DNA of 64,000 nt. Origin: Polytrichum commune (lineage: Eukaryota; Streptophyta; Polytrichopsida; Polytrichales; Polytrichaceae). Shown here in pieces: positions 1 to 64,000 of this stretch. The position numbers and the translations under genes are program-made. The notes beneath the pieces are model-generated. The model was not told where the DNA came from. It saw only the letters and a list, made by a program, of their open reading frames with translations, and searched no databases. Each line of letters starts with the position of its first letter. The first letter of the stretch is position 1. The stretch lies in contig OX485805.1 of the NCBI GenBank assembly GCA_950295325.1, positions 44,478,758 through 44,542,757 on the forward strand. The letters are read 5' to 3'.

Positions 1-426
1 TATGTGTCTACCACAACAAACGACAAATTGATATTAGAATCCCTGGGATGAAACACAACTAAAAAAATTGGGATTCATGTGGAAAATGAATTACCTTAGG
101 GCATGGAGATGTCACTTCGGCGAAGTCGGCGTTAGCATCCGGAGGACGTTGTCGACATGGTGGACTGGCAATATAGTTCTTAGGTCGCGTTTGGAATGGG
201 GAATGCTGTTAGGATACAATAACATAAGAGTCCATGGAAGAAGGACATTATGTGCAAGAGGAGCCCGTCCGTTGCCCTTTAGTAAAGATGAACATGTTCA
301 AAACATATGAATTATAGCCGACTAAGTCCTACATATTAAAATTCGCTATGACAACCATAATTCCCAAAAACACAACTAACATTGTCCAAGTGGCCTGATA
401 CATTCATTGAATCAACTACCACATTG
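1..426. other. window edge, no supported gene
   Basis: An 80-codon plus-strand frame at 68-310 shows no recognisable domain and no splice context, so no gene is called. The stretch is probably the 3' flank of the minus-strand gene that ends at 690. Confidence 0.4.
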
Positions 427-447
427 CCACGGGTGAACACCCGTGGG
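427..447. repeat. 22-bp-type palindrome, copy 1 (AA centre)
   Basis: Arms CCACGGGTG and CACCCGTGG flank the bases AA. The outer flanks CATTG and CAATG prolong the symmetry imperfectly. It lies about 240 bp downstream of the stop codon of the minus-strand gene, in its 3' flank. Confidence 0.95.
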
Positions 448-689
448 ACAATGCCAGACATTCACTGTGGTCGGAAATAGTCGGGTATTCTCTAACACCG
501 CAGTGTTGCAAAGTAGTAGACTCTCAGTGAGATACATTCATGACCATGACATGTTTGCATGAAGAAAATCCACAAAACCAAAACAAGTTTCAAATGAAGT
601 TGAAAGGCAACAAAGTTTCAGATCCACTCATTTCAAATACAATGTACCGATAGTGCAAATGTGCACTATAGGCGGCCCCAATAGGGAAT

Positions 690-1514
690 CTACATTAACA
701 TCTGAGCCTCTGGAACCATACGGGCAGAAGTCAGTATTTTATGTCTAACTAATGATTGCTTATAAATCAGAGAACTTGGCAGCTCTAGATTGAAGGGTCC
801 CTGTCCCGATGGATAAGGGTTGCTCCCCACAAAATCTGGCACATACTGTTGAGAACTCAAGAGCCTTTGCAGGTAACTATGCAGAGTATCCAAGCTTTGG
901 TTTGACATAAATGGTACAGGGTTAATGTAGCTCCCAGGAGGGTTTGGGATGCATTTGTAAGGGGAGTCATCAACAAGTAATGTAGTCCTATGACTGGGTT
1001 GCTTCGTATGCGGCACTGGATGCGTCCGGCTCCACTCAAAAAATGCGCACAGGTCTTTCATGAAGAAGCTTGAATCAGCATTCATAGGACTAGGAAGAAC
1101 TTGTCCTCTCTCATCCTTCAGAGTGTGACACAATTCTTGCCCAAACACATACTCTGGATGTCTACAACCATTGAAGAAGTGCCGGACAATTGGCTGAAGA
1201 TTCTTCATAAGCTTCGACGACCAGATGACAACATGGAAGTTTGAGAGAACAAAACGCAGAAAGCGTCCCAGTCCTCTCCTAGGTATGAGGGCACTATATG
1301 GGAGAAAGAGTGGAACCAACTCCCCAGTTATCTGAGGGCTATGTTGTGATTCAAGAGTCTTCCTGGTGTTGACATTGTCGCACTTTGTTGACCTCACCAG
1401 GATCCCGTTCACATCCAGCACTAACCATATCTTCTCTCTCCGATGGACAACAGTGGTTGGAGAGGTGAGGATCTGGCGATGACAAAATTGAAAGTCATTG
1501 TAAAGAATTTCTAT
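690..1514 (-). CDS. exon 5: FCP1/NIF-type HAD phosphatase-like domain
   Basis: This exon encodes an FCP1-homology (NLI-interacting factor, HAD superfamily) domain. The reading begins at an acceptor (TTTTTCCTTAG, exon from 1514) and stops at TAG 690-692, giving 274 residues. Visible hallmarks are KIWLVLDVNGILV (the nucleophile motif), then RRGLGRFLRFVLSNFHVVIW, and later TLLVDDSPYKCIPNPPGSYI, the typical FCP1/SCP aspartate loop. The motif is D-x-N-G rather than the canonical D-x-D-G-T, so the second Asp (general acid) is Asn. From memory a plant subgroup of NIF-like proteins also has D-L-N-G, so activity cannot be judged. The family dephosphorylates proteins such as the RNA polymerase II CTD. 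The exon starts in phase 0, as does the end of exon 4, so it may be the C-terminus of the upstream gene. A separate gene is the alternative. Confidence 0.8.
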   Translation of the reverse strand: MEILYNDFQFCHRQILTSPTTVVHRREKIWLVLDVNGILVRSTKCDNVNTRKTLESQHSPQITGELVPLFLPYSALIPRRGLGRFLRFVLSNFHVVIWSSKLMKNLQPIVRHFFNGCRHPEYVFGQELCHTLKDERGQVLPSPMNADSSFFMKDLCAFFEWSRTHPVPHTKQPSHRTTLLVDDSPYKCIPNPPGSYINPVPFMSNQSLDTLHSYLQRLLSSQQYVPDFVGSNPYPSGQGPFNLELPSSLIYKQSLVRHKILTSARMVPEAQMLM

Positions 1515-1732
1515 CTAAGGAAAAAGTATATTCTACATGATTTTTATCGAATGAAACAACACGTTGGGTACACATGAGTATGCAAGATAAAAGAATGCCT
1601 CCACATTTATGGATTAGTTTTGCGAGATCGAGGAAAATATCGTACCGAAGGTGGTATTCCGGCAGTGGCTGTATGACCTGTGACCACATGCACACATGAC
1701 TTATGAGATCCACACGCTCAAACCCATAATCT

Positions 1733-1754
1733 CCCACGGGTGAACACCCGTGGG
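1733..1754. repeat. 22-bp palindrome, copy 2 (AA centre)
   Basis: Full-length copy with perfect 10-bp arms CCCACGGGTG and CACCCGTGGG around AA, inside putative intron 4. Confidence 0.97.
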
Positions 1755-1832
1755 CACAATATCAAAAGTCCCTTATATAAATATTACTCGAGAGATAACA
1801 ATTTGTATGGAAATTGAAAAGTATAAACAGGT

Positions 1833-1860
1833 GGTCCCACGGGTGTTCACCCGTGGGACC
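1833..1860. repeat. 22-bp palindrome, copy 3, extended to 28 bp (TT centre)
   Basis: Core at 1836-1857 with TT in the middle. Flanking GGT and ACC extend the perfect arms to 13 bp. It lies in putative intron 4, opposite in orientation to copy 2. Confidence 0.97.
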
Positions 1861-2068
1861 AATTGCATTCAAATAACACTATATATGATACCTTGAGCTT
1901 GGCTTAGGGGGGGATCCCCACCATGTGCAGGGTCGTCATGAGAACTCGGTGGAATGACATCCCGTTCTGCCGCAACCAACACCTGTTGCAAAGACACTTT
2001 TAGAAATCTTGACGAGTTTGCTTCCACCGCCAAACACAATATAGCATTGGAAAGGGAGTATGTATTAC

Positions 2069-3823
2069 CATTTCGGACGATGCCGGTTGACCCTCAGCAA
2101 CACGTTCGACATGAGGGCTTGAGGACTCCGCAACTGCAACATCGACTTCCCTCCTTGGAGACTCTGGCACTCCAGTAATGTCAATGATCTCCAACGTAGA
2201 GTCCACAACACTGCCGGCTTGAGCGGCCGAGGACCCCGCGAATTGACCTCGTTCATCACGATGTTTGGGAGCTTCGAACGCTGTCCATCTCTTTCTCATT
2301 TTCTTTAATGCAGCGGCATGAAGAATATGTTTCACCTTCACTGCTTCACAAAACGCTGGTGTGGAGAGATAAGCGAACATCTTGTGATAGTCGTACGACG
2401 TGTCCAAATGCGCAAGATTCAATCGCACGTTCTCGGGCACATCTACCAAGTATTTGTCCACAAATGGGGCAAAATGCACCTTGTCCTTCCCATCCGATTC
2501 CTTGCCCATGTCAGGTCTCCCAGCAAACACCGGGTGAGGGTCATCAACAAAGTTGAGTTTCACTCTGTTGTACCCAGGCTTCCCATAATCCTCATCCTCG
2601 GAATCATCCGTCATGTAGTCCGCAAACGTCCCCCGAACCCGATGTGGAACTCGATCTCTCACCTTCACCCTCACGTCTAGTTCTACGCATCTTTCGGGCA
2701 CATCGTCATCACTATCCAAGCATATGACTTCGGTTCGAATAACCTCCTCTGCTTCATTGGATGGTGCCGCTACAGTAGGCTCTTCTGCAACCACAACACC
2801 AGGTGAATCACGATTTGATCGCCCATGTCCTAGCACCTCGAGAACGGCAGCGGCAACGTCCTCAACAGGTGAGCTGACGTTCAAATCTGTGTTTGTCCCT
2901 TCAACATGCACAGCTTCAGACATGATTGCATCCCGCGGAACATCCGCTTGGCCAGATTCAACCTCGCGATAAAGACCAGAATGCTCCGTTGCCTCCGAAG
3001 ACCGCGAGTGATCTCCAACTCTAGCAGGACGTAGAGATGACCTTCCCCTTCGAGGAGCTTTCATTTTCTTTCTTGCAGTCGGTTTCGATGCAGACCTTGC
3101 AGCAGGATTAGCTGACTGCGGACGCTCATCCTCCTCATATTCTTCCATAGGTTGAACATCTAGTTGTTCTTGACTTCGTCTAGATGTGTCAAACTGTGCA
3201 AACCCGCGGCCGGGTGTAGATGGGATCCCAGACGAGAAAGATCCCACAGGGTGATGGACACTGTGCTCGGCTTGTGGACGACCAACTTCCTCTAAGTTGG
3301 AAGCATCCTCTTGCCGCTCCTCCTCACCCTCCCCCTCCCCCTCCCCCACGGGTGAACACCCGTGGGGAACCTGCTCCGGGGACATGGCCTCCAAAGAGGC
3401 CTCCGCCATGGCTGACGCCTTGTAATTGAAGGCCTCCTCCTCCACCTCTGCCATGACCTCCGCCAGTGCGTCGTCCATGACCACCTCTTCTTCCTCTTCC
3501 TCTTCCTCTTCCTCTTCCTCTTCGTCGGCCACTTCCTCTTCCTCCGCAGACTCCCCTAGGACAACAACTGGGTCATCTTCCTCCTCCTCCTCCTCCTCCT
3601 CTACGTCCTCTTCATTTATGTCATTCGCACGCTTTCTTCCAATCTCGCGCTCAATGATGGAATCCACATCGATACGCCCTTCTTCCTCTTCCAAATCCTG
3701 GGCAGCGAATTTTCCTTCCTCATTCCACCTTTGTATGCTCCAGTCAACTGCGGCAATCATCTTCGTCTTCGCCACCTCTAGCATCTCTGCAGGCACAATA
3801 TTCAACACCTTCATACCCAATGC
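2069..3823 (-). CDS. exon 4: acidic, low-complexity nuclear-protein-like region
   Basis: 585 codons, phase 0 at both ends: acceptor TTTTTGCAG before 3823, donor after ATG at 2069. The start resembles a continuation of exon 3 (LGMKVLNIVPAEMLEVAKTKM). Long glutamate runs follow at about 3480-3610, then a basic patch with TARKKMKAPRR at 3047-3079 that recalls histone H3 (TARK and KAPR). EVICLDSDDD resembles a SUMO-interacting motif, and LEIIDITG near the end may be another. Such composition is common in chromatin or nuclear proteins; no catalytic domain is recognised. One palindrome lies in frame inside the exon at 3345-3366, adding PHGCSPVG-type residues. The plus-strand open frame at 3426-3848 (poly-Ser) is only the antisense of the Glu codons. 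Confidence 0.75.
3345..3366. repeat. 22-bp palindrome, copy 4, inside coding exon (AA centre)
   Basis: Full-length copy sitting in exon 4 without breaking the reading frame, next to a GGGGGA-type purine run on the coding strand. It translates to the peptide PHGCSPVG. Confidence 0.95.
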
Positions 3824-4122
3824 CTGCAAAAACCAAGGCATGAGATAAATAACTTCTCAATCAAATTAGTCTACATCCAAAAGCGAATAGAATTAAACCA
3901 ATAGTCCCAACTATTTGTCTACCAACTAATTGTCAGGAAAGCTATCGAGAAGGTGGCTATCAACCAGGTGGATATAAAGCAGGTGGATGTCTAGGCCCAC
4001 GGGTGTTCACCCGTGGGCCTCCCAACCTGGTTTATGGTTAGGTTATCCAAAACACCATCCAAACCAACGATAATATTCAGAAATTCAAAAACCACTTAGG
4101 GGAAAAGATGCTCATTACTTAC
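3824..4122 (-). other. intron 3 with palindrome
   Basis: Donor CAT|GTAAGTAATG (exon 3 ends at 4123), acceptor TTGGTTTTTGCAG (exon 4 from 3823). Both sites are strong plant-type sites and the phase is 0. A 28-bp palindrome is at 3993-4020. Confidence 0.85.
3993..4020. repeat. 22-bp palindrome, copy 5, extended to 28 bp (TT centre)
   Basis: Core at 3996-4017 with TT in the middle; flanking AGG and CCT extend the perfect arms to 13 bp. Lies inside intron 3. Confidence 0.97.
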
Positions 4123-5385
4123 ATGTGCCACTATGTGCGCCTTATTGCCTCCACAAATATTGAGAAAAGAAGACCCCTCAAGACATGAAGGCTTGATGAT
4201 ATCTATGTAGGTCTGCATCCTCAACTCCCCCTTGAATAAACACTTGGCCTCCTCATTGGAATACGCCCTTTTCACTGAATAACGTTTATATCGCCCCGGG
4301 TCATGGACGTCCAACATCTTCCGGCCTCCACAGAGCCGCACAGCCACCTCCGAACTTGATTCGCCCCTATTGGGAAAAATGTAGTTTGTAACCCGAAGAG
4401 CATTTGATTCGAAGAAGCAATCGCGAGATGCAATTTTCTCCTCTTTAGTGCCATGGTATAAGGCGTCACAAAATCTGGCGTTGCTCGGAAGGTGCGCCTT
4501 CAGCACATTGTGAATGAAATGCCGATCCGGATATTCTGAAATCACAGTCCACAATTGGGGGGAGTTTAAAATGCCTGGGAAATCACGACGAAGACCTTGC
4601 AGAGTGGAATCCATACACTCCTTCACACGCCCCCCAGTGTCTTTTCCCGCCTGGACTCCGGGGAGAAACCTTGTGTCCATGTACGCGTGCAGGACTGGTG
4701 CAAGCACTGTCCCACCACTGATCTTGTAGTTGTTGTCAATAGACAACACGACATGCTCGGGTGTAACCTCGGTGTTATGTGTACCTAAAATGTTCCTCAC
4801 TCCTTCTTTAAACCGGTCCGGAATAGGTACTCTCTTCCTTGTGGGGTTCATAGCGCCAAGAAGGTACTCCGCTCCAAGCAAGTCTACAAGTCGTTCTCGC
4901 TGGAGTTTACCAAACTTATTCGCATACTTCCATACTCTCCAACAATCACGATCAATGGTCTCTTTCTGATCGACGTGGACAATGTACAATGGAGTCGGGT
5001 CTAGACACTGTGCCATCGCGATATAAGTTTCATTCTTCTTTTTCCTGTTCATCGCCCAATCGCGCACAGTCTTCAAGGTATGTCGAGGGTGCTCCTCTCC
5101 ATCTCTGGTGGTGAGGATTTGATTCGCTGCCATGTCGAGCTCCATCTCTGTCAAGCCCCGAAATTGTTTCAGGTCGTTCTTGACCACCTTCTTCGACTTA
5201 AACCCCTTTGTCTCTTTCATAAGAGCTCCGGTCTTCGGGTCTACATAGTCACCACTCTCGTAATCCTTGAATATCCGCTCTCACTTCCTCCATATGTCAT
5301 CGCCCAATACAGGCAAGACGTGCTCCATGATCAGGTTGGTCTCCTTCTCCACGCGGAACGTCCACATGACGCACGTAATAAATGC
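4123..5385 (-). pseudogene. exon 3: middle region, interrupted by in-frame TGA
   Basis: 421 codons from acceptor TTTGATACAG (exon starts 5385, phase 0) to the donor at 4123. The reading runs AFITCVMW... to a TGA at 5281-5283, then continues in the same frame through KDYESGDYVDPKTGALMKET to the exon end. A single TGG to TGA change (Trp in an R-K-W-E-R context) would explain it. The 374 codons after the stop look coding throughout. No known domain is recognised. SFLNICGGNKAHIVAHALGMKVLNI across the exon 3/4 join has a faint nucleotide-binding look (glycine-rich loop, then a hydrophobic strand), but this is too weak for a call. Because of the stop this copy probably makes a truncated product of about 478 residues, unless it is read through or is a sequencing error. 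Confidence 0.75.
5281..5283 (-). other. in-frame nonsense codon (TGA) in exon 3
   Basis: TGA is read on the minus strand, 21 codons upstream of the ATG at 5218-5220 and 34 codons after the exon start. Coding signal continues on both sides. Confidence 0.85.
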
Positions 5386-5534
5386 CTGTATCAAACACCG
5401 GCAATGTATCAATCTCTATGAAAAAACCTCCATGTATTTCCAGCAATCACCAACAACATGATAGTCGCCCACGGGTGAACACCCGTGGGAGTCACAGAAA
5501 TGAGAAATTCAAAAGTCACAGGTTTGAAAAATAC
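5386..5534 (-). other. intron 2 with palindrome
   Basis: Donor GAAG|GTATTTTT after 5535, acceptor GATACAG before 5385. Phase 0, 149 bp. A palindrome is at 5468-5489. Confidence 0.85.
5468..5489. repeat. 22-bp palindrome, copy 6 (AA centre)
   Basis: Full-length copy with perfect 10-bp arms inside intron 2. Confidence 0.97.
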
Positions 5535-6835
5535 CTTCCACTTCTTAAAAGCTTCCGTGTTGCTGGCCTTCTCGCGTACAGTTCGGTCAGGTCTTCCTCG
5601 CCTAATCCAGGTCTTCCTAGCGTGCTGAATGCACTCCGTAAATGACGGAAAGTGCTTCCTGTACTCACTATCCAGGTTCAGAACACCAGAGAGGTGGAAC
5701 AGAGGGTCGTCATCACCTTCAGGGGCCCAGACCACATTACAAGGCCATTTCGAGAAAAACCTCTTCACCTCATCTGTGCTGCTAGGGTCATTCACATACT
5801 CGAGACAGGCTGCTAACGTGTGCTGTCCATTTACCACGTGGAACGATTTGTCCTTCACCTCCTCAAAATTGAATGGTTTAGTTCGCCTATCCGAAGGAAC
5901 GATTGTCAAGAAGTTGGGATGAATATTCGGAATGAAGGCATAGTTGAATAACCATGTCTTGATCTCCTTCAAATGCGCCTCGGATATGGGTCGGCAATTA
6001 TACCCTGCATCTCCCCGCTCTATATTGTCAATATTGACATAGCCATTCACGCCTTCACCGAATATCCACACCCTTTGGTACTTGTTCTTGAACAACTCCA
6101 TATCCATCAACCTGTCTCCAACCGATTTGTCTGGAGGCCCATGCATTGATCGCTTGGGAATCTTCTCGAGTTCAAGAAATGGACTATCCTCAGGTGTTTT
6201 CTTCTTGCCTCTCTTGGAGACAACATCCTGGCCGTCAGTGTCTTCGACAATCAGTGGTTGTCCTTCATCGGGTCTCGTCTTCTTCCTAGACGAGGTGGCA
6301 CGTACATCAGCAAGATCCTTCCTCTTGCCATCGCGGATTTCCTTCTTCTTCAAAGATGCTTCCAACCTTGCCGCCTTTGCCTCCTCAACTATAACCTTCA
6401 CTCGTGCTAGAGCAGACTTGTAGTCCTGCTCGATCATTACTGACCTCTCCTCCACGGACTTCGTGTGCACATTGGTCTCGCAATATAGTATACAATAGGT
6501 GAGGAAATCACCGTTCAATAAGCGGATGTTCTCTCCCTCATTGTTGAGCTCTTCATTCACATCCGCATATGAGAAAGTCTCCACGAGTGCTGCAACCTTG
6601 AAGTCCTTCTTCCGTTCAGGCGACTTGCACATTATCAATACCCGGCTCCCATCCGCTTGAATGTCCAGTACATGTTTTGCCTTCATGTACTTTCTCCATG
6701 TGGAATTGGGCCCAGTCCTCGTGTAAAGCGAGAGCACCGTTGTCTCTCCGAAACCACTATACTGCATGAACCATTGCAAATCTGGGTCCAAAACTTCAAC
6801 ATCGTAATTCACCCGTCTGCCCACACCTCCCGATA
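5535..6835 (-). CDS. exon 2: ParB/DGQHR-like domain protein
   Basis: Starts after acceptor CATTGTCTTCTGCAG with TA completing a split Val codon, and ends in phase 0 at 5535. The first part (about residues 15-110 of the protein) is unrecognised. A charged, probably coiled-coil segment follows (VEERSVMIEQDYKSALARVK, EAKAARLEASLKKKEIRDGK), then Lys-rich nuclear-localisation-like stretches (SSRKKTRPDE, SKRGKKKTPED). The C-terminal part has YVNIDNIERGD, CRPISEAHLKEI, LTIVPSD and FHVVNGQHTLAACLEYV. This matches the layout of ParB/sulfiredoxin/DGQHR-type domains: an N-terminal strand and helix, then a G-(E/Q)-(H/R) box, here NGQHT with Thr in place of the usual Arg. In bacteria ParB binds palindromic parS sites and uses CTP. 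The match is at motif level only and its role here is unknown. Confidence 0.7.
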
Positions 6836-6938
6836 CTGCAGAAGACAATGCACATGTAAGTACTCAGCATAGCCCAATATTATCACGGATTCTATAACTC
6901 ATATAACATTGACGTGCACATAGGTATTGTGGTTATAC
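6836..6938 (-). other. intron 1 (103 bp, no palindrome)
   Basis: Donor AAAG|GTATAACC at 6938, acceptor TTCTGCAG ending at 6836. Phase 1: G plus TA gives GTA. It is the only intron of this gene without a palindrome. Confidence 0.8.
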
Positions 6939-6969
6939 CTTTACGGGCTATTTGCTTAGTTCTTGCCAT
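6939..6969 (-). CDS. exon 1: start codon and histone H3-tail mimic
   Basis: ATG at 6967-6969 is followed by codons for ARTKQIARK and one G before the donor. With exon 2 the protein begins MARTKQIARKVSGGVGRR. Canonical histone H3 begins MARTKQTARKSTGG, so positions 1-6, 8-10, 13 and 14 agree, and Thr to Ser at position 12 is conservative. The start is supported by G at -3 and +4 and by an in-frame TGA two codons upstream (6976-6978). The H3K4 reader/writer context (A-R-T-K-Q) and the A-R-K context of H3K9 are both preserved. Inference: the N-terminus may recruit or compete for factors that bind or modify the H3 tail. The exon is too short for usual ORF callers. Confidence 0.8.
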
Positions 6970-7148
6970 CTCAATTCAAATGAGAGAACACTTCGACACC
7001 TCTATGTACCTGAATGAAACACCAACTGTCTATCACATGTTTATGTCTAAAACCTTCAAATGCTTACAGAGACACACCAAATTTGTCTACATAGAAAATC
7101 AAAAAGACATTTATCAAACAAAATCTCCCACCCAGGTGAGTGCAAAGG

Positions 7149-7300
7149 CTCACGGGTGAACACCCGTGGGCACTCCTAACCAGGTGAGGGCAAAGGCCCA
7201 CGGGTGAACACCCGTGGGCACTCCTAACAAGGTGAGTGCAAAGGCCCACGGGTGAACACCCGTGGGCACTTTCAACCAGATGAGGGGAGAGGCCCACGGG
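7149..7300. repeat. 48-bp tandem array of palindromes (3 full copies plus a half)
   Basis: Palindromes begin at 7149 (first bases CTC instead of CCC), 7197, 7245 and 7293 (half-site only), exactly 48 bp apart. Each is separated by a near-identical spacer of the type CACTCCTAACCAGGTGAG plus GCAAAGG. All have AA centres. The array ends about 180 bp upstream of the ATG at 6969, so it sits in the likely promoter of the H3-mimic gene. Confidence 0.95.
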
Positions 7301-7514
7301 AGGGCTGATTTTTCACAAAGTTTTAGCTCGTCCACGTCCAAAAACCTTGAATTGAAAGGCAAAAAAAATCTCAACCCATCCCGAAACCGGTAATATCTAT
7401 ACAAGTTAAGTCTCCCTCAAGTTGGTACAAAATTAGGAAAAAAGAACAGAAAAAAACGAAGATGTCGACATGTGACCACGGACATGTTAGGGACCTTGTG
7501 AAGAATCACCACTG

Positions 7515-7536
7515 CCCACGGGTGTTCACCCGTGGG
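7515..7536. repeat. 22-bp palindrome (TT centre)
   Basis: Full-length copy about 550 bp upstream of the H3-mimic start and opposite in orientation to the tandem array. It is the last copy before a 12-kb stretch with none. Confidence 0.97.
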
Positions 7537-7890
7537 CACTTCAAATATCCACTTTCAGATAACCGCGTTCACACTAACAGAAAAACTGGGATTTATGTAA
7601 TGGACACTCACCAGGGTTCTTTGGGGGGACCATGTCAAAATTCTTTCAATACGAATGTGGTTTCCTGCACAAAACAAAACACAAGAGCTATTGTTTCAAA
7701 CTATGCCTACATGTGCAATACATTCATACTCTCAAACATCTCAATAGGTAAATTCTGCCCTCACATTCTTCTTGCAATCTGGTCTCACATTTTTATGAAC
7801 ATAACCTCTTGTCATTCATCTTGCATTCTGATTTGAGCATTTTTCTCACATTTCAATCAACTCTTCACACCCAAACATCACACAACTCAC

Positions 7891-8064
7891 ATGCAAATCT
7901 CTAGTATTTCTGGGTTTGAAATTCTTCAAGCAATTCAAACCCTAGTGCACCAGAAATTTGAAATGCAAGCAAGAGGAAGAATGCAAGCAAGAGGAGGAAT
8001 GCATGCAAGAGGAAGAATGCATGCAAGAGGAAGAATGAAATTGAAAGAGAAAGCAAAAGAGTGA
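7891..8064 (+). CDS. small ORF with 18-bp internal repeats, doubtful
   Basis: 57 codons from ATG 7891 to TGA 8062-8064. The second half contains four 6-residue repeats of the type MQARGR/MHARGR (18-bp DNA repeat, about 7963-8036) and then a lysine-rich end. No known family. The repeats and the purine-rich surroundings may simply be a minisatellite that happens to be open, so coding status is doubtful. Confidence 0.25.
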   Translation: MQISSISGFEILQAIQTLVHQKFEMQARGRMQARGGMHARGRMHARGRMKLKEKAKE

Positions 8065-8299
8065 AAGAGAGTGCAAAACATTGAAAGAGTTCAGAAACTT
8101 ACAAGCTTGTGGGTTCTCAATTCTTCATGATTGGAACTTCCCTCCACTTGCTTCAAGGTCGCCTTCCTCTTCTCCACATCTCACCTCTACCACATGCTGG
8201 ATTGAGCAAGAAACAACTATGTTCACCAAGAAACTATCACATATTCCAAGAAAATGCACACTGAATCTATTCCAGGGTTTTCTTGAGAAGAGAATCAAG

Positions 8300-8500
8300 A
8301 CAAGGAGTACAATAATTGAATGAAGAGAAGAGAATGAAGAGAATGAAGAGAAGCAAAGCAAGTTCAGAATTGTGGGAGAAGAGTTTTGCAAGAGCATTCC
8401 AGAAAAGTGGAGAGTGGTGAAGGAAAGAGAGAAAGAATTGGGAGAGGAGAATGAGAGAGAGGGAGAGAGAGGGAGAGAGAGGGTGCGAAATGTTGCCATA
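8300..8500. repeat. purine-rich low-complexity tract
   Basis: GAGAAGAGAATGAAGAG-type and GAGAGAGGGAGAGA-type runs on the plus strand. Antisense open frames here are compositional artefacts. Confidence 0.8.
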
Positions 8501-8689
8501 ATGACGAGCGGGTGGAAGTCGCATGTCACATAATGCCTCATTAGTACGAAGGGACATGATGGAGGAAATCTCGGGACGCGAAGAGATATGCGATTTGGCG
8601 GCTAAAGTACGTTTTGAGGAGGGATGGGCGGTATGATGGTATTAGGACGTAGCGATAAAAAATTATTGGTACTTTGTAAGGTTCGCCCT

Positions 8690-9170
8690 ATTGGTATGAT
8701 AATTATTAGTACTTAGTAAGATATCTAAGTATTAGTGAGATAATTATTAGTACTTAGTAAGATATCTAAGTATTAGTAAGACAATTATTAGTAATTAGTA
8801 AGATAACTGCGTATTAGTAAGATAATTATCAGTACTTAGTAGGATAACTCATATTAGTAAGTTCATTATTAGTACTTATTAAGATAACTCATATTAGTAT
8901 GATTGATATTATTTTTATTGTTAGTAAATTGTCATATTCACTCTATTGTTAATATTAGTAATATTAGTAAAAATGATTTATAGTGATTAATAGTAATTAC
9001 CAGTAATAGTAACTAATAGTAACTAATAGTGACTAGTAGTGAATAATAGTGAATGCTAGTGCTTCATAGGTCATTATAGTCATTAATAATGTTTAATAGT
9101 GATTAATAATTATGAATTACTAATGGCTGACTAGTAGTGATTTATAGTAATAATAATAATCACTTTCAAT
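8690..9170. repeat. AT-rich 41-bp tandem repeat grading into TAGTAA runs
   Basis: About five successive units of 40-41 bp built on ATTAGTAAGATAATTATTAG and TACTTAGTAAGATATCTAAG run to about 8905. Degenerate TAGTAATAGTGAATAG-type sequence follows to about 9170. No coding potential. Confidence 0.85.
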
Positions 9171-10809
9171 CGATAAATGGTAATAGTATTGATAATGCTT
9201 AAAATAGGTTCATATTATAACATAGATTCCATACTTTAACATTCTACTCTGTAACATAGATTCCTATTATAACATACCAAAGTCAATTGCACATTCTCAT
9301 AATATGCGTGTAAGATGCTCAATCGCGCTTGACATCAAGCATAGCTATGATTTCCAATTCCTTATTGATGAAGTCGTGAGCATCCATAATAGGCCCACTT
9401 TCACCTTAGCCCATGAACTCAAGTTCGATTGTTCTCTTGTTTTCTCTTGGACTATGAACCATTAGAGTTCCAAGAATTCAAAATTTTAAATATAACATAT
9501 ATTATGGCAACGAAAATAATGGCATGACATAAGAAGCGGCCATGGATACTTATAAAGCATCAAAGTTGCTGGCCATTAGAAATCATCACACATAATACTT
9601 GCCGCGCATAATGGGTACATGCCCACCTCCCATACCCAATAAACCCTACTGGATAGGTAAATACTACTAGGAATGAACATAAATCGTTTAACATAAAAAA
9701 AAAAATTAGGCAATTTTAGCATAAATCTCTTTGTGGCTTTGCCCTCACCCCCATGCATTGAGAATCACTTCATAACTTGGTTTTAAAGTCATTCTCCTAG
9801 CGTTTATTCTTGTAATTGTATCTTAAGTTATATTATTACTAGATTCATTATGTGCTCTTCATTGGCTAAGATTTTTGACGTTCATAGTCGACATCTAATA
9901 TGAACACACATGCTTGCGATAACACAAATTCAAGAATGACCTTCTCAAAGGCACTAGAGTTATCATTTATCCCACTCAAATTTTTGGGTGGGGGTTGGTT
10001 GTTTTGCATGCAACACATATGGACTTAGCCAAAATTAGCGGTCAACTAAAGAGAAAGGACTTTGGAAACTAACATATTGAAGTACAAGGTGATATGCAAG
10101 GCCGCGGGAGACATCGGAATCGAAATCATATTGAGAGGATGACAAAGGAGGTGGCCAACGAGTGGGCCACATCAAGCACCACATGAATCTCGAGCAATAT
10201 TAAGATTGCATCTCCATAACCATACCTCATCGATTAAAGGGAATTCTAAATGATGGCATAAGATTTACGGAAATGAGAACTTGAATAGGAAATGGGTCAA
10301 ACACTTCAATGAATGAATTCATGTAAATCATGTGTACTCTATGAATTGAATGGTTTGTGGAATCTCGTAAAGATACTTTAGCGAGGAGTAGGTTAGGAAT
10401 ACATAAAGTCTTGAGACTCTTTCAAATTGAAATATTGAAATATAATTGAATAGAGGAAGAATAATACGTAGGTCATTCAATCCATGAAAGAGATAAAAAT
10501 AACTCCATAAGTTATTAGAGATGAGAATGATTTACATGCATGAACACTTAGCTTTGACATTAATGTCTTAGGGACTCGGGGGGGGGGGGGCACTGGCGAA
10601 AAATGTAGGAACTACGTGCGATAAAATATAGGGTCTTGTATAAAATTTGGCGTAAAATTTGTAAAATTATTAGATGTAGTATAGGGTGCTTTGGGATTGT
10701 GAAACATGATTATATGTAATATAGCATTTGACAAAACATGATTAAATTACCTAAGTGGTACATATAAAATAGCATGGACAAAAAGCGATAGTTTCAAAAA
10801 TTAAATACT
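9171..10809. other. AT-rich non-coding stretch with poly-G tract
   Basis: No gene is seen. A run of about 13 G at 10578-10590 starts a segment rich in AATATAGGG-type words that recurs at 11.6, 16.4 and 18.4 kb. Confidence 0.6.
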
Positions 10810-11106
10810 TTGCCACCAAAATATGGCATGTTCTATATAGGAAGGGTTCAAAAGATAAGGGTGAAGGTTGGTACTAAGTGGGGCAATTGTTGGCAACCCA
10901 TTGACTTGATGAAACGTGCAGTCCAGAACGGAAATAGAGAGACGCTCTTCCCAACTACTATGGCTTACCTCCATTGGTTAAAAAAACAGCTGGGTCTCAA
11001 CAAATATAAGTATGTTGAGAGTGATTGTGTGTGGGTTGATGTGGATGCTATTCTCTCAACAGTGTCTCTAGTAACAATGAATCAACTAGCAAAATCTACA
11101 CCTTAG
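10810..11106 (+). CDS. orphan coding fragment, unknown family
   Basis: 98 codons with protein-like composition: FYIGRVQKIRVKVGTKWGNC, then QPIDLMKR, TTMAYLHWLKKQLGLNKYKY and CVWVDVDAILSTVSLVTMN. It stands out sharply from the AT-rich non-coding surroundings. The family is not recognised. It lies inside the repeat-rich belt, follows a poly-G-associated repeat, and could be an exon or remnant of a mobile-element gene. The ATG may not be the true start, since the coding look begins almost at once. Confidence 0.45.
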   Translation: MPPKYGMFYIGRVQKIRVKVGTKWGNCWQPIDLMKRAVQNGNRETLFPTTMAYLHWLKKQLGLNKYKYVESDCVWVDVDAILSTVSLVTMNQLAKSTP

Positions 11107-12536
11107 ATGAGGTAGATGCAAACTCATTGAATGAGTTCATTTCAAATAAAAAATAAAACCTGTTAAATTTGTACTATCTCACACATGTGGAGATATAATT
11201 TGGAGAAAGGGTTGAATGATCATTAGTATACCTTGAAATCTGTAGTAGCCATTTCAGTTCGATTACCCTCATATCTCCCACATGTGTAAATGGTAGCCTA
11301 GCTAGTTTAGGTGGATTTTGCTTGCATGGCGTGGGATTTTCTACCAATGTGTAGGATTGGAAGATCAAGGCATCAATTGTAGGGCTTCTGCAAACCTTGT
11401 AAATGTGACTTTGAGACACATGTGGCTGGCCTGTTCCCTAAGACCTCAAGGTTTCTAACTGTGTTATCCAACACAACTTTCATTCGTTGGCTCGTGTTGC
11501 TTAATGACATGTAATTGCAATCTTTTGTTGTTATTGTTTAGTGTTTTGCTTTGCCCGGACTTCAGTGTGACCCTGAACCCTAAACCCTAGTAAATGTTTG
11601 TTTCTCTTACTTTGTACACGTGCTTCTAACGAGAATTCTACTGTATCATACACTTTAAGGAATGGGGGCAATCAGGGGGGAAAAATTGCATATAAGTAAT
11701 ATAGGGTACCATAAAATCAACCATCCAAGAATTTATAATTACCAATAGGGTGCAAATAATCACAACAATTTACCATTATTTCAAAAATTAGCATCCCTTA
11801 TAATCCTTTCTCATAGGTAAATAGCCCCCATTTTAATAGATCATTATCGCAGGTGTATGCAAAATATACAAGGGAATGCCCCCCCCCCCCCGAGCTTAGG
11901 GAACATCAACTTGAATTCTAAAGGCACTGACTCACTTAAGAATTATTGGACAAGGATATCATATTGAGATTGGAAATTAGTAAACATATGATCACAGATC
12001 CTCAACATAGTTCACATGCCAACCCATACCCCATTGTATGCCAGACTATCTCTTCATATGTGAACGCTACATGAGGTATAACTTAGAGCCATGTCATGAT
12101 GATGGATGAGTTCATCCATTGACCTTCTCATGTTAGCAACTTGTGATGCAACATTGTCATGGATGATTGCTATATTGTCTACTGTGATATAGTGATAACG
12201 TACATGTTCATATTAAACGGTTTTGTTAATTCCCACTACATTCCCAAGGGTAAGATGCTTAAGCTCACTATTGGCAAGTGTCATGTGTTTCATTTTAATA
12301 TTTAAGAGGAATACATCCTTAAGCATACTAATGGCATGTCATGTCAAGATTTTAATAAGTGCACTCAAACACCCAGTGTCATGTGACGACACTTACGGTG
12401 TTGTTGTTAATCTGCAATATAACATAGCATACCCTTCAAAATAGGGGTTTCCATTACTGTGGGTTTTTCATCTGTATATTTGGATGAAAATCCAATGTAA
12501 GGCAACGAAAGTACAATAATATTACAGTGGGCCACA
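11107..12536. other. non-coding, dispersed repeats
   Basis: No gene is seen. It contains an isolated CCCTAAACCCTA at about 11577-11590, a run of about 13 C at 11880-11892, and a segment at about 12095-12172 (GATGATGGATGAGTTCATCC and CATTGTCATGGATGATTG) shared with the MITE at 47.2-47.5 kb. Confidence 0.6.
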
Positions 12537-12729
12537 CTAAAAATGAACAACAGGACTTAGAATAATATAAGGTTTCAAAAATGGCAATGGACATCTTTAA
12601 AGTACTATAGGGTATGGAAGAATATGTAATTTGGAATTATATGAAATGCAAGGCTTTTTCTATTAACCCAAGGTTGAAAATGCTAATGAAATAAATAACC
12701 CTAAACCCTAAACCCTAAACCCTAAACCC
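12537..12729. repeat. dispersed repeat ending in telomere-like (CCCTAAA)4
   Basis: About 160 bp (words such as GGACATCTTTAAAGTACTAT and AAATGCTAATGAAATAAATA) ends in four exact CCCTAAA units at 12699-12726. The same arrangement recurs at 16441-16640. Confidence 0.85.
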
Positions 12730-12837
12730 ATTAGTGTGGTAGTCCACTTAGTGTTGGACCTTACTAGTTGCTCGCCATCTATTTGTGTCCTACTCATATG
12801 CAATTAGGAGTCTAGCAACAACTAATTCTCTTTTATC

Positions 12838-13030
12838 GCGCATCCATGTGCAAACAACCACTATTTTATATGGGGTTATTACTTTCAATTTTTTTCTTCA
12901 CATGCTATGATTATGTAGTTTTCTTAGTCGGGTTAGTAGAAAAGGGCCTTGCATTAATTACAAATCCAAATAATCGATTTGTTCCATACCCTATAGTACT
13001 TTAATGATGCCCAGTGTCATTTTTGACACC
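12838..13030. repeat. dispersed repeat, partner of 18.4-kb copy, partly inverted to 12.5 kb
   Basis: GTGCAAACAACCACTATTTT through TTCCATACCCTATAGTACTT matches 18432-18612 directly. Its second half is the reverse complement of the body of the 12537-12729 repeat, so the two form a loose inverted pair. Confidence 0.7.
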
Positions 13031-13059
13031 CCATATTATATTTGCTTTAACATGGGCGG

Positions 13060-16000
13060 ACGTTAAATACCCCCTCACGAACTTTTGGAGGTATCTAATC
13101 TGGGTTGGGGCAATCTTGTAGAGAAAATTTCTAAACCCGACCAAAAATTGCATTCTTGAAGGCCGCTTGACTACAAATCCCATATTGAGTGCACTAAAAT
13201 CCGCTTGACTTACCATAAATAACTTATATTTGTCATTCTAATGATAGATTAGTGCAAGTGTTTATAAGAGAATAAGGTATAAATAAATGATATGTTATTT
13301 GGAATTAGACTCGTGGGACAATGTTATAGATGGGGTATATATTACTGAGAAAATCATAAGTTTCTGACTATAGCCTATCTGAATTATTTAATAATTTATC
13401 CTCATCACATATTGTATTATCTTTCAAATCACATAGTGTATAACCGTTACTTTTAAATAAATATAATTATATGATACTAATACTAATACTAATACTATTA
13501 TGCAAATACTAATAATAACAATACTAATACTAATATTGAATTGAGTTTTTTAGTTCACCAATTTATCATAAGGTGATATATATTATTGTGCCATATTACA
13601 AATGTTTGAACAATCACACATGTGCAAAATAAATGAATTATGAACAAAAAGATGTCTATGACAACACTTCATAATTATATATTGCACACATTGATATCTT
13701 ACAATATTTATCAAAATAACCATGTGAAATTCAAAGCCACATCATGGCCTTGGAAACATCTCATGGGAGGTTGGAAAATAGGCTTAGAGCATCCAAGGCC
13801 ACATCATTGCCCCTTGCCAACAAATTAATATTTATAAAATAACTATGAGGGAGAAAGTAGGTCTTACATGCCAACTCGGAGGTATTTCACTAAAGTAAGC
13901 TCCATCCGAGCTTCTTGATGGACTCATCCGATTTTTGTTACCGGATGACTTTACTTGAGTGCCACGAATCCCCGGCCATTTCAAGTGGGCTTGTACGGTT
14001 AAGGTATTTGTTGACTTTCATATTTACGGCCTCGAATGTCCTTCCCAAAGTGCACATCTAAGGGTACTCATGTAAGTATAACCATGCTATCACATAGAGC
14101 CTTATTATAACCTAACATAGTCAATCGCACACTCTCAAAATATTTTCGGTCATTGTAGGGTCGATAGTGCACATGGATTGACAACCTAAGTACCAAAGTA
14201 CTAAATTTGAGCAACAACAAATCCCACATGGATGCAACATCTATGGCTACACGGTCCAAAATTGAGCTTTTATATTCTCCTTAAAGGTGATTTCAAAAAT
14301 ACTTTATGGCAAGTCCACAAGTCATACCCATGGATTGGAGCATGACATTATGGAAAGGTTACTTAAAGGTTACTCAAAGGTATTTGACCCCGATTTTAAA
14401 GAGTAGTTTAATAATCTCTAAATAGAAATCTCTAGTCCTATTGTTACCAATGCTTTCGACTTCCCCTCCCTTGGTCTCCCTCCCCTTAGTAGATGTTGTA
14501 TTGAATCATCCCATGATACCTACCTATGGTGCAACAATTAGAGTTTATTGCATTGAGTACTGACTGTTGTTTTGAGAGCTCACATGCTACATAACTAAAT
14601 AAATTCATTTTTTATTTTAGCAATTAGTTAAAAAAGACAATTAGTTAACAAAGATAATAAATTCATTTTTTTATTTTTTTTCCCAAAGCGGGTCACGGGG
14701 GCTTATGAGTGGGGCTATGTGCGTACATGCACATGAAGGTTTTACAGGGGCATGGGCATATGGTTTGCAAGGGTTAATGTATGTGGTTGGGTTCATGCAA
14801 GATATGAACCCAAAATGATTCATACGGACTGGTGTAATGGGTCAGGATGGCACATGCCCAAACTAATAAGGTATGTGGGGCTCATTGATAGTTGTAGTTT
14901 GAGGAGGGAAACTTGACTAGGTTGGTATTCTAGCACATGGAAATTGATTTTCATTTGAGCGGAGAAACCTTGGTTTTTATATACATTGTTAGTGTGAACC
15001 ATAATTTGTTGTATTTACATTGAGAGTTCATGATGCCATGTTCTTACTATTCAAACCTTGCCCAAAGTTTTCTTAATTTATGGAGATTTTGTTTTTCATT
15101 TTTCTAGCATCCCATGATTAAAAATCAATCAGTCTAGTCAATCAACAACTAAAGTGCGTCAGTACAAGGATGGCCACGTTTCAACTTGTGTTTTGGGCAA
15201 CGAGCCGAATCTGCTACCCCCCCCCCCCAACCACCATTGCCACTCCACATGGGAGTGCTCAGTCCAAAAGATGCTTGAAGATACCGGCAAAACCTTCACC
15301 AACGTCAGAGAACTCTATTTTGTTTCACCAAAACGATTGGTACATGAAAGTGTGCCCTAACTTGGGCTAGACTAATTTGGGGTCAATTCAACTAAATAGG
15401 GTTTCCAATAAACTTTGAAAAATAACCTCCTTACTACATACTAGTTTAAAGTTTCATTGTTGGATGAATGAGAGTAATATGCTCGTATGCGATAATCCCA
15501 TTTCGTTGGCCAAAAAAACATTGATATGTATATAGGGCCTCACATTAGAAGCCCAAGCCCTTGAGGATGTAAATGCTATCACAAATTCCCCATGCGTAGG
15601 CAAAGCCTATCAATCCGAGGGCAAAGACAAGAAAACATGCTCACATACAAGCACACCCAACATTCATCCAAAAACATTTTATTTAAAAATTCAATTGGTT
15701 TGACACCGTAATTAGCTTCAAAGTTACGGAATTAGTCTAAACCAAGGGGGTTTAGTTTTATATTTTCTGTCGGATCGATGAGAGGTACTCTTGAATGTGA
15801 GGTTTTTCTCCACATATGGAAGAGCACATCCTGAAAAGGGGAAGAAATTTTTATTAGGAAAAATTGAGTATGTTTGCTCTATAATGTACATGAGTTTGGG
15901 GGTGGTGGGGGGGGGGGGGGCTCATTATAGGGCTTATTGCCTTCCTTTTGGAAGCCGGGCTATGTTGGGTGCAACTATCTATTTGGGGCATCCAAGTTTG

Positions 16001-16380
16001 GGAAGAGGGGGTTGACATTGCAACCATTGTATCTCATTGCATCTATTAAGGGGTTGTATGTGTTTGTTTTGTATTGTTGTTTCAATGTATGTGTTGTGGC
16101 ATAAGGTTTAGGTTAAGGAGTATATGTCCTCTAGCTGCATTGGGAGTTCCAATCACACACGTGGTGTCCAAACTAAGTCTACCCAAACATGTGCATTATC
16201 CAAGGACATGTCAAATGATTGGAGTCGCGTTTTTCTACAGCCTTGTCGATCGGTCAGCCTTAACCATCATTTCGACATGGGATCTCAAAACGGTCATCCA
16301 AAGGGCATAAGTGGTGGGCCCATAAGTATATAGCGTAAAACCTAGGAAGTGCAGCTAGAAATGTAGTGGACACATACCGG
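13060..16380. other. non-coding AT-rich stretch
   Basis: No gene is seen. It has ATACTAATACTAATAC microsatellite at about 13478-13535, poly-C at 15220-15229 and a poly-G run at about 15901-15919. All open frames are short and without domain signal. Confidence 0.6.
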
Positions 16381-16440
16381 GGGGGGGGGGGTTGTGATGT
16401 ATTGGAGTAGAAATATACGTGCGAAAAATTGAGAGGGTAT

Positions 16441-16640
16441 ATGGGGACGTAAAATGAACAAAATGATTTAGAATAATATAGGGTGTCAAAAATGGCGTTG
16501 GACATCTTTAAAGTACTATAGGGTTTGAAATAATAGGTAACTTGGAAATATAAGTAATGCAAGGCCCTATCCTACTAACCCAGAGCTGAAAATGCTAAGG
16601 AAATAAATAACCTTAAACCCTAAACCCTAAACCCTAAACC
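16441..16640. repeat. dispersed repeat ending in telomere-like CCCTAAA run
   Basis: Second copy of the 12537-12729 repeat, ending in one variant (CCTTAAA) and three exact CCCTAAA units at 16611-16640. A poly-G run at 16380-16391 lies just upstream. Confidence 0.85.
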
Positions 16641-16730
16641 GGTTTATAAATGGATCAACATCTCTAGCGTAGTGCTATAAATTTGATGATTTCCCCAGTG
16701 TAAATAGGGCATTGACGCCCGAGTTGGCCA

Positions 16731-16795
16731 CATATATATATATATATGTATATATATATACATACATACATACATATAGACACACACACACATAT
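16731..16795. repeat. (TA)n / (CATA)n / (CA)n microsatellite
   Basis: Compound simple repeat of TATATA, CATACATA and CACACA. Confidence 0.9.
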
Positions 16796-16799
16796 TTGT

Positions 16800-18390
16800 G
16801 GCAAAGGAACTCTATGGTATGTTGCTACATGTCCAACATCATGATTGATAAGAATGACAAGTGATGCTAAAAGTTGAAAAATGGGTTGTGCAAATCAAAG
16901 AGGTGCCATGAAAATGGACTCTCTCTCCCTCTCTCTCTCTCTTTGGTGGCATTTTGCATGTTTCAGTCAATACATGCAAATTCATTTTGTAACATGTGGC
17001 GCTTTCAAGTCAAAGATGGATTAACCCTAGGCTTGAGCTATTGGGAGAAGGGTCGAATTGTCAAATTGTGTATAATGCCATAGTAGGAGTCTAGGTAGGT
17101 ATTGAGTCATCACATCCTATATCATACTATTAATGGGGGTGGGCGAGGCAAGGTTGTGGCAAGTTGACAAGGCTGGGCATGGTCACAAATCATTGGTGCT
17201 AAATTTGAGGTCACATGAGAAAGTTATTAAATGGGCATCTTGGATAACTTAACTTGATAAAACCACCACAAGCCATTGTGAACCGTTGATGATGAGGTTG
17301 AGGTTGTTTGGGAAGAGTGTTCAACAATCATCTTGGATAACTTAACTTGAAAAAACTGCCGTGAACCATCGGGGTTTAGGTTGAGTTTGAGGTTAAGGTT
17401 GAGATTGTTTGGGAAAGGTGGTCCACTTAACTTCATAATTATAAATTCAAGGTTTTATGTTTTGATGTAATAATTCTCAATGGTCATCTTCGATAACTTA
17501 AGTACATGATTGTGACCTTAGGGTTTTGATGTTTAATGTTTCAAAGTCGTGAACAAAACCAAGAGGTTTATAAAGGAAAGTGACACATACTCCTTTGGTA
17601 AGATGAATCCACAAAAGTGCAAACTCAAATTCATGATTTAACAAAGCAATTTAGCGATAGGTTCTTCCAATTTCATTGGAAATATGAACCAAGTTCATTA
17701 TTTAAACAACCAATTTCAGTACATGTTGTGAACAATTTCATGATTTGGTACCCATATTCAAAACTTCACAAAATCAATTTTAGGAAATGCATAACTCTAT
17801 TTCACAAAGAACATTACATCATGTATAGGATTATCCTAGTAAACAAATTGCTCCCTATTCCGCACAACTATACACTACACTCCAAAAACGTTATGCGCTT
17901 TGCTCACGCTACCAACACTCTTCCCATAATCAAACCCCCAACTACACTACGTACACTCTCAAACCCATGAGATTACGCACTCCAACTATGTTGGGTATGA
18001 GTTGTTTGCTTTGATGTACAATAATCAAAGACCAAAGGAAAAATGACATTGCTTGCTTCTAACTCCAAGGTAGTGTAATGAAGACCAAAGAAAATTTGAC
18101 ATCAAGGCTAGAGGCTTCCAAGTAAATACAAAACAATGAGAAGGCAAAGAATGCGAAATGAGGCGGCGAGAATTTGAGAAATAAAAAAACCATAAAGTGT
18201 GAACTTGATATGGAAGATTCACAAAGTTGATAAAGATAAATGTCCACTATCATGAAATTGAGGTGTGCCACATGTCAAGTCGGTTAAGAAGAATGATCAT
18301 GGGGATACAACAAAACATTTGCTCATGAAATACAACATTGGACAATGGGGTGGAGCGAGGCAAGTTGACAAGGCTAGGAAAGTATAAGTA
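16800..18390. other. non-coding stretch
   Basis: No gene is seen. Two similar segments near 17,230-17,300 and 17,325-17,420 (ATCTTGGATAACTTAACTTG followed by AACC and GGTT-rich text) suggest a local duplication of about 100 bp. Confidence 0.5.
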
Positions 18391-18395
18391 TCTTG

Positions 18396-18640
18396 GGGGG
18401 GGGGGGGCAGTGTGTTAAAAAGTTAAGGATATAGGTGCGAACAACCATTATTTTATAGGGGGGGTGTTACTTTCAATTCTCTTATTTTTCTCACAATGAT
18501 GCTATCATTATGTAAATTTCTACTTTGGGTTAATAGAAAAATGGCTTGCATTACTTATAATTCCAAATTACCTATTATTCCATACCCTATAGGACTTTAA
18601 AGCTGTCGAGCATACTGGTTGATACCCTATATTACTCTTA
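18396..18640. repeat. poly-G-headed dispersed repeat
   Basis: A run of about 12 G at 18396-18407 is followed by a segment (18432-18612) matching 12838-13030 directly. Confidence 0.75.
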
Positions 18641-19380
18641 ACTCCATTTATAATTTTTAGCCCCCATGTTTTTAAAATACCCTATCATTTGTTCGCACGT
18701 ATATTGCTACTCCAACCAATGACTACCCCCCCTCGAGAGAAGTATATGAAACTATTCCGAAGTTGCAACACAATGGGCCACAATGCTAGTTGCTCTAAAA
18801 GGAGCAGGCTAGTGTTGAGCTTCAAACCTTGAATTTGGGTGCAATCATATTCCCAAATTAGACTGCAATCATGAAAGATAATAGTAGCTTTGACCGGGTT
18901 ATCCTTGCACCTTGCCCACAAAATAGGCATCCTATTCACAATTATAAAATATAAAGGAACTATAACTCTGGTGAGAGAATCCCATGTCGTTGTTAACTCT
19001 TGCGGATGAAACAATACCTAACCTTCATACTATTCATTTTGCAAGGGTGCCCATCATAAGTGGTGGACCTGTTATGTGTGCACATGTCCTTATGTAATTT
19101 TGGCATGAGTATGCTTGGTAGTGGTATGAGGTGTATGCAAAGGTTATCCAATGATCATTGGTACCGCAAAGACTCTCCTTCGCCTTGTAACAAATTTTCA
19201 CTCCATGTACATACGATGTAGAACCCCACTACCGAAGGTCATCATTATTCAATATGAGGAAGGTTAGAACGTGATTAGCTAATAGCGATAGGAATTGGAG
19301 GGAATGACGTCTATGTACTTACGAATTTGGAGGGAATGCCTTGTACTTCCTCATGAGAAGTTGATGGCCATGCTCACGAC
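18641..19380. other. upstream flank of DUF7869 module
   Basis: No gene is seen. A minus-strand frame at 18685-19014 has no recognisable domain. Confidence 0.45.
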
Positions 19381-19390
19381 CTATATAAAG
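19381..19390 (+). promoter_or_regulatory. TATA box of DUF7869-type gene
   Basis: CTATATAAAG lies about 75 bp upstream of an ATG at 19460 (context AACCATGG), with a pyrimidine-rich leader (TTTCTTTCTCCTC) between, as in plant RNA polymerase II promoters. Confidence 0.55.
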
Positions 19391-19459
19391 GCCACCATTG
19401 GGAGGGTCATTTCTTTCTCCTCATTTGAGTCCACCCCCCTTCACCCTTGAGGAGCAACC

Positions 19460-19489
19460 ATGGAGAGCGTGCCTCACATGAGTGAAGAG
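19460..19489 (+). CDS. possible first coding exon of DUF7869-type gene
   Basis: ATG in good context encodes MESVPHMSEE. A weak GT donor (GAAGAG|GTTGGT) follows, and the reading then runs into palindromes at 19525, 19580 and 19626. This suggests that the palindrome-rich stretch up to 20336 is mostly intron. The link to the main exon is inferred and other exons may lie between. Confidence 0.3.
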
Positions 19490-19524
19490 GTTGGTTTTAT
19501 AACCCCAATGTGCATCCACTTTCC

Positions 19525-19540
19525 CACGGGTGCACCCGTG
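19525..19540. repeat. palindrome variant without the two central bases
   Basis: CACGGGTGCACCCGTG, a perfect 16-bp palindrome: the arms of the family joined directly. It is preceded by CC. Confidence 0.9.
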
Positions 19541-19579
19541 ACAACACTCTGGCCGTACCCCTCCTGTACGGCCAGTCTG

Positions 19580-19600
19580 CCACGGGTGTTCACCCGTGGG
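19580..19600. repeat. 22-bp-type palindrome (TT centre)
   Basis: Copy with 9-bp arms plus a trailing G, just downstream of the putative start codon. Confidence 0.95.
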
Positions 19601-19625
19601 AGACTCTGGTACCGGGTTTGGGGCC

Positions 19626-19647
19626 CCCACGGGTGTTCACCCGTGGG
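19626..19647. repeat. 22-bp palindrome (TT centre)
   Basis: Full-length copy, 46 bp after the previous one. Confidence 0.97.
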
Positions 19648-19755
19648 AGCTTATGGTTTTTATTTCGGTTATCCTAGCATATGTCAGAATAGAAGTTATC
19701 CATATGCTCATGTGTGTGACAAACTTTCTAGTAGTAGATGTCAGCATGGTAGCCT

Positions 19756-19776
19756 CCCACGGGTGTTCACCCGTGG
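19756..19776. repeat. 22-bp-type palindrome (TT centre)
   Basis: Full left arm; the right arm lacks the last G. Confidence 0.95.
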
Positions 19777-20270
19777 CAGTTCATGATTTGTATTTTAGTT
19801 CTCCCTACATATGTGTGGTTATAAGATAGGCATGTATCATGTGTGTGACATACTCAATAGTTGTATATGCAATTATGCTTATTTGTAAATTTCCTGCTGA
19901 GTATGTGAAATATGTTGTCAATGGGTAATTGGTACATATTATTACGAGTTGGGAGTTTCGTGATGCATTATGATAAATGATGACGATGATATTCGTTAAA
20001 CTGGAATGTTGACACTATCCTGAATGGCAACTATTTCGCTAGCACTTGGGCCAGCAGATGTGACACCTACATGCATAGTAATAATTGTACACAAGTAAGT
20101 GTTAGGGGTGATAGTTTTGGTGTTTGGGCTTTGTGGAAACTGGTAATAAGGGTCATTCTCCCAATGGGGATATGATAAGTAACACATACTTCACTTGAGT
20201 TGTGTGAAGTGAGGTGTAAAGCTCACCCCTATATGAATGTAAATATTCTGTTGAGATGTCAATGTTGTCC

Positions 20271-20290
20271 CCCACGGGTGAACACCCGTG
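20271..20290. repeat. 22-bp-type palindrome (AA centre)
   Basis: Left arm is complete and the right arm is truncated (CACCCGTG then AG). It lies 46 bp before the acceptor of the main DUF7869 exon. Confidence 0.93.
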
Positions 20291-20336
20291 AGCTTCTGGT
20301 CAATGTGTGTTGACATACTTTGATATCGATGTTCAG

Positions 20337-22365
20337 ATTCCACATTACATTGGACTGTCGAGGACGGACTTGAAGGGGAAGGCCGTTGTGCTCTTTGATG
20401 ATGAGGGCCATGCTTTGTGTGATGGATTGATTTGCAACACAAATCCGTTGGATTGTGTTGACAATAGCATCCTAGGGGCTGAGGATGTTGGAGTTATTAT
20501 CTTGAACCCAACTGACAATGTTATTTCGCAAGATTGGGAGAATACGCTGCACCGATGGCCACTTTCACTCACCAAATTTGAAGGACATACATTAGCGGAA
20601 ATATTGTTGGTCCATCATAATGCGACCCGCGAAGTTCAAAGTCATCGGCGCTTGCTTGGAAAACGCCAATACAACACTGTGAGGATGTGTGCACCTCGGC
20701 CACCTGGGAAGAAAATTTGGGGAGCCACTGAGGAGCATGCGCGGATGTTATCAGCGGTGGATTGTTGTTCCGAGCATTGTTGCCAGGTATTCCCAAGGCC
20801 TTTGTTGATGAGTATTCGGGAACACTACTTCGCATTGCCATTCAATGCTCGGAAGCTCATAGCCCTGTCGGTGTTCCAATCGATCCAGAAACATGAGCAC
20901 AACGGACGTGAAATGGTGCAGTTGGAAGGGAGAACAATATGCACTCGAGCATGGATGAACATCTATATGATATCAAGGGCACAATATAATAGGAACAAGG
21001 CTGAAAGCTTGATGGGGGTTAGATCTCGAGATCATGGAAATACAGGAACTAGAAAACCACGGGCGAATACAGTGCAAACACGAGCCACCCTTGGAGTATT
21101 GGTTGAGGGTAGGGCGGACGCCATGCCCCATATGACTCGGACTCTTCCAACTGGTGAGAAGATAGGGACGGAGATGCTCCCTGTGGGAACAACGTGGTGC
21201 AACCTATTGCAGGAAGTGAACAACTTGGACGGAGACCTAGGGTACACGCCTATCTCCACGTCCACCTTCAGCCGCCTACATCGACAACATTTCAAGCAGT
21301 ATGTTATAAAGAGCCCCGGCGACAACTTCTCGCGTTGTGGAACTTGTGCAGCATTCAAGGATTTGTTGCGAATACACACAAAGAACACAACTGGTCACTT
21401 GGCCATCTCGAATGCTAGCCTTCGTCATCTAACATTGCAGGAGGCTCATAGAAACAGTTACTATAAAGATAGGATTTTGTCAAAGTATGCTCCCAATGAG
21501 GTGCTTTGTATAATCCATGACAAAATGGATTATGGGAAAACGGCTCTTCCCGTCTTCGCGCACAAAAACAAACGTGTTGACAAATACGAGCGATTCCCCA
21601 TATCCATTGCGGGGATGATTGCACATGGTCACTCAGATGTGAATTATGCGCATTATGTCCTTGATATGTACCCATCCGATGCCAACTTCACTATCACCTC
21701 GATGATGAAGTTGCTTTGTCAACTTGAGGTACAACCTGTTTGCTCTAGTAGACACATTCCGATTTCGTCCATAGGTGATCCTTTACACGACGCATTGGTG
21801 GTTGGTGTAGAGAAGTGTTCAGGAGTACTTCCCTTGCCACCGCCCGCAAGTATTCCTCCTACAGGTTTGCCACCCCTCCTCCTTGTTCAAATGGACAATT
21901 GTGCGAAGGACAACAAAGCAAAATACAACATGTTGTTTTGGTCAGCTCTGACTGCAAAGGGAATTTTTCGGGAAGTCAGGGTGTCTTTCCTTATTGTTGG
22001 ACATACGCATGAGGATGTGGATGCAATGTTTGGGAGGTTTGGACAAAGGCTGAAGATTGAGGATTGCCATACACTCCCAGACCTCATGGCATCGTTCATG
22101 GCTGCTGGGGAACCCACTATTGTCCCGTCCTTAATCCACGAGGTTGCAGATTTCAAGGAATGGGTGAAGGGATACTACAATGAGTATGGTCAAGATCGAC
22201 TTATTGGGCATTCCAAGGCGCACCAATTCCGTTTTTATGTAGATCCTCAAGGAGTGCCATTGATGCAGTACAAAGTGTATTGTACAGATCCAAGTTGGGT
22301 GCCTGATGGAGGAATTGCTCTTTGGAAGGTGGACCCTATCACAAAGAAGACCATGGTCCCAACAG
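20337..22365 (+). CDS. DUF7869-type putative transposase, main exon
   Basis: An open frame of more than 670 codons with no stop. A plausible acceptor (ATCGATGTTCAG) puts the exon start at 20337 (IPHYIGLSRTDLKG); the first ATG-less part of the frame is not a real start. Signature blocks are IIHDKMDYGKTALPVF (near 21510), VQMDNCAKDNKAKYNMLFWS (near 21890) and FLIVGHTHEDVDAMFGRFG (near 21985). These are the conserved D, D and D/E boxes I associate with DUF7869 proteins, which I infer to be RNase H-fold, DDE-like transposases. A Cys/His-bearing segment (SRCGTCAAFKDLL) precedes them. It ends at ACAG|GTTAGT after 22365 in phase 1. The copy looks intact, unlike the two relatives at 24.3-26.5 and 61.6-63.9 kb. 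Confidence 0.8.
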
Positions 22366-22504
22366 GTTAGTGGGTCCCTTGTTTGTATTGCTTTGGAAGT
22401 GCACTAGAAAATACATGGTGTGAAGTATGTGGCCCACGGGTGATCACCCGTGGGCAGTTAGTCCGTGGTATTGCTCCGAGCTCATTGTATGTTTGTTTTT
22501 GTAG
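22366..22504 (+). other. intron with perfectly self-complementary palindrome
   Basis: 139 bp with donor GTTAGTGGG and acceptor TTTGTTTTTGTAG, phase 1. It carries the AT-centred palindrome at 22433-22454. Confidence 0.8.
22433..22454. repeat. 22-bp perfect palindrome (AT centre)
   Basis: Both 10-bp arms with AT in the middle, so the whole 22 bp is self-complementary (core TGATCA). It is the only AT-centred copy in the window. Confidence 0.97.
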
Positions 22505-23286
22505 GGTGCCCCCGTCCCGTTCCAAAAAGGGAGATGAAAGATTCCGTGAACATAAAGCTTGGGGTGCAAGGTTTTATTAAGTATTGGAAGGATACGGCAG
22601 ATCAAGATAGTTCGGGTCAATATATGGAGTCCATTGCACCAACAATTTTATATTGGGAGAATGTGCTTGCGGCTATGGATCAACCTTTACTCCCAACTCC
22701 ATCTGAACTTAGCGAGCCATTCTGGCCAACTACACGGTTCTCCATTGCACCAACCCTCCATGTGGATAATGTGCATCTACTTGAGGAAAACATCACTGAT
22801 TATGCTTACGTGGGGCCAGCTAGTTCTCGACCTGTTGAGACCTTCCGTCCCGGCGCACATATCAGGATTGGCCATTATGTGTTACTACGTCCTAGTGAGG
22901 ATTGTCCTAATCCAGTGTGGATGGGACGAGTGATTTCTGAGCCGAATTTGGCACATATCGGTCCTAATCCTCGTTCCATTGAGATTGTCTATTATGTACC
23001 GGTCCTTGGCCAAAGGAACAAGAAGACCTTAGACGAACGTTATGAGGAATGGGACACGGCAAAATCTTTTCGATGGACGAGGCTCAAGGACTATGCACCA
23101 CAACATCAATCCCTAGATTGTGTTGTGGCATCATGGGCAAGACAAAGGAATGCGTCCGATGACAATGTTCTCATCCCAGCTCGGCAAATTCTTTTCGCAA
23201 AGGATAATTTAGATCGATGCACTAGAGGTGAGAAAATGACTGATGGAGATACTTTCGAGGATGGGGTACCAACAGAAGACCTCTAG
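22505..23286 (+). CDS. DUF7869-type putative transposase, C-terminal exon
   Basis: Continues the main exon in frame (G plus GG gives Gly), reading GCPRPVPKREMKDSVNIKLG and ending in PTEDL and TAG 23284-23286. It contains HYVLLRPSEDCPNPVWMGRV, a beta-rich, possibly SH3/BAH-like stretch (weak suggestion), and later SFRWTRLKDYAP and FAKDNLDR. The same C-terminal blocks appear in the decayed copies at 24301-24696 (VLVRAGNEEHSKPIWLVKAL, FVKDNLARIT) and at 61.7-62.0 kb, which confirms that this exon belongs to the family. Confidence 0.8.
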
Positions 23287-23428
23287 ATTAAAGTTGCCTT
23301 GCTCATTCCTGGGTATCTACGGGTGGACTCTCATGGGTGGGCTAGATGGTTGACACCATCTAGCATGTTTGGAGCTCAATTTTAATTTTGTGAGCATTAA
23401 TTAGAGAGCCGTAGACATTGACATTTGT

Positions 23429-23572
23429 CCCACGGATGTTCAAACTACCACTTTTAAAGGCATCTTTTTTTGTGAATTTTCATGTGCATTGTCATATTAG
23501 CCAACATGTTTAATATGTGGGAGTCGTCCAATGTCGTCCAATGTTTAATAGTCCATGGGTGTTCACCCATGG
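23429..23572. repeat. decayed palindrome copies in 3' flank
   Basis: A degenerate copy starts at 23429 (CCCACGGATGTTCAAAC). A copy at 23553-23572 reads CCATGGGTGTTCACCCATGG, with both CpG positions changed (CG to TG in one arm and to CA in the other). Further weak look-alikes lie at about 23319 and 23677. Confidence 0.8.
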
Positions 23573-24300
23573 AGTGTAGGCACAATCCTTTTGTCTTCCT
23601 TGATGGGATCCTCCATATTACAATTGATTGTTTGCCCGGTTTCATTGGAACACTTGGTTTGTGGAGGCTAAAACCTCTACGGGTATTCTCTCGTACAAAA
23701 AAATCAATCATTGCGTTCCCATCACGTTCCCCACATTAAAAAGAGCGGACCATTTGTCTCATTTTAGTTAATATCCCCATGAACGTTTACATGGTTCAAA
23801 ATAGTTTCTTTGAGTATAAGATGAGTACATGTGACTCCATTAATGCGCATGTCAACAAAGTGATGAGCATGGGCAATCTTCTTAAAGACCTAGGACAGAA
23901 CACTATATTCGTTAATCGGAGACTTTTGAAAGTCTCAAAATAAAATATGCCCATAGTTTGGGATGCCAATATTGTGGGCATACAGAATATTGGGAACATC
24001 AAGAACATGACGATTTAAAAATTCGCACGTGAAGAATATTCTCGTTACTAAAATTAGTTTTTTTCAATTATAATGAAAACGTGAACTCCATGTGGAAAAT
24101 AACAATCGACTCTAAAAAACAAATGGTTTATGTCATTATAGAGTTTGGGGTGCGCATCCCATAAGTAAGGGTCTTATGGATTTTGATGGCACATCCCAAA
24201 CGTATACCACAATGGGGTGTGACAAGTCTACTAAGTCTATTAAAAACCAAGTCTACTAAGTGCCCATGTTTTTCGCCATTAACTCCCACCTATGTTATGT
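23573..24300. other. non-coding spacer between two convergent DUF7869 copies
   Basis: AT-rich, with no gene or palindrome. It separates the 3' ends of the intact plus-strand copy and the decayed minus-strand copy. Confidence 0.5.
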
Positions 24301-26458
24301 TTACTTATCTCCATCTTCCGCTTCATATCCATTCTCGGTGTTATTTTCCGCAGCTGTAATACGTGCTAAGTTGTCTTTGACAAAATCTATATGTTTTTGG
24401 GGGATGGTTATTGTTTTTATTTTGGAACCTTTGCGCGACTTCCAAACACAAAGTATAGTATCCATGTTTATCCAAACCGGTGTGTACGCTGAGTCCATTG
24501 TCCACTTAAAATTCTTTTTGGTGTCCCAACCTAAATGAGTGCGTAGCACGTTCTGGTCTTTAGTGCTTGGACGACAATATTCCACCTTAATTTGATGAAA
24601 GTTGGGGCTAGTTCGAACAAAATTGGATGAAGACAATGCTTTCACCAACCAAATTGGCTTGGAATGCTCCTCATTCCCTGCTCGTACGAGGACCAAATAA
24701 CCTTCATGGCAATCAACACTTACACGAAACGATGGTGCCGGTCAATTGCGGGCAGGGCCAATGTAATGCCCATTCATCGCGAAGTCTTCACGAACGTCTC
24801 CATTGCTGAAAAATATAGTGTTGGACTCGACAACCGTCAAACGACTTTGTGGCCAAAATCCTTGTGTTAAAGTTGTACGGGTGTCGCCACCAAGTGTTAT
24901 TAGGGCCGCGCGAATGCGATTCCAATACGCAATCAATGATTTATGAGTATCTCTAATACGTCTAGTGATGTCCTCCTCACACAACTCTTTCAATGAATCC
25001 GGATATACCATTGATAATTTATAGCCCATTTTTCATGGGGTTGGGTTTGCAAGGCTTTGGATCTCCATCTGGGAGCAAACATTTCCCATCATTGTCTTGA
25101 CGCCATACGAATATACCATCATCCGGGCCCCAATTAGGAGATGTGCACAAAAACTTAAATTGCATTGCCAGGAGATCATCATCCCTTATATGAAATCAGA
25201 ATTGTTGTGCTTTGGTATGTCCCACCAAACGGTCCCCTCCCTTCAACATATATGATTTGATGAAGGCCTTGAAATCTGGTACTTCCTCAATCGTGTGCGG
25301 AATTACCGGCATATGGTCCAAATCCATATACGATTTCATAAGAAGTGGTATGGTTGGAAAATCTTCTTCATGCAACTTCATGCTCCACCGTCCGAATGAT
25401 GCATCAACGTCGTCGTGTGTGTGTTCTACCATTAAAAAAACACAAACACCTCCTTGAAGATTTCTTTCGCCACAAGCAAAGACCAAAAACAAAATACGTA
25501 TCGACATTTGTTGTCCTTCGCACAATTATCAAGTTGAACGTGAAAAGTTGGAGGTAATGGTTTTGCACAAATAGCTAGGTTCTCCAGGTGGTTCCGGCAA
25601 TGACGACATACAAACCTCCTTCCCCGCAAGCACTACTTCGTAAAGGGGTGTCGTTCCACAACCATCAAACAATGCACGTGATGAATGTACCGGCGGCTTC
25701 TCAAAATCGCACAAGAATTTTGCAAATGAACTCACCGTGTGGTTAGTATCGCTAGGGTAAAAATCCAAACGATGTGAGCATACTTAACGTCTCCATGGCC
25801 GTGGACAATCATTTCTGGGAAAAAAAAAATGATGAGTGAACAACAACAATGACAACAACAACCCTAAACGAATGTATGAAGTTGGACATTTGGCAAACAC
25901 ACCCTATAATATTGGAGAGAATTTCAACACATATTTATGATTTCATACAAACCTGTGACAACTACGGGCAACTTGAAGAGACCATCCGTGGCCTTTATTT
26001 TCCGTGCATAACAAGGACATGCGGTCTTGGCGTGGTCCATTTTATCATGGATGATTGTTAGAACCTCTGTAGGCCTCATTATGGATAGAGCATGGTTCTT
26101 GTAGTAATCTTGACGGTGAGCCTCTTGGTTGTTAACATGTTCAATATATTTTGCTTGGTGTCTGGTGTGAGATTCAATGCCTATGGGGTGGGCGTCTCGA
26201 AGACCTTTGTATTTTTCACACGTCGTAGACCTAGCGAACTTGTCCCCATGTCTCTTCAAAATGTATTTGGCAAACTGTTGGTTTTTAATCACACTCAACT
26301 TGGACAAGTCAATGGGCCCACATCCCGCTATGCGACCCACTTCGTTAATGTCCGTTAATATGTTCTTCCATTTTGTGCCCGTGGGCAACACCATTTGTAC
26401 AACTTTCTCCCCTGACGACAATGTCCTCGTCTTAAATTTGACTATTGCAGCCGACTAG
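24301..26458 (-). pseudogene. decayed DUF7869-type copy, 5'-truncated
   Basis: Homologous fragments lie in order on the minus strand: 26421-25940 (VLPTGTKWKNILTDINEVGR, IIHDKMDHAKTACPCYARK), 25815-25529 (MDFYPSDTNHTVSSFAKFLC), 25629-25432 (HVQLDNCAKDNKCRYVFCFW), 25525-25196 (EHTHDDVDASFGRWSMKL, ends in QF then a stop at about 25193), 25029-24742 and 24696-24301. Frameshifts lie near 25.77 and 25.5 kb. The stop near 25193 lies where the intact copy has Arg, consistent with CGA to TGA. About 270 N-terminal residues of the intact copy are missing. An intron-like insertion at about 25806-25940 (after VVTGLYE) is absent from the intact copy. No palindromes occur here. Confidence 0.85.
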
Positions 26459-27072
26459 GCTTAGTGGCCTAGCTTGAATGTTTAGTCATGCAAGACATGT
26501 GCCCTATAACTCACAGACTAATAATCTGTTGTCCAATCACATATGATATGGTTTATTATAAAAATACTGAAACCTAAAAAGTTGAAACATACACGGACAA
26601 TAAATTGTAGTGAAGTGATTGGACAACTTGTTAGCTGACCTTATTATAATAATAAATTGATGATATATAAAGAAATATCATTCCTATCATAAATTAAAAG
26701 CCCCAAAGAGCATATTATCAATCTTGGAATACAAATAGGGCCTTATATTAAGTTATATGTCACTTTGTAACCAAACTCGATCATGGCGAGGAATTTCCTA
26801 TGCAAATTCTTGTTTTGGGGTTGAGGGCAGCTAAATCTATAGGTGTTTGTAAATAGTGTCTAGTCATCTTCACGTGTTGGTACTGGAGGTGGTTATGCTG
26901 ATTATTTGAAGTGATACTTTTGTAACATATTGCACATTGCATCCTGCACAACAAGAGAGTATGCGATGCAGAGGACATGACCAGTCCATTCTTTAAAAAA
27001 CTCTACACTGTCTTCTTGACCCCAACTTATTGGACTCTTTCTATCCAACTACCGAGTAAATTCTTGAAGCAA
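26459..27072. other. non-coding spacer left of Copia element
   Basis: No gene is seen; AT-rich, with short frames only. Confidence 0.5.
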
Positions 27073-27077
27073 CCATT

Positions 27078-27358
27078 TATTGTTACGATTTAGCGTAGTT
27101 AGGGTTTGCATTGCCCAGAACGTAGAAGCTGGTAGAAGCAGGTAGAAGGAGGAATCTTCTAGGAGCTTCGTTGGTAGGTTACTAGTTAGTTGTTGAAGTA
27201 GTTACCATTTCTGTGTGCATAGGTATCAATCCTCTTTGTAGTTAGTGGTATTGTAACGATGACCATCTGAGACATGTAAGGTGTAAAGTGAAGTAAAGAA
27301 GAGTTGATACACTGCTTGTGTGAACTATGGTGATTTGTCTGGTTCCACTGTTACAATA
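27078..27358 (+). repeat. Copia 5' LTR
   Basis: Starts TATTGTTACGATTTAGC and ends CACTGTTACAATA. Nearly identical to 33226-33496, with 10 extra bp (AGGTAGAAGG region near 27141). Confidence 0.95.
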
Positions 27359-27368
27359 GGTTATGGGC
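27359..27368 (+). other. primer-binding site, half-tRNA (iMet anticodon) type
   Basis: GGTTATGGGC directly follows the LTR. From memory it is complementary to the anticodon stem-loop of initiator tRNA-Met (GCCCAUAACC), as in Drosophila copia, rather than to the tRNA 3' end (TGGTATCAGAGC) usual in plant Copia elements. Confidence 0.6.
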
Positions 27369-27507
27369 GTCAGTTACGATTTGCTGTGCACAGTGTGGAT
27401 AAAGTAAGTCCAGAAAATTGTTCCTTAGTTTAGAGGCAATTCTTGAATTATCAGAGGTCTTTGAGTTTTGTTTTTCGATAAGATCAAGAGGATAATCGTT
27501 ACTTTCA

Positions 27508-30500
27508 ATGGCGGACACTAGTGCCATGTCAGACATCAGGGAGTCTAGCTCAGTCGATAGGTACAATGGCAGCAACTTTCACTTGTGGAAGATGCATTTG
27601 AGTTTCATCTTTCAATCCCGTGATCTTTTTCCCATCGTCAATGGAACTTTCAAGAAAGCTGCTCTTAGTTCTGCTGCTGACAAACAAATATGGGAGAAAA
27701 AAGATAAGCAAGCCATTGTGGCTATTCTGGCCACCCTGGATTCGCATCACCGGGCGGAGGTCATCAACTGCACCACTTCGCATGAAATGTGGACGCAGCT
27801 TCAAGCGTATCACGACCAGCACTCCGATGAGTGCATCATTGCGCTCCAGGAGAAGTACTACGGGAGTAAGCTCGGTGCTGATGAATCTATCGCCGCTTTC
27901 GTTAATTCGTTGAAGAAATTGGCGAAGCAGTTGACCGATCTTGGCCAACCAATTTCTGATCAGCAATTAATCAGTAAAATCAAGTGCGGTCTGCCCTCGG
28001 CATATGATCCACTTCTTCTCGCTTGGGACAGTGTTCCTGTTGCCGAGCAGACTCTTCTCTCCTTTCAAGCACGCCTCGTCAAGTTTCAACATAAATTTCG
28101 TGATCGAGCGGTGTTACCTGAATCTCCGTTAGAGCAGGTATTTTTCGCTCAAGGTTCCTTACCGGCAGTATCGAAACCTTCTTCCACTCAAACTGTTGAG
28201 CAAAAGCACGAGCGTGCAGAGCGATTAGCCCGACAGAAGCGGCGCTCTCGGTTTTACAAGTGTGGCCGGCGTGGCCATTTCGGCAAGGAGTGTTCACAAG
28301 ACAGTGATTCCTCCACATCTGTCGATTCACCAAAGCGAAACAAGGCACATAAGGGGGATTCTCACCGTTCTTTTCGGAAATTCACCTCCAAGGGGAAGCG
28401 TAGTCACGCTCATGTTACTGCCAGTGCTGTGTCTACGTATTCAGATTCCTCTGAATATGTCTCCAGTGAGGCATATTGTGTACAATCACGTACACCAGCT
28501 TCTTCCAGTGGCGATGATTTTTCCTGGATAGCTGATTCTGGCGCCACTGAACATATGTCTGACAAGCGGCAATGGTTCACTAATTTTCATCCGGTTCATG
28601 ACAAGTGTTGGAGTGTCTCTATTGCCGATAATCATCTTCTGTACGTGCGCGGTGTTGGTGATATTATTGTGCATGCTACTATCAACGGAGTAGTCAGGCC
28701 TTTCAAACTTCAGAATGTGTTGTATGTGCCTCATCTTCGACGCAATCTGATCTCTGTCAGTTGGCTTACCGAAAAGCATGTTGCCATAATCCATATCCGC
28801 AATGAGTGCAAGATGCTAACTAACGACGGTGCTGGTCGACTACTCATGAGTGGCTCCAAGGCTGATGGCCTCTGGAAGCTTGATATCGTTGCGGTCACTC
28901 CCTCCAGCACAGCTAATCTTGTTTCTTCGGAAAATTCTTCTCCGGGACAGTCTTCTCGATCTACACTCAGTCTGCATCGGTGGCACACTCGCCTTGGCCA
29001 TGCGAGTTTCCGGACGATACGAGATATGAGTAGCCGGGAAACTGTTTTTGGCCTTCCCTCTTTCAGTAAGGCAACTTCTCTTGTTTGTCCTGGTTGCGTT
29101 CACGGCAAGATTCATCGTCGTCCTTTCCCTGTCAATCCTGAGCGGAAGCGTGTTGCTCTTCCAGGTCTTTTCTTCCACACGGATCTAGTTGGTCCGCTTC
29201 AAGTCCCTTCCCTTGGAGGTCATTCCTATTTTATGACTTTTAAAAACGATCACAGTAGCTTTCGGTTTGTCTTTCTCCTGCCAGATCGTAAAGGTGTTCT
29301 GTCTGTCTTCAAGAGTCTCTATAAACTCTCCAAGAAAGAAACAAGTCGCTCTATGGTCAAACTTCGCACAGATAACGCGAAGGAATTTCTCTCCGGAGAA
29401 TTTCAGGATTTCATTAAGCAGAAGGGCATTCGTCATGAACTCACGGCTCCTTACTCTCCAGAGCAGAATTCTGTGGTCAAAAGAGATAATCGAACAGTAG
29501 TCGAGTGTGTCAGGAGCATGATTTATCACAAATCTCTTCCTCTTGAATTCTGGGGGGAAGCTGTTAACACAACCGTCTATGTTCTTAACCGCGTGGCTAG
29601 TCGTACTCTTAAGGGTGAAACTCCATTCACTAAGTGGTATGGCTACAAGCCAGATGTGAGTCATTTCAAAGAGTTTGGCAGTATTTGCTATGCTCATGTA
29701 CCAAAGCAGGTTAGAGCAAAGCTTGACAGTAAAGCTCAGGAATGTCTATTCCTTGGTTACTGCTTGACTTCCAAGGCTTATCGCTTATGGTCGATTTCTA
29801 AACGAAAAATTTTGCACTCTCGCGATGTAATTTTTGATGAGGACACCTCTCCTACTTCTTCGTCTTCTCTCATCAATCTCCTGATTATTCTCTTCTCTTT
29901 CCTGATGACTCTCATGACTCACTGTCTTCTGTCTCTCCTGATTCATCTCGCAATATTCGCAGTGAATTTGTTTCAAGTGTTCGCAGTGAACCTGCTTCAG
30001 TGGGAGTTGCCTCCCCTGATGTTCCTGTTGAAGCTGACTCCAGTTCGTTATCTGGCCGGCAATCAGTGGGAGTGTCTCCGCCGATCAATCGTGCTCTGTC
30101 TTTCTCCAGTAATCCTTCTCCGAGGTCTTCTGATACTACTCTCAATTCATCGTGTCTTCCTGATTCTTTTTCCCAGGGAACTTCTGACTCTCCTCTTAGG
30201 TCATCATCAGTGGCCATGTCTCCCTCTGAGTCAAGTGATCTTCTCAATCCAACTACTCGTACACGGCCTCTTTCTGAGTTTTATCTGGACAACACAGCTG
30301 ATTCTAGTCCTGCTGTTGCTTCAAAGTCCTTTGTGGCTGCAGCTAAAGAGAAGCCACCCCAACGTGTGTCTGTACTACCACCTGAGCCTCAAACATTCAG
30401 TCAAGCTTTGAAGTCCGAGTATAAAGCAGAGTGGGAGAAAACTATGTTGGAGGAAATTAATTCGTTGCTCAAGAACGAAACATGGTCTCTGGAGACTCTA

Positions 30501-31068
30501 CCACCTGGGAGAACTACTGTCAAGAACAAGTGGGTTTTTCGCATTAAGGTCAAATCAGACGGCACTATTGAGCGTTTCAAAGCTCGTTTAGTTGCTAAAG
30601 GATTTACTCAATCTCCTGGGGTTGATTACACCGAAACTTTTGCTCCCACCGCCCGAGCTGAGAGTATCAGAATTCTTTTGTCCATTGCGGGTGCTGATGG
30701 ATTGATTCTTGTGCAGTTTGATATCAAAACTGCTTACCTCAATTCTACCATTCGTGAAGTCATTTTCATGGATTTACCTTTTGGTTTTGAAGAGTGGTTT
30801 CACAAACATTTTCCTGCAAGTCGAGGCAAAGTATGTCGAATTCTTAAAGGTCTATATGGGTTAAAGCAGTCTGCTCGCAGTTGGAATTCCACTTTTTCTG
30901 CTTTTATGAAAGCATACGATCTTCTTCAGAGTGCCGCAGATCCTTGTGTCTTTTTCTCTACGACTATTCCTCGGCTTATTCTTGCTTTGTGGGTCGATGA
31001 TGGTTTGGCAATGTGCCAAGATAAGGCTCTTCTATCCAAAATGATTGCTCATCTTCAAACTGCGTTTG
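27508..31068 (+). pseudogene. Copia gag-pol, 5' part (gag, protease, integrase, RT start)
   Basis: ATG 27508 opens a gag domain (about residues 1-240). A zinc knuckle reads FYKCGRRGHFGKEC, with Phe (28252-28254) where the first Cys of CCHC is expected. The protease motif is WIADSGATEH. The integrase has HHCC (HRWHTRLGH, CPGCVHGKIH) and D residues in FHTDLVG and LRTDNAKEF. The third catalytic position, 35 residues after the second Asp, is Lys (AAA at 29479-29481) instead of Glu. Around 29855-29870 the frame shifts: the Ser/Pro-rich linker and RT continue in another frame (KNKWVFRIKVKSDGT, FDIKTAYLNS, LKGLYGLKQSARSW, ALWVDDGLAM). The RT is cut at 31068 by the hAT insertion. Confidence 0.92.
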
Positions 31069-31103
31069 CAGGGTTGTCTATTGTGTCGTGACGGAGGGTA
31101 ATC

Positions 31104-31155
31104 CCGGCATAATGTCGTGCCGTCACGACACGTATCCGTCACGACATTATGCCGG
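31104..31155. repeat. subterminal inverted repeat of hAT element
   Basis: 16-bp arms CCGGCATAATGTCGTG (31104-31119) and its reverse complement (31140-31155) could form a hairpin. A second GTGTCGTGACGG...CCGTCACGACAC hairpin lies near 32186-32217. Confidence 0.9.
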
Positions 31156-31299
31156 ATGCTGTCTTTATCCTGATGGACTTGAATTTTACCGATTTTTTTG
31201 TGTAATTACATTAACCCAATTCAGACACGTAGGATTTACAATGTCCACGTGTGATGACATGTTAGCAAAGTAAAGGTAAAGTGGGGAAAAATTTACTAG

Positions 31300-31996
31300 A
31301 GCCCGTCCGCCCCCTGTCCGCCCCCGTTCCCGACCCCGTCCGCTCCCGTTCCCCCCTGTCCGCCCCCGTTCCCGACCCCGTCCGCTCCGTTCCCAACCCC
31401 GTACGCCCCGTCCGCCCCCGTTCCCAACCCCGTCCGCCCCCGTTCCCGACCCCGTCCGCCCCCGTTCCCGACCCCGTCCGCTCCGTTCCCGACCCCGTAC
31501 GCCCCGTTCCCCCCCATCCGCCCCAGTTTTTTTTTTTTTCCCCCCCCCCCCTTCCCCGTCCGCCCCATTTTTTTAAAAATCCCCCCCCCCCCCGTCCGCC
31601 CCCGTTCCCGACCCCGCCCGCCCCCGTTCGCCCCCGTTCCCGACCCCGTCCGCTCCGTTCCCAACCCCGTATGCCCCGTTCCCCCCCGTCCGCCCCTCCG
31701 TCCGCTCCCCCGTCCGCCCCAAATTTTTTTCCCCCCCCCCTCCGTCCGCCCGCGTTCCCGACCCCGTCCGCCCGCGTTCCCGACCCCGTCCGCCCGCGTT
31801 CCCGACCCCGTCCGCCCGCGTTCCCGACCCCGTCCGCCCGCGTTCCCGACCCCGTCCGCTCCGTTCCCCCCCCCCGTCCGCCCCCGTTCCCAACCCCGTC
31901 CGCTCCGTTCCCGCCCCCGTTCCCGACCCCATCCGCTCCGTTCCCCCCCCCACCCCCGTCCGCCCCACCCTCGTCCCCCGTCCGCCCCACACCCTC
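31300..31996. repeat. C-rich minisatellite inside hAT element
   Basis: About 700 bp of variants of CCCGTTCCCGACCCCGTCCG (about 22-24 bp), with five near-exact 22-bp copies at about 31751-31855. The plus strand is C-rich and the minus strand is G-rich with G-quadruplex potential. Long Gly/Ala/Asp or Pro/Arg frames in it are artefacts. Confidence 0.95.
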
Positions 31997-32267
31997 CTTA
32001 GTCGTTTTTTACTACTTTGATTTTAACAAAATGGTAAACAAAATGGCAAAATGATTTACCTGGCGCTAGGCATATCCACAACCACGTCGGCGTTTTCTGC
32101 CACATAGGACGCCACCTTGGCAAGAAGGTAAGTATTTTACCCACCCTAGTCCGTTCCCCCTATGTTGACCCTACGTGGACCCTATTGTGTCGTGACGGAG
32201 GGGTCCGTCACGACACGACACGACATGACGGCACGACACCGTCATGACGTCGCGATAGACAACCCTG

Positions 32268-33192
32268 TGCGTTTGAAGTTACTGTTGGCGATGCGGATGT
32301 GTATGTGGGGATTCATATTACACAGGATATTCCTGCTCGGCGGATTTACATTGATCAACAACGATTCACAGAGACTATTCTTGCCAGATATGGATTTCAG
32401 GATGCTCATACTGTGTCGACTCCCTGTGATCCTCATGTTTCTTTGAGTCATTCACCTGCAGGGGACACTGATACTCATGTTCCTCAATTTCCATACCAAG
32501 AAATTGTTGGATCCCTGCTCTATTTGGCTACTCATTCGCGGCCAGATATTGCTCATGCAGTCTCTGTGGTTGCGCAGTATGCTAGCAATTTTCGGGAAAT
32601 TCATTGTACTGCCGTCAAGAGGATCCTCAAGTATTTGCGGGGTACTACCGATTTTGCTCTCTGCTACTCGCGGGATTCTACCGAACCTCATTTGCTTACA
32701 GCTTTCACGGACGCTGATTATGCTGGTGACATTAATGACCGCAAGAGTAGGAGTGGCAGTCTTCTTTTTCTCAACAATGGGCCTGTCATTTGGCTCAGTC
32801 GCAAGCAACCGTGTACTGCTTCCTCCACGACAGAGTCGGAGTATGTCGCTGCTTCTCTCACAAGCAAGGAAGTTGTGTGGGCTAGGCGTCTTCTTGGCGA
32901 CATTGGTTTTTCTCAACCCCAGCCTACTCCACTCTACTCTGACAACCAATCTGCTATACGGCTTGTTCAAAATCCCGAGTTTCACAAGAGGACCAAACAC
33001 ATTGATGTGGTATTCCATCTTATTCGTGAATTTCAAACTCGTGGTGACATCTCTGTCTCCTATGTTCCTACCCGCCTTCAGTTGGCAGATATACTTACCA
33101 AAGCTCTTACTCCAAATGTTTTTCATAAGCTGCGCTCCGCACTCAATCTTACCAAGAAAGATTTTCATCAAGTGGGAGAATTTGGCTGTTAG
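32268..33192 (+). pseudogene. Copia pol, 3' part (RT end and RNase H)
   Basis: Continues RT after the hAT element: TVGDADVYVGIHITQDIPAR, then FPYQEIVGSLLYLATHSRPD. The RNase H domain follows with AFTDADYAGD, SSTTESEYVAAS and SDNQSAIRL (the D, E and D positions), and then the KHIDVVFHLIREF and LADILTKAL blocks typical of Copia. Stop TAG is at 33190-33192, 33 bp before the 3' LTR. No internal stops. The part is disconnected from the upstream frame only by the nested element. Confidence 0.92.
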
Positions 33193-33225
33193 TGCTTCAA
33201 TTCGTTCTTGGACAATGAGTGGGAG

Positions 33226-33496
33226 TATTGTTACGATTTAGCGTAGTTAGGGTTTGCATTGCCCAGAACGTAGAAGCTGGTAGAAGCAGGAATCTTCTAG
33301 GAGCTTCGTTGGTAGGTTACTAGTTAGTTGTTGAAGTAGTTACCATTTCTGTGTGCATAGGTATCAATCCTCTTCGTAGTTAGTGGTATTGTAACGATGA
33401 CCATCTGAGACATGTAAGGTGTAAAGTGAAGTAAAGAAGAGTTGATACACTGCTTGTGTGAACTATGGTGATTTGTCTGGTTCCACTGTTACAATA
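33226..33496 (+). repeat. Copia 3' LTR
   Basis: Starts TATTGTTACG and ends TTACAATA; followed by CCATT (target duplication). Confidence 0.95.
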
Positions 33497-34169
33497 CCAT
33501 TTATTAGGTTTTGACTGTTCATTTGAGAACTTTCAAATTAAACAAACATCCTCCTGGAGCCTTAGGATAGGAGCCAGTTGGAGCACTTAGATTCAAGCAT
33601 GACATCAATTTGGTACAGGACCCACATACACCCGTTTCAAAATAAGAGTGTCTTGTTTGGACTCCTGTCTGATTCATTCATTTAAAAAAAATAAAAAATC
33701 TCTTATGTCCGCAAGTGAACTGAGGTACTGAGTTGCTCAGGTTCTGGATGAGTTGTCAGGTTGTAGCTTGATTCTTGAAGAAGAGATTTTTGTCTTCAGC
33801 CTCTATGATCGGGGAGAACCGGCAGTTAGTTACAGATGAGCCGGTTGAGTTTGAGAAATAACCGGTTGAAGTTCAAGACTTCAGGAAAATTACCGATCAT
33901 TTTAGAGGAATTTATAGAATATACCCCAATTTAATAAAGGGAGACCGAAGGATGTCAACATGTGACCGGTTGGACTTGCAAACACTAGGATCTCAACCGA
34001 TTATCCCCAAAAATCTTCCCGATCACTGTTCAGGCCGAGCCACGCTGTTTTTCACTGCAAAAGTCTGAAGCGAAATGTTATTAACGAAATCTTAAAGGAT
34101 GCAGTCTTGCAATGGTCCATAACATCTATATAAGGCTTACAATCAGTTGGATGTGACCACAGCGAGCAG

Positions 34170-37100
34170 CAACCATTGAAACTAAGCAAGGCTGGGATGG
34201 AGGAAGTTGTCTCAGCCGTGTGTGAGGAGGCAGCAGCATCAGGTAGCACAGGTTTTTTTTCAGTTCAAGGAAGCAATCAGAGTGGGAAGCTGGGAGTAGA
34301 GGCTGCTGATGTTGCTGCAAGTGTTCTCATCAAACTTCTCATCGATATGTAGGTTGCAAAAACCTTTGCTACTTGTGCGTTCTCTAATTACATTCCGGTT
34401 CTGATGGTGCTTTTGAGCACTCTAGATACTGTGGGCAAGACCAATAAGTGACACTATGGATTTTACCTAAACTTTATGAACCTAATTCTAGATAGTTGCT
34501 CCAGCTTCTAGACAGTTTGTTGGCAAGATCACAAATCAATGATAGGTTTACTGGCTGGTGACAGGATGTATGTGGATCTGATTATTTACTTCTTTTATAA
34601 TATTTTGCAAGGCACAGATGTATGAAATTATGTCAGGACTGAATCAAATGTCTCTGTAGGTACATAGGAGACTCTCAGACTGCAGCACTTCTCACTCTGT
34701 CCTTGCTACAGGTATGAATTTATCTCAGCCTGATAGAAACACCAAGTGTGGCCTTGGCCCTTGGATCTTCTATGATTGGATATATGATATAGTGTGATGT
34801 TAGTTATACTTGGTCATGATTCTGCTCACAGAATGGATTATATGAAATATTAATGGAGTTTCAAAGGAAGTTGGTAGGTTTGATTCCCAGTTTCAGGCCC
34901 CTCCTCTCAACAGTTTCTTTTCCTCATCAATTATGGTGGCTTGACAGGGAATGCTAGCCTCTCGAGAAGCAGCTGTTCGGGTCCGTGCATTTGATCTAGT
35001 ACTAAATTTGTGCGTCCATGCCCACCTCCTGGAGCCGATGCAAAGTGAGGATCAAGCTTCTGTTGAAGAATCAAGTCAGCCTTCTCCCTTGACAGGCGGG
35101 TCCTTCTCATCAGTTTTATCAGCAAGCGATTTTCCTGTTGGAGAAAGAGAGAGGACTTTTCAGGAGAATGAAAGGGGTAAAGGGTTATCTGAGAAACCAG
35201 AAAGGGGAACACAGGCTGCGGTTGGTGTATTTGAGGCCTGGTTACTGGATATTGTCTGAAATGCTTCTCTACCTTGTTCAGGTACATCTCTGGAAGCCCT
35301 ATTTGCCAAAAGGCTTCCTTAATAGCAATATTGTTTGCAAGTATACAAAAATTTACAAGTTCATAGAACCCCACAAGCTTTTCAGAAAAATCTAATTCCC
35401 ATTGACCTGATTTTCCAGATGATAGTGGTTGGACTCTAGTTACAGTGCTAAATCATCTGAATTAAACCACAGGGTAGTTTTGTAAGAGGCTGTACAATTC
35501 AACCCTGTCAGTACAATTTCAACTGTTAACCCCTTTGATAGTGAGTGTTATATCAACAATGCCCTAGATTCTGCTCAATCACGTTTCAGCATAATTTAGG
35601 GCACTGTAAAATTGAACTCTTTGTACATGTCTTGTTGTACCTGTTGAGCATGAAGAACTCAAAACCCTCCTTGGAGTCAGCAAGCATAACGTTCAACTCT
35701 TTGTAGTGACGATATTGTTCGCTACTTCAGAGGAAATAGCTTACAGTTGAAGCTGATGGATGCGTTTCCCCAATCTTACAATCAGAAATAATTGCTGTGA
35801 TGAAATTCATTTCGACTTCAATCTCTAAAGCCTGTTTCTTGTTGGGCAGACTGAAGAGTTGGAGGAGGGAGTGTGGGCAGCGGCATTGAGCTGCCTCTTG
35901 TATCTGGTGTGTGACCGTGGCCGCATACGAAGGCAAAGATTGAATGGATTGGATATTCGTGTAAGAACTTTGCCTAAAGCATGTTGAGAAACTCTCACTT
36001 AGATTTTTTAATAAGAACTTCTGAAAGTGATGAGATTTTTCACCTCTGTATTGGTGTAGGGCTACTCTTTGTTCAACATATTGTAACACCAAAATTGATA
36101 GTTTAGGTTTAATGAAGTGATTCATTAGAGGAGTATGTGGTTAGGGTTTGATTTGTGTCACAGAGCATCCTATGTAAATTTAAGGGAGTTCTCAGCTTCA
36201 ATACGGCAACTAATTGCTCAGAATAAAAAATATACTAGATTTGAAAGGCTGCTATAAGAACTATCGTCTCATGACACAGGTAGATTTTATACTTATATGT
36301 ATACATGATCATTCCATGAGTGACAGGTATTGAGTTCGTTGTTGGAGGTTAGTTGGATGCATGCATGGGCAGAGGAGGTGCATAGTCGCCTTATACACAT
36401 GGCATGTAGCCTTCTGTACCGCCAGGCAGCAGGAGCAGGAGAGCTCAATAGTAAACCATCTCTTGATCTGGAGCAACTTTATCTCATGAGTGGTGTAGAA
36501 ACCATCTGTTCTGAGGTTATTATCTGCAACCTGCATCTCCTCCAATCAGATTATATGCTCTTATGTATATATGTATATATATGGGATTGTTAAATCGACA
36601 ATGTAGTTTGTTCAAACAGCCACAGAGACGTGTCCTGCAATCACATGACCTGTCAAAATTTGATTTTGCATTGCACATATGAAGAGGAGCAAGGTGTCCA
36701 AATTAGACCATGTGACACATCTATCTGGTCATTTAAACCAGTGTGTGGTCGATTTAACAATCCCCTACACACACACACACACATTCACACACATCAACAT
36801 GCATAAACTGTCTTGAAGAAATAGTAATAAGGTGCTTCATCTAGGCTGAAGTTCTACCTATCTGTTCGATGACCATCCTGATAAGCACTTACTTTACTGA
36901 GATCTAAACCTTCCTCATTAGTATCTCTGGATTGTGAGAATAACACATAGACATGGTTGTCAGAAAAAAAGTGCATGCTATATTATGTTATTTGTTAAAC
37001 GTTGGTTATATTCCTCCCATGCTCTCTTGTTAATTTCTCGTTGGGTTCCCAGTGTTAGTGTCTTTGTTGGTTGTAATGAATAAAGTTAAATGCTGTTTAA

Positions 37101-39831
37101 GACAAGTTTTTCCAGTGTCCTATCACTACTTTCCAGATGTTTTTGGACCTTTGGACTATTGATGAAACCATAATTCATAATCCCAGTTCAATTCATTCCA
37201 ATAGATTTCAATCTTACAATAGTTTCTTCCATTTCTATGGAGCTTACACATTCTACTTCGTTTTTGGGCAGCTTCTAGAAGATATCATGGCATCATTGGA
37301 CTTGCTGGCATCCACTTACATGCACCCTGATTCTAGTTTTGAGCATCTCATCAAGGTGACCATGATTAGTCAGGGCTTAAGTAGTCCGGATGTAAGTGGC
37401 AGTGGCCTGGTCTCTCGTGATAGGCCTCTTGACCCAGCGTTAGTTACCAAGGCTTGGGCAACACTGAGGAAACTTCTTCATTCCTCAAATCCCTTGTGCC
37501 GTTCAAATGGTTATGCATGGCTACTTGAGCTCCTATCTGCAGAAATGGCACATGGAGGCTCAAAGCAAGCCAGTAAGTTGAACACCTATGCACTGCAGAG
37601 GCAATTTCCTGATTGGCATGGCTGGAAAGGGCTACAGAATTAGATTTCACTGACAAGACGAGTGAGACACCAACTATCTCATCAACTGCCCGTTTGTTAT
37701 GTGGCCTATTGAAAGCAAAAGAACCAGTTATAAGGCGAGGATTTGTGCTTGTTCTTGAGAAACTTTTGCTGCATTGTCAGCGGCCAGGATTGGAGCTGGA
37801 GAATTCGCTCCCATTTGCTGTTGACGGAGAGCCCAAAGATGGGTCCAGATCTATGGGGGTGGAAGACCGTGCACTTCCTATGCTGGGGCTTATGAATGGA
37901 GCATTGTGGCAAGTCATCTCAGCCAATGACACAGACTGCATAAACATCTTGCAGGTACCTAAGTCATGACATCACATTCACATATCTATCATTTTTTGAG
38001 CCAAATGTTGTCTTTTGCTATAACTAGGACAACAGGAAAGGTGCACAAGAAATGGCACATTTTATTATCCGGTCTTGGAGAAGGTACCAAGCAAGATGGG
38101 CTCTCTACTGCAGTCCAGCGTCCCAGCAGGTAGTAGATGTATAAGAAAATGAAACAAAAATACAAGTTGTACCTCTTGACGAAGATAAGTAAACACTGAG
38201 AAAGAAGAAGTGTTTAGCCATTAGAAGATCCTAGATGTCCATTTTGGGCCTGAAGATGTTGTACGGAGGTGTGTAAGTTACTTGTTAGAAAAATGACCAC
38301 ATCACAATATCAATTCATTTATTGATTACATTCCTGCAATTGGACCCATACATGTATATAACAGACATATAGGGTTATCGGGCTCATAAAAATGTCTGAA
38401 GCTTATAGTCATACCACGTATATATTGTTGCCATTGTCACATCTGACCATACTTTCACTTTCTTAGGTGATTTGTTTTTATTTGCATTTTTAGTCTCGTA
38501 GACTGGGTAAATCTGGAATTTGAATACTTGGATGCTTGTGCAAACTGGCAGAAAGGCTATGCAATGGTAGATTGCAAGGTGTTTCCATACTTCTTACCAG
38601 GCCTCTGTTCCATATTCGATTTCAAATAGTGATCATTGGATTTTTTGCAGATGTGCAATATGATGTTTTCTCAGCTGTGTGTAAAGTGCCCGCAACCTGA
38701 GGTATCATCACCATCTGGCAAACAGACTCTGAGCGGAAGAATGGAACTGAGCTCAATACCAGACAACACTAAAGGTCGAGAAACATTGGTTCCCGATTAT
38801 CGAAGATTATTGAATAGTAACATGATCAGCAACAATCTCATCAATATGAATGGCAACTATGTCAGCCTCTATGATAATGGACAGGACTGCTCAATGGCGG
38901 CAATGTTATTGAACGGACAAGCTGCTGCTCCAGTATCTTTAGTTGCAAACATGCCCACAGCTCTTCTGTATTGGCCTCTGATGCAGCTTGCAAGCTCTGC
39001 CAATGAAGATGTGGCACTTGGAGTCGCTGTTGGGAGTAGAGGAGGGGGATCTATACAAGGAGGAGCTTGTGATGTCCGGGCTGCCCTTTTACTGCTTCTC
39101 ATTGGGAAGTGTAGTACCTACCAGGCCGCCTTGGATGAGGTTGGTGGTGAAGAGCTTTTGAGGTACTTCATGAGTGCTTAACACACGATTCCTTCCTGTA
39201 AAGCAGACAAATGAATGCAATGTGAAAATATTTTTGACAATCCAGCAGTACTACAATATGATCTAAATATTTGTACACTCCGTTTTTTCTTATTTATGTA
39301 AGCTACACCAAGGCAATGCTTTTGAAGTCTTTTTGAGAGATTTTGTGTCCGGTGCTTGCCAGCATCTAAGACACCGAACATCTTTTCTGGAGCCATGTAT
39401 ATCTGTTTGCATAGTTGTCAAGGAGCTGTAATGAAGTTTTGGTTAACCAATCTGGGCTTTGGGTAAACAGGGGCCTTCTGTATGACTCAGACGCACGTAT
39501 TGCATATTACACATCTGCATTTTTACTGAAGAGGATGATGAGAGAGGAGCCAGAGGCCTATCAGCGGATGCTTCAGAACTTGGTTTTCAAAGCTCAACAG
39601 GTAATGCATGACAAGTAGAAGTTTTGTGGCAGATTTACACTTTTGCCTAATATGCACTTGATTTCTTGAGGAAGGATAGATCACAAAAGTGTTTGCTAAT
39701 CCAAATGTGGTAGCTGACAAACTTGATGGGGTGGTCTTGAAACAGAGCAACACGAAAAGCTATTGGAAAATCCGTATTTGCAAATGCTGGGTATCCTCCA
39801 GTTATCCAGTGAAATGGGGAATACTCTGTAA
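34170..39831 (+). pseudogene. multi-exon conserved plant protein (At3g12590-like), 5'-incomplete and frameshifted
   Basis: Conserved exons joined at good splice sites: to 34348 (GVEAADVAASVLIKLLIDM), 34660-34711, about 34949-35280 (EAAVRVRAFDLVLNLCVHAH), 35850-35960 (EEGVWAAALSCLLYLVCDRG), 36327-36515, 37272-37954, 38651-39162 (ANMPTALLYWPLMQLASSAN), 39471-39600 (YYTSAFLLKRMMREEPEAYQ) and 39748-39831 (LLENPYLQMLGILQLSSEMG, then TAA). They match, from memory, a large plant protein of unknown function (Arabidopsis At3g12590 type). Faults: a frameshift near 35256-35262 (EAWLLDI, then EMLLYLVQ in another frame), another near 37590-37640 with a stop, apparent loss of sequence between 36515 and 37272, and no N-terminal half upstream of 34170. 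Introns are kept, so it is not a retrocopy. Either a decaying duplicate or a real gene with assembly errors. Confidence 0.7.
36583..36764. mobile_element. MITE-like element in an intron
   Basis: About 182 bp starting GGGATTGTTAAATCGAC and ending in its near-exact reverse complement, GTCGATTTAACAATCCC. It is flanked by TATATA on the left and ACACAC microsatellite on the right. No clear target duplication. Confidence 0.7.
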
Positions 39832-42800
39832 GAGCCGGTTGTGGAGGTGGCTCTTGGATCCGATCGGGAGGGAGCATTCCAATAAATTCCTCAAAGTCAG
39901 ATGAACGCATACACCCCTGTATATTGTTTTTCTTGCCTACCCTGCACAGAGAAGCAGGCAATGGCCTTGTGTGCTAGGTGCAGACAGAAATCACTCTTGC
40001 TACCTTTCTGTGACGTGTACTCTGCATCATGAGTCTACTTTTTCTTCAAGCACCTCATCAGCAGGACTCATATTACAAGCAACTGCACCATTAACTTATT
40101 AGACTACTCCTCCCTGTAAGCTGCTCCTCACTGTAAACTATCTCATATCTGTAATCAGAAGTTTTTAGTACAACAATTGACCACGAAGACTTTGTTATCA
40201 AATTACAGTATGTCACTGGACCAGTATTGTGAATATGGTTCAGGAGCCAGGGTAAGTACCCCTTCACTTGTGTTGTGTGGTATATACATAACGAAGCAAG
40301 TAAACAACATTAATTAACAGCGTGTAAATATCTCCAGCACATCGAGGGTTGTACAGCTGTGGATACTAAATTTCGAAACCAAATATTATGGCATCTATAA
40401 TGTAATCTTGGAAGCACTTTCAAGCGTAACATTCATGCAAGAGTAGAAGTGTGATATTGAAGGTCTAAGTTTTTACAATCAGGAGATTAATAAAATACGT
40501 ATGATTTGCTCAATGAGCAAGCAGGTCACCAATTATACCCTGTTTTGTACAAAATACTCAGTACCGTTCGATTATCTGGATGGAGCTTACATACATTTCT
40601 CTCCTGTTGTAAGTTCCTACTTGCCTGGAGGACATATGAATCAATGATGAGTTCTATATATTTGTTCCTTGTTATTTGTTACAATTTTTTATTAGTGTTG
40701 TTATGCTGAACACACAATTAATCTACTTCATTTAATGATAGAAGGAGTGGATTTTAGGATCGCCAGGTTCCATAAACTGTAAATACTATACAGTTATGAT
40801 GTGAAATAACCTTGTGCAAGTATAATGTAATCCGGGCTCTTTGTGTTCTGTGCAGAGATTTTATCACAGGTAACCTGTTTGAAGAAGAGCTCTATTCTAC
40901 AAATTGGCATCAAGGTTCTTGCAAGACCTTGTGTTGAGGACGCATCACAGGATTTAGGTGTTTCTATCCCATGATCTCTGGAGTACAACTTCATATGACC
41001 AAAATGTTCAATAAATCAAAAACTCTCAACAGGAAGGATCCAGGGTCTTGTTGGTGTCCAATCAGAAACATTCTTGCTCGTTTGATTTCATATTTGGATT
41101 GTTCAGTTTGAGGTCAGTTACCACTCTATTTGACTCTTCCTGTGTACATAATGATGGGAACTGTGTATTTCAACTCCCCGGACTGAAATGTAGCAATTTT
41201 GCTCCTTCAGTGGTAGAAGATGGATGGATTTACCTTCAGTTTTTCTTACAGTGCAAGGAGTGTAATCATGTCATTTGCCATTATTCAGATCTGAAGTGAG
41301 ATTTGAAAATCTCTTACAAGGGGCCATTTACCCTTGTCTATAAAGATCTTCAAGGCCAGTAGATCATTTGAAGATTGTAGATGCCTATGTTCACTAACGT
41401 ATTTCCAGATTTATGATGAGTTCCACATAATTTCTCAATCCGGATGGATTGCAACATGTGATAGGAAATTAGAGTGTTCTTCAATTATTGAGGTGTCATT
41501 TCTGTAAAGCCTTGCACAATATCTTTAATTTGTGGGTCACTGTTGTACTTTTATGTTGTTATTGTCCCTACTTACGAGTTGAAGTGGGTATGTTGCTGGT
41601 GTAGGCCCCAACTGTTGATTCCCAAGTCCTGGTTATAAAACTCGTTTGTTAACTTTGCTGAGGTTCTAGGCCAGCTAGCAAGGGAAGGTATCTGCCAGTG
41701 TTGTCCAAGGGTTAACTGTGACATGGAAGGCAAAATATTTGGTTACTTCCTTTTTCAGAGCAAGCAGTCAATGAAAGCCAACATTGCTTAAAGAACTCTT
41801 TGAATAGTTTGGTCACAATTCTAGCTAGTGGTACTCATTATTGAAAGAAAAGAAGTGTACATCTATGTCGATCAGAAGAATGTCTTTAATTATTTAGAAA
41901 GGAAGAAGTGACATGAATGTGAAAACTCTATGTGAAAATTTACTATCGTAAAGCATTGCAGATCTGACCCACAACATATGACACTTACGGTTTTAGAAAT
42001 GTTGAGCTACGCAAAAATGTTGGAACTTGCAAAGTCATTTATGTAAGCTTATTAAAAATCTTCCAAAATGTCTCAAGAGAGTGACCTTGTGCATTTTAGA
42101 GTGAAAGAACAACCACATCATTTGGCATGATATTCAAAGAAAAAATGTTTTGTGCTGGCCTAATTAAGATTCATTACAAAAGATTGCCACTTCTGAAAAA
42201 GATAAGAAGTCTACCTCCCTCAAAACATGTCCAAGCAATTGAGCTACAACACTATAACTTGATGAGTTGCAAGTCAGACTTGCTGAAGACAAGTCTAAAA
42301 CTTAGCACTCTTGCAAATTTAGCAATGGACTTTAATTCTTGAAGCCCCAAAAAAGGGCCCAAGGATTGGATAATTGTTGATTCAAGCAAAGAAAAGCTTT
42401 AAAGACTAATTAATAAGTTGAAAGCAAAAAAACACTTACAAGAGCTCGTATGTTTCCAGCATAACGCATCCTTACATCTAATCCAAAATCACCAAATTTC
42501 ACCTAAGTAGGTTACAAAGAAGGCATCCACGATGAACTCGCGATCACCATGCCCCGGAAGTATAATACATGACATGCTATTACTGTACATTATGTCTTTT
42601 GCATTCAACATAATTAGACATTCATTTGATGAGCTATACATTTCTAATAAAAAATTGATTTAAAATCTCATACATTTATGTTGTTGTGATTGTTCCATTC
42701 TACACATGTCAAATTGTCCCATCGTACATAATATCCAATTATTCTTTCTACACAATTTCCAATTATCCTATTATACATATATCCACTTGTCCTTTTTTTT

Positions 42801-42833
42801 TTAAAGACAAAAAACCAACACAGCCAACGCCAA
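39832..42833. other. non-coding flank
   Basis: No gene is supported; short unconnected frames only. Confidence 0.5.
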
Positions 42834-43093
42834 ATGAATAGAACAAGAAAAGAGAAAACAGGCCTAGAGGAGGCCGACCCTCGGGCACGAAACACCGCCA
42901 CGTGGAAGAAACCAAGACTGACCCAAACTGCCGACTGGCCCGGACCCACCAAGCAAGCACTACCCCCACCCCACCGGCCAAGGACACCCCCTTCTTCCCA
43001 CCTGCAAGCGGAGGATAGATCGATCTCGAGCTTGAAGATCGATAACAAGCGGAGGATAGATCGATATCGAACTGGGATCGACATAGCACCGAG

Positions 43094-43412
43094 GATGGCC
43101 ATGCTACCAATTACAGGAGAAGCTGCCGAGGAGTGGCCGCAGGATTTTGACCCGGGCGAAGCTGAGAATGACCGAAACATCCGCAACCCTAATTCAATTG
43201 GAGCAGACTTCGTTGAGGCTGAGGATGACGATCCAGCTCCCGAGGTCGGAATTGCTGCGGTCGTGGCAGAAATTCATAGACCAATCGCTCATGCAGTGCC
43301 GGATAACCCCATAATCGAGTATGAGGAGGGCTTTATTCCTTGGGGAGATGTCAACCTGCCGGATGTACATCGCAAGAGCTCCGCCCTAGCCTCTACATGC
43401 CTCCACCTGTAA
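43094..43412 (+). CDS. small acidic ORF, unknown, related to ORF at 48.8 kb
   Basis: ATG in GAGGATGGCC context, 105 codons rich in Asp, Glu and Pro, reading MAMLPITGEAAEEWPQDFDP, then IHRPIAHAVP, EYEEGFIPWGD and NLPDVHR. The frame is open upstream to 42834, but that part (Arg/Pro-rich, after a poly-T run) looks like repeat. The end resembles the C-terminus of the ORF at 48796-49086 (IHHPVVDVP, ERGFLPNWED), which suggests a small repeated family. Function unknown. Confidence 0.35.
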
Positions 43413-45119
43413 TTGAAGATTCACCTGAATCGCCTCGGAATTAAGTTGAAGCTGTTGTATTGCCATGAACATCTGTGCCATTTCTGTGCCGAGGCATAAT
43501 TGAGGTCTACAAAGTTCCTGCATCGGTAAACGCATCTAAATATGTTCAAAACTGGATAGAGAGCCATTTTTGGATCAATTTTCGTAAAGACATCTTCTCT
43601 AGCATTTGGAATATCTAGTTTGAGTGATCTCCCACCATCTGCCGTTCATCTCGCACACTCGCACAGGCTCATAGTGTACAGGTTCATGCGGATCAGTAGA
43701 GGTCTACTCTCATTAAGTGTTCAGTTTGTTTATACTCGTAGCATGATATATAAAAGATTGTGCAGCAGCAATTCCATGTTTGTAAATATTTTATTCTAAG
43801 TCAAGTTCAATGCTTCTGCTATGCTTTTACTCTGTGGAAATAAATGAGAAATGAATGCTATTACTAACTTCACACCTTTCTCTCTTACTGTGGGCACCAG
43901 TGTATACACCCTAGCGAAAATACACCAGATCATCCGACCAAGCCTCATGATAATGAATTTATGTGCAACCGAACCTGCTATCGCATTCCATGACACCTCC
44001 ATCGGCATCAATGTCTGGGGAATGTCTCCACTCAGTCATTACATCTGCAGCACCAACACTTGCACATTGATGAAGTGTTGCATTGTAGCTGCATGTGCTT
44101 TGAAGGAGAAGTCCCCAGGTAAGAATATCACTAAGTGAGTAAGTGAAAATTGACCACTAAATGGGATATAAATTAGATACTATATCATAATACCTAGTGA
44201 GTAGTGCACACAGATGACTTATTTTGTGATGATCACCAGAATTGCTACAATGTCTTTCAGGAAGCGAATGAAATTGCGTTCTATGATAAGAACTACACCA
44301 CATGTATTTTAAATCATAAAACCTTGCAGGTAAACCAAATTAGATAATATATATAGCACTCTCACAATTGGAGCTTCTCACCCATCTCACTATTACCTGC
44401 ATGTACAGCTCCAAGCTAAGAGTACCAATGTTTGTAAGACGTTATGGGGTGAATGACATACGTCTGGGTGGCCTGACGTCTAGAGTGAATGAGGCATAGA
44501 AATAAGCTCTCCACAGGGAGCTTTGAGAAGCTCTAGTCAGAAGGAGTTACTGAAAGATGAATGTCATAAGCAGAAACCACATTTAAGTTGACAACGATGC
44601 AAGATCCTGATCACAATGAGTTGAAATTGATGTATACGTACCATGGCACAATTAATGCTGAATCCTGAACCCCAACTGACAGATTTCGGAGCTGTTAGCG
44701 CCACTTACTCTGGAGTCCAACTGGGCTCACCTACTGAACAGCATGAGATTCCACGACTCTAGATCAGAACAGAATGAAAAATGATCTTGCCACTCTTACA
44801 CGATTAATGCGATGGAATAACGTCATCTACACTTCTAAATTAAAGCTCATGAAGTTGGATCGGACACAAGAATTGAGACAATTTCGATCCACATTGATCA
44901 CCCATACATGATTTGAAGCTCCTCAGAATAGTACAGTGGACTTTAATCTACTCTGCACAAGTATGCATTTCTATACCAATTAGCTACAAGCTTGTGCAAC
45001 AATTTCGTGTACATTTTTTTGTCTTCACACTTAAGTTCACTCTTAATATTTTTACTTGCATGAGTGTAAGTGTGCCCATGTGTGTGATTCTGATACCCCT
45101 CTCATAGTAGAGTTATCCA
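43413..45119. other. non-coding stretch
   Basis: No gene is supported. Open frames near 43.85-44.14 kb show no known domain. Confidence 0.45.
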
Positions 45120-45347
45120 TTAATTCAAAGGTCATTCAACGGGAGATTTGGTCGGGAGTTGGTTGTTTTTCATACAAACAATTTCACGTTCGGTAAGTTT
45201 TCGGTGCATGTTCGGTATCAGTGAGAAGGTTCTCCTTTATCCAAACCTCCACACTGACCCCAAGCATGTACAGATAACTCACCGAACATGGAAAGTGCTG
45301 TATGCAAGACAACCAACTCCCAACCAAAATTTCGGAGGTTGAATTAA
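45120..45347. mobile_element. foldback element (long imperfect inverted repeat)
   Basis: 228 bp that fold on themselves: left half TTAATTCAA...GGGAGTTGGTTGT...CATGTTCGGT; right half is the imperfect reverse complement, ending TTGAATTAA. Typical of foldback MITEs or microRNA-like hairpin loci. Confidence 0.8.
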
Positions 45348-47198
45348 AGGATATATACCTCTGATGCAATTATACTGCACACTTCAGACCTTTCTGTTTT
45401 AAGTGCACATCATTCACGATTCCCAGTAGCGAGAATGCACCAGATCATTTCAGGTCCTGATTCCAACAAGGACAATCAACACGTGCACGCTGATAAATAT
45501 GTTGTATTGTATTTCCATCTGCATCTGATTGGAAATGACATCACCAAGTAAGATCACTAAGGAAACGAGTCAACCACTGAAACCCTCGTAAGTAGATGTT
45601 GGGAATGGTATGTGATCGATTAGGTAGCTGTTGCTGTACCTGATGGTTGCAGATGGCCAGCTAGGAAGCTGGAAATTATGATTAGTGAAAGGCTCCCAGA
45701 ATTCTGTAGATATTGCTACAGGTGCCATTTGACGCTAGGTGCCATTTGACGCTCTGATTGCTGATGTTTTGGAGATGCAGCAGATGTGGTGGAGCTTCTT
45801 CACAATCAATCACGCAATCTGCGATTTACCAAAGGACGAACTAGCTGTGTCAATGAGGTGTAGCTGGAGTAGTGCACTGGAGGTGAGGAATGTTAGTGAT
45901 AATCACCAGAAGTGCGCCTATTGCTTAAAACCAGAAGCAGGAAAAGGGACGAACTTTGGTTCAGAGGGACCCATCCCTCTGTAAGGTTCCCTGTCCTATA
46001 TCCGAGGGGTGCCCTTTAGAATGTTAAAATTTTAGGTTACATTTAGTGTGGTGACACTACAGGGGCGGTTTACAATTAGTTGTATTGTGCAAGACAAATA
46101 AAAGTGGTGAGACTAAATAATATTACTTATTTACTGTATCTCGTTGTTATTTCCTATCAGTGATAGAATATCTGACAGGTGAATCACCTCATATGTCATA
46201 GCCCTATCATCACAACCTTCAAATACAAAGCCTGAGATGGACAGAATGGGGTTTGCAATGACCTAGGTTCCAATCATTACTAGGTTCCACTATAGCAAAT
46301 TGGAAATGTATGGCAACATTGTAGTTATAATTTTCAGCAACTGACATCATGTTCTCTGTAGGCATGAAAAGCAAGACTGGGCACACTATTATCCAAATAC
46401 AATGCCATCTCACCATTTAAGAAAAATTATGATGTTTGTCCAGACTTTATAAGGATTAGTCAGTTTATAACGTGTGAGCAGAAGCCAAGGCAGCTTCAGA
46501 TTAAGGGGAAAGCTGTTTTGGACCACATTACCGTAATAACATCAATGCAGTTATACATGATTGCCTACAAAATACAGGGTTGCGATTTTGATCTTTTATT
46601 TCTATAAATTATAGCCGTGAGAACTTAAAGGGTGAATTATGATTTGAATGGATGTTGAATGGATTGCAGAGAAATTCTATAAATGGAATTCCATATTAGT
46701 ATTGAATAGCTTACCTCTGCCCATAATTTCTTCAAAAACCTGCTCTTCCTCCATCCTTGGCTTCTCTTTCTGCAATGGCCTTTAAACGCAATGAATTTTT
46801 CAGCAAGGATGCCCAATCTCGCCGATTTACGTCTAATTTCTCAAAGACTTTACGCAATTTGCATTCAAAAAGTTCTGCCATTCAAAAACAATGGATGCCA
46901 TCAATGCGGCCAACTACAAATACTCGGGCAGAGTTTACACGAACGCTTCCCTTTCTGGGATCCTGCCCTTTCTGAAGACATGGTATGATATTTGGACGAA
47001 CGCATTACGGGTGGCTTGGAATGTACTATGCCATGTGATTCCTTCTCATGTCTTAAGCCGGGGAAGTCCTTTTGTGTTGGGCTTTCCAACAATGTTGAGT
47101 CTTACCCCGGAACACGGCGGGGTTGGGCCTTAGGGCCAGGGTGCAACTTGGCGTAAAGCTTTGGACCATCTTTTTAGATGTGACAGTGCATGCATTGC
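45348..47198. other. non-coding stretch
   Basis: No gene is supported. Frames at 46757-47133 lack recognisable domains and extended open reading. Confidence 0.45.
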
Positions 47199-47547
47199 AC
47201 TACACTAACATTGATATTTAGTGTCATTATGGTAACTTTCTGGATGACACTTCTTATGAATAAGTGAACAAATACTGTCATGGATGATGGATGAGTTCAT
47301 CCATCAGCCAAAACCATACGTTCTCTTGTCAACAACTGGTGATGACATATTGTCATGGATGATTGAAATTTGGATGAAAAAACACTTGTAACGTGACAGT
47401 AATTGCAACACTAGAAAACTATAATCCCCCAAAAACTTTACAAGGCATGACCAAATATGTTGGGTTCATACTTAGTGTTGGTGGCACTATACCGCAGTAT
47501 ACAAATTGAATTAGAATTGGTGACACCAAATATCATATTTAGTGTAG
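47199..47547. mobile_element. CACTA-like MITE
   Basis: Left end CACTACACTAACATTGATAT; right end is the reverse complement of TACTACACTAAATATGATAT. The imperfect terminal inverted repeat is about 30 bp. It contains GATGATGGATGAGTTCATCC, a short palindrome also present at about 12.1 kb. Confidence 0.6.
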
Positions 47548-47889
47548 TACATGATGTATGCCCTAATTAGGGGAGATATCGCTTTATAACACAAACTCCT
47601 TTGTAAGGGAAAATGATGAACTATGCCGTTTGTCCCAATTAGTGTGTGCTATTATTCGGACTTATGCAATGCAATAAATGTGATACTGAGGAGTTCGTTT
47701 GTTACTAACGAAAGTTTAATAGGTTATTATGACATTAAAAAACATAGATGACTTTGCTTGGTAGAATATTACATTCTCATTAAATAGTTATAGCACTGCG
47801 TAGCTCCAATTATGAACACGCATTAATTAGGATAATCAATGTAGTGCTTTACGTTTTGGGAAAGCCCCCACTCAAGGCCTTCCCCTACA

Positions 47890-48345
47890 TACAGAGTGGA
47901 AGGGAGAGGGAAGAGGAAGAAAGGAAGTGAAGTGAGCAACATCAGAGGAAGGGAGAGGGAGAGGAGCGAGAGAGACAGGAAGAAAAGAAAGAGAAAGAGA
48001 AAGAGAGAAGGAGCCTAGAGGAATCAGAAGTGAGAGACAGAGAAGCAGCCTAGAAGAACTAGGAGAGAGAGACAGAGACAGAGACAGAGAGAAGGAGCCT
48101 AGAGAGAGAGACAGAGACAGAGAGAAGGAGCCTAGAGAGAGAGACAGAGAGATGAGCCTAGTGAGAGAGAGAGACGGACAGAGAGGAGCCTAGAGAGAGC
48201 GGGACAGAGAAGGAGCCTAGTGAGAGAGAGAGAGACGGACAGAGAGAAGGAGCCCAGTGAGAGAGAGAGACGGAGAGAGAGAGAGAGACACACACACACA
48301 GAGAGAAGGAGCAGAGAGAGAGAGAAGGCGAAATGACAAAACCTA
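47890..48345. repeat. GA-rich tandem array
   Basis: Repeated units of the type GAGAGACAGAGAGAAGGAGC followed by CTAGAGA, with (GA)n and (CA)n runs. May be a transcript leader upstream of the ORF at 48.8 kb. Confidence 0.9.
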
Positions 48346-48795
48346 CGACAAGCAGTCCATCAGAGCTGAAGAATCAGGGAGAAACCGGGATGAGCCGATA
48401 ATTCCCTTAGACTTCTCATGTGAAAATCACTAAGCATGAATGCAGACAGGAGTTGAGTACCTATATGCCGTCCACGCCTGACGTGCTGCGTCGAAGAACC
48501 CAGCTAAATTCGATTCAGCACTTGCCGAGAGCGAGGAGTGATCAGGGTTTGGTGCCAAGGAACCTGGATTCCGCCTTAAGGGTTAACTAATTACTGCAGA
48601 GTCGACATTCTGAGCATGAGACACCGGGCTCGAAACTTAGTGTTCTAGTTGAGTGCGTGCAGTTACACACTCGGGCCAGTGGAGTCGATCATCACCACCG
48701 GCTGCATATTAAAAAGCTAGTTTAATTAGCTTGTTGTCAGGGAGTCCGTGGCAACGATCGATCGATCACCGAGGGGGTTTGAGACTCGAAACATG

Positions 48796-49086
48796 AACAC
48801 ACCGGTGCCGATGGCTTCCGAGGAGCCAACTCAGGCCTCTTCTTCCGATTTTCATGGGGCGCGACATAGCCCCAACTCCAACATCTCCGCAGTTGGAGTA
48901 AACCCTAACATTGCAATGGCTCCTCATCTTCAAGCTCCAGTGCAGGTGATTCATCATCCCGTGGTAGACGTCCCAGTGGAGCCTCCTGCTGTCCTCTTCG
49001 AGCGTGGATTCCTTCCCAATTGGGAAGACAGAATGAATCTTAACAACCCCGGCTTCTTGACAATCCATCCCACTGTCACTGAATGA
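48796..49086 (+). CDS. small ORF, unknown, related to ORF at 43.1 kb
   Basis: ATG 48796 starts MNTPVPMASEEPTQASSSDF and ends before TGA 49084-49086. The frame is open back to 48748. Ser/Pro-rich, with QVIHHPVVDVPVEPP and LFERGFLPNWEDRMNLNNPG at the C-terminus, alignable by eye with the C-terminus of the 43.1-kb ORF. No known domain. It follows a long purine-rich tract and could be part of a transcribed repeat. Confidence 0.35.
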   Translation, partial: NTPVPMASEEPTQASSSDFHGARHSPNSNISAVGVNPNIAMAPHLQAPVQVIHHPVVDVPVEPPAVLFERGFLPNWEDRMNLNNPGFLTIHPTVTE

Positions 49087-49579
49087 GCGGATGGCTCAAG
49101 TACACATCGAGTAGTGCATGCAGCAGGTGACATTCAATTCTTTCCCATAGTTGCATGAGTACACATGAATCGGTATCAAGATGACATGTCTGCAGGACAT
49201 GATGCATACATGATGAATTGAAGATTCCAATCAGTTTCTGAACCTTAAGTCGATTCTCGAGGAGTACATGATAATCAAAGACGTCATACTACGCCGTTCC
49301 AAGGAAATTACACTGCTAATTATGAGGTGCAGAACCCCTGACCTATCGTCGACATTCACATCATTTCCTAAGCTTTATGAACTAGGGTTCCTTCATTCTG
49401 GAAGGAACGTAGAGACAGTAGGTAGGAATATATAGACTTAAGTAGAGTTTAGGCTGCATCAATCTATAACAAATCTCATTACCTGCAGCGAAATTCTGCG
49501 AAGGGATCAAGGTCCTGGAAGGAGAATGTGATAAATCATGCAAGTTGCAGATGATCCAAGAAACATCATGTGATATATG

Positions 49580-49860
49580 TATCATATTGTTACAAATACT
49601 AAGTAGTTAGTGAAGAAGCATTTTAGAACGTTCAAGCTAGGTTTAGTCGAGGACTTTCTGGAAGCTTCGTAGGTAGTTACTGTTGAGTAGTTATTAGTTA
49701 TCATCGCTCTGCACATATTAGATCCATTACCAGGGAGCTTAATTGTTGCTAGGACTCTGTAATGATGTTGTTGTATTGCAATAAAGATAGTGAATAAGAA
49801 TGGACGCACATCATGTTTACGCTATGTGACCTTATCTGGTTCTATCGTTTCAATATATCA
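49580..49860 (+). mobile_element. solo LTR related to the 27-33 kb Copia element
   Basis: LTR at 49585-49855 starts TATTGTTACA and ends TTTCAATA, flanked by a perfect 5-bp duplication TATCA (49580-49584 and 49856-49860). Internal similarity to the intact LTR includes GGAAGCTTCGTAGGTAGTTA and CTTATCTGGTTCTAT. It supports the unusual termini and the 5-bp target size. Confidence 0.85.
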
Positions 49861-49912
49861 AGAACTGCAACATGTCCAAAATTCACTCTTTTCCTTTCAC
49901 AATTAAATTGCC

Positions 49913-50425
49913 CACTGGTTCAAAGTTCCATTCTAGTTACATAAGTTTATTGATGGTGTGTGTGATGATTCAGACCTTTCTTACTTGGGTTCTAGTGGTT
50001 AAATGCAATTCTTTTACACATATGAAGCTCATGATTCATAAGCATGCTCTTGGTAAATGTCATCAAAGATCCTGGGCTTCTAATGAAAACTAGCAACACT
50101 TGCACATGAATATTGTTCCTTTCTTTTGCCCCGGTTCAGACTACCATTCTAGTGTAAGCAGCTTGTTGATGCTTCATTTTACTTTCTTTCTTGAGTTCTA
50201 GTGGTTAGTTACAAAGTATTTGCACAGATACAAAGCTCTAGTTACATCTCATAATGTTCGTAGACATCATTTAAGATCTTGCGACCTGGCGGTTACCCAG
50301 TGGCTACAAGTATTTGCACATGAATAGTATATCTTTCTTTATTTCAGGTTCAGACCTCCATTCTGGGATAAGTTTGTTGGTATAGTGCGTGTGACACTTC
50401 AGAACTTTCTCTCTTGGTAAGTAAT
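49913..50425. repeat. diverged tandem repeat of about 215 bp, three copies
   Basis: Segments starting near 49913, 50134 and 50346 share GGTTCAGAC-CCATTCT, TTTCTT-CTTG-GTTCTAGTGG and TTGCACATGAATA words. Confidence 0.6.
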
Positions 50426-53400
50426 TCACTCACCTTTCAAAAGAGAAATGGCAGTCTAATTTGTGCCTGCAAATATGGCGAACACATCATCCGTTGTTTG
50501 ATGTCTTGCGGGACCGGTGACCAGCTGCTTCTGTTTAAACCAGATGCTGTCACTAGAAGAAATCTCGTCTGTCTTACCATCCGCGTTGACTGCTTGGTTT
50601 GCTTGGTTTGGTTTTTGATTTTTTTGACAAATGAAATACTCCATTTCATTGCCGATAAACATAGAAGGCCACATGGACCCGAAAAAGAGAGAGGGGCACC
50701 TTGGGTGCACTCGGTGGAACCACACTGCCCCAAGAAGCTGGTGTTCCTTGCAATCAATTCCGGCAGCTGCAAATCCTTGCAACATTTAGACTAGATGAAC
50801 CAGTGTAGGAAAAAGCCCCTGGTTTCAGTAGATCCGCTGCCACAGAAGCACAAGACCCGACTGACGCACAAGATCAGAAGAAGATCACAAGCCCTGAGTA
50901 ATACTAGGTGTATCGCTTTCATATTGTTCGAAGAATATAATAAACTTGGATTTCATATTCTCCTCTGATACATCGGAAATGTCAGTTTCATATTTTACTC
51001 TGAAACATCGGCAACTTTGCTTTCATATCCTCTTCTGATATATATAGACAGCTTGGAGAAACTGTGATTACTGAACCATTCGCTCTGATACCATGTTTGA
51101 ACTGGAGAGTGGGAGATAATGGTGAGAAAGGCACTCCACCCAACCTTGGAGTGTCTCTCACAATTCTCTCTATCTCTATTTCTAATATTCATAAAGTCTG
51201 GGGATTCCTTTGTGGATCACTAGGTTAATACTTCTTTGGATGCTTAATGCTGAATTCTTCTTATACCTTAAATTGTTGGATGTACATTGTGTCGTCGATC
51301 ATTCAATTTTTTGTTTAGGTGTTTGTCATGCTCCTGTCAACTTAAAAACATGATCGTATTAAACCCCCACAATACATACTGTGCGTCTTCATGTAACATC
51401 ATAAAATATGAGTAAAATTAACCTACAACATACGATGGTAAAATGCATTTGATGTGATTATGTTAAACTGTACTGAAGGATTATCAGAGATGGAAACAAC
51501 GAACTTCAAATTCTCACTACACTAAATATTGTGTTCGTATTTATTGTATCTAACACTAAATATCAACTATGGTAATGTGTGGAAATTACATGTTTGAATT
51601 TAGTGCTACTAAGGATAGGAAAAAAAAATAACAATGATAAAAGGAGAATTCCAACATATCTTCTAGTAAATCTTCTAACACTAATTATCAAAGTATTGAA
51701 AATTAGTGTTGAGCAAGGTAGGGTGGTAACAACATTACATATAATCAAACACTAAGTATTTTATTCAGTATACTAGAATCTAGTGGATTTAATGTCATAC
51801 TCGTTTGCCAACTTAGTGACATTCTTAGTTTCCATTGAGAGAAAGTGTCATATTTGTGACATTATTGTAGTCAATAAGTTGACATTAATTAACACAGTCA
51901 AAATGCATTAGTGTCTGGACTCATGCTTCAAGTAACACCAACTAACCTCACCAAGAATCACCCAGGTCCTCAACCTTATGGAATCTCTAACATCACCAAA
52001 CTTTCCAATTTGTACAAAGTCTAGGTACAAATCTGAAATAGCGTAGCAACCAGTTAATTCTCTCAATTGGATTAAATAGATATTAAAGAGAATTCGACAA
52101 GTGAAATGATGCAATAGTGTGAACAATTGTTCTGAATTTTCCTTTGTAGACTCCAACAGTAAATTTAGTGAATTTCTGTAACATGAGTATGTGAGCTAGC
52201 TGCTAATTTGGGTTTGTGGATCTTATGTGGAGCCAACATAATGACTTCGGATTTTCAGTAGTAAATATTTGACTACATCCACATAATGAGAACTACATTT
52301 ACACCATCAATGGTTCACAAAAAACTAAAGAAAACAAACTTCTAAGGCTAAACAGAAAAAGTACAAATCCAAAACTATTAGGAATCTATTAAAAATTGGT
52401 GTGATTAACATAAATTTTGAATTTCATTTGGCAGTTGACATTGTGAAGAATGATTGACATTTGATTGGTTGATAACCTCAATATTAAATGCTTATAGAAC
52501 AGTGATGATATAAAAATGAATTTTTGTACACATGTGAACATGAGCTTCTCTGTTGTTATTTTAGAAATGTTGAAAATATATGAGTTAAGGGAGTTGCACA
52601 CAAAGGATTAAACAAAAATGAGTTCAAAGAAATGGACCCAGAAAGTGAAGGGGGAGGAAGAAACTGTAAATATTATAATGACAATTGGGGAGGAATTAGG
52701 CAGTATTTCAGAATGACCACTACTTGGTTGAAGGTTTGAAATCTAGTCCAATTCATCTTACCAATAATCAAGGTTGATCAGTGATGTTGAACGTGGAGAA
52801 TTGGTTGCTAGGAACAGCCACTCGATTGAAACAGCAAAAACTCTGGGATTCCATATTTCAAATCTTAGGAATAAAATCAATCATTTGAGAATATAACTAT
52901 TAGATAATATTCTCCACTTTCTGAAGGCATAACCAATATTTTGCCCCAGAAAACCAGTCAACTCTACAAAAATTTATAAATCACCAAATTCTTCCTTTGC
53001 TGGGCCAGTGGTAAGACATCCCATCCCAAAGATATGACAAAACCTTTGCATTAAATTTTATTCAATTTGTCTTATTAAAACTTACTGCTTTGGCCAACAA
53101 AGATGTCATGGATTGAGGGACAAAAAGAGGGCAGTCCCTAGCACTAGAAGAACTCTTGTCATTTCAATTGCACATACGTTACAATCCCCAACGAAGAAAT
53201 ACAAGAATAAATCAATTTGGTTGTTACTGGTCACACGTCTTCATGGGGAGGTCACTATTGAAATTTGATTAAACCACGTGAGAAAAAATATACGGTACTT
53301 TTATTTCAATTAAGCAAAAATTTACAAAAAAATTGAAATTATTTTAGCTTGGATGAAATGACCCATACAAATTATATCTAAAATAAGGCAAGTGAAGAAT

Positions 53401-53694
53401 ATAGGTAGTAGTTAATTTTCATTGATAAAATATGGTTGGTAATATTTGGAGGTTGAATTATTTGACTTCAAGGGAAAGTCTCTTCATCACAAATCTAACA
53501 TCAAGTGATTAATGAGGTTCCAACCCCCCAGCTTTTATTTCCATTCTCATGATTTTTATTAACTTATAAATTTGTAGTCTAACATTTTATGAAAAGGACA
53601 ATTTACAAGGGGACTTAGGGCAAGGCATACGTACTAAGGTTTGAGGGGCCACAAAGATGTTGTTTGTTGAAGACTCTGGGAAGTATCAAGCTTG
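50426..53694. other. mostly non-coding; LTR primer-site remnant
   Basis: No gene is supported. GCTCTGATACCA at 51082-51093 is the exact complement of the usual plant LTR primer site TGGTATCAGAGC and is followed (minus-strand upstream) by TGTTTGAA, so a minus-strand Copia or TRIM remnant is likely. The 51.5-51.9 kb stretch has CACTACACTAAATATT-type MITE ends. Confidence 0.5.
51082..51093 (-). other. primer-binding site (iMet 3'-end type) of LTR remnant
   Basis: On the minus strand TGGTATCAGAGC directly follows ...AACA, the expected LTR end (CA). A paired LTR was not found. Confidence 0.5.
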
Positions 53695-53695
53695 T

Positions 53696-53721
53696 TAGAG
53701 AGAGAGAGAGAGAGAGAGAGA
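53696..53721. repeat. (GA)n microsatellite
   Basis: AGAGAG run of about 25 bp. Confidence 0.9.
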
Positions 53722-56700
53722 GGTGTGGAAGGTTCCAACATCATTGAGGGTCGGAAAACATACATTACTGGAAGCATATACTTAGTGATGATTTGGTCTT
53801 GTGTGTAAGCTTGGGTGGTCACTAAGAGTTTCAAGATAGTGTTACAACCATGTACCATTCAAATTTATTTGCATGTATTGTTAATGTATTGATAATTTTT
53901 TATGAATTTACATCAATCTATGTCAAAATTCCAAAATTTTGATAAATGATGAAATTTACAAAAAAAAAAAGTAGTTCATAAAATTACCCCATGCTGTAAA
54001 TTATATTTTACCTATAGGTGTCTTGAAAAATACCTCAAAATACCATTTTATTTACTAATAAGGTGCTAATTATTCAAGAAATTTAAACAAATAACCCATC
54101 TTCAATTAACCCTCAACCGACGTGGTTCACAAAAGTATAAGGCTTGTGACCCCCCGGACACAACTTACAACTACAACTAGAAACCTGTAGTTGGCAACCA
54201 AATTTGTTGTTTATATATTTTCTTGCCATGATTCATAATGGAATAGACTTCACAAGAGACAGATGTACCACACAAGCTTTCTTTCAGTCTGGTTTCAAGC
54301 AATGTAAGTAACCCTTTGCCCAGGCTTCCCTGACACACGGACAAGTCCTCTCTAGACCCTCAAAGGATGGACATTCAACGAATGATCATCTCCTAGTCCA
54401 ATTGACATACCATCCAACCAATTCTCAACCGGAACCAATCGAACATAAACATACACGGTCATCATGTATCCAACTAGAAGACACTTCCAACACTCAACAC
54501 TGCTTTTTTATCCATACACGAAGTATTTTGTCATCCACAACCTTTGGTATCTGTTTGTGACCAAACCGGTTATGCCCCATAAACAGCTTAATTAATTGAT
54601 TGTCTTGTTGTTCCCGCAAAGCATCATCCACTCTCCTCTTGCCAATTATGTAGCCCTTGCTTATCCAAGACGACTAGGATCGATTAACCAGGGTTTTTCT
54701 TTTCACAAAAATGGAAGAAGAATCCCCTCAAACCCAACAAGTAGTCTTCCAATCATCCATCAATTCTTAAGAACCGATGTCATATGTATATGAGACGCAA
54801 TGGCCAGCTTGGCTTAGCTCGGCTTGACTCGACTGACTTGTTCTATAGCCATCACCAAGGACACATAGAATCATATGATGAGGGGATTAGTGACCATGGG
54901 TTAGGATATCCAAATCCAGCCCTCTTGTAGATTCCGAGATCCTTCAATGACAAGAACTGAGTGCTAATAACACCCCTCACCCCCCAAATCTGATCAAGGT
55001 GTAAGTGGAGTTTCAGTATTTGTATATCTTATAAGTGGAGTATTTTCCTTTCGAATATGTAGATGTTTTGACGGTGTCCAAATGAGGCCCTTTCTCAAAG
55101 ACAACTGACAACAAGAAGTTGAAAAACCCAACCAAACAAGGAGACACCTTTAACATGCTTTGGATCTTGATAGGACATGGATAAAGACAAGTCGATCATC
55201 CATTTTCCACCCATCATTTGAAAGTTGAATCTGTAAATTTGCAAGGGGATTTGGTTTGGCATCTCAAACTCAATTCTAGTCGACCAGAATTTAAACGTGA
55301 TTTGAACAGAAAGGATCAGAGAAATAACTCTAGCTAGAGTCTCAAGAGTCAGATCAAGGGCCAACAACAAACTTGGATTTAATATTCAATCGAAACCTCT
55401 TTCAAGAAACTACAAATATTAAGAGAGTATTAACCAGAACATCGATGCACAAGCAACATTGATAAACCATGTAATATGTGCATGGAGATTCATACCTTAT
55501 TAGAACTAGATCTCCTCCTCCCAAGCTTGAAGGTCAAGAAAGATGAGTCCAAGATGGACCAAAATAATAGGAATGTCATCCCATGTATATATATTCATCG
55601 AATAACTTAAGTCCTAGAATCAAAGACTTGGGGATTGGTTCAACTCAGCCAAACAGCTGTATAGAAAAAATGGTTGAACATGTATTAGTCAGTGAGGTAA
55701 GCTATTGTGTCGACCGATTAATAGTTATGCATAATTCATCAACAACACAAGTATGCAGCTGTTATTTGGTTACTTTTCTTAATCAAACCGTTAATTTGCT
55801 TGGCGTGTGGTTGTGTGATGATCAAAGAACAAACACCATAAAGACCACACGATGTTTGAAAGAGATTGGAGTACTACGTACGTCCTCAAATTCTATCATC
55901 AATTCCACACACGATAGGGAACATCACAATTGGGAGGACCTAGTTGTTCAGTTACGAAATCACCAAACATGCGCTTCCATTAACCACAGCTAAGTACATC
56001 AAGGGAGGACCGACTTTCGATCCAATTTTTGCTGACACTTCATCCCAGGTTTTCTGGTGCAACACTAGTTTTGTTGCGTAGATCTAATCTGTAGAAGTTG
56101 AAGAACATGAAAAACGAACTGAATAACACCCGCACACCTTATAAATTGATCTCGCACAGCAAGACCGCTTACAAACAATCATCTGAAGATGGAGTGTCAA
56201 CACTCACCGCATCATGAGTACTGGAGCCAGCCAGACTGGACTCTGCCGGCAGCGAGCTTGAATGGAAACAAAGTTAAGGAGAAAGATGAAGCCCAACATT
56301 GGCTGCCCTATCTCATAGAAGGCTCCAAGGCATGCTAGTATAGATCCAGGTAATGCCAAAATATATTGAATCTCGATCCCACATATCATCACCGATCGTG
56401 TAAGTCCCCGTTTCTCAAAAACTCCAGCAATTCAAATCTGCAGCCAGAATTTAAGAGTTGTAACAAAGTTGTTGCTTTGGTTGGAATTGTAAAAATTAAT
56501 GTCTTGCTGTGACTAATTTCAAATGTACATATCGTCAACAATATCCTGTATCTCACAGCACGAACCTCTCTGGTCTAAAGTGCACTAACTTAAACTTACA
56601 ATCATCTGAATTAGATGAGGTGGGGAAGCTTGCTCCGGCAGCCAAACTCAAAGAGTAGTTAACTTACTCAAAGTGTAACACTATACCGGTGCATATGAAT

Positions 56701-59700
56701 TGATATTTCATGCCACCCCAACCCCTAAGCCCATGGAGAGCCCATGGGCCCATGCCCATACGTGTCCCCCCATATGCATGTATGTCCATGTCCATGAGTT
56801 TCCCACTGTTATCTATATTCTTGTCAAGCTGATACATGAACAAAAGTAGAGGAAGTTCAAAGGATGTCAAGTTACGCAATGCCTTTAATATCCCTTCAAA
56901 CCATTACAACTTCCACCACTTAACCCTCAAGGCCAAATCAAAAGGAATTTTTGTATGTTGTGCAAGTTGCTTGGGGGCTCCTGATGTATACTCTATTGCC
57001 ACATAGCAATGTATAAATAACGAAAAACACCAAGAAACCACGAAATATACATCATCCCCAAGCACTCCTCACTCCTAACAGACAATGCATAATCGGATGA
57101 CCTCTGGCGAAGAGAATCGGCAAAGAAATCGGAATCGGGAAGGTGAAGAGAGTGAGTGTCTGTCTGTCTTGTTTGTCTGTCTACACAGGCAGTGGACGGA
57201 GGAGATTAGGGGAGAGGGTTATATCAATCAGATCCGACGGTCGAGAAAGCACAGGCGACGTGGCCTCACCAAAAGCCAGAAGTTGCTTTCAACGCCCATA
57301 GACTTCTTCTCGACAAGACGTGTTGGATGTAGAACACCACCCATCCTTAAATGGTGCTAAATACTTAATTAGCACTTGCAATAAATCAAATGGGGGAGGT
57401 AATTATTCTCCAAGAATTTGAGCATATATTTCCCTTGGATTTCTCATGTATAAATTGCATTCAAATATGTCAAGCTCCCTCACACATCCTTTTTATATAT
57501 ACTGCAATTTTTTGGTAGACAAACTTCATTTTCTTCAAATTTTTGATCATCAGTATTCTTCAAGACCTCACATTCCCACATGTCAAATTTCTTCAAACAT
57601 GTCAAGCCCCCAGATACTTGGGTATCCATATTTTCTTGTTGCCACAAAGTTTCAACTCCAAATCTGCGAGTCAAGATCCTTCTAAATACGCCTCAAATTC
57701 CCATTTGAAGACTTTCTTCAAACATGTTAAGCCCCAAATCCTTGAAAATCTCCAAAGCCCCAAAGCCTCAAAGCCCTTGTGGAATCTCTTATAGTTGTTT
57801 AAATAAAGGCTCATCAAAGAGGTCAACAATTGGGCGATTGATATTCTAAATTTGCGAGATGCTCAAAACAATAGTCATGTCCACCAATAAGATCCTTTCC
57901 TATTCATCAAGAGTGTGAAGGCTAGATTTTCTCACAAACCCATGTGGTCCTTTAGCACATAATTGTTACCATTTATTATCATCACTTACCAACTACAACT
58001 TGGGTTTCGTATTTGTAGTTTGCATTTGCTTAGGTCCAAGACAATCCATCACCTCTAGAAGCTTGCTTAAAGCTCCTTGTAACATGGAACAATCTTGTAG
58101 CAACTATATGTTTTCACATATTTGATTCCTTACTTGTCAACTCCTAATAGCTTTAAGTCCAAATTCGTGATTTGTTCATCACAATTATTTGTTGACAATG
58201 AATGAAGTTTTTTTTTGGTCATTTATTTGCTCAAGTTGTTGCACCTCAATTTACCATGTTTTGAAGACAATGAATTGACCCCCCTTGCCAAGCCTTCCCT
58301 CTCCTCCCCAATTTTATTGAGGAATTAGTTAAAAAATAAATAAACAAGAAATCAATCAAACAAACAAAATTTTGACATGTCACATCATAGTAAGGTCCAT
58401 ATGCCTCAAAGTGGTTTTTAAAGATGCAACAACACCCGTGAAATACTCCACATGGTCCATTCACCAACAGGGCAAACCTCCACTTCCATAGCAACCACAC
58501 GCAAATCCAATTTATGAGTGAACTTCCAAATGGTCCATGAGGCTTCATCGTTGCTCATTCGGCTCTTGCAAACAATTAACATGCATGCCCCAAACTCCAA
58601 AACAATCCTTTAGGGAAAAGGCTAAATGGCATACACAAGCTGCTACAATTTCACTTCAATGGTTTATTAATTGTAAGTTTATTCTTATCAATGAATCTAG
58701 ATGTTCAAACCACATGAATATACCAAGATGAAGGAACACTCACAAAATTAAAGGATGCAGAGCTTAAGCAACACTTTATATGGTTGATCAACAGTGGATA
58801 GAATACATCATTAGAGTATACCCGGAGTGTACATGCACACCAAGATAATTATATCCATGTCCAATTACTTGCAAGGCTCAACTCATCACACTAGAATTGA
58901 AGTTGTTGATTGCAACCACGTCCATCTCAACTCAATATTCATCCTACTTAGGGAGGAAGGTCACAATGGTTATAGTTGATTGTAGCATCATTGATCTACG
59001 GTAATTAGAAAAGGAAGTGCTATTAGATAGATGTGGACATCAAGGGGCGTGTGAGCCCTCCACCAATAGATGACACAACCATGCGATGCTCTTCATTGAT
59101 GCTTGCTTCTTCATTGAGCGAGTGTTTATATCTATCGATAAATTTTAAGTTGCAAGGTCACCCTAGCTAGAGAGCAAGATCAAGATACTTGTTGGTTGCA
59201 CCATCAAGGATCAACATTTTTTACAATATTAAAGACTAAGATTGGTTGTGAAGATGCCAACCCTTCAATGAATCACTTGAGTGGCACTATCATGAATACA
59301 AAGAAGCTCTTCATATTTATATGCTTGCTTCTTTACGGAACCAACATATCTATCTATCTATATGAAGATGCAACGATTGACATGGTGTAAGAGTAAGAAG
59401 TCTTGCAAAACAAATGCTAGATACAATCCACTTTGAAGCGAAGGCTAGAAGACATGGAGTATGCATGCATGTCAAGATATCTACACCCATATCCCTATGT
59501 TAGCACTCCTACATACAACTTCCTAAACACTCCTGATGTTTGACTTACCAGACTAGAATCGAAGTTTGTTGAATATTGCAGCACATCACCATCGACCCCT
59601 GCAACTCCTCCAACATTTTGAGAGTTGCTCCAACCAAATGAAACCTTATGTGAAGGATAAAGAAACACAGATACACACACCAGACCACAAAGTACAGACG

Positions 59701-61560
59701 AGGGTCTGCAAGAACTTAGAAGGTGGAAATGGTCCACCGAGTCCAGAGGTTGTGTCCGGGGAGGTTGAGCATACTAGTCTGTCAAGATCCTAGTATTTCC
59801 AAGTCCAACCAGCTACATGTTGTGACCTGTCGGTGTTTCTTTATTAATTTGAGGTACATCTCATAGATTTCTCTAGAGTGTCATCTGTAATCTTCTTGGA
59901 AATTTCGAACTTCAATCGATTATTTCTCAAACCCGACCAGCTCATTGGTAACTAGCTACTGTCGGTTCTGCCCTTTCATTCCTGGGAATGCAAAACAGGA
60001 AGCAAACAAAACACATTATAATAATACAGGAGCCACGTGAAAGTAACATTAAAGAAGTTCTGAGTCGTATTCGGCGGCCGATTTTTTGGCCCGATGCCTG
60101 CATGACTAGCTCTATGTATAGCTATTTAAATGAGACGTACAGAACAATGCACCTCACACGTTCTACAGGGCGCATAATCTGGATGACATTAGGTAGGAGC
60201 TCCTGCCATAATGCAACTCGTGTTCATCAAGACAGTTAAATATGATTGTATGTACAATTGCAGCCCACGATGCAACAATAAATAAGAGTAGACATTATAT
60301 CAGGTGATTTGAGACTTTTCATTGTCTTAGATTAATATAGAGATGACCACAATATGAGGAAGTCGTCTTAAACATAGGTTACAGTATATTGACAAGCTAT
60401 ACTATTAGTCCAATCCCAAAGTTAATGATTGGTCAATATAAGTACATTAGCCACAGCACTTGAAACCTATTTTTATTCTCCTTCTTTAGTAGGACACATC
60501 TGGGAAACACAAAAAAATCATATTATCGAGGTGTCGTCTTCTCATTAATCTAACAAATGGCGTAAAGTTGTCGTATTATTGAGGGAATACTAAAACATAA
60601 GTAATACGAGCTTTAAAACATATACAACGAGTTTAAGCAATATAGATGGTATGAAATATTTATTTATAACCCCAAACAAATACAAATATTCTCAAGAACT
60701 CTTGAAATAGGAGTCCAAAAATCTCTGGTGTTGCCTAGTACCCAAGTCAGCAATTGTTGTCTCATCTTAATTCCCTATTAATTTTTGAAAGCTAATAATT
60801 TCATTAACACCAAAATATAAAGAGTTTTCTTATAAGAAACTAGACAACAATGATGCATGACGTTTAGCAACATACTAGAGGCCACCCTAATCCTAACATT
60901 GCCCATCCTACACTAGTAACCCTAATTATCATTAAGTTCCCAATGATAAGTGAAGTTCTCAAGTAGTTCGCAAGTCAAAATGGATGTACTTTAGATGTAC
61001 ATAACTTAAATGAACATAATTTTAGCATTAACTACCTCTTTAATATGACAAAACGGAGATTCTAATGTTGCATTATCGAGTGTCGTGATCGTATAAAAGA
61101 GGGAGTTTTGAACTAAAAAGTTTGGTCTCACAAAAAATTGTCGTAATATCGAGGGTGGTGTATAAATGAGACTGTGTTGTATTAGGTTAGCATGTACAAC
61201 ATAAAACTAAAGGAATACATGCATATTGAATCTAGAATGAACTTCAAATCCTTCAGCTTACAAAACTAGGGTGTAATAAAGGCATATTGATTGCACATAG
61301 GAGTTTTGTCCCAAGAAATTATTGAAATAAATATTATATTTAATGGATATTTATTTGACCCCAAACATAATAAGGTTTGTAAGTAACCCAAAGTCTAGCC
61401 CAATTGTATTAAATGTACAATGCACATAGACCTACTAGTAATTTACTATAACTTTAAACATGCTAAATATATAATAAAAGGTCAAGTTCAAAAATGTTGG
61501 ATATTATTGGTGGTTGTTCACAACCAAACAACTTGACTTCTACCAAGTTCTCACTGACTT
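53722..61560. other. long non-coding stretch
   Basis: AT-rich with only short open frames. A TATAAATA at about 57010 precedes a 91-codon frame at 57085-57360 (Arg-rich, no domain), which I do not call as a gene. Poly-A/T and short repeats only. Confidence 0.5.
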
Positions 61561-63905
61561 GATTCATCCGTGAGGTGAGCAAGGTGGTCTTTTGCAAATG
61601 TCATGTATTTTTGAGGGATGGATAGTGACCCACTTTGATTATTCCATGGTTTCCATGCTATAAATATGGAATATGCGCTTGGATTATGCTCAAAATCCAC
61701 CCTTTAATGAAAATTATGATTTGTATCACAACATGTGTAATGACGGAACACATATTCATTACACGTTGTTGGTCAGTAGTACTCCACTGAAATCTGACAA
61801 AAATGAGGACTAAAAATTGTAAATTTTGGTGGAGACAAGGCTTTTGCCACCCAAACTGGTTTAGCATGTGTCTCATCTCCATGATGCAATATGAGCATAT
61901 AATCTTCATGACAATCCATTGCAACACAAAAAGAGGGTGGGGGGATGATTACTAGTAGGTCCAGTGTAATGGTCGTCCTCATTGAATTCCTCACGAACCT
62001 TCACATTGTCAAAAAGCCTAGTTGCTAATGCATTAACATCCATACGATTTTGTGGCCAAAAATCATGCCTCAAAGTAAAAAAGTTATCTTGATGAAGGTC
62101 CATTAAAGTGGAACAGACACGTGTCCAATAGCCTATCCAAGTTCCATATTGGTGGCGGAAAGACCTACCAACATTCGCTACCTGCAGACGATTCCAATAG
62201 TGTATAAAGGCCGATATGCCCTTTATAATATCTATAGGAGATAAGATTGCACAAGCATAGACACCTATACAAAGGCATATGAACAATGCTTGGAGTGAGA
62301 TGATCTCAAGCTCTCCTTGCTTTGCCTTTTATTGCTTTTCTTCTCTTCATTGGTTCACACAAACAACATGGAATAACTCTTATCCCTCTTCGGACTAGCA
62401 TGCTAGCCTTATTCTAACCTTATTCTTTCTCATGCTTCCTCCTTTATATTTCTATTGACTACAAGCAATCTAATGCTCTACCCTCTACAATATCTTTCAC
62501 ATTTTTCATGGATATTGTTTTGCAAGGTTTGGGCTCCCCATTTGGTAACATTTGTCCTCCTTGTCAACAAGCTAAACAAGAAGCCCCTCCAGTGGGCTCC
62601 AATCTTGTGTCGTGGACAATAGCTTGACTCCAAGGCCAAAATGCCATCATTACGCATGTAAAATAAATAAAAAATTGAGACTTTGTGTATCCAATCAAAC
62701 GGTGAGCTCTACTCCAAATATATGGTTTTTTAAATGCTTCAAAGTACGACACCTCCTCAATCATATGAGGGATGATGGGAATGTTGTTCAAAAATTCATG
62801 TACAATTCATCAATAGTAGGATTGTTGGGAAATCCTCCTCATACAATTTCATGTGTCACTGTCCAAAAGATGCATCAATATCATTGTGTGTATAGCCCAT
62901 CGATAGAAAACATACAAACACCTCCTTAAAATGCATTTCATAGCCAACAAAGACCAACATAAAAACACAAATATGTTTTTGTTGTCCTTGGCATAATTGT
63001 CCAATTGGATCTGCATGATAAGGGTAATTTTTTCGTACTTACAAGCTCATTAAGGGGTTCCAGATTGGGTGCAAGCACGGTAAAGTGGACAACTCCTGAT
63101 CCCTGCCTAGTGTCAAGTGAAAGTGATTCAATTTTATGTACTAACTTTGAATTTTGTGAAGAAATAAACCATAGACATTTTTAAAACATCTTGATCTACA
63201 AAGCCAAGCAATTTATGATGACAAAAAGAATTCCAAGAAAAGTCTACCTATTTTAGAAGACGGTGCAAGTGGCGTGCAAGTAGGTGATATTGAATAAGTG
63301 ACTGTCTAAAATTTGTTTAAAATATGATAAAATTACATAAAATTGATGGTTTTTTACAAAGTTTTGTGGTGATGCCCTCAAGTAGATAATGAATTCAAGG
63401 AATATAAAAAAAATTCTAACTTCAAAATAGTTAAGGTCATGAAATCTACATCCAAAACCAGACTCAACCATTTGTTTTTAAGCATCACTTTTGATGCTAA
63501 GTATTGAAGATCTCAACTTGATATTCTACATTTGAGTATTTAACACAACAATAGAGGTCATTATAAAAAAATTCCAATTTAAATAACTCTTTGCTACTAC
63601 TTTTAGGCCTTTGACCAAAAAAATTATGGTTTTAGTATACCATAGCACTTTTTTGGTCCACTTCACCATGCTTGCACCCATATATGAATTCATGCATTCA
63701 TTTTTTCCATCCAACACCGCTTTGTATAGAGGTGTCAACTGACATTTTCAAATAATAATTTTAAAAAGTATGTAAGTGGTTTTGGTGCATGCAAAAACTG
63801 TGCAAATAACCCAATGATGTGGCTTAAATCCATCATATTCACATCAAGAGCATAATGGGCAAGCTTGACATCATCATGGCCACAAGCAATCATCCCCAAA
63901 AGAAT
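61560..63905 (-). pseudogene. decayed DUF7869-type copy, probably continuing past the window
   Basis: Ordered fragments on the minus strand: about 63893-63780 (GMIACGHDDVKLAHYALDV), 63738-63620 (MTPLYKAVLDGKNECMNSYM), about 62990-62790 (a GYTHNDIDASFGQ-like box in broken frame), 62791-62564 (IPIIPHMIEEVSYFEAFKKP), 62286-61906 (ISAFIHYWNRLQ, DFWPQNRM) and 61994-61658 (PVWVAKALSPPKFTIFSPHF). Multiple frameshifts and stops. It carries no palindromes. It is closer to the 24-26 kb copy than to the intact one by eye (HAKPVWVAKAL and HSKPIWLVKAL). Confidence 0.85.
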
Positions 63906-64000
63906 CCAAAGACTCGTGGTTGAATAAGAAATTCAAATTGATTATATCTATGCTCTTAAGTAGCACAACGAATAAATAAAGTTGTGGAACCCCACAAAAC

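Follow-up and report, generated by a model that had tools for sequence, protein, structure and literature searches.

The window, a 64,000-nucleotide stretch of the Polytrichum commune genome, carries on its minus strand a gene whose first coding exon (exon 1, 6939..6969) encodes MARTKQIARK and the first base of the next codon, a predicted mimic of the histone H3 tail. Read from 6969 to 6939, the exon is ATGGCAAGAACTAAGCAAATAGCCCGTAAAG, with GTATAACC directly after it. Intron 1 (6836..6938, minus strand) is a phase 1 intron of 103 bp with GT..AG borders; the last base of its acceptor AG is 6836, immediately before exon 2 at 6835. A first-pass annotation had proposed that the two exons join in matching phase, that an in-frame stop precedes the start codon, and that 11 of the first 14 residues equal H3. 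All three proposals were borne out on re-reading the spliced N-terminus: the product is MARTKQIARK-VSGGVGRR (MARTKQIARK-VSGGVGRRVNYD), and a TGA lies at -9 to -7 relative to the ATG. The H3 tail of the window copy stands at the protein N-terminus, as it begins at the ATG and has an in-frame stop upstream. Proteins starting with Met-Ala ordinarily have the methionine removed, which would leave a free Ala-Arg-Thr-Lys end as in H3. The gene is presumably transcribed and spliced into an mRNA joining exon 1 to exon 2. A Pfam scan of four frames, exons 2-4 and the FCP1-like one described below, found no histone family and hence no histone fold after the tail.

Exon 2 (5535..6835, minus strand) opens with VSGGVGRR, brings the coding sequence of the first two exons to 444 residues, and comprises an N-terminal beta domain with a weak PH-like match, a long helix, Lys/Arg-rich stretches and a conserved FHVVNGQHT region. 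It is followed on the same strand by exon 3 (4123..5385), by an acidic, low-complexity exon 4 (2000..3823, with a provisional 3' border), and by an FCP1/NIF-like domain (PF03031; 690..1514; E 4.6e-11) in a frame that is probably spliced to exon 4. Phosphatases have a DxD motif where this domain reads LVLDVNG, a replacement found in all four representatives aligned, and the domain is possibly an inactive phosphatase. Searches of exons 2-4 gave no Pfam family above the cut-off and no NCBIfam match, exon 2 had no sequence match in PDB, and no known DNA-binding domain was found in exons 2-4 (Pfam, NCBIfam) or in exon 2 (PDB). The VVNGQHT motif, which we take to resemble ParB, lies in a region with no Pfam or PDB match and with poor structure models; a ParB-like fold is suspected from the motif alone. 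None of the four scanned frames matched a DNA methyltransferase domain in Pfam. Tandem A+T-rich repeats of about 41 bp lie upstream of the gene at 8661-8903.

The window copy is broken by an in-frame TGA in exon 3 (5281-5283), on which the first-pass annotation was silent. This stop is present in four of the 18 copies readable there and absent from 14. The same Trp codon has become TGA in the window copy, L038, L047 and L052, and the G-to-A change must have happened at least twice, as L052 is from another lineage. Straight read-through of exon 2 meets a stop in 10 of 30 distinct copies, as expected for a mobile family with decayed members.

On the opposite (plus) strand, a transposase-like frame of the DUF7869 family (PF25273; 20292..22367; Pfam E 3.2e-46) includes the motif GHTHEDVDAMFG from position 21999, and an open frame downstream (22462..23283) is probably its next exon. 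Our literature search returned no paper with DUF7869.

A transposon family with inverted ends

Twenty copies were fetched as 9.9-kb stretches, and 11 of them stop sharply at the same CCCAT with differing flanks, at one end only. The terminus of these 11 copies is ...CTCATTTTAGTTAATATCCCCAT, with a T in the C run of one copy, and it has 97 matches genome-wide compared with none in the control. We paired adjacent minus-then-plus termini with an outer span below 130 kb, making no use of exon 1, and obtained 38 inverted end pairs, leaving 21 termini unpaired. The pairs span 9.5-126 kb with a median of 25.1 kb, and 20 of the 38 measure 24-26 kb. Exactly one exon-1 site lies in 37 of the 38 pairs, and in 20 of these 37 it is 7,994-8,084 bp from one end. 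These elements support the earlier suggestion that the H3-tail gene belongs to a mobile element. The single pair without an exon-1 site (C1:77152704-77176775) still has the DUF7869 motif.

The element of the window (C3:44477719-44502537) is 24,819 bp long and covers positions 1..23780. The first 1,039 bases, including the left end, precede position 1, and the right inverted terminus, CTCATTTTAGTTAATATCCCCAT, lies at 23758..23780 on the plus strand. Both ends, the DUF7869 gene and the palindromes described below fall beyond the interval that the first-pass annotation had marked. Inverted 18-mers (CTCGGGGGGGGGGGGGCA) placed 1.3 kb apart inside the element mark a segment at 10575-11894 that may be a nested insertion common to the window and L054 copies, the latter aligning through the region (98.8%).

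The DUF7869 motif occurs in 36 of the 38 end pairs, and 33 of these 36 motifs are 1.75-1.79 kb from the end that they face. For 47 of the 57 exon-1 sites listed genome-wide, from all three lineages of the family, the 40 kb upstream contain an opposite-strand DUF7869 motif, while about 0.003 per site would be expected at random and other arrangements were seen at only two sites. Conversely, 47 of the 62 DUF7869 motifs have an exon-1 partner and 15 do not. Exons 2, 3 and 4 and the FCP1/NIF-like domain also recur together in the three lineages, which are defined by intron 1; identity to the window is about 65-100% for exon 2, exon 3 and the FCP1-like part, and falls to 51% in exon 4.

At the level of sequence, these comparisons show that an accessory gene, with exon 1 as its first coding exon, is regularly present in a DNA transposon family of about 25 kb with inverted ends. 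They likewise show the other regular gene of the element, on the opposite strand, to be the predicted, transposase-like DUF7869 gene, which is probably the transposase. The element encodes two genes on opposite strands, and the H3-tail protein is separate from the DUF7869 protein. The end-pair census covers termini of the lineage-I type, and 20 of the 57 listed exon-1 sites lie outside the detected pairs. Among them are all nine sites whose exon-1 letters are of the lineage-II/III type, seven of which intron 1 confirms and two of which are assigned from exon 1 alone; the termini of lineages II and III either differ from the lineage-I-type end or were not found.

Conservation of the H3-like start

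We searched the genome (407.8 Mb in 64 contigs) for a degenerate pattern encoding MARTKQ[T/I/M]ARK followed by a GGT donor, allowing up to two mismatches. At least 61 matches were obtained, compared with none for the reversed-pattern control, so the exon-1 match is not due to chance. Four matches continue with AAGTCT as H3 genes do, and at least 57 are transposon exon 1. Among the 57 listed exons, 37 encode MARTKQTARK, 15 MARTKQTTRK and two MAKTKQTTRK, with MARTKQIARK (the window), MARTKQTAHK and MARTKQTSRK found once each. Residues 1-9 of H3 are exact in 37 of these exons. All 57 keep K4, K9, Thr3 and Gln5, and 56 keep Thr6, although the search pattern itself favours these residues. Thirty of the 57 copies (L003-L032), including the 20 fetched as 9.9-kb stretches, were read beyond exon 1. 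In every one of the 30, exon 1 joins V[S/P]GG in phase and the GG at positions 12-13 is present, so that identity of the encoded protein to H3 covers residues 1-9 plus this GG.

The Ile6 of the window copy is found in no other of the 57 listed exons. A twin of this copy lies 229 kb away and differs from the ATG on at two of 6,969 bases, one of which produces T6I; the twin has Thr6, and Ile6 is a derived change in the window copy. We considered Ile6 as a meaningful variant and rejected this, as T6I fits methyl-cytosine decay at a CAG site. The variants T6I and A7T correspond to C-to-T and G-to-A at one such site, and both appear to bear the mark of this decay. Residue 7 tolerates change, since 15 of the 57 listed copies read MARTKQTTRK.

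For the selection test we used six representatives, all encoding MARTKQTARK, and left out the 20 copies with other peptides, the window included. Exon 1 has no non-synonymous difference among the six, and up to five synonymous differences over 6.8 synonymous sites. In exon 2, lineages I and II are separated by a dS of 2.5-2.7 (saturated for L030) and a dN of 0.18-0.21, while dS to lineage III is saturated. The exon 2 dN/dS is 0.07-0.18 in eight of the nine pairs with estimable dS and 0.55 in the close pair L035-L034 (dS 0.04); between subgroups of lineage I it is 0.08-0.18 at a dS of 0.49-1.25. MARTKQTARK is encoded by seven DNA versions that require at least nine changes, all synonymous. The probability that five random changes are all synonymous is about 0.0004 (0.0008 with transition bias). 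The constraint on exon 1 is no weaker than that on exon 2: at the between-lineage dN of exon 2, zero changes in 20 sites have a probability of about 0.02-0.03 per pair. Intron 1 has 56-63% identity between lineages, above all shuffles except in one pair. The pattern of substitution shows purifying selection on the predicted H3-like protein start, and mimicry of the histone H3 tail by the predicted transposon protein is well supported at the sequence level.

Metagenome searches returned 41 relatives (37 from the first search and four from a profile search), all unnamed or annotated as ‘hypothetical’. Searches of viral contigs and of contigs from bacterial and archaeal genomes found no relative. 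One of the 41, P0005, begins MARTKQTARK and continues through an in-frame intron into VSGGMSRAVNYD; its identity to the 30 copies read beyond exon 1 never exceeds 82%. The other relatives start inside or after the intron. Exon 1 appears in just one of the 41 because gene callers working on unspliced DNA see the exon only where intron 1 reads through. The first-pass annotation had named loss of the ARTKQ start in homologous loci as evidence against its proposal; the start is kept in 37 of the 38 end-to-end elements and in P0005.

The selection results also bear on two explanations that deny the tail a role as an H3 mimic. Transposable elements often capture host exons, and exon 1 could be a functionless relic of an H3 gene captured in this way, with which the nine residues identical to H3 agree. 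However, the peptide of exon 1 has remained identical over a dS above 2.4 with synonymous change only, and the selection test largely refutes this explanation. The genome encodes MARTKQTxRK at 70 places, 53 in the transposon family and 17 outside it, and two of the 17 were read; both are H3 genes and have no intron at codon 10. This also argues against a relic, which we consider extremely improbable, and led us to reject a simple capture of an H3 exon together with its own intron. The conservation of the N-terminus could alternatively have nothing to do with H3 and reflect, for example, the needs of translation start, of splicing or of protein stability, as might be expected of a tiny first exon adjoining a donor site. 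We regard this as very improbable: the nucleotides vary at synonymous positions, and an exact match to nine residues of H3 with a correctly spaced GG is hard to explain otherwise.

Palindromes and possible function

A palindrome of 20-22 bp, CCCACGGGTGWWCACCCGTGGG, is repeated in introns and in the regions that precede the two genes, and one copy lies within a coding exon. The window has 15 such sites with up to two mismatches between 426 and 22454, all within the element, compared with none in 100 shuffles. Three are carried by 48-bp tandem repeats upstream of the accessory-gene ATG (7149..7266; CCCACGGGTGAACACCCGTGGG, the first with one mismatch), and another lies further upstream at 7515..7536. 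Within the accessory gene, sites are found in intron 2 (5468..5489), intron 3 (3996..4017) and coding exon 4 (3345..3366). Three more lie at 1836..1857, 1733..1754 and 426..447 (one mismatch). Towards the DUF7869 gene, three sites lie upstream of the frame (19579..19777, two with one mismatch), one at its start (20271..20292, one mismatch) and one between the two plus-strand frames (22433..22454).

The core of the palindrome differs between lineages. Counting only sites with perfect outer arms, we found TG..CA in 167 of 167 sites from 15 lineage-I copies (10-14 perfect sites per stretch), most of which are close relatives whose sites are not independent. The six copies of lineages II and III, by comparison, have CG..CG in 57 of 61 sites, CG..CA in four and TG..CA in none, with 9-15 sites per copy in five and a single site in the broken sixth. 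Seven of the 41 metagenome proteins read through a palindrome, and the core agrees with that of the nearest lineage in all seven: five nearest to lineage I are of the TG type (two of these being >99% identical to copies of the Polytrichum genome) and two nearest to lineage III are of the CG type. The symmetric difference between CG..CG and TG..CA could have begun as methyl-cytosine (CpG) decay, although lineage I has no mixed site. Symmetry and concerted change are what an array of sites bound by a dimer would give, and the array points to a local, sequence-directed action and not to simple titration.

Our best reading, which we hold at somewhat short of even, is that a protein of the element sits on the palindromes and displays H3 tails with which it engages enzymes or readers of the H3 tail, with local anti-silencing as the result. 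A protein encoded by the element, most simply the H3-tail protein, would bind the palindromes as a dimer, as their symmetry and concerted change suggest, and would place H3-like tails on the element's own DNA. The palindromes could instead be bound by the DUF7869 protein or by a host protein. The tails would then recruit or block H3-tail enzymes and readers; the activities concerned may be H3K9 methylation together with chromomethylase, or the methylation or demethylation of H3K4. Silencing would probably be relieved locally and sequence-specifically, as it is by VANC at the VANDAL elements of Arabidopsis. We infer each of these steps: action in the nucleus, binding to the palindromes, recruitment or blocking of proteins that act on the H3 tail, and relief from silencing. 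A more specific version, possible but on balance doubtful, is that the transposon dresses its own DNA with counterfeit H3 tails at lineage-specific palindromes, where false H3K4 and H3K9 substrates would divert or block silencing at that element only.

Other roles for the tail can be compared with this reading. Readers of H3K4 or H3K9 might bind it as a chromatin tether that leads the transposition complex to one type of chromatin or keeps it there, the target being the insertion site and not the silencing of the element itself. Such a tether would fit the regular occurrence of the tail in a transposon that has a transposase-like gene as well, and the retention of both the K4 and the K9 contexts, but the lineage-specific palindromes in introns and upstream regions would be left unexplained and we find the idea unlikely. 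It is distinctly unlikely that the tail acts as a signal for nuclear import or for hitch-hiking on histone chaperones, and not as a mimic of chromatin marks. A signal for nuclear import is known to lie in the H3 tail; exon 2, however, already has Lys/Arg-rich stretches, and import is not expected to require an exact Thr3 and Gln5. A soluble decoy, an idea raised in the first-pass annotation, would be a free protein that titrates H3-tail enzymes and readers throughout the genome. An N-terminal, near-perfect H3 substrate would serve this purpose, but histone H3 is far more abundant than such a decoy, which would have to be expressed very strongly or concentrated locally, and the array of palindrome sites argues for local action; we judge a decoy improbable. 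Local anti-silencing at the palindromes remains our preferred reading.

Relation to described systems

Examples of histone mimicry are known in viruses and host proteins, and VANC is an example of anti-silencing; a transposon gene that regularly includes an exact H3 tail maintained by selection would unite the two. Literature searches limited to openly licensed papers found no plant element bearing a histone tail. The SNAG domain sits at the N-terminus of transcription repressors of the host and does not match H3 exactly. In SNAIL1 and GFI1 it is described as a mimic of the H3 tail that occupies LSD1, and it is the nearest described H3-tail hook, directed at an H3-tail enzyme as the Polytrichum tail may be (PMC10940100, PMC5896174). 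In contrast to SNAG, the Polytrichum tail is identical to residues 1-9 of H3 and is encoded by a transposon. ADNP shares the H3K9 context ARKS, but its motif is internal, host-encoded and lacks the H3K4 context; that study ascribes only a minor role to the motif and reports that the methylated ADNP peptide is not bound by HP1 (PMC3022755). H3-mimic sequences in host proteins have also been described for Swi6/HP1, as cited in PMC7192584.

VANC of the Arabidopsis VANDAL elements is the nearest system described in the sources consulted (PMC5735166). Its binding sites are short motifs, which are arranged as tandem repeats in non-coding regions of the element that encodes it and which vary from one related element to another (PMC5735166). 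Like VANC, the Polytrichum protein is an accessory protein of a DNA transposon encoded beside a transposase, here a probable one, and its element has lineage-specific motif arrays in non-coding parts, together with one site in coding exon 4. Unlike VANC, it has a histone tail, none being described for VANC in the portions of PMC5735166 used here. The motif also differs in being a palindrome of 20-22 bp, the element is about 25 kb long, and binding and hypomethylation are in this case proposals. Homology to VANC was judged by Pfam alone, in which exons 2-4 have no family above the cut-off. The Sola1-1 element of Ectocarpus, also a giant DNA transposon (21.5 kb), has its transposase and an accessory gene on opposite strands, the transposase corresponding to the transposase-like gene here; the accessory gene combines ParB-like and DNA methyltransferase parts and is proposed to bind and epigenetically modify its own DNA (PMC12477816). 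The Polytrichum element has no methyltransferase match and has an H3 tail instead. It raises the testable question of whether a mobile element uses a histone tail against H3K9/CHG silencing, and its palindromes of the TG and CG types could serve directly as specificity partners in tests of binding.

The remainder of the window, beyond the right terminus, includes further mobile sequences. Two more diverged DUF7869-like stretches (24310-26430, and 61930-63106 on the minus strand) are 25-49% identical in pieces and lie outside the element. A Ty1/copia-type retrotransposon occupies 27496-33238 on the plus strand, with gag, integrase and related Pfam domains in 27496-30408 and reverse-transcriptase-like frames, read by eye, further along.
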